Below are positions 1-64,000 of a stretch of 64,000 nt of DNA, in pieces. A program made the translations under genes and the position numbers. Within the stretch, counting starts at the first letter, position 1. Every line of letters starts with the position of its first letter. The notes under the pieces were generated by a model. It was not told where the DNA came from, did not search any database, and saw nothing but the letters and a program-made list of their open reading frames with translations. Source of the DNA: Halichondria panicea (lineage: Eukaryota > Porifera > Demospongiae > Suberitida > Halichondriidae); assembly GCF_963675165.1 (NCBI RefSeq), contig NC_087377.1, positions 3,971,899-4,035,898 on the forward strand, in the 5' to 3' direction.

Positions 1-119
1 CTGGGGGGGAACTCAGGGAGCCGTACAATTGGACCACTGAGAAACTGTTGAAAGATTTCGAGGAGTTTCTGGGAGATGCATTCAAGATTGCTCACATCCT
101 CGATGGGTCACCTAACTAA
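1..119 (+). CDS. 3' end of a Death-domain paralogue (last exon only)
   Basis: This is the final part of the last exon of a gene whose other exons lie left of the window. In the frame starting at base 3 it encodes about 38 residues containing REPYNWTTEKLLKDF and ending ILDGSPN with a TAA stop at 117-119. It matches the last exons of the complete paralogues at 6074-6289 and 11586-11804 almost residue for residue. The function of this C-terminal region is unknown to me. Its 3' flank (ctaaaatgccttctgtca) also follows the truncated fragment at 20066-20160, which links those two pieces by descent. Confidence 0.8.
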   Translation, partial: GGELREPYNWTTEKLLKDFEEFLGDAFKIAHILDGSPN

Positions 120-470
120 AATGCCTTCTGTCAATTTTTTAGTTTATTGAACACTTAACTATTGTGTACGTCAGATAGACCACAAAGCACATAAAGTGGT
201 GTGTGGTGTAATTATTAAATATTTGTATAAAGAATTTTCAAAGTGTACGGTGACTATTTTTAATCCTGAATTCCCAACACTTGTTTTATTTCTACTGGGA
301 AGCCAAAGTTGCATGACGCCCACTCAAAGCTAGTGCTAGCCCCACCCCACTTTCTAAAAGAGGTTGTGTCACCTTTGTTTTTTGGAGGCAACAGAGGGCT
401 TGCTGCTCATCTTGTTTTACGTTGCTAGCTAGAGCAGCTAGCAGCTAGACTACTCGAGAGTGAGTTTAAA
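120..470. other. spacer between Death-domain paralogues
   Basis: No coding signal was seen. It is AT-rich and contains GCTAGC-type runs near 420-460, which recur across the window. A promoter for copy A should lie here, but no convincing TATA box was found. Confidence 0.5.
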
Positions 471-1703
471 ATGACTAGCCTGGCTCAGGGAGTAACAAGA
501 GCTGTCATCAAAGATCATGAAGGTTGGGAAATCTTTGAGTCTGTGCTATAAATTATAGCCAACAAAATTTATCCACAGAGAAGCCAGATGCATGTATGAA
601 GTCTACTCTAGGCCTATGATGAAGGATCTGATGAAGGAACTTGTCTCTGTTGTTGACTGGCAACTGCTCATGATCAACATGGGAATGGAAAAGTATGAAA
701 ACGACAAGATAGAACGAAATTTCGGGTGCGATATTGATCGACAAAAACAGGAGGCCTTTGACAAGTGGTTGAGGAAGAAGCCTAATGCTTGCTGGAAGAA
801 TGTCATTGATGCTTTGTATGAAATAGAGGAGATCACTCTAGCTAGTAGTCTTGCTAAGAGGTACAACTGGAAAGATCCAAGGGTACGTACCGTGATTTAT
901 AACTGCTACAATAACTCTCAGTTTATGGCTGTAATTAAATTGCTACCCTTATAATGTTTGCGGTATGTATATAGGTATATGTGAACAGCAGCTTTCTAAG
1001 TGCCTCTTATTGTGCTCGCATTACTGCCAAGAAAAGTGACTGTATACCTTGTCGAAGATTTCTTTCTCAACCGGCTTGTGGACTAGAATACTATACCTTT
1101 AAAGATGAATCAGTACGACCAATTAATGAAATGTAAGGTATTTTGCTAACTCTATGGTGATAGAGAATTGCATTGTACCCACACACAGATCAGCAGCAGC
1201 CAGGACAAAGCGATTCTCACGTCTTATACAGACTCATCCATATCCCTACAGTCTGGCCGATTTCTTTAGGAGCATTGAAAATAGTAGCAGTAAGGTTGAC
1301 TTCAAAGTTGGACTTGAAGCAAGGTATATAACTTATCGTTAACACAAGCTAGTGCCTTTTTTTGTACAGGTTTGGACATTTGCACTGGAAAATGCATCCA
1401 AGGGCACTACTTCCCCCATACTCAACTAACCAGGAGTGGATAAGTTCCCAATTGCTCCGAAAAACAACTTTTAACCCTCAGTAAGTTACAATTAGAGACA
1501 TGCACTTTTCATGCATTTACTTACACAGTGTGGAAGAAGCTGATGTTGAGCTACTTTTTGCTGGGAGGGAGCTGCTCGGGAAAGAAATCACCAGATTGCT
1601 CACATCCTCGATGGGTCACCATACTGAACTAAAACATATCTTTTTTTATGCTGTAAGAGCATGGATTTTACTGCTGCATGCACTGCCACCAAATTTCATT
1701 TAG
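471..1703 (+). pseudogene. Death-domain paralogue A, internally deleted and frameshifted
   Basis: Recognisable exons are 471-522, 579-about 880, 975-1132, 1189-1323, 1370-1480 and 1529 onward, matching exons 1-6 of copies B and C. Exon 2 keeps the Death-domain coding region (WQLLM, FDKWLRKKP, ALYEIEEITLASSLAKRY), but small insertions near 585-610 shift it out of the exon 1 frame and create an early stop. Only an internal ATG at 592 would restore it. In exon 6 the sequence jumps at about 1605 straight into the 3' part of the last exon (attgctcacatcctcgatggg), in a different frame. Most of exon 6, all of exons 7-9 and most of exon 10 are missing. A short fused product ending at 1703 remains possible, but I regard this copy as a relic of recombination between paralogues. 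Confidence 0.8.
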
Positions 1704-4016
1704 TATATTCTATGACATCACTGCATGAGAGGCATCATTTATTTTATTTTTATAACAATTCAAGTATAGGATATACACAATTAGCTAGTAGCTAGCTAGA
1801 TTTAAAATGCATCCTAAAGAATGTGCATGTACAGAAATATTTAAACACACTGACAGTAACAATATCTTCTATATTGTGTGTACTAACAAGTTTGTTCCAT
1901 AAAGTTACAGCTATAGCGTGTGGGAAGAATTAATGAGTATTGATGCATTGATGTTTGAAACCTATAATTGGTACCAGGGATAGCCCATTAACTGAACGGC
2001 TATTGTAAACAATCTCTGTTCTTTCAACTCGTGGGTTGGGAAAGTCTATCATGTCATGTAAAATTTTGTACAAGTGGCACATTCTTGCAACTAATCTTTT
2101 TGTCTCTAGACTTGTAAGGCCAGATGCTGACAGTAGTTCATCCTGCTTTAGATGAAATTAATTCTTATCATGAAACCTTCGTCTAGGAAAGACAATATCA
2201 CCGTTTTTATGCATGCTATATAGGGAGTGGGTGACAGGCCCTGATAAATTATGTTCAGAATAATTTTAGCATAATAGGTGTCAAGAATGAGTAGATAATC
2301 TACTCTTGTAGGTGTACGTGTCTAAAGAATAATTGGGCATCAATGTCCATTTTTGGTAAAGATCATTACATTAAGTTTTGCATAACGATGTTTTTATGGC
2401 AAAAAATGGCTGAAGGTGAATATTTAATCAGCCGCCCTTTTAGTTTATGGATATATCAGATAACACGATAATAATATGTCTTGAGTCAGTTGTGTTGTGT
2501 TTATTTCTACGTCTTAATTTTCACCTTTTTTCAGAGAATAATCGGATTTTTTATGAGAATAATAGGCACATTATTTTTTCAAGAATAATAATGGGTGAAA
2601 AAAAGCATAATTTATCAGGGCCTTAGTGGGTGACTGATTTGTTGGTGAAGTGTATGTAATGGTATCTTTCTTCAATCTGTGATGGCATAATTATTATAGG
2701 GTATAACAACTCGTATAAGGCCACTCAAACTGACAAATTAGTTTCCCGTTCATGCTTCCTTGCAAAGAGGATGAGGGAGCGAGGGTATTGTGTATCATGT
2801 ACCGTATTTCGTGGGTTAGCAATCCTACACGAAAATTAAGTCCACGAAAAGTAGCTATAACGTTGTAAAGATTAAAGGTGTGGCTTCCGGTAAGCAGTCA
2901 TTCTATGAACATCGTGCAACGAAATGCTTTTAGAGGCCATTCCATGAAATATAAGTGCCTCGAAAATTGTGCACTATAATAATTATTGGATCATGAATAA
3001 CATTAATATTGGATTACATCATCGTTAATAAAACCACAGACGTTGCTCCAGCACCCCCCTCTGGCCTCAGGCTCTGCTCCACATTTACTTACTGTCTTAT
3101 ATAGCTAGCTAGCTGATATGACAGACTCCGTGCTCAATAACTACGTTGCCAATGTAATATATAGTGTAATGGTGGGTGGAAAGTCTATATCTCTCTGCGC
3201 TTATGGGACTCAGCATGTCAAGAAGTTATGATCGACTTCACCCATTTTCGTATCCAGACGCTGGCCGCGTGTTTTTTTTACTTGTAGGTCCAGCCTCTTT
3301 TGGAATGTTTGAGCAAATGGTATCCTGAAGTAACATCATTGCCCCAATACCCCCATTATTCTTGTGGGAAATAAACTCGATCTGAGGGATAACCAAGAGA
3401 CAGTTGAGAAGTTACGAGTGAAACATCAAAGCCCCATCACAACAGCACAAGGAAAAGAAATCAAGAGGTCTGGCGGAGGTATTCCATGAAGCAATCAGAG
3501 CAGTGCTCTTTTCTGTTACTGGCAGAGAAGTGTTTGCGTATTGCTTTAAAGTCGTTCCCAAGACGTCTATATAATTGTCTATAGCTATCGTATAAATAAA
3601 ATATGTCACCTCTTGCATGTTGTAGCTGAATTGTTGTGGCTAGTATAAAGTAGTGATCAAGTGAGTCATTTGAGTGTCAATGAGTGACGCATAACTGCAC
3701 TATATATATATATATAATTATATACGATCATAATGCTTGTAGCTATGGCCTATATCATATTATCATCAGGAGTACAGACTATTTAGAAATGTGCTGTATA
3801 GTAATACCAAGGGCGTACGATCTTGGTAATACTATAATTATATCCAATGAATTTATGGTATGCAGTGCACTTATCCATCTGTGGGAGTCAACCCTCAATT
3901 AAATGCATGAGTGATCCATGCAGCTATAGATGCTTTATAGAGCTATTGATGAGTGCATATGTCGATATTTCTAACAAAGTCAGTATCATTCAAGCTTTAG
4001 TTGATCTATAGACTAA
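1704..4016. other. spacer between Death-domain copies A and B
   Basis: No gene is supported. It contains an inverted-repeat element at 2236-2624. The stretch near 3870-3920 (cttatccatctgtgggagtc and following) is repeated upstream of copy D at about 20785-20840, so the 5' flank was duplicated with the gene. Short open frames around 3412-3618 look like chance. Confidence 0.6.
2236..2624. mobile_element. non-autonomous TIR element, 389 bp, with target-site duplication
   Basis: The ends are AGGCCCTGATAAATTATG (2236-2253) and its exact reverse complement (2606-2623). They are flanked by the direct repeat AGTGGGTGAC (2226-2235 and 2625-2634). No open frame of note lies inside. The paralogous flank near 23671-23705 (gggagtggcctgggtgacta) has no element and serves as the empty site. 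The 9-10 bp target repeat fits a Mutator-like or hAT-like origin; the superfamily is inferred. Confidence 0.8.
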
Positions 4017-6289
4017 ATGGCTAGCAGTCAAGGAAACTGGAGAGCTGGCAATGATCATAATGGTTGGTAAATAGATGTTTAGATAGCTTGCATGTCGCTT
4101 CTAGCTCTGTCAGCAAAATTAATACAACCGTTCATTTTGTTACACACAGGGAAGCCACATATGAAGTCAAAACCTGTGTTGAGAGATCTGTTGCAGGATC
4201 TTGAATCCTTCGTTAACTGGCAACTGCTCATAGAGAAACTTGAAAGCATAGAAGGAAATTTCCAGCACAATATTGATCGACAAAAGCTTGAGGCCTTTGA
4301 CAAGTGGTTGAGGAGGAAACCTGATGCTTGCTGGAAGGATGTCATTGATGTTCTGTATGAAATGGAGGAGATCACTCTGGCTAGTAGACTTGCTAAGAAG
4401 TATGCCTGGGAAGATCCAAGGGTACGAAAAAATGTAACTGCCACCTAACTTAATATAGATTAGTCTGATTCTACATTACTAGAATCTATATACACATGCA
4501 TGCATTATGCTATTGTCCTGTATGCAGGTTTTCGTAAACTGGGGCTCATTAAGTGCCTCAAACGTTGCTCGCATCACTGCCACAAGAATAGGTGATATAC
4601 CACATCGGAGATTTCTTCCTCAACTTGCTCCTGGACTAGAATACTACACCTTAGAAGATGAATCAGTACAACCAATGAATGAAAGGTAAGTTATTAGTCC
4701 ATGATAAAGTATTGCATTGCAATCTATACACCCCCACACATGCACACATGCAGATCAGCAGCAGTAAGGACAGAGCAATTGTCACGTCGCTTACAGACTG
4801 ATCCACGCCCCTACAGTCTGGCTGATTTTTTTAAGAGCATTGAAAATAGTAACAGTAAGGGCAACTTCAAAGTTGGACTTGAAGCAAGGTAAAGGTGCCA
4901 TTGTAACACTGATCCATGCAAAAAGAAACTTTTCACAGGTTTGGACATTTGTACTGGAAACTGGAACCAACATGTGTACTTCCCGCTAATTCAACTAGCC
5001 AGGAATGGATCAGATCCAAGTTGCTCAAAAAACGGGCATTTACCTCTGAGTAAGATAAAATGGCATGTAACTTTTAGTTATGATCACTTTACCCAGAGTG
5101 GAAGAAGCTGATGTTGAGCAATTGTTTGTGGAGAGAGAACAGCTTGGGAAAGAGGTCACTAAAATATCTGTGACGTTTGTAGTAGATGGTCAAGATGACG
5201 AGATCTATTCAGCTGCCATTTCTGCTAATGAAAAGGGTAACGAATTTCGCCTGGATGCTGTGTACAGAAAACAACCGCTTGAAAAGAGAGCAAGATTAAG
5301 CATTGCTTTACCAGGACGGTAAGTATATTTATCACATTAACACCGAGTGTCCATTTTCTCTCCTCTTTCTTCTCTTTAGGAAGTATGACTTGAGAATATC
5401 TGACTGTTCCGAATGTATGCTGACGGAGCACCAAAACAGTAATCCATATCAGATGGCCCTAACCATTTCTAAGGCATTATGCAGACTGTGAGTTGCATGA
5501 TGTTCTGTTCATGCATAAATGAATAAATTATCCGCAGTCCTGATAAAAGACTTCGTGTCATTCTCCGTGGATCATCTCCAAATAATGAGAGTTCTTGGAA
5601 AGTCAAGTACATTCGACAGCGTGTGCAAAGGCAGTACAAATGGAAACCAGAGAAAAGGTATAATAGTCTAAAGTCCATATTCTTGTGTGTTCTTTGTTAT
5701 GCTGTGTGATACCGTGCATTTTTACTTTTAATGTGTTCATCATCAACGGATGTGATAGGTGGATTTTGGCCCGGTACGATGTTGATGTGCTTGACTATGA
5801 AAAAAATCAAGCTGTTGTCGACATTGCCCCACTAAATAAAGGAGTAGACATATTGGAGTTTGACTACTCAAGAAAAGAAGTCGAGGTGTGTCAAGAATGT
5901 GTGTGCACTTGGTAGTGTAAATAATTTATACTGGTAAGCAAATAAGATACAATTGATGTGTAACCATGTACAGTAAGTCCTGATCGTATTAGTATACTTA
6001 GACATGTAATTACCACAGTAGCATTATTCATGACTGCTACAAAGCTAATACCGGCAGTATTTTAACTTTACAGTTTTGGGGTCAAAATATATACCCAAGT
6101 AATGTCAGTGACACTCATCCCTCACGAGACAAGTACTACTACATGGAAGGGATTGAGGGAGTGGGACTGCCTGGGGGGGAACTCAGGGAGCCGTACAATT
6201 GGACCACTGAGGAACTGTTGAGAGATTTCGAGGAGTTTCTGGGAGATGCATTCAAGATTGCTCACATCCTCAATGGATCTCCTTACTAA
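4017..6289 (+). CDS. Death-domain protein, copy B (intact, 10 exons, 504 aa)
   Basis: Exons: 4017-4062, 4150-4421, 4528-4685, 4754-4888, 4939-5049, 5097-5318, 5380-5487, 5538-5657, 5759-5885, 6074-6289. All introns are GT-AG and all phases agree, giving 504 residues. Exon 2 (residues about 16-106) reads as a Death domain: helical, with NWQLLIEKL, FDKWLRRKPDACW and LASRLAKKY, the usual six-helix spacing of hydrophobic and Trp positions. Death domains mediate homotypic complexes in apoptosis and innate signalling. Residues 107-504 are strongly conserved among the paralogues (VEEADV, LDAVYRK, KYDLRISDCSEC, YIRQRVQ, YNWTTEELL), but I recognise no named family. No signal peptide or membrane segment was seen, so it is probably cytosolic. 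The ATG is chosen by homology to copy C and a correct phase-1 splice. Confidence 0.85.
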
Positions 6290-6790
6290 CTATATGTCAT
6301 ATAAAGTGCATGGTGATGAACTAGTCAGCGCTATAGTCAGTAGAGCTTAAATAATACCATTACCATAATAGTCAGTTCTGTATAGTGATCTAGTGATGTG
6401 CGCAGAATCAAGTGGCTATTCATTTCAATCCCCATTCAAATTTACCTATTCTTTTTATAGCCTAAATATGTAGGTCTAAGACATAAAGAGGTATATGTAT
6501 TTTTGTTCATGAGATCAATCTAGCTCTGATGCATGTATAGTGCTCATTGAAAAAGTATTACAACAGCTCTGTGCTTTTGCAAGATTTATAATAGACTTTA
6601 GCTGATCAGAGGTGTAGACCTAGTGTCACATGACTGCATTCTTTTTTATATAACCCATTTTTTCTTGCCGGCATTTAGTACCTATACTGAAAGCAAAAAC
6701 TAGAAATTACTATATACCAATGATAAGAACATGCACGTATTATATGCTTAAAAATGTACAGTACCAGCATGCATGCAGTATAGGTGTAGT

Positions 6791-7348
6791 CAAGAGTAGA
6801 TAAGAGTAAGAGTGTTGAACTGCTGTAGTAATCGTGGAACCGCATTTGCCTTGACATGCGTCATCACTGTCGTCACTATTCAATTAAAATGAGTGCTGTT
6901 AAGTAAACTGTGGTCTGTGGTTTGTAGCACTGAACTGTGCAATCGCAGCATGTGGTTTCTGGGAAGTGTTGCTAACATAACTAATCAGTACTGATTACTA
7001 TCAAGTGATGACACAGGAGCAGGAAATTGCTGTTACTAGCAGTTCAACACTCTTACTCTTAGGCCACTCCAAGTGATACTCTGGTTTCTGGTCCACCGCC
7101 CGCATCAGATTTTATTCTTGGATTCTATCTCATTATTGGATTTCTATCTCATTATTTCTACTACGCATGCGCAGAATGGTCCATGTGGGTACGAAATAGT
7201 GTGATAATGATATTCATTTGCAAAATAATGAGTTCATAAGGTGAAATTGATAATGACATAATGAGAAAAACCGCCCGCCCGCATGTAATTAGAAAAACTT
7301 CAGGACCAGAAACCAGAGTGTCACTTGGAGTGGCCTTATCTACTCTTG
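6791..7348. mobile_element. hAT-like TIR element carrying a second element
   Basis: The left end begins CAAGAGTAGATAAGAGTAAG (6791). Its reverse complement ends at 7348 once the inner element 7062-7335 and one copy of TTA are removed. The inverted repeat extends over roughly 35 bases, to ...TTGAACTGCT. Both sides carry the direct repeat GTGTAGT (6784-6790 and 7349-7355), or GGTGTAGT if the terminal G is shared. A 7-8 bp target duplication fits hAT-type insertion. No transposase frame is present, so it is non-autonomous. Confidence 0.7.
7062..7335. mobile_element. PIF/Harbinger-type MITE, 274 bp
   Basis: The 33-base terminal inverted repeats (7062-7094 and 7303-7335) begin GGCCACTCCAAGTGA and differ at one position. 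They are flanked by the target duplication TTA (7059-7061 and 7336-7338). The TWA target and GGCC start are typical of PIF/Harbinger elements. The pre-insertion sequence is preserved in the opposite arm of the enclosing element at 6791-6821, which reads across the site with a single TTA/TAA. Confidence 0.85.
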
Positions 7349-7612
7349 GTGTAGTGTATTGTGATCCCATTTTATTGTGCTTGTGGATACTGAGTGGTTT
7401 CATGTACTTGTGCAAATGCTTACATATTTCATGCTATCTATAGTCTGCCCACCTGGTCACAGAGTACTCCTGATTTCAGGGCTTGTTGTTATTCATGCAC
7501 TCCTGGATGGAATGTAAGGACACGCCCACACAAAGCCAGTCATCAGCTCCACCCACACTTCTGTTGAAGCCAAATAAACATTGTAAACAAAACGCTAGCT
7601 GATCAGAATCTG

Positions 7613-10600
7613 ATGGCTAGCTATCAGCGCGTAACAAGAGCTGTCAGCAACGATCATGAAGGTTTGTATTATTATAACATTAACTTTGTGTATTCCGTGG
7701 GCTTCTATATAAATTATCATAGCCTATACCTGATTACACTGAGCTATGAGCCTATACTATAATAACTAAAAGCCTATACTATATAACTAAAAGCCTATAG
7801 ATGAACAATTTATCCACAGTGAAGCCACATATGAAGTCAAGGCCTTTGCTAAAAGATATGTTGAAGGAACTTGACTCTGTTGTCACCTGGCAACTGCTCA
7901 TGATCAATTTGGGAGTGAAGAAGTCTGAAAATGATAAGATGGAGAAAAATTTCCAGGGGGATATTGATCGACAAAAACAGGAGGCCTTTGACAAGTGGTT
8001 GAGGATGAAACCTGATGCTTGCTGGAAGGATGTCATTGATGCTTTGTATGAAATGGAGGAGATCAGTCTGGCTAGTAGTCTTGCTAGGAAATACGACTGG
8101 AAAGATCCGAGAGTGTGTTATTATTTACTGCCACATGATGCATTCATTATCATAACGTAAATACATTAGGCTATCCTATTAGCTGTATGTATAATAATAT
8201 AATTATATTGGCATGCAGGTATCTGTAAACTCAAGCTTCTTGAGTGCCTCTTATGCTCTTATCACTGCCAAGAAAATTGGTGATATACCATGTCGAAAAT
8301 TTCTTCCTAAACCTGCTCCTGGACTAGAATATTACACTTTAGGAGACAAATCAGTACCAAAAATTGATGAAAGGTATTACTCCATGCATGGTGTTGTACT
8401 GCATTTATATAACCACCACTTCACATACAGATCAGCAGCAGTGAGGACAAAGCGATTCTCACATATCTTACAAACTGTTCCATATCCCTACAGTCTGGCC
8501 GATTTCTTTAGGAGCATTGAAGAAAGTAACAGTAAGGGAGACTTCAAAGTTGGACTTGAAGCAAGGTGCATAACCTATATAATATCTAACCTCACGCAAA
8601 AGTGACTTTTTTTAAAGGTTTGGATCATTGTACTGGAAGCTGAACCCAGAGACAATACTTCCCCCATACTCAACTAACCAGGATTGGATCAAATCTAAAT
8701 TGCTCCGAAAAACGTCTTTCAACCCTCAGTAAGTTATATAATTATATAGGTTAACCTGAGGCGCGTGGGCAGCCACGGGTTATCGTAAGTAGTCCCATTA
8801 GTTATGCCTCGAGGCATAACTATAATACTTTTTCACAGCGCAGCTTGCAACACTCGTTTTAGTCATAGATAGAAGAAGGAAAGGGATTGGAAACGCAATA
8901 GAAATCCTGTACTATAGGCTAGTTGCGTCATGTGACAGGAAATGCCATATTTAACCCCTAACGCACCATAATTTAACTGGTTCCACATGGAATTTGATGG
9001 AAACAAAAAAAGAACAAACAATCAAAGATCAACACAAGAGGCAATTATGTATATGGATACGGATAGTATATCAAATTTGTATTTCATGTTGAAGAAGAAG
9101 AGAAGAAGTTGACTGCCAGAGAGACGGTCCAGACTCCCTGAAAGCTTCTGGGAGCCTTCTAGAGCTTTGTGATTTCTACGATAAACACACCATGGATAGA
9201 AGACACCAATCATGACACTATGATTATACAACAATTGTATCATTTATGTGTGACATTGAACAATGCTTATACTACGTACTTAGCACATGTATGTTGGTAA
9301 AGATTGATCTGGATATAGCTATATCTACTACAGAAATGCTCAATTTATCACAAGTTCTCCTTGGCTTGACTTGAAAGGACCACTTCTATCTTTGTCTAGC
9401 ATTCCATATTCCCTCTTCAGGTTCCCCATGTCCTGTGTTTGAACTGCTGATAATAAGTTTGTATCGTAATACACAGTACTAATAATAATGGGCATAACAT
9501 AAAATAATCCACAATAATTGTATAAAACCACAATTGTAAAACAAGTGATTGAGCCTTCATAAATAAGTGTATAGCTGTCTAACCGTGCTATTCCCATTCT
9601 ACTGTTAATAACGTATGCTACTGTAAAACTATAGTGCTATTGCTCATCGCTGGATAAGGTAAGAGGAACGGAAACATGCTGCTATATTTTGTTCTGTTTG
9701 TACCATATGTTTGCTAATGTACCTAGGAAAACTCTACAAAGTAGCTATTCCCATTCTATACATTATAGGCTTTCTCCTCATACTAAATACAGCCTATTAC
9801 GCAAACCAGGGGTGATGATATAGGAACAAAACTTACAATATAGCAGAAATCCAAGAGAAAACTCCTTGTAACTCAGTAGCTAGAAGTCTGTAGATAGTCT
9901 ACTATGGCTCTGCATAGCCCTGTGGGTGTTGACTACCCAATACATTGCTGGAGTTTCTCATAAAACGATCAACTGTTCAGACAGTGAGCGAGTTACCAGC
10001 TTTCCAGTAGCTGAACAAGCGCAACTAGCCTCTAAAATCATGTTATGACGTCACACGTACAATTGATAGAGCATCATGTGATGCATTTCCAATCCCTTTC
10101 CTTCTTCTATCTATGTTTTAATAGTGGCAGATTTTGATTAAAGCGCTATACGTTGTCGAAAAACAACGAGCAACACCATGCACTATCAAGACTTGCACAT
10201 TGGCCACCATAGAGCTAGCTATATATTATATACACGGCGTTAATTCAAAGCATTTTATTACACATGAGCACTATTAACTGTAATGGGAAAAGACTCTATT
10301 GCCTTCTTTGCTGCATGCATGGCTATATAATTATACTGTGCCTACTCCGTCCCACTGCATGCATGTCAGCCTGCATGTGTGTCTTACTTTTAACACGTGC
10401 ACTCCATACCTCTTTAATTGCTGCATGTGATCTTCTACTTGCATGTCAAGTGTATAACATTATAGGCTTCTTTGCTGAATCTGCTCTATAGTGTATTATA
10501 CGATCATAAAAATTATAATTTATATGCACTGCCGTTTTCAAAACTTTGTCATAGCGTTCAAATTGTGCCATGTTCGTATATACATGCTACTGATTTTGTA

Positions 10601-11804
10601 AATCTGCTGAGGATTTAGTAATTCGAGTGCTCTAGTTTTTACTTTATACAGAGTAGAAGAAGCTGATGTTGAGAAACTATTCGTTGGCAGAAAGTTGCTT
10701 GGGAACGAAGTCACTAGAATGAACTTGAGCTTTGTAGTGGAGGGCCAAGATGAAGGGACCTACATGGCTGTCATTGCATCATATGCAAATGGTGATGTTT
10801 TTTATCTGGATGCTGTGTACAGAAAAACGGACATTGACAAGAAAGCAAGATTAAATATTGCTTTACCGGGATGGTAAGTATAAATTAATCGTAAAACATT
10901 GGAACCTCTTTTTTCACTCTGTTTCTTTCTCTTCAGGAAGTATGACTTGAGGATATCTGAATGTACCGAATGTATCTTGTTGGCTGAGCATGAGAACAGT
11001 AAACCATATAAGAATGCTCAAACCATTACTAGATCTTTATGCAGACTGTAAGTTGCCTATATAGAAACACGTTGATCATCTGATTAACAATAAATTGACA
11101 CAGTCTCGATAGAAGACTTCGTGTCATTCTCCGTGGATCATCTACAAATAATGAGAGCTCTTGGAAAGTCAAGTACATTAGACAGCGTGTGCAAAAGCAG
11201 TACGAATGGAAACCAGAGAAAAAGTAAATCTATATATTAAGTGGACATTATTACTATTAATGTGCGTGTACACATGCAGGTGGATTCTGGCACTGTATGA
11301 TGTCGATGTCTTTGACTATGACACAAATCAGGCTGTTGTCGACACTGCTCCACTGAATGAAGGAGTGGAAATATTGGAGTTTGACTACTCAAGAAAAGAA
11401 GTAGAGGTTGTTTGAATTGTATGCACGTACATAAGCTTATATATAGTACTTATACTATTGCAGCTTGTGTAGTTGGTGTATAATATACATGCCATGCAGC
11501 CATGGAAATTTTAGACGCACAAGTGATGAATAATTTACCATTACATGAATAATACGATATAGCTATATACTTATATTTTTGACAGCTTTGGGCTCAGAAA
11601 ATATTTCCAAGAAATGTTGACGACACCCACCCCTCACGAGACAAGTACTACTACATGGAAGGGATTGAGGGAGTGCGACTGCCTGGGGGGGAACTGAGGG
11701 AGCCATACAATTGGACCACTGAGGAACTGTTGAGAGATTTCGAGGAGTTTCTGGGAGATGCATTCAAGATTGCTCACATCCTTGATGGATCGTCACCTTA
11801 CTGA
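7613..11804 (+). CDS. Death-domain protein, copy C (intact, 10 exons, 513 aa)
   Basis: Exons: 7613-7661, 7820-8112, 8219-8373, 8431-8565, 8618-8728, 10652-10873, 10937-11047, 11104-11223, 11280-11406, 11586-11804. Every junction is GT-AG and the phases match those of copy B. The Death domain is in exon 2 (residues about 17-114; TWQLLMINLG, FDKWLRMKPDACWK, LASSLARKYDW). The remaining 400 residues are the same unrecognised module as in copy B and end RDFEEFLGDAFKIAHIL. Intron 5 (8729-10651) is about 1.9 kb against about 50 bases in copy B, because it has taken up inserted DNA with a 30-base inverted repeat. It belongs to a local tandem family and probably has a homotypic signalling role, inferred only from the domain. 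Confidence 0.85.
8800..8821. repeat. 22-bp perfect palindrome in intron 5 of copy C
   Basis: The sequence is agttatgcctc followed directly by its reverse complement gaggcataact. It could be an element terminus or a chance self-complementary site. It lies near the left edge of the inserted DNA in this intron. Confidence 0.6.
8864..10115. mobile_element. inverted-repeat-bounded insertion in intron 5 of copy C
   Basis: A 30-base segment at 8864-8893 (starting catagatagaagaaggaaag) recurs as an exact reverse complement at 10086-10115. An inner pair, ggctagttgcg (8917-8927) and cgcaactagcc (10020-10030), lies in the same arrangement. The roughly 1.25 kb between has no convincing coding frame. The intron is short in the intact paralogue, so this is acquired DNA. 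The exact ends and target duplication were not resolved. Confidence 0.6.
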
Positions 11805-13162
11805 ACTATAAAACTGTATGTGTCAATGTTTAGTTAATTGTTATGCTATGAGAGTGTAACTGTTACTCTTTTACTCTTTTAGCTGTTAGGCCTTTGTATA
11901 TATATATAGATTATTTATGCTTTGCTATAATTATTCTTTTATTCTCTCGAAAAACAGCTATATATCTATAGCCTATAATTATTATTCTTTTATTATCTCA
12001 GTGTTATTCCTCAGTTTTAACCATACCTGCATGAGTAACAGTTGCATGCATATAGGTATAATTATATATGCATGTGGTGCGTTTGGAATGAGGGATGAAT
12101 TTCTCTATCAATGGTTAAGAGTGCAATATGGCATCAGTAAACAGCACCATATAATGTACCGTGCTGTTTTGGAATGAGGGATGAAACATTAATTAAAGCT
12201 GCATGCATACATGCATGTACAAGCTGCACTACTAGCTTCCACTGTATGTATATGTAACATTTTATAGTATGTTCTGTGCTTTAACGGTATACCATTGAGA
12301 CTATAATTATATACAACAGGAGACTGCATGCATGCAACTCCATGCATGTACAACTGGAAATGCTGTGGAGGAGCAACTGCCTGCTTTGGAAGCTAGCTGC
12401 TCTTAATGCAGAGCTGAATTTACTGGAAGTAAAAATTAGGCTGATTGTGTTTTTTCAGGGAGGGGAATCAGTTGGCCATGCATGAAGCTCTAACTTTCTA
12501 TAGCAGAAGAAAAATTTTTGCAAAACGTATGGACACATGACATCTTGCTGAGATTATTTTGGAGCTTGGAGAAGTTGTTTGGCTGATCATGACCAAGTGT
12601 GTACAGAACTGGTGAGTGATTCACAACATTATGATTATACTCACTCTGATTGATGTATTGCAATCATAATTATTTGTAGCTGATAGTGATCCAGTGTACG
12701 CACCCATACCATGACTGGTTGCTGTTGGAGACTAAACGGTAGACATGACATTGATATTTATCAGCTATATGCTACAACTGAGTTCCCTGCATATGTTGCA
12801 TATTGGGATAACAGTTAACTGTGTCTGCATGGTTAATGTTGAGCAGAGGAGAGCAGCTTGTATCAATCTAGGCTTATTTGACACAGGAGAGGCCAACAAA
12901 TTTATATATATGATCGAGACCACTTTTCGTATCCATAGCAGACCGATGCATACGTTCTTGATAGTTTTTCGCTTGTTTCTTATGAAAATGACATGTCTAT
13001 AGCTAGCTTGTCATGGTATAGCGTGTATAGACACATAAAACACTTGTACCTGCATGTACATGCACCATACTGTCACAGTGTGTAGATCTCTAGTTTAAGG
13101 TTTGAAAAAGGATATAGCAGCTAGGTTGTCTGCATGCAGTGAGCCCCGCCCTCCCAAAAACA
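11805..13162. other. spacer between Death copy C and kinesin pseudogene
   Basis: No gene is supported. It contains a short internal repeat (gaatgagggatgaa at about 12087 and 12173) and several ATGCATGC-type runs. The equivalent spacer in the second block (23372-24398) is shorter. Confidence 0.5.
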
Positions 13163-13424
13163 TTTAGGTCTTCTGGTCGGAAGGATGCTGCTAAAGGGGA
13201 CAACTTTAGAGTGGCTGTTAGAGTGAGGCCGCGCATAGCTAGAGAGATCAAGGGCAATGCCGGAGAGGTGAGTTTCTAGTGAGCTGAGAGACAAACAATT
13301 CAGTGCCATTTCAATAAATTCTATAGTGCTGGTCTGCATATCTGGCTACATGTAGAGTAATAGGCTGTCCTTAGCATATATTTACTGCTCCACTGTGGCC
13401 CTGGAAAACGTTGACTATAGTACG

Positions 13425-13570
13425 TTGTATGGAGATAGTGGGAAAGAGTGGGCGGATAGTAGGGAAGAAAGGGGAGACAGTGGGCAAGGGATATTGGAAA
13501 GAAATGGAAAAGGGCTGCGGATAGTGGGGAAGAGGGGGGGATATAGTGACAAAGAAAGAGGTAGAGTGTC
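13425..13570 (+). repeat. purine-rich degenerate tandem tract in kinesin intron 1
   Basis: The tract is built of loosely repeated GATAGTGGGRAAGAG-like units, almost all purines on the + strand. A shorter related tract occupies the same intron of the intact gene at about 24745-24880, so it predates the duplication. No coding role is apparent. Confidence 0.5.
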
Positions 13571-13872
13571 TAACCAGTTGCTATAGCCATATTATAGTTA
13601 ATTGTTGGCCATTGACATAATGCCATCACTAAGTATCACTTTCCCTCCCCATGCAGTGTGTCCTAGTGAGCCCTGAGGGAAATGCAGTGACTGTTAATAA
13701 GCCAGAGTCGAGAAGGAGACAGTCACAAATTGGAATCGATGATTTCAGAGAACTAGTTCGATCGGACACGAACAACACCCACAATTTCTTCTACGATATC
13801 GTCTTCTCCCCTAAGTGAGTTTATTTGTAATTGGCTTTACTACTTGAGTGGAGTTAATGCTATCAACATTGC

Positions 13873-14306
13873 CAGAGCCGTAGCCAGGGGGGATGCTAGG
13901 GGTGCATGCTCGAACTCCCAACCAGCCTGAGTCAAGTATACAAATCACAAAGAAATGTATCTGATTATCCAGCTGCATGGGCACCTCTTCTCTTCCAGAT
14001 CTTGCTGCAGTTAGGCTGTTAGCTAGCTAGTATATAGGTATGGAATACGATTCAGTCTCTATAAACTGTGGCTTAAATCTATAAACTAGTTCTCTTTTGT
14101 GATTGTGGCCAGCTTTTCTCTTTTCTATGCAAATAAAGATTCAGCTACGCCTAACTTGGCAGATAAGTTAATTATAGTGTCGTTAAAATAAGAGGTGTGG
14201 CGTCCGGTTAACTAAATTCGGTGCTGCACGACTAAAAATCGGGCACTTTGCGCCCTCTTTCATTTATGATATCACCCCTTTCTCCAAAATCCTGGCTATG
14301 CCCCTG
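13873..14306. mobile_element. TIR element of the CAGRGGCGTAGCCAGG type in kinesin pseudogene intron 2
   Basis: The left end is CAGAGCCGTAGCCAGG and the right end is the reverse complement of CAGGGGCATAGCCAGG. A related element sits at 25187-25548 in the same intron of the intact gene, so it inserted before the block was duplicated. The ends resemble hAT-type non-autonomous elements; the superfamily is inferred. Confidence 0.65.
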
Positions 14307-14814
14307 AGTGCCCTTATAGTTCAACTCAATTAAGCTTCTTAGTTTATAGGCACGGAGTGAGCTTTTAAATACAAAGCCTTTGTTGCTATTTTGTCCGGCT
14401 AATGTTCTAGATAGCCATTTAGCGTACAGTTTTTATATAGAAATGTACATGCATGCAGTCAATTATGTTAACATCTATCTCAGAATTTCCCTTATCAGTT
14501 GTGTTTTATTTTCTCTTCTCAGTTCAACACAAGACCAGATATTTGGTGTGTGTGCTATGGAGATTGTTGAGAGTGTTCTACAAGGTTACAATGGCAGCCT
14601 GATTGCTAGTGGACAAACAGGTTAGTAGTGGAGTCCATGCATGTATAGCCACTAGCAATTCCTATGGCAGGTAAACAAATAAAACTTTAATCGTATATTC
14701 ATTGAGAGCATTTGACTGTCAATAATGTATGATGTTCATTAGAAGCAGTTGTTTCTAGAATGTACACACAAGGAAATCAGTTCCAACCAGCCAATTTCAT
14801 GAGCTCGAGTTTAT

Positions 14815-15185
14815 TAAGCTCGTTAGGAAAAATGAAAGAGGGGTTTCAAACTAACAAGCGCGCAGCGTGAGTAGTGAAAGTCATGCGCAGCGCGAACATT
14901 TTTGGGGTTACGCCCACTTCTGGTCACACGGTGTACAGTAAGACTATAGGGAAAATCCCATTCTTATAGCCAGGGGAAGTCCCATAATAAGTAGCTAGCC
15001 TAGGCTAACCATGCATTGACTTTGATAACTCTTTTGGCAGTTGATACGTCAAAACAACAGGTACAATCATTGAATCAAATTACAATAGCTACAAAAACTG
15101 CTAGCTGGTAGCTGTAGTTAAGCCATAATAGCTAGACTGAAAGGGGGGATCCGTGGCACCCTGATCTCCCCCTGGATTCGCCACT
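14815..15185. mobile_element. insertion in kinesin pseudogene intron 3, absent from paralogue
   Basis: About 370 bases lie between gagctcgagttta and ttgacttttggttc. In the intact gene the matching flanks are almost adjacent near 26085-26100. The inserted part ends with a GGGGGGATCC...CCCCCTGGATTCGCCAC stretch and contains no coding frame. No clear terminal repeats were resolved, so its class is unknown. Confidence 0.5.
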
Positions 15186-16309
15186 GCATTGACTTTTGGT
15201 TCCAATCTTGCGAGTATAATTATAATTATAACCTGTCTTCCCCCCCCCACTCACACAGAATCTGGTAAGACCTTCACCATAGAGGGAGGTCATGAGGAGA
15301 TGACTAGAGGAATCATCCCAAGAGCTACTAAACTCATCTTTAAACGTATCCACAAGTAAACCTATAATATAGCCTGTCTATAGCTAGCTAGCTGTCAGTA
15401 GAAGTAGGTCACCTATATATAAGATCTACAGATTTTGTACTGTTTTTCAGGTAACTTTTAAGAAGTTTTTTTGTAGTATTGCATGCAGGCCATCTTTTGT
15501 GCAGTATAATTACATCGCAAATGTATTAGGCTATGACTATCTTAACACTGAGTACATGCAGACATTGAGAACTATATATCCCAGTAAAAAGGACAGGTTT
15601 CTAGTGAGGACTTCGTATATGGAGATCTACAATGAGAGGCTGTTGGACCTCATGGTATACACGTCTGTTTGTGATTGTGTCACTATACATACGATTGTAC
15701 TTATACAGCTACTATTCTCTACATGTATGTGCACGAATGGTTGCTTTCTCGAGTTCATTTCGATATTACAATGTGTACGTGTACAGTATGATTATCAGCT
15801 AGTAGTATAATACTACTGAGTCCCTATATATGGTGTATACATGCACGTACACACATGCACGTCACCCCTATACTTGCTTTCTTGAGCTTTAAACTATTTA
15901 TTCAGCTGAACACAAAAGGTTTATTTGAAGTTACAATTCATCCACCGTCCCTCTCTACAGGCATCCCAGTCGTGACAATCTTCGTATTCATGAGGATGGT
16001 GTGGGCAGAGTTTTTGTGGATAATCTATCAGAGCACGTTGTGAGGAACACGGCTGGTATATCATGTCACTACTGAGAGAGGGGGCTAGACTCCAAACCAC
16101 CGCTACTACCAAGATGAACAAGGTGAAACCTATATATAGCTACACATTATTATCTTGAGCTATAGTCTTAATCGATTCCAAAATCAATAAAAACATAACA
16201 TTAAAATCTGATTGTGATGTACAAAGTTTGAAGTGTCCATGTGTTAGCTACAGTATAGTCAAAGCAATTAACTAACTAATTAATGGTTCTTATAACACAG
16301 TACAAAAAC

Positions 16310-18397
16310 TCATGTGCTTTTGCCACATATTTTATCATGCATATCACATAAAAATAATAGTGGTGTGACAATAATTGTAAATATAATAAGGATAATAAAT
16401 AGCACCACTGTTATGATAATAAAGAGCGAAACAATTGCTACAACAATCACATAAATGTTGGCAATGGCTGTGTATATACTAGCTCCTAATATAAATACAC
16501 CCCATTCAAAAGAAAGCGCTTCGAACTGAAAGAAGCTTTGAAGAAAAAACGACTCTTCAAAGCTGTATATACCACAAACCAAGAATGTGACAAGAAATGT
16601 AGTGTAGACGATGCAGATAATAGCCACAACCGGACTCTTAAAAGGAAGGCGAAGCTTTTTACACACATTCACGTTGTGCAAATTGTCAACTTTTTTAGCC
16701 AATAGGCGTTCTGGTATTTTTTTTTCTGATTTGACTGCCGATGAAACTAATGCCATAAGTATAGGGAACTCTTGAGTCCAATATTTCGTCATCACAAAAT
16801 AATTCAAATAGCCAAACAAAGGTAAGAAGCTCATCACAGCTATCATATACCACAGTCGCGGGCTAACATACACACCCATGTGATCATTGCTTGGAATTCC
16901 TGTTTCGTTGGTTGGATTAACCATGGCATTTAAACGGTAAAAAATATCTATTCCGTTGGGAATTTCTGTTCCGCTGGTTGGATTGACCCCAGGCCGATTC
17001 AGATGATCGTAACGAATGCGGCCTGAAATGATCACAAGCATAAAAACTTGGGTCACCATTTGAAACATGACGTAGATAAGGAAAAAAGAAGCATACGTAA
17101 TAACTATTGATTTGTACTTTCTAGAATTCTGATCATCCTGAATGTGTTTGAAGTGTTTCTTGAGTCTCATTATAGCAGCTATTATCATGTACAGTCGTGT
17201 CAGAAAAACAGTTACAATAAATATTATTGAATCTACTGCTAACAGCACAAGTCCGATTATACTAGCCACCGTTCCAACGTTTCCATCAGTTATGCTAACC
17301 TCAAAGAAGTTGCATATCAAAAGTGGAAACAATATAATCTCGGTAATAATCAATCTAAACATATCAAAAGGATGCTTCTTATTTTCATTTGTTTTTTGGC
17401 AACTGTTGTAGAAGACCATCAAGCTATCGATAATCACTAGCACTGTGGAGAATATGGAAAGAGCCAGATGGAAAATATTGAATGCTTCGTTATTTCCTGC
17501 CACAAAAACAGCGATAGAAAATCCCAAGTTTACTATTGCAAAAATTAGCTGTAAAATTACCCAGGTCCTTCGAAGTGCATCACCTAGTAGTGAGAAAAGG
17601 ATATTCTTCACTTCCTTACCTCCCAAATGAGAGGCTTCTTTCAACGTTTTATCTGAAATAAGCTGCCTTTGATGAAAAAGGTTTCCGATCTTAATCGTGC
17701 ATGAACAATCATACGATGCACAGCAACAGTCTATACATTTCTCAAAACAGGAATCCTCCTCCACCTTAACATCACATTCGACTTCTTCTACTCTCGCTTC
17801 GATTGCTAGTGGTTGTTCTCTAACTGCATGGCCAACGACAGTAATCTCTTCAACTACAGTTTCTATACGTGTCACATGCATTGTAAACTGCCCTTGAGTA
17901 GCTGGGCCCAAACCTGCTGTGTTATGCTCTGGTGCAGATATGTGACCTTGCACCATTTGAACTGATTCTTTCCTAGCAGTAAAAGCAAATGCGTTTGCGC
18001 TAGGTGCACTAGGATTTTGAGGTTGTTTTACATTGTGTTGTGCAGCTGAGTACGCTATAGGAGGAGCTTGCTGCGAATGTGAGTGATGATAATTTGCTGC
18101 ATAAGGCACCATTTTCTGACTATTTTCAAAGGATGGGTTAGTCGCATGTGGCAAACTGTTACTTTGGATACAAGCATCTCTGTCATAGTTACTCTTATAT
18201 GGAAATGATGGTTGCGTGCAGCTTACTTGTTGTGTTTGGGCAGGTACCGCTTGGTTGGGTGGTCGTAGCGACTGTTTCCGGGGTGGTACTGGTGGTTGTT
18301 GTGGAACAGCATGGCCGTCTGGTCTCAGTGAACAGTCTTCCGAATTTGTCGAATACTGCACCTCATTGTAATTTGGTGGAAGATTATCGTAAGCCAT
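16310..18397 (-). CDS. intronless multi-pass membrane protein nested in kinesin pseudogene intron 6 (695 aa)
   Basis: A single uninterrupted frame of 695 codons runs antisense inside the intron between kinesin exon blocks 6 and 7. The first 210 or so residues are hydrophilic and rich in Pro, Gln and Ser, with a polyproline motif (PPVPPRKQS) of the kind bound by SH3 domains. A cysteine cluster follows (CFEKCIDCCCASYDCSC, about residue 220). From about residue 270 there are eight or more hydrophobic segments, for example [65 protein letters not shown], and a long hydrophobic C-terminal stretch. I do not recognise the family. A close paralogue lies at 27525-29624. The frame is open although the host has decayed, which argues for a separately expressed gene. 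Confidence 0.85.
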   Translation of the reverse strand: MAYDNLPPNYNEVQYSTNSEDCSLRPDGHAVPQQPPVPPRKQSLRPPNQAVPAQTQQVSCTQPSFPYKSNYDRDACIQSNSLPHATNPSFENSQKMVPYAANYHHSHSQQAPPIAYSAAQHNVKQPQNPSAPSANAFAFTARKESVQMVQGHISAPEHNTAGLGPATQGQFTMHVTRIETVVEEITVVGHAVREQPLAIEARVEEVECDVKVEEDSCFEKCIDCCCASYDCSCTIKIGNLFHQRQLISDKTLKEASHLGGKEVKNILFSLLGDALRRTWVILQLIFAIVNLGFSIAVFVAGNNEAFNIFHLALSIFSTVLVIIDSLMVFYNSCQKTNENKKHPFDMFRLIITEIILFPLLICNFFEVSITDGNVGTVASIIGLVLLAVDSIIFIVTVFLTRLYMIIAAIMRLKKHFKHIQDDQNSRKYKSIVITYASFFLIYVMFQMVTQVFMLVIISGRIRYDHLNRPGVNPTSGTEIPNGIDIFYRLNAMVNPTNETGIPSNDHMGVYVSPRLWYMIAVMSFLPLFGYLNYFVMTKYWTQEFPILMALVSSAVKSEKKIPERLLAKKVDNLHNVNVCKKLRLPFKSPVVAIICIVYTTFLVTFLVCGIYSFEESFFLQSFFQFEALSFEWGVFILGASIYTAIANIYVIVVAIVSLFIIITVVLFIILIIFTIIVTPLLFLCDMHDKICGKST

Positions 18398-18457
18398 TGC
18401 TCTTGGTGTAAAACTTGATACTGTAGAAATGTGTTCCTTTCAAAAAATGAGACCCAC

Positions 18458-18471
18458 TTTATTTATATTTT
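18458..18471 (-). promoter_or_regulatory. possible TATA box of the nested membrane-protein gene
   Basis: On the minus strand this reads AAAATATAAATAAA, about 60-75 bases before the ATG at 18397. The equivalent position of the paralogue (29689-29703) also keeps AAAATATAAA. Conservation and spacing suggest a core promoter, but this is a weak motif in AT-rich DNA. Confidence 0.35.
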
Positions 18472-20036
18472 CATGGTTTATCACAGCTTTTCTTGGTACC
18501 TGATTCGAATTGAAAGCTAATTTTCTTACCATGCACTTATTGTTTGTGTTGTGATATTTTACAAACTGTCAGTTGGGATCTAGTTTGTTTGTCAGAAGCT
18601 ACATAAACCTTCACAACGGATACACGTGTTGTTTCATCCCTTGTTTACATCAACTGTTGAATTTCTATTTGCCTCACACTTACAATAATTCAATTTGCTT
18701 ATTGCATTGCTTTCTTAACTGCTCTGGTACAATTGCTCTATATTCACAGTTCATAACAATTAATTTATTCTTCTTAATTCTTCTTGTTATTGCAGGAGAG
18801 AAGTCGTAGTCATGCAGTGTTCACGATCATAGTGGAGCATGCAGAGCACCAGGCCGACTCCGGGGGTAGCGTGGTTACTATATCTGGAAACTAAGACTGG
18901 TCGATCTAGCCGGATCAGAGAGGTATGTGTGAGAAGGGGAAGGGGGGTTGACAGTGTTCAGCTGCGCAATATAGATCTTGGAAACATATAATTTCGTGGA
19001 TATAAATGGTTCACCGTTGTATATAAAGATTATAAGTAAGAAGAAGACAGCCATTGTAAAAGTTTGTTAGGTGGTAAAGTATACAGTCAATTATAATGGT
19101 GCAAGCTGAATTCATAGAGTGGCAAGGTACATAGTGTTATACTATAGCTGTAAGGGCTACACCAGGAGTAAGATCTAGCTGCTGATACTATAATTACTGC
19201 CATCACAAGGTTGAACATAGATGCTCAGAGCAAGCAGCAAGAAGAAACTAAGAATATCAACGTCTCACTCCACACATTCGGGAAGGTGAGCGTGCAGTTT
19301 GAATAGGAGCTTTCTACTGTAACTGGTCTTTACATCCATTATAATCATGCATGCATCCCCACTAATTTTAAGCACCTCCCACACACACACACACTCACAT
19401 TTATCCCGGCCCCAATCCCCATTCACACATCCTTACAGGTCGTTACTGCCCTCACGACTCCCGGTGTTGAGTATGTCCCGTACAGAGACTCTAAACTCAC
19501 ACGAATACTGCAAGACTGCCTCGGGGGTAACTGTAAAACAACGCTCATTTCCACGGTAACTGCATCTTCGTCGTGCTATATGGAGTCTATGAACACACTC
19601 AAATTTGCAAAGAGGTAATCTCTCCCAACACTGTGCATGCATGCATAGCCTTCCTATTTCTTCGTGTGTGGTACAAATATATGCATGCATGCATGTGTCT
19701 ATATCCCCATCACTTTGTTACTTGTGATTATATACAGATTCCACTGTGCACATGCAAACAGTGCATTTGGTGCCTAGGGGGCCTTTGTACAGTAGATCAT
19801 CTCTACAAGTAAATGTCGATTCCATGCTCATTTTAGCAATGATAAAAGTATTTAGTGCGACAGTGCATTCAGTGCAGCTGTAGTATACTGTACGTTAACA
19901 CACTCCATGTTGCAGGGCCAAGAACATCAAGAACACTGCTCTGGTGAACAAAGATGTCTCCCAGAAAGCTCTCCTCTCAGCCTACCAGAAAGAGATACAC
20001 AAGCTCAAGGAGCAGTTGGAGCAGAGGTCAGCCACA

Positions 20037-20935
20037 CAACTCAATTGTTTAAAACAAGTAACCAGCCAAACCAACTGTTGAGAGATTTCGGGAATTTCTG
20101 GGAGATGCATTCAAGATTGCTCATATCCTTGATGGGTCACCATAATTACACTGAACTAGAACTAAAATGCCTTCTGTCATACAATTTTTGGTTTGTTAAG
20201 CAATTATATCATGTTTCACCTCAAATATAGACCACAAATTATCTTCTTGATTCAAAGCATATAAGTACAAGTGCAAACAACGTTTATTGGGGAAGAGTAG
20301 GGTTGGTATAGTCTTTGCATGGCTCCAACTAGTTAATTGGGGGTGGGGCTCAATCTTGTCCAGCGTTATAAATGGTTAAATAGAGCTAGGGGATCCAGCG
20401 TTATTAACCTGCATGTGTTAATTTCGATCTATAAGAATGATTCATTTGAATGAGGCCTTCGAACTTTTCTTTCCTCTATATATATTGGAACCATGCTGTC
20501 CATGCAGCACCGAAACGCATGGTGTAGACTCTATACAGATGAGCCCTGCCCACCAAAAGTCTGCGTATTGCTGTCGGTATTATAGTTAGTGAACAAACTA
20601 TTTGAGTGTTTGTCGATTCAATGAGACGTATAGAACTATTAACTATGAGGTCGTGTATCTATTTTCCTGCCCTCCATAATTATTGCTTGGCAATATAAAT
20701 ACGGCCTATAATACTTAGATTGGTGTGCATGCATATGCTATAGTAACTGTATCCCAGCATGAATTGATGGTATGCACTGAATTACTTATCCATATGTGGG
20801 AGGGAGTCAACCCTCAATTAAATGCATGGGTAATCCAGCTATATGTATGTTATAATTATTACTAGATCTAGCTAAGTGTTTCAGTATAGATCTATATCAG
20901 TATCATTTACAGCAAATGCTTCTAAATGGCAAGCC
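20037..20935. other. duplication junction, Death-gene fragment and 5' flank of copy D
   Basis: Up to about 20065 the DNA follows the kinesin intron after exon 10 (cagccaaacca). It then switches abruptly to the last exon of a Death-domain gene (actgttgagagatttcggg), 20066-about 20143, which carries a 1-base deletion relative to intact copies. The sequence after it resembles the 3' flank at 110-200. From about 20785 it matches the flank upstream of copy B. No functional gene lies here. Confidence 0.8.
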
Positions 20936-23371
20936 CTCGAAGCAATGTCAGCAATGATTATAAAGGTTGGTGTAAGATACATGCATGGCTTATAGATCTA
21001 TTATGTAAACTCAGTATACAATGTTATCTCATGCAATATTAATATCCACAGAAGAGGCACATGATATACAGCATAAACATAGGCCTTTGCTGAAGGATCT
21101 GGTGAAGGAACTTGACTCTGTTGTTGACTGGCAACTGCTTATGATCAATGGAAGCAGAGAAGTTTGAAAATGATAAAATAGAGAAAAATTTCCCGAACGA
21201 TATTGATTGACAAAAACAGGAGGCCTTTGACAAGTGGTTGAGGAGGAAACCTGATGCTTGTTGGAAGGATGTTATTGTTGCTCTGTATAAAATTAAAGAG
21301 GATACTCTAGCATTTCGTCTTGCTAAAAAGTACCCCTGCCACTGGAAAGATCCAAGGGTATAGCATGACTTTATAATAGCTATACTTATAGTATGTATAA
21401 TAGGTCCTTGTTTTTATCACATAAACTATAATATAATTATAGGGATCTGTAAATGGGAGCTTTTTATGCACCTCTTATGATGCTCTCATTACCGCCAAGA
21501 AGATGGATGAAATTCATCGAAAATTTCTTCCTCAACTTGCTCCTGGACTAGATTACTACATATTTGAAGATAAATCAGTAGAACTAATGAATGAAAGGTA
21601 AAATTAATGGTATTGCACTTTTTCTGTGTGGTCAACTACCCCCTCCAACCCCTATCCCAACACACAAACACAAACACACACACACAGATCAGCAGCAGAA
21701 AGGACAACTCGATTCTCACGTATCTTACTGAACGTTCCTTTCAAAGTTGGGCTTGAAGCAAGACCAGGAGAACTACTTCCCGCTAATTCAACTAACCAGA
21801 AGTGGATCGAGTCTAAATCGGTTCGAAAAGCAGCATTCAACACCCAGTAAGATGTAAAGGCATGAACTTCGTGTATTATTTTACTTTTTATACTCACACA
21901 CACACACAGATCAGTAGTAGAAAGGACAACTCGATTCTCACGTGTCAAGGTTCCTTGTTCCAAAGGTCTGGAAGATTTCTTTAAGAGCGTTGAAGATAGT
22001 GGCATTAAAGGTGCCTTCAAAGTTGGGCTTGAAGCAAGGTATAACATAAGTACCATTGTAATGATGCATATGTTCCAAGATTATAGGTTTGGAAATATGT
22101 ACTGGAAACTGAAACCGGGAGAACTACTTCCCGCTAATTCAACTAACCAGAAGTGGATCGAGTCTAAATTGGTTCGAAAAGCAGCATTCAACACCCAGTA
22201 AGATGTAAAGGCATGAACTTCGTGTATTATTTTACTTTTTATACTCAGAGTGGAAGAAGCTGATGTTGGGCAACTGTTTGTTGGGAGAGAGCAGCTCGGG
22301 AAAGAGGTCACTAAAATATCTGTGACGTTCAACGTGGAAGGTCAAGATGAAGGGAGATATTCGGCTGCCATTGCTGCATATGAAGATGGTGACATGTTTT
22401 GCCTGGATGCTGTGTACAGAAAACAACCCCTTGAAAACAGAGCAAGATTAAGTATTGCTCTACCAGGACGGTAGCTAAATCACATTATAGCACTCATAGA
22501 TTCTCATTTCTCCTTCCTAACATAGAAAGTATGACTTGAGGATATCTGATTGTTCTGAGTGCATCTTGTTGTCTGAGCACCAAAACAGTATACCCTATCA
22601 GATGGCCCTAACCATTACTAATGCATTGTGCAGACTGTGAGTTGCATGTTCATGAAAAAAATGACAATTTAATAAAATGTTCCACAGTCCTGATAGAAAA
22701 CTTTGTGTCATTCTCCATGGATCATTACCAAATGATGATGTGAGCTCCTCTTGGAAGGTTGAGTACATTCGACAGCGTGTGCAAAGGCAGTACAAATGGA
22801 ATCCTGACAAAAAGTATATGCCTGTATTATTTGTATGTATTGTACGATCAATTATGTAGGTGGATTCTGGTCCGGTATAATGTTGACGTCTTTGAATATG
22901 ATACTAATCAGGATCTTGTCAACACTGCCACAGTGAATGAAAAACAGAACATTAAGTTTGACTACTCAAGAAACGAAGTCGAAGTATGTTGAGAATGTAT
23001 GTGCACTTAGTACTAAATGTAGCGTTAATTGCTTGACAAGCAATGTACAAGTACTTTGTATATGCATGTACATGCAAAAAAGGATACAATAGCCGACCAC
23101 AGTATAATTATAACCATAACCGTGCCATACTATTAGTATAATAATTTCCCGGCAGCTTTGGGGTCAAAAGATATACCCAAGAAATGTCAGTGACACTCAC
23201 CCCTCAAAAGACAAGTACTACTACATGGAAGGGATTGAGGGAGTGCGACTGCCTGGGGGGGAACTCAGGGAGCCATACAATTGGACCACTGAGAAACTGT
23301 TGAAAGATTTCGAGGAGTTTCTGGGAGATGCATTCAAGATTGCTCACATCCTCGATGGGTCACCATACTGA
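20936..23371 (+). pseudogene. Death-domain paralogue D, broken in exon 2
   Basis: Exon blocks: 20936-20965, 21052-21357, 21443-21597, 21688-21846 (exons 4 and 5 fused), 21910-22038, 22087-22197, 22249-22470, 22526-22636, 22688-22813, 22860-22983, 23156-23371. Exon 2, the Death-domain exon, has lost bases near 21148 (gatcaatggaag) and has CGA changed to TGA at about 21207, so the domain cannot be read through. Exons 4-5 exist twice. Exons 6-10 keep open frames and splice signals (VEEADVGQLF, CLDAVYRKQP, YIRQRVQ, stop TGA 23369-23371). A product lacking the Death domain would need a new start, so I call it a pseudogene. Confidence 0.75.
21772..22248 (+). repeat. direct repeat of exon 5 and intron in copy D
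   Basis: About 127 bases at 21772-21897 recur at about 22121-22247 with very few differences, offset by 349 bases. They cover the end of exon 5 and the intron before exon 6. An exon 4 start is repeated as well (21688 and 21910). This is a recent tandem duplication followed by deletion of the intervening intron in the first unit. Confidence 0.75.
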
Positions 23372-24398
23372 ATTGTGCTAAGAGCATTGTTTTATACTGT
23401 TTTAGCTGTAGTATTATGCACCATTAATAACGTTTATTCACATAGCCATAGCCTTGTCCCCAACCTATATATAGCGCTCCATTAGACAAATTAAACGTCG
23501 GCCTGTTAACGAGGCTATATATTATAATAATATTATAATTATAACTCTGTGCATAACGTTGCTGAGAGTTATTTGTATCGTATATGAAGCTAATTTATAG
23601 TTCACTTATGTCGACGAAAACTTGTCTTTCTGCATGTCTGAGACACTTTTGATATGCATGCTGTATAGTGTAGGGAGTGGCCTGGGTGACTAGTTTGTTG
23701 GATTAGGGTTAGTGCTAGCCTCGAGACCAGGCCGATTAAAATGGATTCGAGGCTAGGTTAGTGCATGTCAACCGTTTTTGTCACAATAAGCACAATAGCG
23801 CTGCGAGGTTGTTTTCCTTGCGCTTTATACGTATGATTAGTAATCCCTGAGGGCTTCTAAATCCTATAAGCATTTGTTCTAACATGTTTTAGCTCTGGCG
23901 ATTGTAGCATAATTGATTCTTTTTGGAGACAAAACTATAACATCAATGTTATACTCATCCATCAGCTATAATTATACTACTAAGAATACCACTCTACTAT
24001 GTTTAATAATTACCGTGTCAACGTTACGTTAAGCGGAGTACATCTGTGCTTATTAATTTTGACATCATGCAAATATAAACAATTGCGACTTTTGCATCCA
24101 CAAAAGATGTGTTGTTGACAGTTTGCGCTTGTTTGTATTTTCAGTTTGAGCAAAACGGTATATCCTAATTTTAAACATGATAATGCAATACTCTCATAAT
24201 AAATTATTGTTCTCGTGGGAAATATTTGAGGGAAGATAAAAATTAAATTTACAAGGAAAAAATGTCAATCACGTCTTGTCATGGTAGCCATTGGTAGGAC
24301 GTGTAGACAGGTAAACACTATACAGACCCTACTACGGTTGTTGATCAATTAGTGGAGTGTTGGCATAACATAAACCTCAAGAGGTTTTGCACAGAGCG
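23372..24398. other. spacer between copy D and the kinesin-ankyrin gene
   Basis: No gene is supported. It includes the empty site for the 389-bp element (about 23671-23705). It also holds an imperfect inverted repeat around 23713-23763 (gctagcctcga ... tcgaggctagg). The distal promoter of the kinesin-ankyrin gene is expected here. Confidence 0.5.
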
Positions 24399-24434
24399 AG
24401 CCCCGCCCCCCCAAACAATTTTGGGGGCGGGGCT
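24399..24434. promoter_or_regulatory. GC-rich hairpin / GC-box pair just upstream of kinesin ATG
   Basis: The arms AGCCCCGCCCCC (24399-24410) and GGGGGCGGGGCT (24423-24434) are perfectly complementary around a 12-base loop. They end 34 bases before the ATG at 24469. Each arm contains a GC-box-like CCCCGCCCC core on one strand. In the pseudogene the right arm and the start codon are deleted together. The regulatory role is inferred. Confidence 0.5.
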
Positions 24435-24468
24435 GCTTGCAATTTTATACATGTAGCTAGCTAGAACC

Positions 24469-27400
24469 ATGGCGGTGAGATCCTCTTCTGGTCGGAAGGA
24501 TGCTGCTAAAGGGGACAACTTTAGAGTGGCTGTTAGAGTGAGGCCGCTCATAGCTAGAGAGATCAAGAGCAATACGGGAGAGGTGAGTTTCTTGCTAGTG
24601 AGCTGAGAGACAAACAACTCAGTGCCATTTCAATAAATTCTGTAGTGCATATCTGGCTACATGTAGAGTAACAGGCTGCCCTTAGCATATATATACTGCT
24701 CCAGCTATCTACTGTGCTGGAAAATGTTGACTATAGTTGTATGGTAAGATAGTGGGAAAGAGTGGGCGGATAGTAGGGAAGAAAGGGGAGACAGTGGGCG
24801 GGGAGATATTGGAAAGAAAGGGGAGAGGGCTGCAGATGGTAGGGAAGAGAGGGGGATAGTGAGCAAGAAAGAGGTAGAGTGTCTAACCAGTTGTTATAGC
24901 CATATTATAGTTAATTGTTGGCCATTGTATACGTACATAATGCCACCACTAAGTATCACTTTCCCTCCCCATGCAGTGTGTCCTAGTGAGCCCTGAGGGA
25001 AATGCAGTGACTGTTAATAAGCCAGAGTCGAGAAGGAGACAGTCACAAATTGGAATCGATGATTTCGGAGAGCTAGTTCGATCGGACACGAACAACACTC
25101 ACAATTTCTTCTACGATATCGTCTTCTCCCCAAAGTGAGTAATTGGCTTTACTACTTGAGTGGAGTTAATGCTATAAAAACAGTGCCAGAGGCGTAGCCA
25201 GGGGGGTGCTAGGGGTGCTTGAGCACCCCCAATCAGCCCGAGTCAAGTATACAAATCACCACAGAGAAATGTATCTGATTATCCAGCTGAGCACCCTTCT
25301 CTTCCAGATGCTGCAGTTAGGCTGTTAGCTAGCTAGTATAGGCAAGGAAAACGATTCAGTCTCTAAACTGTGAGCTATTCTCTATAAACTAGTTCTCTTT
25401 TGTGATTGTGGCCAGCTAGATTTAGCCACGCCGCGCCCAACTTGGCAGATAAGTTAATTATGATGTCATTAATAATAGGTGTGGCTTCCGGTCAACTAAA
25501 TTTCTTTATGACATCACCCCTTTCTCCAAAATCCTCGTTACGCCCCTGAGTGCACTTAGTTCAACTTATTAAGCTTCTTAGTTTATAGGCACGGAGTGAA
25601 CTTTTAAATACAAGGCCTTTGTTGCTATGTGGTCGAGAATTTTGTCCGGCTAATGTTGTAGATAGCCATTTAGCGTACAGTTTTTATATAGAAATGTACA
25701 TGCATGCAGTCAATTACGTTAACATCTATCTCAGAATTTCCCTTATCAGTTGTGTATTTTATTTTCTCTTCCCAGTTCAACACAAGACCAGATATTTGGT
25801 GTGTGTGCTATGGAGATTGTTGAGAGTGTTCTACAAGGTTACAATGGCAGCCTGATCGCTAGTGGACAAACAGGTTAGTAGCGGAGGCCATGTGTGTGGA
25901 TCACTAGCCATTGCTATGGCAAGCAAACAAATATACACGTTTAATATTCATTGAGAGCATTTGACTATCAATAATGTAGACAGAAATGATATTCATTAGA
26001 AGCAGTTATTTCTGGAATGTACACACAATTAGGATGAAATCAGTTCAACCCAACCAATTTCATTTTGTTTTTGAGCTCGAGTTTAGGCTCATTGACTTCT
26101 GGTTCTAATCTTGCAAGTATATAATTATAACCTGTTTTTCTCCACTCATGCACTCACACAGGATCTGGTAAGACCTTCACCATAGAGGGAGGTCATGAGG
26201 AGATGACTAGAGGCATCATCCCAAGAGCTACTGAACTCATCTTTAAGCGTATCCACAAGTAAACCTATTAAGCTTGTCTGTTAGTAGAAGTATAATTAGT
26301 ATAACTGCATGCATACAGGCCATCTTTTGTGCAGTATAATTACATCGCAAATGTATATTAATAAGCTATAAAATATATATATAGCGATTAATCTTAACAC
26401 TGAGTACAGACATTGAGAACTATCCCAGTAAAAAGGACAGGTTTCTAGTGAGGACTTCGTATATGGAGATCTACAATGAGAAGCTGTTGGACCTCATGGT
26501 ATACACGTCTGTTTGTGATTATGTCACTACATATACGATTTTACTTATACAGCTATTCTTTGCATGTACGCATGTGCCTGCATGGTTGCTTTCTCGAGCC
26601 ATTATTATTATTACTGTACAAGCATATACACATGAAATGAGCTCGATAAAGCAGGCACATACATCTGAGTACGATTACCGCCAGTACTAAAATACGCCTG
26701 AGTCTCGTTTTAAACATCAGTCAAACATAATTATCGCCAAAAGGTTTTAATTCATCCACCCTCTCTACAGGCTCCCAGTCGTGACAATCTTCGTATTCGT
26801 GAGGATGGAGTGGGCGGAGTTTTTGTGGAGAACCTATCAGAGCACGTTGTGAGGAACACGGCTGGTATCATGTCACTACTGAGGGAGGGGGCTAGACTCC
26901 GGACCACCGCTACTACCAAGATGAACAAGGTGAAACCTCCACTGTATAAGACTGCACTATAATTATCGTATGAGTTATATCAGCCACGTTTTTCGAGTGC
27001 GAATTGCTTAATTAACTCACAATCGAAAAAAATCACAAAGAGTGAGCATGCGCATGCAATCTCCAATGGAAATTCTAAATGCAACCAACAGTTGCAATTG
27101 AGTCGCATTCGAAACCTTATTATGGGATTAGTGCCGGGATTCACGGAGTAACAGCGATGGCAAGGCCTTCCAATTATTGAGGCAAAGCGATTATCAGTGC
27201 TATTAATCCTATGAACGACTGCGAGTAATCGTATTATGAGATCGGCAATTTTCATTAGCCGTGTGGAGATATACCAAACATTCCCCTTACTTTGAGAATA
27301 ATACAAATTTCTGTACAATAATAGTGTATCATAATATTTAATTCCAATTCAGTAGAAATTTGCGTACAAATAATGTTTACGTGTAGTATACTAACGTCTT

Positions 27401-30400
27401 AATGTGTCTCAAAAGTATCCATACTGTATGTAGTACACATGTGCAGTATATAGCTAGCTATAATGAGTGGTTGATACATACACATATACAAAACTGAATA
27501 TTTATAATTATTACTAGCTATCAACTATACACTACATTTCTTTTTTAAATAATCGGAAATAAAGCTCAAAATGATAATACTCACCATATATATGAACAAC
27601 GCTATGATAATACACGTCCAAACGAATACTATAGCGAACACGTAAAGGTTGGCAAGAATTATGAATATACCAGCTCCAAATACGAATTGAGACCACTCAA
27701 TAGACAGCGCTTGGATATCTATGCTCAAGAAAAATAAGAGCCCCTTTCCATCAAACTGGACCCCTGCACAAAGGAAGAATGCAACAACAAGCGTAGTGTA
27801 GGCGAAGCATATAAGGACAACAAATGGACTCTTAAAGGGAAGGAGAATTTTTATACACACGTTCACTTTGTGCAAATCATAACATTTTTCATCTAATGAA
27901 TTAAAACCTTCGTCTTCTTTCGTGTCTTCTTTTTTTATTATTGCTAAAACAAATCCCATAAGTGCGGGAAACTCCTGAAGCCAATATTTTGTCACCACGA
28001 AATAAGTAAAATAGCCAAATAATGGTAGGAAGCTCATCACAATCATCATGTACCACAGTCGTGGGCTAACATACACACCGACATCGTCTACACTTGTTCC
28101 GCTAGTCTGATTAAATACACCACCCATTTCATCAGTGCTTCTAATTACTGTTCCGCTGGTCGGATTGACCCCAGGGCGATTTTGATGATCGTAACGAATG
28201 CGGCTTGAAATTATCACAAACATTAAAACTTGGGATATCATTTGAAATATGACGTGGACAAGGAAAAAATAAGAGTAACCAATAACTGTTGCTTTATAGT
28301 TTTTAGAATTCTGAACCGTTGCTTTATAGTTTTGAAATTTTTTGTCTTTAAAGTGTTTTTTGAGTCTCATTATAGCAGCTATAACCATGTACAGTCGTAT
28401 TAGAAAAACAGTTGCAATAAATATCATTGAATCCACTGCTAGTAGAACAAGTCCGATAATAGTAGTAGCCATGGTATCTACGTTTCCATCAGATAGGCTA
28501 ACCTCAAAAAAGTTGCATATCAAAAGTGGAAACAAAATAATCTCAGTGATAAGTAGTCTAAAGAGATCAAAGGGGTGATTCTCTTTTTTTGGTTTCGTTT
28601 TCTGGCAACTTCTGTAAAATACAACAAAACTATCGATGATCACTAGCCCTGTGGAGATTATGGAAAGGACTAGATGGATAATATTGAATAATTCATTATT
28701 TCCTGCTGCAAAAATAGCGATAGAAAAGCTCAAATTTAGTAATGCGAAAATTAGCTGTAAAATCACCCAAACCATTCGAAGTGCATTACCTAGTAGTGAG
28801 AACAAGATGTTTTTCACTTCCTTACGTCCTTCACGAGAGGCTTCTTTCAACTTTGTATCTGAAATGAACTGATTTTTATGGAAAAGGTTTCCGATCTTAA
28901 TCGTGCATGAACAATCATATGCTAAACAGCAACAATTCATACATTTCTCAAAACAGGAGTCCACCTCCACCTCAACATTACATTCGACTTCTTCTGAATC
29001 TTCTACTCTCGCTTCGATTGCTAGCGGTTGTTCTCTAACTGCTGCATGACCAACTCCTAAGGGGACACTAGTAACAGCAATCTCTTCAAATACAGTTATT
29101 TCTCTACGAATCCTGCGCACTGTACACTGCGCTTGAGTAGCTGGGCCCAAACCTGCTGTGTTATTCTGTGGTACAGATATGTGACCTTGCACCATTTGAA
29201 CTGATTCTTTCCTAGCAGTAAAAGCAAATGCGTTTGCGCTAGGTGCACTAGGATTGTGAGGTTGTTTTACATTGTGTTGTGGAGCTGAGTAGGCTATAGG
29301 AGGAGCTTGCTGCGAATGTGAGTGATGATAAGGTACCATTTTCTGACTATTTTCAAAGGATGGGTTAGTCGCATGTGGCAAATTGTTACTTTTGATACAA
29401 GCATCTCTGTCATAGTTACTCTTGTATGGAAATGATGGTTGCATGCAGCTTACTTGTTGTGTTTGGGCGGGTACCGCTTGGTTGGGTGGTCGTAGTGACT
29501 GTTTCCGGGGTGGTACTGGTGGTTGTTGTGGAACAGCATGGCCGCCTGGTCTCGGTGAACAGTCTTCCGAATTCGTCGAATACTGCACCTCATTGTAATA
29601 CGGTGAAGGATTATCGTAAGCCATTGCTCTTGGTTCAAAACTTGATAACTGTAGAAATGTCCTTCAATAAAATTTAATGAGACACACTTATTTTTATATT
29701 TTCGTGGTTTTTCACAGCTTTTATTGGTACCTGATACGAATTGAAAGCTAATTTTCTTACCATGCACTTATTGTTTGTGTTGTGATATTTTACAAAGTTG
29801 TCAGTTGGGATGTAGTTTGTTTGTCAGAAGCTACGTAAACCTTCACAACGGATACACCTGTTGTTTCATCACTTGTTTGCATCAACTGTTAAATTTCTAA
29901 TTACCTCACACAAATAACATGCAATTTGTGAATGGTCAATCGGTAGTTACTATAGCTTTTCTTGGTTGCTCTATATAATTATTATTGTTCACAGTTCACA
30001 ACTATTTATTTTTCTTATTATTGCAGGAGAGCAGTCGTAGTCATGCGGTATTCACGATCATAGTGGAGCATGCAGAGCACCAGGCCGACTCCGGGGGTAG
30101 CGTCGTCACTATCGGGAAACTAAGACTGGTCGATCTAGCCGGATCAGAGAGGTATGTGTGAGGAGGGGGGAGGGGGGTTGACAAGCATTATAGCACCTTA
30201 GCTGTACAAGATTACTGTTTTATTACTCTAACCGATTACCCACTATAACAATTTGCTGTTGTTCTATTAATCACCACAAACCCACCACTTTATGTTTCCA
30301 TGGAAATATTTTTGGGTATTTTGTAGCTTGGTCATTCACCTACACATTGGTATCAGCACCATTTCTTAGAATCGATTTTTATATTTAAGTACAGCTACTC

Positions 30401-33400
30401 ACACATTTGTGGTAATCTACTCTCTAAGCTGGATGCACTGTATGTAGCTGTGGTGTACGCCAGCTAGGAGTAAGATTCATCTATACTAACACTCAATCAA
30501 TTAATGCCATCACAAGGTTGGACATAGATGCTCAGAGCAAGCAGCAAGAAGAAACTAAGAATATCAACGTCTCACTCCACACATTCGGGAAGGTGAGCGA
30601 GCATGCATGCAGTTTGTAGGAGGTACTAGCTATACCGTACTACTAGAATGTTTTGCGAGCATCACATATTTGCAAATTTTGCGAGGGTTGATCAATTCGC
30701 AACAATAAAATCCGCAAAACCTATAAATACACACGATCCTTGCCAGAACGCAATAGTTATATTGAAAAGGGTCAATTTTTTGCTGATTTGGCTCATTCGC
30801 AAAAGTTGTTCACCCACAAAATATTCTAGTAATACGGTATAGCTTTCTGCTGTAACTGGAGTTATTTGCATCCATTAATGCGGTATCCCCACACTAATTT
30901 TAAGTATATACCTCCCACACACACACACACATCCCCCGTGCCACCCCACACCCACACCCCACACACCTCTTAATTTCCCTGGTCCCACTCCCCCCACACC
31001 CTCACACTTCTCCCGGCCCCCACCTCCATTCACACACCCTCACAGGTTGTTACTGCCCTCACGACTCCCGGTGTTAAGTATGTCCCGTACAGAGACTCTA
31101 AACTCACACGAATACTGCAAGACTGCCTCGGGGGTAACTGTAAAACAACGCTCATTGCCACGGTAACTGCATCTTCGTCGTGCTATACGGAGTCTATGAA
31201 CACACTCAAATTTGCAAAGAGGTGTGTGCATGCATGGCCTTCCTATTTCTTCGTGTGTGGTACAAATAATTATGTGTCTATATCCCCATCACTTTGTTAC
31301 CTGTGATTATACATAGATTCCACTATACAGTAGATCATCTCTACAATTAAATGTCGATTCCACGCTCATTTTAGCAATGATAAACTTTTAAAGTAGTTAG
31401 TGCGACATGTAGTGTATTGCAGCTGTAGTATACTGTACGTTAACACACTTCATGTTAATTTCAGGGCCAAGAACATCAAGAACACTGCTCTGGTGAACAA
31501 AGATGTCTCCCAGAAAGCTCTCCTCTCAGCCTACCAGAAAGAGATACACAAGCTCAAGGAGCAGTTGGAACAGAGGTCAGCCACACAACTCAATTGTTTA
31601 GACAAGTAACCAGCCAAACCATTTTTGCTTACACGCATGCACGTACTGGGGTGTGCCCACACTGGTGGGTGGTGGTAGATGTACGAGACAAAAATCACCA
31701 CCTCTTAGGCTAAGTTCACCACATGAAAGAGGCGTATGCATGTGCGTATTGAATCGAAAATCCTGAGCACATATCTGCCTGTCATTTAAAACAACACTGC
31801 TATGCTTTCCCCACCCCTCCATTTCAATAATAATAGTAACTGCATGATAATCAATGGCCCACAGAGGTGATGGTTCTGGACGATTGGAGATTGAGAAACT
31901 GGAGAAAGAAAAGATTGAAGCTGAAAAAGAGAAGGTATACGTATAATTATATATGTTTAATCACAGTAGTTTAAGTGCATGTGACCCCTCATGCAATTTT
32001 GAGAGCGCTCTAGTACATGTAGCTCCTCTAGTTAATGCATAATAATACTCATTGCATATGACGTTGTAGCAAGAAATATTTTTAGAGCTGATTCAGAATT
32101 TTATTCACTGTTTCTTAGGAGGAGGTGTTGTCACAGTTACGAGCCCACCAGAGACGAGTATCCGAGGCCGAGAGTGATAGGGAGAAACTGTTACAAAAAG
32201 TCTCCCATCTTGAGGAAATGGTGAAAACGACCGAAAGCAATTGCTAGTTTAATATAGGCCTTTTAAAGAGCTACCTTTAGTTTTGTAATTGGATATGAAG
32301 TTGTCGACCACATAGATATACCAAAAAGCTCAAAACACTTTGCAAGAATGATTTATTTTAAGGCTTAAAAATACATTGTGTTGTTTAGATACCCACTCAC
32401 TATACATGCAGGTACTGTACAGTGGTGAGGAGGTCACTGAAACATCAGAGTTTAAACAAGCTCTGCAAAAGGTTGGCCAGATCATTATACAGTATAGCGG
32501 GTTATATTCGGGAATGTATTAAATTGAGGTGGTGCCTATGGTAGAAATTTTCGTATATTGAGCATTATACAAAAATTAAAACTACGAAATTATTTTACCG
32601 CATAGATTCAACGTTACTATAAGTGTGTTTTTACATTAAACTCCAGGAGCATGCTCGACTCAAAAGGGAAACAGAGTCGACCATGGAACAGAGACTGAGG
32701 GAACTGGAAGATGAGAAGATAAGGTTAGTGATTCTAGCTATAGGTCACTACTTAATTATAGGCCACTGTGTGTGTACACAGGGAATGTGTTAAGCATTGC
32801 GAGGTAGTGCCTTTGTATTATTATTCGTGTGAGGTGATGATATAAAAAGAAGGAACTGGGTGGCTTGACTGACATACAAGCATCGCTAGCTGTGTAGGAT
32901 AAAATACATACGTGTTTGTATTGAGATAGATATGTATGTACTGGGAATGCATGTGCTTGTTTTAGAATAGTGTTTACACAGAGGGAATGTGTTTGGTAGT
33001 GTTTGGTAACAATTGTTGGAACAAAACATATAATAGAGACAGATTGCTGGTAAGTTCGTACAGTTCGCGATACATCTGTTAAAAGGACATAGGTTTGAAA
33101 AGTACCACGAATTTGAGTGATTTGCTAAAGTGTTCTGTGAAGTGACAAGTAGACGAAGTAGCGCATTCCAAATTAAGCTTTATTTTACTATATACGGTTG
33201 AAATAGAAGTGACGGGTAGTACGTATTGTAGTGAGACACACTGTGTACAAGCGTTGGAAATTATTGAATGAGTTTTTCTACCTGAAGCGTTCTGGAGAAT
33301 TGTGTTTGGTAATAATTGTGGTATTTTCGCTTGACCTCACAGATTACAGACTGAGAGAGAAGAGATTCAGAAACAAAAAGAATACTTTGCCAAAATGAGG

Positions 33401-36400
33401 ACAGAGTTTCAACCAGACGGAGGGAAGGTGAGAATAAAGTGCAATTGTAAGAGTTAATGATTATAACACAAGATCTGTATCTGGTTTTACTTGCATGAAA
33501 TTATTCACATGCAGGATGAAACTGATGGTGAAGCAAGTACTGAAGGTACACATACAATGTATTATATTAGTTGATGGATGATGTGACTGTACTGTAGTAT
33601 ACGGTTCCATTTTAATTTATGATCTGTGTTCTTGTTTTGCATCAGTTCCTACCAGACCTGTCAGAAGGATTAACAGTGCAACCAAACCAATAACACGTAA
33701 GCCAATTAATATCCCTGCTATAAATTATACCCTGCGTGTTGTCACTTTATTTGGTGTATCCCAAATTGGCTTCACTCCACTATTGCAATAGCAGGAGTAT
33801 ACCTGGCCCACTGGTCGGTAGTGATCGATACTATATAGGGCCTAAGCCTAGTTTCTTAAGCAAATTTGTCTGATTGAGTATTGGAAATAGCCACCACCTC
33901 AAAAAGTCTGCATGGGCACACATTATCGTCTATGTGAATGTCATTAAATACGGAATCTTCCCTCTCATGCATGCAGCGCCCAGTTCCCTGTCCACCCGCC
34001 CTCCTCCCTCTGGTGCACATATTCCCCCGTCCCTCCTCTCCACTGTACCACGAAGGTTCGCCAGTGCCGATGTGCTCTCCGCCTCTGGAAGGTACGTCAG
34101 TTACGTAGTGACGTTAACAAATCAACCCACCTTGTATTGCATGGGTCCTGATTGGAAACTTAGAAACTTAACGCTTGTGAGAGGGTTAGAGTATACTACT
34201 TTGTGATGGGTATCGTTGTGGGAAAAGTCATAGAGAGTTGGTGCTTCTTGATAGGTACACAATATATCGCAGTTAGCTTTTATTCTGGGGTGGCCGTTAG
34301 TAGCAATTTACTATACTTTCTCCTGCTCAACAGCTTTCGTGCGGGTATGCCAGGGCAGGGATGGGCCCACTCTACACGACCACATCTCCACACACCACCC
34401 AACCAGCAGACTATTCATCTGGTGAGTGATCCTGTAACTTTGAGTGGTCCTATATAGCTTTTGATTCTATAGTGGCCAATATTGTTTACTGTACAATTGT
34501 ATAGCTCTGTATATCAAGTTAGGAGGACGTATAATTATCTAAGTTTGTTTTGATTGACAGAACTTCTTTATTCACAGGATAATAGTTCTACTGAGGCTTT
34601 GAGAGATTACGCATCAGCCCTGGCCCATCCCACCTCCGGCATCCCCTGTCAGGTGACCCACCCATACAAACACACACTGCAGTCATTTGACTGACTCCAA
34701 GAACTTTCCCAAACTATAATTATAATTATAGAGATGTGTTTTATGAGAACACTGTTCGTTTGCACACACACATTCTTTGTAAGCACCAACAATAATGTTT
34801 TTTGCACTTTTTACGGATACAGGAGCTCCACTCTGGTGTGCGCATCTTCACTGGCTCTGAGTGTGTGAAGTGGTTCCTCAAGAACATGGTGGGCGTCACC
34901 ACTGTACAAGCCGCTCAGGTGAAGGGGGGGTGGTAATAATTTAGAAGGGGAGGGGTTACAGTGGAACCACTTTATAAAACAGACACATTGTATAGCTAAC
35001 AAGTGTTGGTCATTGTATAGAGAGATGGCCTTTTATACACTTTAGTGACAGTGCATGTGTTCCCCATACAGGACGTGGGACAGAGATTGATGGACCTCAA
35101 TGTGTTCATGGAGATACAAGGTATGCAATTAGCAGGCACCTTAAGTAGTGAGAGAGAAAGTTTCAAGTCAAGATAGTCTAAAATTAATATAGAATCCAGT
35201 ATTTAGGTGTTGTGTATATTTGGAGAACAAGCATCTGGCCGTTGTGGTCTACGTAGCTTCTATTTGGGACTTGGTTGCCTTCATGGCCTTTTTTCTTATA
35301 GCCAAGGATTAAATTTTAATGAATACTCAATCCACTTTTAATTAGGAGGCTTGTAATTTACCCCACCTACCCACTCTCTCCACAGGCCGGAAACAATTTG
35401 TTGTGTCGGACTCTGTCTACTACCAGTTCAGTGCGGCCAGACTAACAGGACCACCTCGGAGTGCCCCCACACTAACCAGGTACAGGAGCGGGGGTTAAGG
35501 GGGAAGGGGAGAGTTAGGGCAGCAACTGTACTTACAGTGGAACAACGATGATAGGGAACAAAATAGAAGTGGGATATTTGTACACAAACTGTTCACTTGG
35601 GACCTGTCCTTTAATTGCAGTTGGTCTTTTTCATAGTATAGCCACTATAAGATGGCCGGTTCCACTGTACTCAAACTGACTGTACATGTATAGTACAAAC
35701 GATACCCTAATGACCTCTATAATTATTGTACTACATACCTGCTTAATATTCGTAATGCTTGCTCTATGCAGACCTCACTCAATGGCTGGGGGTATCAATT
35801 ACCCCTCCCACCCACCCCCCTCAAGGGGGTCACTAGGCAGTCTCACTGGGAAATCCTCCTTCCCACAGCGGGCAACTCTACACAGCACCAGTGGATTGTC
35901 AAGGTGAAAAAGTGCATGCTACAATGATAGCCTGGTGATTTCTCCTAACCTATTATTAGCTATATAATTTTGTGATGGGATAACTAGAGATAAGAATGTC
36001 CAATTACAAAACTAGTATAAGATGCTTTTAGCAGCTCTTTGAAAGGCTATCAATGGTTACATGCCGATTTATTTTCAGACCCTAATTTATACTCCCCAAG
36101 AGTTCAACTATAACTTTAGAGTGACTTTTTTTAAAAATGATCGAGCTTTTTTGGCGGCTACATTGTGATAGTTTAGTTGTGTCAATGTTATTACTAACCC
36201 CCGTGCCCCTCCTACTCCAGCCAATGGGATTCTCAGTCCACGGCCTCGCTGGCTACCTCGGTGGCCTCCCTCGATATCGGAGGAGATCTGTTAGAACACT
36301 TTGGACTGTCTGAACACTTTCCCACTGAGCTACACGTCTCCGCCCTCTATGGTAAATGGGAGGGAGTACTATAGCGATTGCTTTCAGACCATGAAATTAA

Positions 36401-37181
36401 TATTTTAACCCGGCTATTTTCCTCTCCCTCTCTCACTCACTCCACAGGTGATCGCTCTAGACTGAAGGTGTTAGTGAAAGAGCTAAGTGTGGATTGTTTA
36501 GATACTGCCGGCCACACCCCCCTCATGTACGCTGCCATTGGGAAACAAGCGAAGGTGAAATGTACATGCATACATCCATTGCATGTGGTATTTTCTGAAT
36601 CCAATTAAGATTTCTGTTTGCTATAGCAGTTTCAGTGTAGTTGCTGATTGCTATTTCTTAATTTTCCGCATAATTTATAATAATTATATGTGCTCATGAT
36701 AATATTTATTATCGAAGCTATTTATAATAATTATGAATACTTTTGCAGTGTTGTCTCCAGCTGATTCGACTAGGTGCTGGCGTGAACGCTGCCAATCAAA
36801 CTGGCCAGACGGCATTGCTATTGGCCACTGCCCTGGATTATGAGGACATCATAAAGCTACTCCTAAAGTAAGTTACTTGAACTTAGTCCCAGCAGCCCAT
36901 GTACGTACGTTGATTTCCTTAGATAAGCTTCACATGATTTCATTATTACCTTTCCAATTAATAATAATTGTGTTCTCTTGTTTCCATAGAAACGGTGCAC
37001 TGACCCATTTCGTTGAAGAGTCTGGACAGACTGTGTTCCATCTAACAGCCAAGAGCTCTAACCCAAAGTGAGAATAACTATACACGTGCTAGTATAGGAG
37101 TGAAGAGGTTAATTGTCATGTGTTTGGCCTTATTGTAAGCTATGATTCCTGACTGACTACATGTTAGTAACACTAATACCG

Positions 37182-37228
<47 letters not shown>

Positions 37229-38926
37229 CCTCCCCTCAATCCACCCTCACGCCCCCTCACTCCATCCACTCAGATGTTTGGAGTATCTGTGTAAGTACTC
37301 CACCGAGAATCATGGTATCAGTGATAGGGACCATCACTATCGCACTCCCCTACACATGGCAGTCATCACCGATCACCCCGGCAATGTGCAGAAACTACTA
37401 GACGCTAAGGTGTGAATCAAATGCTTATCTCCACATAATTAGAGTCCTAGAATTTATTTTTCAAGTACGCAGCTACTTCCCCCGCACCTGTATTTATTTC
37501 TCCATGTACTCCATATTTTTCTCTCTTTGATTAATTGTTTGCACATAACAAGTTGCTACATTATTAAACCTCTCCCACACACACACACATACATGCACAT
37601 GCTGCAGGCTGATCTGGGTATCAGTGATGTTGATGGTAGAACTGCTCTTCACTATTCAGTGCTGCAAAGGAAACTATCCTGTGCCCATGTCATCGTGGAC
37701 ACTGTGGTAAGCTATAATAGCAGTACCCCTCTCTCTCTCTATGTTATTGTCTGTTTTTAAATGGGGGGGTAGATGTGTGTACGTGTACAAGTCAGTGCAT
37801 AGCTTTGGATCTTCACATTGAACGCCCTAGAGTTAAGTCTTAACGTTTATAAGAGAGCAACCTATAGGAGCTCCAGAAAACAACTTAAAATTGAACGATC
37901 GATCTAAGTAGAATTAAGTTATGTGTATAATTATGTGACCCCTCATGGTATGCTATAATAAACTATACATGTACTTCATTTCGTATCTATTGATAGTCAC
38001 TTTCCCCCTCCCCATCCTATGTAGCCTAACGATGTGAACCTGGTGGACACAGTTGGATGGAGTGCACTACACGTAGCCTGTAATGATAACAATCTTGAGT
38101 TTGTCTCACTCCTAGCAGCCAGTCCAGGGTGAGTGTCTATACTGTACATTCAATGCTTTGTCCTGAAACCACTTCACACATGCACACTATTAATCATTGC
38201 ACTTTGTTTACCAGGGTATAAAGTTTTGCCTTTTCGTTGATTAAGTATGTACCGTAATATCGCGTGCATGCATGCGCTAGAAAGGAGTTAAAATCCGGGA
38301 AATTCTTTCCAATGGTCTTTTTGCAAAAGTTTATACCCTCGAAAATAGCTACATGTATCCTATGCTGTTTACTTGACCGCAAATACCATTGTTTAAACAT
38401 ACATAATAATTATCGATTGCTACTATTGTGCATGCACATTAATTGTCTTTCTATAGTTGTGATCTCAACCTCAAGGACAAGGAGGGATGCACTCCACTGC
38501 ACATTGCTGTCAAGAGGAACTGCCCTCAGGCCATTAAGATACTGGTTGCCAATGGTGCCAACACTAGCTTCAAGGACAACTCTGGCAAGACTGCTCTACA
38601 GCATAGCATGAAAAAGGTATGCCTAAAACAGACCTATATATACAAGATAGGCTTTGACACAAATAATTGGTGAACCTTTATAGACTGATTACACAGTAAA
38701 AACACTTATGTTATATGAGATGCATCATCGTATTTTAGTGTCATTTTAAGAGTCATTTTTACATTAAATTTCGCGTTTCATTTATGTTACTGTAACGAAT
38801 GTGTTTTTACTGTGTAGTACATACATACACACATCTGTGACGGCTGGTGTAGTAATAATAATTCCCTCTTCTCTGTAGGGCCTAACTGAGTGTATCCAGG
38901 TGCTAAGCTCAAGTGTGTCCAGTTGA
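24469..38926 (+). CDS. kinesin motor - coiled coil - DEP - ankyrin repeat protein (33 exons, 1104 aa)
   Basis: Exons: 24469-24582, 24977-25134, 25776-25873, 26162-26258, 26405-26498, 26771-26929, 30027-30151, 30517-30592, 31046-31221, 31465-31575, 31865-31934, 32119-32220, 32412-32471, 32647-32723, 33343-33427, 33515-33545, 33646-33696, 33977-34091, 34334-34421, 34578-34652, 34823-34918, 35072-35120, 35386-35479, 35772-35903, 36221-36351, 36448-36554, 36749-36867, 36990-37067, 37274-37409, 37608-37706, 38025-38128, 38457-38616, 38879-38926. All are GT-AG and in phase. The N-terminal motor (about 18-370) has FRVAVRVRP, the P-loop [24 protein letters not shown] and [13 protein letters not shown] charged coiled coil follows (about 385-530), then a Pro/Ser linker, a DEP domain (about 632-730; [11 protein letters not shown]) and some seven ankyrin-type repeats (about 822-1090; [42 protein letters not shown]). 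A plus-end-directed cargo motor is the family expectation. The subfamily was not resolved. Confidence 0.88.
25187..25548. mobile_element. TIR element in kinesin-ankyrin intron 2
   Basis: It begins CAGAGGCGTAGCCAGG and ends with the near reverse complement (cgttacgcccctg). AGTGC flanks both sides. It matches the element at 13873-14306 in the pseudogene, so the insertion is ancestral to both copies. Confidence 0.65.
27525..29624 (-). CDS. intronless multi-pass membrane protein nested in kinesin-ankyrin intron 6 (699 aa)
   Basis: A single 699-codon frame runs antisense within host intron 26930-30026 and is a paralogue of 16310-18397. The N-terminal 220 residues are nearly identical to the first copy ([25 protein letters not shown]). 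The cysteine cluster [17 protein letters not shown] is kept. The membrane half has diverged more, with small indels, but keeps the same hydrophobic plan ([51 protein letters not shown]). No signal peptide is visible; the proline-rich N-terminus is presumably cytoplasmic. The family is unknown to me. Retention of the frame in both copies with amino-acid divergence points to selection on the protein. Confidence 0.85.
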   Translation of the reverse strand: MAYDNPSPYYNEVQYSTNSEDCSPRPGGHAVPQQPPVPPRKQSLRPPNQAVPAQTQQVSCMQPSFPYKSNYDRDACIKSNNLPHATNPSFENSQKMVPYHHSHSQQAPPIAYSAPQHNVKQPHNPSAPSANAFAFTARKESVQMVQGHISVPQNNTAGLGPATQAQCTVRRIRREITVFEEIAVTSVPLGVGHAAVREQPLAIEARVEDSEEVECNVEVEVDSCFEKCMNCCCLAYDCSCTIKIGNLFHKNQFISDTKLKEASREGRKEVKNILFSLLGNALRMVWVILQLIFALLNLSFSIAIFAAGNNELFNIIHLVLSIISTGLVIIDSFVVFYRSCQKTKPKKENHPFDLFRLLITEIILFPLLICNFFEVSLSDGNVDTMATTIIGLVLLAVDSMIFIATVFLIRLYMVIAAIMRLKKHFKDKKFQNYKATVQNSKNYKATVIGYSYFFLVHVIFQMISQVLMFVIISSRIRYDHQNRPGVNPTSGTVIRSTDEMGGVFNQTSGTSVDDVGVYVSPRLWYMMIVMSFLPLFGYFTYFVVTKYWLQEFPALMGFVLAIIKKEDTKEDEGFNSLDEKCYDLHKVNVCIKILLPFKSPFVVLICFAYTTLVVAFFLCAGVQFDGKGLLFFLSIDIQALSIEWSQFVFGAGIFIILANLYVFAIVFVWTCIIIALFIYMVSIIILSFISDYLKKKCSV
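29689..29703 (-). promoter_or_regulatory. possible TATA box of second nested gene
   Basis: The minus strand reads AAAATATAAAAATAA about 65-80 bases before the ATG at 29624, in the same place as the motif at 18458-18471 of the paralogue. Confidence 0.35.
30635..30837. mobile_element. TA-flanked MITE in kinesin-ankyrin intron 8
   Basis: Terminal repeats start CCGTACTACTAGAATGTTTTG-like on the left and end with the near-exact reverse complement (caaaatattctagtaatacgg). TA flanks both sides. The same intron of the pseudogene (near 19300) lacks it and reads straight across (gaataggagctttctac), giving an empty site. The TA target suggests a Tc1/mariner-type origin. Confidence 0.75.
35535..35667. 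mobile_element. mariner-type MITE (CAGTGGAAC ends) in kinesin-ankyrin intron 23
   Basis: The element runs from CAGTGGAAC to GTTCCACTG with TA on both sides (35533-35534, 35668-35669), 133 bases long. The same kind of ends occurs at 50180-50345 and 62563-62723. No coding frame is present. Confidence 0.65.
37185..37227 (+). repeat. (AC)n microsatellite in kinesin-ankyrin intron 28
   Basis: About 21 AC dinucleotides run without interruption, a short way upstream of the exon 29 acceptor. Confidence 0.95.
38692..38814. mobile_element. MITE with CACAGTAAAAACAC ends, last intron of kinesin-ankyrin gene
   Basis: The 14-base ends CACAGTAAAAACAC and GTGTTTTTACTGTG are perfect inverted repeats flanked by TA, 123 bases in all. 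Family members occur at 41186-41323 and (truncated) 51454-51579. Confidence 0.8.
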
Positions 38927-40610
38927 GAACAGTAGACTATTCTATTTCATATTTTGTACATACCTTTACAGAAATGCATTTTTTTACACATTCAAAGAAG
39001 TGTCAACCTGTATTTAATTAGATTTTATAGAGTTTATCTGTTTGTTTGGGCGTTATGCTTGATCAGCAAGTTTACCTTGCGGTCTTGCACATGTGCATTG
39101 TGTGCAAGTAACTGTAGTGTGATTGACAAATTCCCTGAATGGACCAGCTATAAGCATTACCGCTTACATGTATTACTGTGCTCTACAAAATTGAGTGCAT
39201 GTATTTGTAATAGTGTAACCTTACATAATTATTGTAACAACAGTTTATGCTACCTTTCAATATGCACAATGTTTTATAATTATATTATACACAATTGCAA
39301 CGTATGGTTACCATCTGCTATAGACCCAATAGCTAGAGTTGCTATACCCCAATTAACCTTTTACCATGCTGCACGCTTCGATTCACTATAAAGGCCTACG
39401 TAACTGCATGTTATAATAAGCCATCTATAATTATTATTTGCTTGAAAATTAAATAATACTATTGCATAATTATAGAGCCAAATAATTAATTTTTGAAGCA
39501 TATAATTTTCGCGGATTGACCTGAAACCTCGAAAAATGTGAGACCTCTCTACTAATAGGGGGGGTATTGTCATTTGAATCTCTATAATAAGGTGACATAT
39601 TTTCACAGGTATAATTATTTGTTTGCGATTTCACTGTTTAGCTCATTTTTGCTGGCATTAATTTCTGCTAAAGTTGTGACATTAATCTTATTCATAGCGT
39701 TTCACAAATTAATCTTTGAGTACACATTTTTGCGATTTTACTCTCATTCGCAGAAATAGCAGAAACTAATACCAGCAATAAAATCCGGAAAAGAGCAATC
39801 CGGGTACATGTATGTGTAGGTTTATGCTTACCTTGCAAATGAACAGCAATGTTTTTACACTCTTGATCTATAGAGTGTACTAATTATTGGTTGCAATCTG
39901 TTATGTAACTACACACATCCAAGTCGTTATTGAATAATTATGACCCATCAGGTGATTGAGTTGTACCCTTTACCACGCACTTTCACTAAGGGCTCAGGCA
40001 GTGACGTATAGGAAGCAATCTCTCTATGGGGGCTCTAGTTTTTTGAAAAAGTACGGCTATCTACATAGTGCAGCTTAATAATTAAGTCATCTCAGCCTCG
40101 AAAGATGGAGCCCAAGTTCAGTTGCTATATATACCAAGCATGGGTAGACAGCATTGCTGTGTAATAGTGACGTGGCTGCTTGCTTACTGTCTGACTATTG
40201 TGCTTGTCCTTTGCAATTTTTATAGCGTTTATACTTCTAAGGCAGGCTGCTCTGCACCTTACATTGTCCCAACCTTTTGTTTTAAGTTTATGCTATATCT
40301 TGCAATAATAATTATATGCACAATGTTTACAAACTGCTTTTGTTTCTACATAATGTATAATGGTGGTTATCTATACACATTAGGGTATCTTCAGTTTGTA
40401 CCTTTTACCGCTGTGTGTCTCATGTCCATTTATGGTAGTGTGCAGCTAGTTTGAGAGCAGTATAAAGCCACCATGCAATAGGGCACTGTGTTATATATAG
40501 TTGTAGCTGCTCAACTGTAAGCTTCACAGTTCTCATATCAGAAGTACAATTAATTTGCAAGTTTTTTGTTGCAGCTAGACAGACCCAAGTTCAGCTGCTA
40601 TATAGCAAGC
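38927..40610. other. spacer with decayed first-exon copy
   Basis: Most of it shows no coding signal. At 40140-40215 there is a degenerate duplicate of the signal-peptide exon found at 40611 (atgggtagacagcattgctg and following), frameshifted by inserted bases. The flank around 39130-39330 is repeated at 49010-49560, showing that the spacer was duplicated with the downstream gene. Confidence 0.65.
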
Positions 40611-43600
40611 ATGGATAGACAGCATTGCTGTGTAATAGTGGCTGCTTGCTTACTGTCTGTTTTTGCCCTTTGTGTGGGCCAAGCTCCAATAGCTATCTGT
40701 GAAGAGGATTTTTCCGATAACTTAACGTGTGAGACAATAGCGGATAGGAGGCGCTGCAGCTTCCCCAGAAGTGAACTTTGCAACGATCAAATGTTGTGTG
40801 ATGATGAACGTGATGAAGGGGTAACCACTGGAACTGGATTGGACTGTGAGATTTGTATTGGCTAAAACATTCATATTTCTGCATTGCCTATAGCAATTGA
40901 GAGTATACATTGTCGTGCATAATTATACATTTTACTGCAGCTACATTAAAATTACAGTGAATCATTACTTTTGTTGTATTGCAGGTGATGGTAGTCTCAC
41001 TGGTCGCAAGGCTGCTGACAATGGCAAAGTGGAGCCTGGATTTCTGTGTTCTAATGGCACTATCCTGGACCTGGTACAACTGTGTGATGGCATGGCCGAC
41101 TGTGAGGGTGGAGATGATGAGACACACCCTCTCTGTGCAAGTAAGCCTTTTATTGGCTAGTATATTATGCACTTGTGCATGCATACACAGCAAAAACACT
41201 GAGATGCATCATCGTATTTTAGTGTTAAAATGACAGAAATTTATGTTGTTTTTACATGAAATTTCAAAAGATGTGTTTCATTTAACAAGTTTTATGTTAC
41301 TGTAATGAATGTGTTTTTACTGTATCAGAATAAAATTGTTAAGACTCTGCCAATATAAATGTTAGATTAAAATCTACATTGAAAGTACACGAGAAAAGTT
41401 ACTCAGAGGAGGTATATTGTGTGACTTACCTGCATGCAACTTACTTACATGTGATAGCATCCCGTTGTTAAGCAAAGTAATTTTGTTTGTGCACTAGTAT
41501 CTAGACATTGTTTTGTCGGTGTCCAGAAGCCCTCAGCCACTTGTAGTATCACCTTCGCTACGCTCGGGATATTAATTAATCAGTGCTTTGGGCTTCTAAA
41601 TCCCATAGACCTTCCAAAACAGTGTCTATTTATAACTTTTATACAGACAAGTGTCTGTTTCCCTACTATGGAGGATGTTTTCACACAAGAGAGTGCCATT
41701 CCACGGCTAGAGAAGCAACTTGCGGATTATGTCGTCCAGGGTTCGCAAGAGATCCTAGGAATTATGAAACTGGCGAATGTGTTGGTATGTGCTTAATTTG
41801 TAATGTGCATTACATTGACGTATACCTGCATGTTAAATGTAAACTATAAGGTTGGAATCATTATTAGCTACTTTAATTTGTGCATGGTATGAAAGTTTTG
41901 CTATTCACATGCAGAGGCTCGTTTCAGCTTCGAACGTACAGGGTACAGTCTGTGCGAAAATGAGCAAATAGCAGTTGATATGAGACTTGAGACAACTGGA
42001 GTTCTTGATCAGAGAGTGGTATTTGATGTCAGGGTAATTGGTGGAACTGCTGGAGGTATATATATGTCAATTATTCTGAGTCATAAAAGGATTTCACCAT
42101 TTTCACAGTTGGTAATGACTTCAAATTTTCAACAAGTCAGCTTGTATTTGATAGATTTTCTGGTGGAGGAACAAGTAGAGGAGTAGTTATTAGGGCTGTA
42201 CTCGACAGTGTTTCTGAAGGCAGTGAAACTCTTATCTTAGAAGCTTCATCTGATGATAAGTCGCTCACTACTAGTACTCGTGTTACAATCAATGAGTGCT
42301 CTTCTAGGGCAGGTAGGCTTGATGAAATTATACTGCTAATTATTTTAGAAATGATAAAAATTGCTAATTTAATTGTGACCGTACAGAAAACCTGTTCACT
42401 GTACAATATTCAAGTGCTTTTGAAAGTGCTGGTTTCTTAACGACAAATGTACAATTGGCCAGTGGAGTTGGTATTCTGACAGAGGATCTCATAATTAACA
42501 TATCCACCAGCTCTGGATCTGCGATAGGTAAGAAGTATATCACAAGTCTCATCTATACTTATTGTATACTGATAACACCTTTCACTATTCACAGGCAACA
42601 TTGACTATCAAGAGACACAGTTGACTCTCACCTTTCCTAGCGGAAGCCGAGGAGGAGATAGGATTCCATTTTTAATCTCCTTAATTGATGATAACATTGC
42701 TGAACGACGAGAAAGTTTCGTTATTAGAGCTTCAGCAGGCGGAAATGGAATTGGGATATACTCACGATCATCATACACTCGAAGTTTATTCATTAGAGAC
42801 AACGATCGTGAGTTGTTAATTCAGTCGATTTCTGAATGACTGTGGACCATATGTGTTGTTTTAGATTTTGGTAAATGTGTATTGTAAGTTTTACCCTGTT
42901 CAACTGATTTCAGGGTTCATAGTTGAGTTTGAGCACCCAAGTTACACTGTACGAGAAGGAGCGAGTGTGGAAGTCTGTCTGGTCAACACCACTAGTCCAG
43001 AAAGGATCCATAGCTTCACAGTGCAGTTCTACACTTCATATGACTGTGATACTTCATCCACTATTACAGTAATAGATGATGCAACAGGTATGATAATTAT
43101 TATCACATGCACAACAATTTAATTAAACGTTTATAAGGTTTTGTTCTTCCATACAGCTGACTTGGACTATGAAGCAGTGTACAGGGAAGGTGATGTCATA
43201 TTCCCACCTGACACTAATCGAGCATGCACGATTATCAACACTTACCACGATAACTTGGAGGAAGGAGTGGAAAAGTTCATTGTAACAGCGGTACGTAGCA
43301 GTGGAGTTGGACAGGCCTCTCAGTCTTCTCCACACACCACTGATATCTTTATTGTGAATGTGAATGGTAGGTGCATGCATCTGACTAAGAGAAATGATTA
43401 AAAATTATTACGCATGCAGTGGATCCAGTGACAGTATCAATTGAAGAGGCATTCTATTCTATTACTCAACCTGAAGATTCTGTGGAAATATGCATAATTG
43501 CTTCTGAAGGCAGCCTTGATGAAACAATTGCTCTAAACCTACTAACACAATGTATAATTATATCATCCATGCAGCCATATTTTCATGTTTTACCCTACAG

Positions 43601-46600
43601 ATCAAACCGCCATGGACCTAAGGCTTTCTGCTACTGTTAAACGCATATGCTTTTCTTTTACTTTTTCAAACAACCTATTCTCCAGAAATGGTCGTATGGA
43701 AACCATACAAGCTGTGATTGTATCTGATAATCGTCGAGTGACTCTTGACCGATTTCAAGCGGAGATAGTATTGTTTGATGGAAGTGGTGGTAAGTCACAT
43801 GACCATTGTATCGTTAAATGTGAATTGATATTAATTGCAGTTAAGGATGAGTGTCCAGTCTTACTTGACCCTGCCGACGGACAAGTTGAACAGTTGCTCA
43901 CTGATGGACAGATTCTCCCTGGCTCCATTGCCGTATACTCGTGTGACGTTGGGTTGGTTCCTGATAGGATACGATTCAGAGAGTGTATGGCTGATCTCAC
44001 CTGGTCAGGAGTCCCACCATCTTGTATTCAAGGTAAGATCTCTAGTCAATTTCGTTGTTGAATTTATTCAATTTCGTAACTATCAGGTGTGGAGGGCTTG
44101 ATTGAAAGTTTGTCTAACGAGTTCATTGTTGGATTTACTTCCTCTTATTCGAGTACATCACAATCTCTTATTGTTACAACAGATGATCAACGAAATGTTC
44201 CTTTTCTTGCTAATGGGAATCAATTTGAGATTGCTTATAATGTTAGGAACACTTATTATACATTTACTAGCATTCCGAGTTTCTATAGAAGAAAAGAGGT
44301 TCACATAAAGGCAAAAGAGGGCGGCAAAGTAGCTATTCATTGCTGGCAAAAAACTGGCTCTCCGTTTTATTCATCTGATATATATTTAGCAATCAATGTT
44401 AGGCCTACGGCTGATGTAAAAGAATATGAGTATTATTCTATACCGTACAACTACCCCAGCTTGCTACACCTTGTTGCTACTGAAGACAATACTATTGTTA
44501 ACCTTGGATCTTCATCCATCTCGCTAGATCGCCTTAAAACACATCAAATTAATGAGAGTGAATTGCTTACATCAATCAGAGTTGTCAGCAACAAGCCTCT
44601 TTCAGTTATCAGTGCTAAGAACTGTACTGATATTGGTTTTGTTAATGTTCAATCTTGTGACTACCTAGCTGAACAGTTGTTGCCCACTCACCTATGGGGT
44701 AGAAGATTCCTAGTAGCATCATTTCTTGGACTGAAAAACGGAGAGAGTCTACGAATTTTGGCGTCAACATTTCCTACTCAGGTCACAATTGCGTGTGCAG
44801 GGAGTAACATTCCTCGTGTACTAGTTCTCTTTTCTCGTCTTGGTCAGTGGAGAGATGTAACACTTGATGAGCAGCCTGGGGGTGTTAGGGACAGGTTTTG
44901 TGTAGTAGAAGCTACAAACCCAGTGTATATAATTCAGTTTGCTCGAGTTAGTGTGGGTGATTCTTACATGATGACCATTCCAGCTGTTGAACAATATGGA
45001 GAATTTTTCACTGGCTTCTATGTTCCAAAATTTTCTTCTTTTAATTTTGTGAATCTCTATGTGACACCTGAGCATTTTGTTCGTGGAGGGATTCTTGTTG
45101 ATGAAGATGCAGTGTTGGATTGGACAACTGTACGATGCGCTAGTGGTGAAATTTGTGGGTATATCTCAAGACCTGTTTTATTAAGACGACATTATCACAC
45201 GATACGGCATCAAGACCCCAGAGGAAGAATAGGAATATCAGCGTACGGATTTGATACTGGGCGGAATAGCACATATGGCTATCCTGCAAGCATGTACATA
45301 CCATCTCCACAAGGTAAAGTGATTTCTTCTAATCAAGTTACTCATGCAATCCTCAGGTGTTGACGAATGTGTACCAAACTTGGATATTTGCAATCCTAAT
45401 TCCCAATGTATAAGTGTGAATGCACATTACGAATGTGTCTGTAATAATGGCTATGAGAAAAGAAGAGATGAAACCTGCACCGGTAAATAACACTGACGTA
45501 TAGGTTCCATACAAATAAGGAAATTGTCTCTGAATGCAGATATTGATGAGTGTGCAGTTGGTACTAGTGGCTGTGATGTCAATGCTTACTGCACTAACAC
45601 TATTGGTGGGAATAACTGTACCTGCAATATTGGCTTCATTGGAACTGGGAGAACATGTACTCCAGGTGTGTATAATTATGTGCTCTCGATCAAGCTCTGT
45701 CTAGAATAGTTTTAATATTGTTTTTTGAACAGAATCGGATTTAACTGAATTCGAGGACTACTTGCCATTCATCAGGGATAAAGAAGAAGCGATAAAACTA
45801 AGTGATGACTCATGTCAAAATATTACAGTACCTGCCATTCCTATTGGACCTGTCGAAGTCACTCAAATATGGGTAATGAAATAACTGCACACTGCAATTA
45901 TTGTTTTCTCTGATGCAGATCTGTGAGAATGGAGTCATTTCTATTGGTGAAAGACCCTTCAATCTGTGGAGACCTCAATGTTTCCCCAGTGACAATCCAC
46001 TTATTCAACAGGCAAACATCTTAGCTCCATTCTGGAATGATCACGAACCAAATCCAGGTCTTGGAGCTGTGAAATATCAACTTTTTAATAAAGGTCCCGA
46101 TCAAAGTAACCAAGGCATTAATAGATTCGTTGCTCATCAGCAAGGTCTGAAGGAGTTCAGAGGTGAATGGATGATAGTTGTGAGCTGGGAGAATGTGTCA
46201 CCATACACTCGATGCAGTGATGTTCAAGTGAGTGCACAATTTGTTCAGCATATATATTTTATCTATAGTATCTATTTACAATGTATATGTTCTTATATAC
46301 ATCTAGGTGGAACAAAACTCCTACCAAGCTATAATTATCTCTGATTTTATAACAACATATGCTGTATTCACGTATGATGCCAATGCATTGAACTGGTTTA
46401 GTATTTGTGATGATGTGTACTCTGTTATTGGTTACAACTTTGATCAGAGGACCGCGAATTCGTTTAATCTTCCATCATTTCAAAACCATCGTTTCAGTGG
46501 ATCAAGTAATATCAAACAAATTTCTCTAAAATTCCAGGCCCAAGGTGTCCAATGGGCCAACCTGATCTATCTCATTGGTAAGGATGAAAGCCCCATACAA

Positions 46601-47146
46601 CGTTCAGCAGCTGAATGTGTGGCAATGGGAAACCGAGATGAGAGTCAGTTTATGGACCGTGGTGTCCGTGTGGAACAAGGTCTGTCGTGTCCATGCTCAG
46701 TAGAACAAGCATTCCAAGATCGAAGATATATCCACGCTGCTGCTTATCTGGCTGAGATCACTGGTGACGAAAGATTCCTCTCCAGGAACTGTTTTGTACA
46801 AGTGTTTAGGCCTCTCAGAGCTAATAGAGGTGTTCACATGTGCTGCTACAGCACAAGGTAAAGAGTATGTATGCATATAATTATAGGCGTGTAATTAATA
46901 TGCTTTTTCAGTGAGGAGTCATATGGAGCTCTGTTAGGGTCACCATTCCAAAGTGAAGCAAGTTCTCCATTACGATTCCATCCCTACACTGAGCGTGATG
47001 ACTATTTGAAATACGACTACCACTTTCAAAGGAGCTGTTGCTTCGGTGAATCAGACAACATGTGCCCAACTTACACCAACCAGCGCAGAGCCGACGAATG
47101 CAAGAGCTACACACCCTCAGAGTTTGGTAAGTTCTTATTTAAGTAA
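40611..47146 (+). CDS. secreted mosaic protein, copy 1: LDLa/Calx-beta/CCP/IgGFc-binding/EGF/NIDO/AMOP, 3'-truncated
   Basis: Exons: 40611-40845, 40985-41140, 41647-41784, 41915-42055, 42109-42312, 42387-42527, 42595-42807, 42914-43087, 43157-43366, 43420-43551, 43601-43789, 43841-44032, 44087-45313, 45357-45482, 45540-45665, 45733-45872, 45919-46227, 46307-46857, 46912-47126. All phases agree over about 1606 residues. Order: signal peptide ([16 protein letters not shown]), LDLa-like cysteine modules, a cysteine-rich module, four Calx-beta-like domains, a CCP/sushi domain, an IgGFc-binding-type domain in one 1.2-kb exon, two EGF domains (DIDECAV), NIDO and AMOP. The VWD and later exons of the full-length paralogue at 50868-63142 are absent. 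Reading through the last donor adds six residues and a TAA at 47144-47146, so a shortened secreted protein is possible. Otherwise this is a 3'-truncated duplicate. Confidence 0.75.
41186..41323. mobile_element. MITE with CACAGCAAAAACAC ends in intron 2 of mosaic gene copy 1
   Basis: Same family as 38692-38814. The left end is CACAGCAAAAACAC and the right end GTGTTTTTACTG, with TA at the edges. The internal sequence (gatgcatcatcgtattttagtg) is shared. Confidence 0.75.
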
Positions 47147-47239
47147 GTACTAGATCTAGTCATGCATGTGCTCAATTAAGGTGTGGCTTATAAGATGAGC
47201 AGTGTTGTTGTGTCATCTGAAAATTAATCAGTCGTAGTA

Positions 47240-47367
47240 CCGTATATAGCGGGTAATTTTCGTGGGGTAAAATATTCGTTATTTTCGTGGGCAAGCTGAC
47301 CTCCTGTTTTCGAGAGTTCGAGCTAGTAGAATGAAATTTTTACCCCATGAAAATTACCTGCTATACG
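47240..47367. mobile_element. MITE with 30-bp inverted ends, 128 bp
   Basis: The left end (CGTATATAGCGGGTAATTTT...) and right end (reverse complement CGTATAGCAGGTAATTTTCA...) match over about 30 bases, flanked by TA. It lies after the truncated mosaic gene copy 1. Confidence 0.7.
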
Positions 47368-47424
47368 TAGTGATTCATTGCTGTTGATTTTCCTCAGCCT
47401 TAGTACATGCTTAACTCTTGGTTG

Positions 47425-47520
47425 TGTTAGTAAAAAAAATAATGTCCCTCTTCTCTGTAGGGCCTAACTGAGTGTACCCAGGTGCTAAGTGTTCAAGTGT
47501 GTCCAGTTGAGAACTGAAAC
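47425..47520 (+). pseudogene. duplicated last exon of the kinesin-ankyrin gene
   Basis: The acceptor and final exon (tctctgtag, then ggcctaactgagtg...) of the gene ending at 38926 recur here with small changes, including two extra bases, far from the rest of the gene. It marks the start of a duplicated unit and has no upstream exons. Confidence 0.85.
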
Positions 47521-47639
47521 TATATTTTAGACTATTAGTGTTTTGTATGTGTAGCTATATGCCTTGCAGAATTACTGTGATACAGTTTTCAGTCTGGTGT
47601 AATTACCTCTTAAAAAGTATACACTATATTCATGCAATG

Positions 47640-49005
47640 TTGATTATAATGAGACACAGTTTACTGTACGTCACCTTTTCCAATGAAAGCAGAAGGCGAT
47701 AATTTTCAGTCCCATTAATCGTATTACTGCATGAAGGGATCGAAGAGTTCACTTTAACAAGTGGCAATGGAATTGGAATAAGAACATCATAATTATGCAC
47801 TCGATATTATTGACAACGATCGAGAGTTAATTATGTCTGCATGTGTTCATTTAAACTGTGGAGCCTCCGTTAACGGCTACCTCTGAATAAAGGCCAACTG
47901 CAAGCGATATAAAAGCCATGCAAGTCCCAAATGAACAGTTTGCAAGCAAAACGATCTCTGTATAATGGCCAAACTTTAAAATAATGTGTTTGCTATTCAC
48001 TTTCGTATTATTTTTACAACATTCATAGTTGAATATGAGCCCTCTAGTTAAACTGTACGTGAAGGAGAGAGTGTGGATCCAGATAGAGAGAATACACGAC
48101 TGCACTTGCAGTCACTGTGAACTTCATGTATTCGCTACAAGTATATATGGTATTAAAAACTTTGTTTTATGCTTGACAATGATTGCATGGTATATATATG
48201 AAACTAACCATGCCAGTGGTTACCATGATGTTCATTATTACATGCAGTGGATCCAGTGACAGTATATATATCGATTAAAGAGTCAATTACTCAATCTGTG
48301 GAAGTTTGCATACCAGATCTAGAGGCAGCCGGAATCCGGATGAATCAGTCACGGTACTCAAAAGTGGATTCTTAACGTGTTAAATAAAGCATGTTGTATC
48401 TTCTCTAGCTGTACAAATCGAACTGTGGAGCTGATATTTTCTGCTACTCGTAACATATTATACTCTACACATTCAAATAGCCTGTTCTCCAGAAATGGTC
48501 GTATTGAAACCATACAACCAGTAATTGTATTCTGTCAAGTGACCTTCGACAGATTTCAAGCGGAGATAGCATTGTTATGGAATTGTGGTAATTTACAGTA
48601 TCATTATCGTTATTAACTGATGGACTGATTTTCTCTGGCTCCATTGCCATATACTTGTGTGACGTCGGATTGGTTCCTGATGGAGCACGATTCAGAGAGT
48701 GCATGTGCAGTTGATCTCATGCACTTAGTCCGGAATCCCACCACATTCTTGTATTCAAGGTATAAGATTTAATTGGTGATTTATTTTATTTCTGCATTTT
48801 GTACCTATTAGGTGTGGAGGAGGGCATTCTTAAAAGTTTGTCATTATTATTGTTCCTTGGAATCATGAACTCAACAGATTCAACGAAATGTTCCTTTTCT
48901 CGTTAATCGAAATCAATTTGAGGTTGTTTATAATGTTAGGAACACTTACTATACATTGACTATAAGCATTCCGAGTTTCTATAGAGGAAAAGAGGTCCAG
49001 AGGGT
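47640..49005 (+). pseudogene. decayed partial copy of the mosaic gene (exons 7-13)
   Basis: Blocks match, in order, the exon for the second half of Calx-beta 2 (47640-47820), exon 8 (48025-48090), exon 10 (48246-48330), exon 11 (48405-48590), the CCP exon (48620-48765) and the start of the IgGFc exon (48812-49000). All carry stops, deletions and frameshifts. A fragment related to the 50180 element is inserted at about 47858-47975. At about 49005 the homology switches to spacer sequence like 39128 onward. Confidence 0.8.
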
Positions 49006-49109
49006 GGCAAATTCCCTGCATGGGCCAGCTATAAGCATTAATTACCGCTTACATGTACGTAACTTGCTCTCCAACATTGAGTGCATGTATTGTGCAACCT
49101 TAATTGTAG

Positions 49110-49495
49110 TTTAGGCCCGAGGGCCGCAGGCCTCAAGGGCAAAGGCACTACTGAGCCAATGTGCGCACAAGTGAGCTGTGTAACAACTGCATTCCTTGTG
49201 CATTCCTTTCCGTGTACACATCACTCCTTTTATAGGACAACTAGTTTCAACTACTTGTGGTGGCTGTGGAATGCACCAGACGCATGAAAATCGTTTTCTG
49301 CCTACCACTGAATCTGTTTAACGTGTTATACTATAAAAGGGACCGTTTCAGGTTACTCGGTGGAGGGTGGGCTTTAGGTAACTTCAGCCATACTATGCCA
49401 GTATCTAGATAGTGGCACAGTTCAAGGCTTGACCTGTGCCATATGGCAGATATTGGCACAGTGTTTCCTTTGATCTGCCCACTCAAAATGCAACA
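49110..49495. other. insertion in duplicated spacer, class unknown
   Basis: The spacer at 39190-39245 and this one align on both sides, but about 385 bases (from gtttaggcccgagggccgca to ccactcaaaat) exist only here. No terminal repeats, pol III boxes or coding frame were resolved. Confidence 0.5.
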
Positions 49496-50129
49496 ACAAG
49501 AGTTATGCTACCTTGCAATATGCACAATGTTTACAAATTAGCTTTTGTTTCTAACACAATGTACTATTAGATGGTCACCATCTGCTCTACAGAGTAATAC
49601 AGTCGCGAGGTTTATACCCTTTTATCACGCTGCTTCACTAAAGGCCTATATATAATTATAAGCTTCATATAATTATATACTCCCCAAAATAATAATATTT
49701 TTCTGGAGCTAATTTTCGCAGATTGACCTGGGATCTTAAAAATTATGCTTCGAAAATTTGTTTTTACTTATGCATGGTATTGTAGGACCTCTCTACTGTA
49801 GAGGGGTGTCATTTAAACATAATAATAATACTCAAAAATAAAATTCGGTTAATAATAATATTTTGAGCAATCCGGTATGTGTTTATGCTTACGTACGTAC
49901 TTATGCAAATGAAAAATGTGTTTTCTACAAGATGTATGCATCTGTTGTGTACACAAATCTAATGGACAGACAGGTCATATTGAATATGACCCATTATAGT
50001 TGTATACCCTTTTACCACGCAGTTTCATTAAGCTATACTGCATGAGGGCTGTAACTGCATGTATGAGCTTCTCAGGTTATTTGCTCTCAGATTTGCTTTT
50101 GGTTGCAACCAGATTTACTGGCCGAAGTT

Positions 50130-50420
50130 CAGTTGCTATAGCAAGCATGCATGAGTAGACAGTATTGCAGTGAAATATACAGTGGAACCTCTATTAACAA
50201 CCACCTCCAAATAAATTAGGCCAGTTGCTATATAACGCCAGGCACCCATGCAGGTCCCAAATGAACAGTTTGTGTACAAAACAACCTCTCAACAAAGGCC
50301 AAAACATTGTCCCCCGAAGGTGTCCGTTATAGAGGGGTTCCACTGTATAAAAATTATAGTGGGTGCTTGCTCTGTCACATGGAGTCTGCATTATGATGTG
50401 CTTGTCTTTTGCATTCACAC
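50130..50420 (+). pseudogene. decayed first-exon copy split by a MITE
   Basis: The sequence before 50177 (agcaagcatgcatgagtaga...) and after 50347 (gggtgcttgctctgtc...) together match the degenerate signal-peptide exon at 40120-40230. The element 50180-50345 sits between the halves. Confidence 0.7.
50180..50345. mobile_element. mariner-type MITE (CAGTGGAACC ends), 166 bp
   Basis: It runs from CAGTGGAACCTCTAT to ATAGAGGGGTTCCACTG with TA on each side. The homologous position near 40165 has no element. A related fragment lies at 47858-47975. Confidence 0.8.
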
Positions 50421-50867
50421 TAAGGCTGCTCTGCAACATTTTTTTGTCACTATTGTGCAATTCACCTTTTGTTTAAGTTTATGCTACCTTGCAATAATTA
50501 TGCACAATGTTTAACAAATCGCTTTTGTTTTCTACACAATGTTGTACTAATGCATGGTTACCACCTGCTCTGCACAAGCACGGTGATGTATGTCATTAGG
50601 GTATGTTTATTATTAGATCCATTATAGTTGAGGTTTGAACCCTTTTATTGTAAGTCATATATTTAGCTCATGTCCATTTATAGTAGCGTGCAGTGGCCCT
50701 GACAGTATATAAGAGGCCACCAACTAGCTATTGTTTTATAATTATTGCTGCTCAAACTGTAAGCTTCACAGCTCTCATCTCTTCGCTCTAAAAAGTATAC
50801 AAATTTGGGGTTTGTTTTTGGTTGCAGCTAGACAGACCCAAATTCAGCTGCTATAATTGTAGCAAGC

Positions 50868-53800
50868 ATGGGTAGACAGCATTGCAGTGTAATAGTGGCT
50901 GCTTGCTTACTGTCTGTGTTTGCCCTTTGTGTGGGCCAAGCTCCAATAGCTTTTGAAAATGTTTGTGAAGAAGAAGGTTTTTCCGATAACTTATCGTGTG
51001 AGAGAGAAGATGGAGTGAGGCACTGCTTCTCCAGAGATGAACTTTGCAACAATAAAACGCTGTGTGCTGATGAGTCTGATGAAGGGGTAACTACTGGAAC
51101 TGGATTGGACTGTGAGATTTAATGGAATATGCATGTATATATGATGCGCATGTCAAACTTTAGCCTCAGGCAAATAAATTAAATTAAATGTATGTGCATG
51201 ACATTGATTGTGATTACATGCAAGTATAGTTATGAAACATTCATATTGCGTAATATTGTTACAGGTGATGGTAGTCTCACTGGTCGCAAGGCTACTGACG
51301 ATGGCAAAGTGGAGCCTGGATTTCTGTGTTCCAGTGGTACTATCCTGGACCTGGTACAACTGTGTGATGGCACGGCCGACTGTGAGGGTGGAGATGATGA
51401 GACACACCCTCTCTGTGCTAGTAAGCCTTTTATTATGCACTTGTGCATGCATACACAGCAAAAACACTGAGATGAATCATCGTATTTTAGTGTTAAAATG
51501 ACAGAAATTTTTATGTTGTTTTTACATGAATTTTCAAAAGATGTGTTTTATTTAACATGTTTTATGTTACTGTAACGAACACTCGTACAATTGTGTGATG
51601 GCAAGGCCGACTGTGAAGGTGGAGATGATGAGACACACCCTCTCTGTGCAAGTAATAATAATAGTACTCCTGCATCTGGACATATACTAGTGCATAGTTA
51701 CATGCATGTTCAACTAGAAAATTTGGCGGGTATATATTACATTTGGTGAACGAGCCATTTGAATTGACTTGGCATTTTTTAATTTGGCGTCTCAGGCATG
51801 GTTACTACAGCAATATGACGTTTTATAACTTCAATTTGACAGTTTTAAATTTGCATAGCGATCTTTGGTAAAATCCGCCCAAGTTCCAGTTATACGGTAT
51901 ACTATGAAAACACATACAATAGCACTGTCAATCCTATGTAAAACCTACTGTGTACTAATAACCACAGGTGAGAAGCTCTGGTATAATTATGTTGAAGTTA
52001 AATTGATAGATGAAAGGGGAAAAGTAAAATAACAGGATACTATACTTTCATAAGCTTTGCTGCTTCTGGATCCGTGAACATAAACTAGCACCTACCTATC
52101 ATAATGATTGTTATAACAATACATGTTTTCCTGTATTGTTTTGTTGAGACTGTTAATGTAATCTATATTTCCTATTGTAGACAAGTGTCTGTTTCCCTAC
52201 TATGGAGGATGTTTTTACACAAGAGAGTGCCAGTCCATGGCTAGAGAAGCAACTTGTGGGCTGTGTCGTCCAGGGTTCGCAAGAGATCCTAGGAATTATG
52301 AAACTGGCGAATGTGTTGGTATGTGTATAATTAGTGGTTTTGTTTGTATAGCAATTACAGTTTGAGAGTGTTTCACATTATGTTCGATGTGGTTCGAATC
52401 GTTCGCTTACTTCTCCTCTTAGTGTTCTTCTAGCATTATGTACAACCATGCACACCTATTAAGTTTTAAGTAAACATGTTATCAGACTGATAGGAGTACA
52501 TGCAGGCATCTACATACATAATTTGGTACGAGTATAATTATTTGCAAATTACATGCAGAGGCTCGTTTCAGATTTCAAAGCTCAGCGTACACTATGTGCG
52601 AAAACCAGGAAAGAACAGTTTTTGTGACGCTTGATACAACTGGAGTCCTTGATAGAAGAGTGCTGGTGGATGTCAGGGTAATTGGTGGAACTGCTACAGG
52701 TAAAATTTACTTTAATTGTTTCTGAATGAAATGACTTTTTTTACAGTTGGTAATGACTTCACATTATCAACAAGTCAGCTTGTATTTGAGCAATTTTCTG
52801 GTGGAGAATTAAATAGAGGAGTAACTATTAGGGCTGTACTCGACAGTGTTTCTGAAGACAGTGAAACTATTCTCCTGGAAGCTTCAGCTGGTGATTGGCC
52901 ATTCACTATTGGAGAGAATAGTACTACCGTTACAATCGATGAGTGCAGTGCAGGTACGTATGTCGGGGATTTACAGCTTGCTAAATTCAGTGTCATGATT
53001 AATTTGTGCAGAAAACCTGTTTTTGCTTCCATATCGAAGTGTTAGTGAGGGTTCCGGCTCAATAACTACGTATGTACAACTGGCCAGTGGAGTTGATACT
53101 CTCACGGAGGATCTCATTGTCAACATATCAACCAGTTCTAATTCTGCCATAGGTATAAGTAACTTGCTTGTTAGAGTATATCTTTTAGAAATATTTACCA
53201 CTCACAGGCAATGTTGACTACCTTGAGACACAGTTGACTCTCACCTTTCCTAATGGATCCATAGGAGGAGTCAGGATTCCATTTTCTGTTCCATTAATTG
53301 ATGATAACATTGCTGAATACCGAGAAAATTTTCGTATAACAGCTTCAACAAGTGGCAATGGAATTGGAGTGTACTCAAGAACAACACGCACTCGATTTGT
53401 ATATATTAATGACGATGACCGTGAGTTGTTAAGTTCATTGTATGGTAATTAATTATAATTATACTTCAGCCTTCATAGTTGAATTTGAGTACCCAAGCTA
53501 CACTGTACGAGAAGGAGAGAGTGTGGAAGTCTGTCTGGTCAACACCACTAGTCCAGAAAGGATCCATAGCTTCACAGTGCAGTTCTACACTTCATATGAC
53601 TGTGATACTTCATCCACTATTACAGTAATAGATGATGCAACAGGTATAATAATTATTCATGCACAACAATTTAATTAAACGTTTATAAGGTTTTGTTCTT
53701 CCATACAGCTGACTTGGACTATGAAGCAGTGTACAGGGAAAGTGATGTTATATTCCCACCTGACACTAATCGAGCATGCACGATTATCAACACTTACCAC

Positions 53801-56800
53801 GATAACTTGGAGGAAGGAGTGGAAAAGTTCATTGTAAGGTCTGTACATAGCGGTGGAGTTGGACAGACCTCTCATTCTACAGACATTTTAATTGTAAATG
53901 TGAATGGTAAGCTAACGGTTCACCTTGTGCGTAAATGTGATGTTATCAACCATTTATACACGTGCAGTGGATCCAGTGACAGTATCGATTGAAAAATCAT
54001 TCTATTCAATTACTCAACCAGAAGACTCTGTGGAAATATGCATCAATGCTACTAAAATCAGCCTGGATGAACCGATCCCCATAAACTTACAAACCCAATG
54101 TGTGTTCGTTCTTATATCGGCCACCAACACTATTCATACATTATTCCTGTACAGATGAAACCGTGGAGCTGACACTTTTTGCTGCAGTTACTCGTACATG
54201 CTCTATTGTTACTTTCTCTAGCAACTTATTCTCCAGAAATGGTCGTATTGAGACCATACAAGCTGTGATTGTGCCTGATAATCGTCGAGTTACCCTTGAC
54301 CGATTTCAAGCAGAGATAGCATTGTTTGATGGAAATGGTGGTTAGTTGCATGATTGTATTGTTTTTATCATTAATCACTACTTCGTAACTGCAGTTAAGG
54401 ATGACTGTCCAGTCTTACCGAAACCTGCTAATGGACAAGTTGAACAGTTGCCTACTGATAGACAGATTCTCCCTGGCTCCATTGCCATATACTCGTGTGA
54501 TGTCGGGTTGGTTCCTGATAGGACACGATTCAGAGAGTGTACGGCTGATCTCACCTGGTCAGGAATCCCACCGGCTTGTATTCAAGGTTATAATTCCTTT
54601 ATTTTCGATTTCACAAGTCATACATTTATATATTAGGTGTCAGGGGCATTGTCGAAAGTTTTTCTAATGAATTCATTGTCGGATTTGCAACTTCGAATCC
54701 TGGGTCGCAAGCTCTTGTTGTTACAACAAATGGTCAAACTGTTCCCTTTCTTGTTCTAGGAAATCGATTCGATGGTGTTTCTAATGTTCAGAACTCTAAC
54801 TATTTTTGGAATGGCATCCCAAATACCTATACAGGGAAAGGTATTCACATAAAAGCAAAAACTGGTGGAAAAGTTGCTGTTCATGGCTTGCGAAGTATTG
54901 GCCGTCCAAGCTATTATCCAAGTTATTCACTCATAGATTTGTATCTAGCAATCAATATAAGGCATACGGATGATGTGAAAGAGTACGAATATTATTCAAT
55001 ACCATACAACTACCCCAGCTCATTACACCTTATTGCAACTGAAGACAACACTATTGTTAACATCTCACGTAATGCAACGCTCATCCTGGATCGCCTTCAA
55101 ACACACCAAATTGATGAGATTGAATCACTTAAATCCGTAAGAGTGACAAGCAACAAACCTCTTTCAATTATCAGTGCTAAGAAGTGTTTTGGAACATGTG
55201 ACTACCTAGCCGAACAGTTATTACCCACCCACCTATGGGGTAAAAGATTTCTAGTAGCGTCATTTCTTGGACTGAAGAATAGAGAGAGTCTACGGATATT
55301 GGCTTCAAAACTGAAATCTAAAGTCACCATTAAATGTGCCCACACTAGTATCACTCGTACAGAAAATATAGTATCTGGTCTTGGTCAACGTCAATGGAGT
55401 GATGTAAAACTTGATGAGCAGGGTAATAGGGACCGGTTTTGTGTATTGGAAGCTTCAGACCCAGTGCAGGTGATTCAGTTTGCTCAAGTTAGTGATGATA
55501 ATTCTTACATGATGACCATTCCAGCTATTGAACAATATGGAGAATTTTTCACAGGGTTCCATACTTCAAATCGATCTCCTTTTAACTTTGTGAATCTCTA
55601 TGTGACACCCGAACATTTTGTGCCTGGAGGCATTCTCGTTGACGAAGATGCAGTGTTGGACTGGACAACTGTACGATGTGCCAGTGGGGAAATTTGTGGG
55701 TATATCTCGAGGCCTGTTTTATTAAGACGACCATATCATACAGTACGACACCAAGACCCCAGAGGCAGAATAGGAATATCCGCGTACGGATTTGATATCA
55801 GATTAAACATATCTTACGGTTACCCTGCAAGCATGTACATACCATCTCCACAAAGTAAGTGATTAGTATCATGCTAACCTCTCTAATGCCTCCCCCCTCA
55901 GGTGTTGATGAATGCGTACCAAACTTGAATATTTGCGATCCAAATGCCCAGTGTATAAGTGTGAATGGACGTTATGAATGTGTCTGTAATGATGGCTATG
56001 AGAAACGGAGAGATGAAACCTGTACTGGTATGTAACAAGTGTGTTGTACTTGTATTTATTAACACCTTAAAATGCAGATATAGATGAGTGTGCAGTAATT
56101 GGTACTAGTGTCTGTGATGTCAATGCTTACTGCACTAACACTATTGGTGGTAATAACTGTACCTGCAATACTGGCTTTATTGGAACTGGGAAAACTTGTA
56201 CTCCAGGTATGTATGTGCTCTCAAACTCAGTATATCTTTTTAGTCTATTTTCGCAGAATCTAATCTAACTGAATTCGAAGACTACTTGCCATTTATCAAA
56301 GATAAAGAGGAAGCAATAAAACTAAGTGATGACTCATGTGAAGAGATAAAAGTACTTGCCATTCCTATTGGACCTGACAAAGTCACTCAAATATGGGTAA
56401 CAAAAATAATAACTTAAATATGGGTAACAAGATAACTACACACTACAATTATTGTTTTCTCTCATGCAGATCTGTGAGAATGGAGTCATTTCTATTGGTG
56501 AAAGACCTTTCAAGTTATGGAGACCTCAACATTTCCCCAGTGACAATCCACTTATTCAACAGGCAAACATCTTAGCTCCATTCTGGAATGATCATGAACC
56601 AAATCCAGGTCTTGGAGCTGTGAAATATCAAATTTTTGAAAAAGGTCCTGATCAAAGTAACCAAGGCATTAATAGATTTGTTGCTTATCAGCAAAGTCTG
56701 GATGAGTTCAAAGGTGAATGGATGATAGTTGTGAGCTGGGAGAACGTGTCACCATACACTCGATGCAGTGATGTTCAAGTGAGTGCAAAACTTGTCAGCA

Positions 56801-59800
56801 TCCTAGTATGTATAATGTGTATGTTTGTCCATGCAGGTACAGCAAAACTCTTACCAAGCTATAATTATCTCTGATTTTACAACAACATATGCTGTGTTCA
56901 CTTATAATGCCGAAGCATTGAAGTGGTCCAGTATTTGTAATGATGTGTACTCTGTTATTGGCTACAACTTTGATCAGAGGAAGACAGAGTCTTTAAATAT
57001 TCCATCATTTCAAAACCATCGTTTCAGTGGATCAAGTAATATCAAACAAATTCCTCTGAAATTCCAGACTCAAGGTGTCCAATGGGCCAACCTGATCTAT
57101 CTCATTGGGAAAGATGAAAGTCCTATACAACGCTCAGCTGCTGAATGTGTGGTAATGGGAAATCGAGATGAGAGTCAGTTTATGGAACGTGGTGTTCGTG
57201 TGGAACAAGGTCTGTCTTGTCCGTGCTCAGTAGAACAAGCATTCCGAGATCGAAGATATATCCACGCTGCTGCTTATCTGGCTGAGATCACTGGTGATGA
57301 TAGATTCCTCTCCAGAAACTGTTTTGTGCAAGTGTTTAGGCCTCTCAGAGCTAATAGAGGTGTTCATATGTGCTGCTACAGCACAAGGTAAGTGTATATG
57401 CATAATTATATGCATGTACGCATATTGTTCTTTCGCAATCAAATCAATATTATTAACACGTAGACATGAGCGCGCTATTAATGTATTATATGTTCTACAA
57501 ATGATGTCTTTTTTCAGTGAGGAATCACTTGGAGCTCTGTTGGGATCTCCATTCCAAAGTGAAGCAAGTTCTCCTTTACGATTTCATCCTTACACTGAGC
57601 GTGATGACTTTATGGAATATGATTACCACTTTCAAAGGAGCTGTTGTTTCAGTGAATCGGACAATATGTGCCCAACTTACACCAACCAGCGCAGGGCTGA
57701 TGAATGCTTGAGCTATACACCCTCAGAGTTTGGTAAGTCATTGTCATTTTACATGTACCACTCACATTAAATGTTGTAATGCAGGCTTAAGAATGTAAAT
57801 TTACAGTCTCATTATATCATTGCATGTTTCATTTTCCTGTGAGCTGTGTTATTGTGCTGTATGAATGAGCTCTATAGGAATGCATTGTCTACTCTCAGCC
57901 TGGTTTTGGGGTGACCCTCACTTCACAACACTGGATGGTGCCGGCTACACATTCAATGGATGGGGAGAGTACAGCTTACTGGAGATTAACACATCAGATG
58001 TCCAGTTCCTTCTCCAAGGTCGGACCAATCCTGTCAACAACTCTAAAGCCACTCAACTGGTAGCATTCGCAATGGAGGCTTCACCAAACAGCCCTGTTGA
58101 GGTATACATTGTGTGCAACAAGTACAAATGCTATTTACTATATTGTACAGATACGACTGGATACAGCTACGGATAAGTTTGTCGTTCTTTTCAATGGATC
58201 TGACATTACTGACAATGTCTCCACGATAAGAGAACCATACTTCTCACCAAATTCTGATGTCTTTATAACCAGAGATTCCCAAAATGTCATAGTGTGTGGT
58301 TTTCCTATTGGTATCTCTGTGACAGTCACCGCCTCTTCGGGGATGCTCTCGTTTGTACTCGGAATACCTGACGATTTCAGAAATATCACTCGAGGGCTCA
58401 TGGGCAATTATAATGGAATTGAAATGGATGACCTCGCGTATCGGAATGGAACTATGCTTGCTCAGAATTCATCGGACAGATTGATTCATGGAATGGGACA
58501 ATCGTGTAAGTGTGTGTTTTTGCGCCTATTGTAGACTTATATGGAACCTCATACAGTTAAATAAGCAGGTTACCCTCTATATATAATAAAGCCAGGTTAC
58601 TGGGTCCTAACATTTCCATAGCATGTTTTTGGATACACATAGCTGCGTTAACACGCCACCTCGATCTGTATTACAGCCACTGTTGGTCTGCAAGGGCCAC
58701 CACTATAGAACAAGTTTCACATACTTATACTTCACATGATTTTTTTTGTTATTATCACAGGGCAAATCAGACCAGATGATTCAGTGTTTACATATCCTGA
58801 GGGCAATACTGCACTGGACTTTGCTTTCCCTGATCACATCCCTCAGTTTCTGGACGAGGTGGTTGCCACGGCAAGTGTGAATGTGTTGACTGCCTGTGGG
58901 GACAGTGTACAGTGCATATTTGATGCGTCCCAGACTGGTGACATCAGTATTGGGCTGGAGACGATGATCATAAATGTAGCCAATGTGGACTACAGGCAGG
59001 AAGCAAGTACGTTAATGAGGATTTGTGAGCAGCTATACAATCATACATGTTCAGAGTTAAGTCGTGGGCGTATTGTAAAGTGTTTACTTTGTCGTACTTG
59101 AGCTTATAAAGTATTTGGTAGCTTTATGGCACAGTAGTCCACATTTCAGTATTGTATAATTACGATCCTTATGAGCAAAGTATTTTGCTGTACCGAGCAT
59201 TCCTTAGAGAATCTTCAGTCCAATATTGACAATTCGTGTCTACTGCAACGTTGCCCAAACTTACTAAGTATAGCTAACGGCTTACACATGCATGTATAGG
59301 TATAGTATCAAGTATCAACTTTCCTTTTTCCTCTCCTTCTCAGTCAACACTCCACCGCTCATTGCTGGTCCCTCTGTTCTCGTGATCACCCTGGGACAAG
59401 AAGCCGAGTTGGTCTTCTCTGTAACAGACGACAACAATAACTTAAGCGTGTCATTAATTGGAGGCCTGCCCATCAACTCAACTCTTACAGTATCACCAAT
59501 GAATGGATTTTCCGAAGTTACATTTCGATGGACTATAACTGAGATTGTCGATGTGTCGCTGTTATTTGAGGCTAGAGACGAACGCAATGCAGTGTCAGTG
59601 TTGAGTGTACAGGTGCAGATCTGTGCTTGTGACAATGGTGGTGACTGTACAGTGGATGGACTACGAAGTACTGTAGGGAGCACTCTGGTACTCAACTGTG
59701 ACTGCCCTGAAGGTATGATATTTTAGCCACTGTATTAGCTGAGTAGAAAATTTGATATGCTGTATTTGGCCTGTATACATAGAAATTTTAACCATTGCCT

Positions 59801-62800
59801 AGAGCACCAACATATATACATGTATACACTATCCAATACTGGCCTTTTTGTGTAAGTACGTACTTACACCTATATCTAACTGCCACTTGTACATGTAATT
59901 AAAATTGTGTGTGCTTTAGACTTGCAAGTATCTCTGTGTTTTCATTGTTTTAATTAATAACCATGCAAACTGTCAGCTTTAATAATTCCACATATTCCTC
60001 ATGCAGCCTATGATGGTAGGTTCTGTGCTGATGATTCTGATGGCTGCACTGGTGTGATATGCTTTGAGGAGGTGACATGTGTCGATGTCCCTGCCCCTGG
60101 AGTTGGAGCAATGTGCGGACCATGTCCAGTAGGGTATTTCGGAGATGGACAGAAATGTGATGGTAAGTTATTGAAATGCTGAAAGTTGGGCTCAGAAATC
60201 ATACAAGTCATGTGATTATTTTATTGTGATTAGCACATCATCTAATATTGAAATTGGAACACCAGATTGCAAGTTATTACTGTCTGAAGATGCTGCACGT
60301 ATTATGAATATATACACATGTACAGTTGCTGTGTTATACATAATATCATGATTATCTTACTATCCTATATGTATATAGATATCAACGAGTGTGAGGAGGA
60401 TGCTCACAACTGTACTGATGTCTGTGTGAATGTACAGGGAGGGTTCGAATGTGCCTGTAACCAAGGTTACACACTAGCCGACACCACATCATGTACAGGT
60501 AAGGGAAAATAAATTTAAACATAACTGACGAACCTGTTACGGTGGATTACCACAATCTATACACGACGTTACGATGTGTGGGCAGAATAGAATTTGTCCA
60601 ATAATGAATTTTAGCTGCCTGCTAATTAAGCCTTTTCTAACAAACTGTATAACCTAAATAAACATTGGTTGTTTGAATATAATGACAGGCCTGCATTGTG
60701 TGATGAAACCTGCTTGTAGTAACTAATCTTACACAGATGTTGATGAGTGTAGTGTATTGAATGGTGGTTGCCATCAAGTATGCAACAACTTTGAGGGAGG
60801 GTTCGAATGCGACTGTTCAGACGGATTTGGATTGACCAATGACAACACAACATGTCAAGGTGTTACTTGTATAAGCAACTGCCATACATACGTACAATTA
60901 TAGATTCATTTGTTGCTTGACAGATTATTCAGTGACTGTATTTTGTAGCGTGCACAATTTAATTGTTGGTTAAAGAATTTCTTTAACCAATAATTACATT
61001 CGTTCAGTTCTACCGGAGTCTTCTTGTTCTAATGACGCTATATGCTCTCAAAACTGTGTGAGATTGTTCGGTGTGGAGGTGTGTAGCTGTAACCTTGGAT
61101 ACACACTGGATAGAGATAATGTCACCTGTTCGGGTGAGAAGCTATTATCAAGTACATGTCTATATCTGATTCATCCATTGTTGAAGAGATTGTATATGTA
61201 CAGTACGTATACATTTAGCTGCATGGTTAAATTTATATGAGGATTCACTATTGTCCCAAGTTTATAGACACAATAATAATTTTTTTGTTTGTACTAACAA
61301 CATGCATGCATGCATAAACATTTGCTGCTGCTGCTTTATCACACAGATATTGACGAGTGTGCTGAGTCACCATGTGATCAAGAGTGCAGTAACTCTGATG
61401 GAGGGTTCCAGTGTGTCTGTGAGGAAGGATATGTGTTGGACACGGATGAGAGGAGCTGTTTGGGTAGCTATGTGTTGCAGCTGTGTACAAAGATATGTTT
61501 ATACTGGACATAAATATGTACTAAGGAATAGCCATGCATATGCTATACCTATACCATGCTTTTAAAGCCTTATAGCTGTGTTACGAATCATTGGACATAA
61601 TTTGTTGCTCCTACAGATATAGACGAGTGCTCGGTAGCTGCCGAGAATGATACTGACCTTTGCACCTCTCCCATGTTCTGCTCTAATACACTGGGTGGCT
61701 TTGAGTGTTTGTGCCCTGGGGGGACTGAGCAAGCAGGTGGCACATGTGTCTCCATAGGTGAGCTATCTCTTATACTATAATTATTACTTGAGTGTACCGT
61801 GAAGTCTCTGAACATATATAAGTAATTGTATATTGGTCTAAAGATGATGAGAGGTTCTTATATATAAAGACGATGCAGTGTCCCTTTCAATTGATTGATT
61901 GATTTCCTCTTTCTCCTCAGGTACAAATGTTCGTCGAGTCAATGATTCTGTGATTGGAGATCCACTGATGACTGTACCTCTCTACCTCACCAACACAAGT
62001 GCACTGCAGAGCAATATCAATCTCGAAGAAAATGAAGTTATTAATCTTTGCTTTGAAATCCACGGTCGATCTGATGAATATTTCAATCTCGTGTCTGACT
62101 CTTGTATTAGCGTGAATGCACATTACCAGCGAGCAGATCCACAATTACCCGCCAATATTATTGATGAGATAACAGTTCGAGCAGCTGGTCTTGACGGGAT
62201 CTGCCGAAATATTGCAGTCAGTGTCGAAAATTGCCAGGCAACAATCGATGGGTCTGTGCTCGATGAAACTTACACAAGTGCTGGAATATCTGTGAGACTG
62301 TATCGAAATCGTGTTCGAATTTCTGCTCCTAATTGCCAAGACCTTGATTTGGTGATGTGGGTATTTTGTGAGCAGTCAGAGTTGAGGGGATACCCTGAAC
62401 TGGGAGAGCCTGATATCGTGGTCAATGTTAGTATGATCCACTTTGTGATTGCTCGTGGACTTAATATCAGAGAATCGGCTCATGGCTTGCTGGGTAAGTG
62501 GTGAATAAAGAGCGTCCATAGCTTCTTTGCGATTCTATAGCACTCAATCACGTATGATATAACAGTGGAATGTTTTTATACAAGTATAAAAAAATACAAA
62601 TGTACCTTTAGAGAACAAAGTTTTGGCAACTATTACTTTGTTGAGAGTTATTGTACAAACTGTTTATTTAAGATCCTTTAATCCTTTAGATTGCTGACAC
62701 TGCATTGATTACGGGTTCCACTGTATACACAATGAATTAATTTGTTGAATGCTATAGTATTTTGATGCTATTGTTTCTACTTTGATTTATTTTTTCTGTC

Positions 62801-63142
62801 TACTTTTCTACAGGTCAGTTTTGGAATGTTCCCATCACCATCGAGCGCTATTTGGGCTCTCTCTCTGATGGCAGCACACGAGATGATACCTACATCCTGA
62901 CTGTCAACTATCCGAACACGTTCCCTCGTCGTTTTGTGACCTTTCTTCACTCTCCGACTTGGGACAGACGAGGGAAGGAGTATTGTTTGTACGGGGGTAA
63001 CAGACAGGGTGGAGGGATACTTGAGATAGAGTCACCAAATGATCCGATTATCCAGGGACGCTATAGAGACTATATCGTGGGGGAACAGTTCGGAGTGGAC
63101 TTTGTGTATTCTCATTTCGAATCTTCTGAGTGCAGTCTGTGA
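50868..63142 (+). CDS. secreted mosaic protein, copy 2, full length (31 exons, about 2555 aa)
   Basis: Exons: 50868-51111, 51265-51420, 52181-52318, 52559-52699, 52747-52953, 53012-53152, 53208-53420, 53470-53643, 53709-53906, 53968-54099, 54155-54340, 54395-54586, 54637-55854, 55902-56027, 56078-56206, 56257-56396, 56470-56778, 56837-57387, 57518-57732, 57899-58101, 58151-58505, 58761-59006, 59344-59712, 60007-60162, 60379-60498, 60737-60859, 61008-61133, 61347-61463, 61617-61757, 61921-62493, 62814-63142. Order: signal peptide; LDLa-like pair (to 133); cysteine module (to 179); four Calx-beta-like domains (180-643), two exons each; CCP (644-707); IgGFc-binding-type domain (708-1113); two EGF; NIDO (about 1200-1500); AMOP (about 1500-1603); VWD (1604-1789; [11 protein letters not shown]); a MUC4/SUSD2-like region; six EGF-type domains (to 2255); an unrecognised 300-residue C-terminus. 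No membrane anchor was seen. The NIDO-AMOP-VWD core is that of MUC4/SUSD2-like adhesion proteins. Confidence 0.85.
51454..51579. mobile_element. truncated CACAGCAAAAACAC-family MITE in intron 2 of mosaic gene copy 2
   Basis: The left end and body match 41186-41323, but the right terminal repeat is missing. At about 51580 the sequence jumps to a copy of exon 2. Confidence 0.75.
51582..51652 (+). pseudogene. partial duplicate of the LDLa exon 2
   Basis: The last 70 bases of exon 2 (ctgtgatggc...gatgatgagacacaccct, ending tctgtgca with donor agtaata) are repeated inside intron 2 after the truncated MITE. The acceptor side is missing, so it should not be spliced in. Confidence 0.8.
62563..62723. 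mobile_element. CAGTGGAA-ended MITE in last intron of mosaic gene copy 2
   Basis: It starts CAGTGGAA and ends TTCCACTG with TA near each side. The internal sequence is not similar to 50180-50345, so only the ends support it. Confidence 0.45.
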
Positions 63143-64000
63143 ATAATTATCGTAGCAATTATAGAGAGACTTCTAAGTGTGCGTTAACTTTAACTATCTT
63201 AGTGTCAATATTATTGTTATGTGCCATACTGTGTCTTGTATAACTAGTTATTTTTATTATAATAATGTGTAGTTCCAAGAAAAAATATCTCGTAATTGAA
63301 CTATCCGCCAAATCATTTTATAACCTCTCAAAGTATGCCAACAAAATGTCTCATTTTGTACATATTTATCTTCTTCCCCTCCCCCCCCAGCTGTAGCCCA
63401 ACGACGTGAACCAGCTAGTTTTTAAAATTATTAATAATGCGTGCAGCACCTCCAGGTCCAAGTACATCTATACTGCATCTGTTATGTTTTTGAAATCTAT
63501 AGATACTGCATCTATATGCCTCCCACTTACCAGTAGCCTGTCTATAAAATTATTACTAGCTCATACATGATCAGGCACTCGGTCCCAATAAATTTTAATG
63601 TTAGTTTTACTCCTAGCAACCATGCATTCTAGGGTGAATGTCTATACTGCACATTTTTTGCCGTCATAAAATAAGTGGAAAGTTAATTAAATATAACGTA
63701 TTAAAGTCTCACTGACTGATTCTTGTTGTTAATTACTTTCAGACTGTGTTCATAGGCTTACCTGTTTTCCTTGTGCAAATTACATGTATATAATGCTAAA
63801 AGTTTTGTGTTTTTTTTATAATACTTGTATACCTATTCACTATTGTGTGGCCTCCCCCAAAGAGACCACTTTTACTATACTAATGAAAGCATCGCGGGTG
63901 CTGATGCCTCGGTAGAGGTGCCAAAGCTACATAACATAAAACTACTAATAGCTAGCTTTTATACACACATTGATTATAATTATCATGATGTTAATTTTGC
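63143..64000. other. 3' flank with relic of the ankyrin exon
   Basis: No intact gene. At 63391-63412 (tgtagcccaacgacgtgaacc) and 63606-63655 (ctcctagcaaccatgcattc...tctatactgcacatt) the sequence matches the start and end of kinesin-ankyrin exon 31 (38025-38128) and its donor flank, with the middle replaced. This indicates a further decayed duplicate beyond the mosaic gene. Confidence 0.7.

Follow-up and report, generated by a model that had tools for sequence, protein, structure and literature searches.

Several kinesins carry recognizable modules in their tails: KIF1 and KIF13 proteins have FHA, PH or CAP-Gly domains, KIF16B has a PX domain and KIF21 has WD40 repeats, with the kinesin-3 FHA domain placed after the neck. 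To our knowledge, the tails of kinesin-2 proteins are without DEP domains or ankyrin repeats, and inversin, whose ankyrin array is considered below, has neither a motor nor a DEP domain. Ankyrin arrays bind proteins, and Dishevelled is a DEP protein. PMC6310461 describes DEP domains as commonly targeting signalling proteins to membranes, and PMC2867816 counts 105 architectures among 1624 kinesins, most of them present in one organism. Organism-specific kinesin tails are therefore common, and the gene described here is less surprising than a preliminary description of this DNA had suggested. We found no kinesin with both a DEP domain and ankyrin repeats among the literature records listed, including passages of PMC10304595 and PMC3536430; the list of 105 architectures lies in a supplement, where a kinesin-ankyrin entry is possible.

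The window analysed here is the whole stretch of 64,000 nucleotides from Halichondria panicea (contig NC_087377.1, positions 3,971,899 to 4,035,898), and all window coordinates count from its first letter. A single open frame of 33 exons was rebuilt on the forward strand (24469-38926), running from an ATG at 24469 to a TGA at 38924-38926 and encoding 1096 residues. All 32 introns were GT-AG, exon phases were compatible and the coding length was a multiple of three. The acceptor of exon 5 must be 26429, since use of the AG lying 19 bases further upstream would disrupt the frame. The chain of 33 phase-compatible exons proposed in the preliminary description was thus recovered in full, with 32/32 GT-AG introns and 1096 amino acids to the stop. 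The predicted features of the window are as follows.

24469..38926, + strand: complete coding region, 33 exons, 1096 aa (rebuilt gene model)
24535..31478, + strand: kinesin motor domain, aa 23-362, exons 1-10, retaining intact motifs of the P-loop, switch I and switch II (PF00225, 343 bits)
31465..33427, + strand: neck and charged, possibly coiled-coil stretch, approximately aa 358-526, exons 10-15 (translation and codon test; weak heptad signal)
33515..34421, + strand: proline-rich linker, exons 16-19, of which exon 17 is the least certain (codon and chain tests)
34578..35430, + strand: DEP domain, aa 655-709 by Pfam, the first helix probably coming from exon 20, aa 622 (Pfam and PDB matches)
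35430..36325, + strand: Ser/Pro/Thr-rich linker, exons 23-25, approximately aa 710-804 (translation)
36325..38908, + strand: nine ankyrin repeats, aa 805-1091, exons 25-33 (Pfam; related tail on contig C15)
13169..20038, + strand: broken, incomplete tandem duplicate of exons 1-10, comprising the motor alone (alignment)
27525..29663, - strand: open frame of 712 codons, lying antisense within kinesin intron 6 and belonging to a separate gene (ORF)

The motor matched the entire PF00225 profile (positions 1-327 of 327) over residues 23-362 with 343 bits against a cut-off of 29.3. Its translation contained GQTGSGKT, NKESSRSH and DLAGSE, which correspond to the consensus of the kinesin P-loop, switch I and switch II, so that all three motifs reported beforehand were present in the rebuilt protein. 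A kinesin-type neck (AKNIKN...VNKD) followed this N-terminal motor. With motifs and neck as in active plus-end motors, the protein is likely a plus-end motor. Dimerisation could be mediated by the charged stretch that follows the neck; heptad power there reached p = 0.04 for residues 400-452 and ranged from 0.11 to 0.78 in the four other coil stretches tested. The order of motor, DEP and ankyrin repeats given in the preliminary description was borne out by Pfam and by the single open chain, and heptad periodicity gave its coiled coil weak support. In the predicted gene, the kinesin motor, the DEP domain and the ankyrin repeats are thus joined in one open, phase-compatible exon chain.

The DEP domain (PF00610) scored 40.6 bits in the whole protein and 44.6 bits when scanned alone, above a cut-off of 32.7, and covered profile positions 18-72 of 72. 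Its best PDB match (E 5e-7) was a chain holding two copies of DEPDC5 and took in the preceding alahptsgi segment, followed by Iml1 at E 0.0026. The GATOR1 proteins DEPDC5 and Iml1 thus supply the best PDB sequence matches, but each DEPDC5 copy contributed only 15 bits, single-copy DEPDC5 chains reached E values of about 0.04, and the window protein contained no further GATOR1 domain. The 13 PDB matches included no Dishevelled chain. Comparison with 11 stretches covering the genome's 14 DEP matches yielded one marginal match (L036, E 8e-4, 43 aa), too little to place the domain within its family. In the ankyrin tail, Pfam gave 149.7 bits for Ank_2 and 112.6 bits for Ank, above the curated cut-offs, with repeats spanning approximately residues 805-1091. 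We counted nine repeats by eye over residues 805-1091, instead of the roughly seven initially described. The domain matches secure the tail exons. Many very long single-exon ankyrin arrays, with open frames of up to 4555 codons, were also seen elsewhere in the genome (contig C12 at 1.0-2.1 Mb, and contig C2 at 2.63 and 3.36-3.38 Mb).

The class of the motor was examined through similarity scores and phylogeny. Among the best 60 of 135 PDB matches, OSM-3 ranked first at 264 bits and was followed by KIF13B, KIF4, KIF5A and KIF3B at 248-236 bits, KIF13B being second among the matches listed with 248 bits. Among the genome's own motors, the closest were the kinesin-2 loci L010 (234 bits) and L032 (226 bits), then L006 (222 bits). 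The class labels of L018 (KIF15-like), L005, L032, L006, L011 and L027 are presumed from general family features. Kinesin-2 (OSM-3/KIF17, KIF3) therefore gives the window motor its best scores both in the PDB and within the genome, and the helix after the neck resembles that of OSM-3 (ALLREYQEEIARLKSMV). As a control, the OSM-3/KIF17-like motor L010 scored 442 bits against OSM-3 and 403 against KIF3B, vs at most 286 against non-kinesin-2 motors among the matches listed. A tree was built from the window motor, OSM-3, KIF13B and 31 of the 35 kinesin loci of the genome, the other four having fewer than 180 joined residues; those of its motors that were joined from open frames carry small errors at exon ends. 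The genome has separate kinesin-2 genes (L010, L005 and L032), and these formed a clade with OSM-3 (95.7/97) that excluded the window motor. The window motor also fell outside the supported kinesin-3 clade, and its sister was the presumed KIF15-like locus L018 with low support (74.8/65). Constraint tests were run with 2000 replicates (the program advises 10,000) on quick constraint trees. Forcing the motor into kinesin-2 gave p-AU 0.046 and p-SH 0.09, the SH test not rejecting the placement, so that the exclusion from kinesin-2 is moderate; the values were p-AU 0.15 for kinesin-3, which was not rejected, and p-AU 0.28 for a grouping with L018. A Pfam scan at E ≤ 1 detected no FHA domain in the window protein. 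Assignment to kinesin-2 from the top PDB match to OSM-3 was not adopted, the L010 control and the tree standing against it at this moderate level of exclusion. The view that no standard animal kinesin class has this domain order agrees with scores and tree insofar as the motor fits no tested class clearly, but the kinesin-3 and L018 constraints were not rejected. The motor-domain phylogeny proposed earlier likewise set it outside the kinesin-2 and kinesin-3 clades, with L018 as a weakly supported nearest neighbour. The window gene resembles KIF1/13, KIF16B and KIF21 in placing a tail domain of putative adaptor- or lipid-binding type behind an N-terminal motor, but its DEP and ankyrin modules differ from their tail domains. 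Separately, one open exon (L013, C4:7587765-7588706; 71 bits in a joined model) encoded a highly divergent kinesin-like motor whose P-loop looked altered.

A second locus with the same overall order was found on contig C15. Using the first ankyrin repeats as query, we recovered an exon with 43 % identity lying downstream of, and on the same strand as, kinesin motor matches; at 55 bits, vs 52 for other arrays among the 150 candidates scored out of 821, this single-exon match held a slight lead. The locus (L001, approximately 300.5-304.5 kb, minus strand) comprised a motor, a proline-rich linker and ankyrin repeats. Its tail, joined by hand from open-frame pieces, shared 38 % identity with the window tail over 289 residues and scored 178 bits in register vs 77 in the next register. 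With the full-length query, C15 was absent among the 42 candidates scored out of 883, and the best other ankyrin array listed reached 83 bits. The C15 motor was strongly diverged (Pfam, 99.8 bits), having kept the P-loop pattern and, as judged by eye, lost canonical switch I and the switch II glutamate. No DEP domain was detected there by Pfam in three open frames or by tblastn over 9 kb. An in-frame chain can be drawn from the motor through the linker to the first ankyrin exon, and the linker exon holds a methionine, so a two-gene reading is possible at this locus too. The C15 locus therefore shares the motor-first, ankyrin-last order of the window gene and differs from it by its divergent motor, its proline-rich linker and the lack of a detected DEP domain. 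The tree did not group the window and C15 motors, but their grouping was not rejected (p-AU 0.10). The occurrence of a motor with a related ankyrin array at two unlinked loci points most readily to duplication of an old motor-ankyrin gene, and the combination of motor and ankyrin tail is probably older than the split of the two predicted genes.

The weak link of the gene model is the stretch between the coil and the DEP domain, exons 16-19, and exon 17 is doubtful. In a codon test of exons 11-24, p was at most 0.006 for exons 11-15, 18 and 20-24, vs 0.016 for exon 16, 0.014 for exon 19 and 0.124 for exon 17; these values are counts of open segments whose score is at least equal, and openness contributes much to them. 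Exon chains bridging the donor of exon 15 and the acceptor of exon 20 were also scored, using splice models from 27 other introns. The best chain scored 19.8, compared with a maximum of 6.2 among 400 non-coding replacements that overlap within a 9.4 kb pool and hence are not independent. Among 400 Markov-1 sequences (95th percentile, 8.7), none reached 19.8 and two reached 12.5, the score of the earlier reader's exon chain under a slightly different earlier scoring model. Under the chain-test model, the original 33-exon chain scored 11.9; leaving out exon 17 raised this to 16.1 and kept the frame. A smaller null (n=60) had a 90th percentile of 6.0 and a maximum of 19.2, its pool holding unannotated stretches with open frames as well as the tested introns themselves. 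Since the best-scoring chain kept exons 16 and 19, left out exon 17 and split exon 18, the linker as listed above is provisional.

These uncertainties bear on whether the chain instead represents two adjacent genes on the same strand, the first a kinesin that stops beyond the coil and the second a DEP-ankyrin gene whose start lies in exon 18 or 19. An AATAAA lies at 33433, just 3' of exon 15, read-through of exon 15 meets a stop at approximately 33457, and a methionine in exon 19 could serve as a start; together with the weaker codon signal of exons 16, 17 and 19, these features are compatible with such a boundary. The gap between the two genes would be approximately 0.9 kb, and spacing nearby is compact, with 1.1 kb upstream and at least 1.2 kb downstream to the neighbouring repeated stretches. 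Against this, the linker chain outscored all 400 non-coding and nearly all 400 Markov replacements, and exons 16 and 20 both begin in phase 0, so that the frame would be kept even if exon 15 were spliced directly to exon 20. The unlinked C15 locus also has a kinesin motor leading to a related ankyrin tail on the same strand, which makes a chance juxtaposition of two genes unlikely. We therefore regard two separate genes as an unlikely account of the region, and favour the single predicted gene.

Two further explanations concern the identity of the tail and the condition of the gene. The ankyrin tail might be an inversin (NPHP2)-type array, making the protein a ciliary Wnt-pathway motor that fuses partners which act together elsewhere. 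Over its whole length the tail aligned with roughly the first nine repeats of human inversin at 128 bits, vs at most 82 in other registers, and inversin interacts with Dishevelled according to PMC5713242. The inversin sequence used was, however, a provisional one, and the match was not clearly better than that of other arrays: arrays of this genome scored comparably, at up to 125 bits, and all 19 matches listed for inversin repeats 2-5 were such arrays. With phmmer, the best single register reached 114 bits for this inversin sequence, vs 95 for ankyrin-1, in target sets that differ. The tree, in which the motor was not grouped with kinesin-2, and the lack of Dishevelled among the PDB matches to the DEP domain speak against this identification. 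Since other arrays do equally well, inversin is kept as a rival reading of the array, and we consider an inversin-type motor very unlikely.

Decay of the window gene, as part of a local duplication with an already broken motor copy, was assessed from the upstream copy of exons 1-10. This copy aligned from the sixth codon, carried insertions in exons 6 and 7 and a changed P-loop glycine, and lacked the tail, the duplication ending within intron 10. With 885 ungapped bases compared, exon identity was 97.7 %; these bases came from 8 of the 10 exons, exon 1 being partial and exons 6 and 7 left out because of gaps. The five introns compared shared 61-92 % identity, three of the alignments having long gaps. 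Because the copy keeps exons better than introns, exons 1-10 are independently supported. The broken state of the copy is what might suggest decay, but the downstream gene has all 33 exons open with splice sites and motifs intact, and the pair gave a dN of 0.016, a dS of 0.045 and a dN/dS of 0.35 over the same 8 of 10 motor exons. An inactive or decaying window gene is accordingly the least credible of these alternatives, and we can see hardly any chance of it. The preferred reading remains one complete gene.

The surroundings of the gene contain further duplicated sequence. The antisense frame in intron 6 (27525-29663) has a duplicate at 16310-18397 (-) in the copied intron, which is also open, the two proteins being 71 % identical. 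By eye, this gene encodes a probable multi-pass membrane protein of approximately 700 aa; its frame was without Pfam or NCBIfam match, and relatives were seen in long open frames on C12 (4.80-4.94 Mb) and C9. A tandem repeat (1-1600, 4145-6294, 7807-8736 with 10637-11810, and 21080-23375) flanks both kinesin copies and probably represents a gene family; two of its open frames were scanned and had no Pfam match. Downstream, a tandem duplication of approximately 7 kb was present at 40419-47132 and 50667-57738. In the first copy, two open frames matched Calx-beta below the cut-off and Sushi just above it, which suggests that the duplication may encode an extracellular protein.

In sum, the locus is probably one gene encoding an N-terminal kinesin of no clear tested class, with a tail of a DEP domain and nine ankyrin repeats that would make it a self-contained cargo carrier. 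The motor would move toward the plus ends of microtubules and would probably be dimeric. Judging from their families, the DEP domain may anchor the tail at a membrane, directly or through a membrane-bound partner; the ankyrin array, held on flexible linkers, may bind a protein cargo or adaptor. The tail could thus sense a membrane or receptor partner, with the motor serving as a self-contained cargo carrier. Given DEP membrane targeting and ankyrin protein binding, a membrane- or receptor-tethered cargo carrier would be the most likely role. A bolder scenario holds that an early ankyrin-tailed kinesin class, outside the families tested, split into an active, DEP-bearing motor and the C15 pseudo-motor with a cargo-binding ankyrin tail of like kind, and that the two could pair or compete for one cargo with the pseudo-motor as regulator, much as Vik1 acts for Kar3; we rate this as improbable.

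As predicted from one genome at the sequence level, the gene would represent a new tail architecture within the known kinesin superfamily. A search of viral contigs gave nine pattern matches and no confirmed relatives. A single motor chain would here combine a possible membrane or receptor sensor, the DEP domain, with a large protein-binding array, and the second locus, with its degenerate motor and related tail, offers a natural comparison. If expressed as predicted, the gene would let one ask whether kinesin tails gained signalling domains for adaptor-free choice of cargo.
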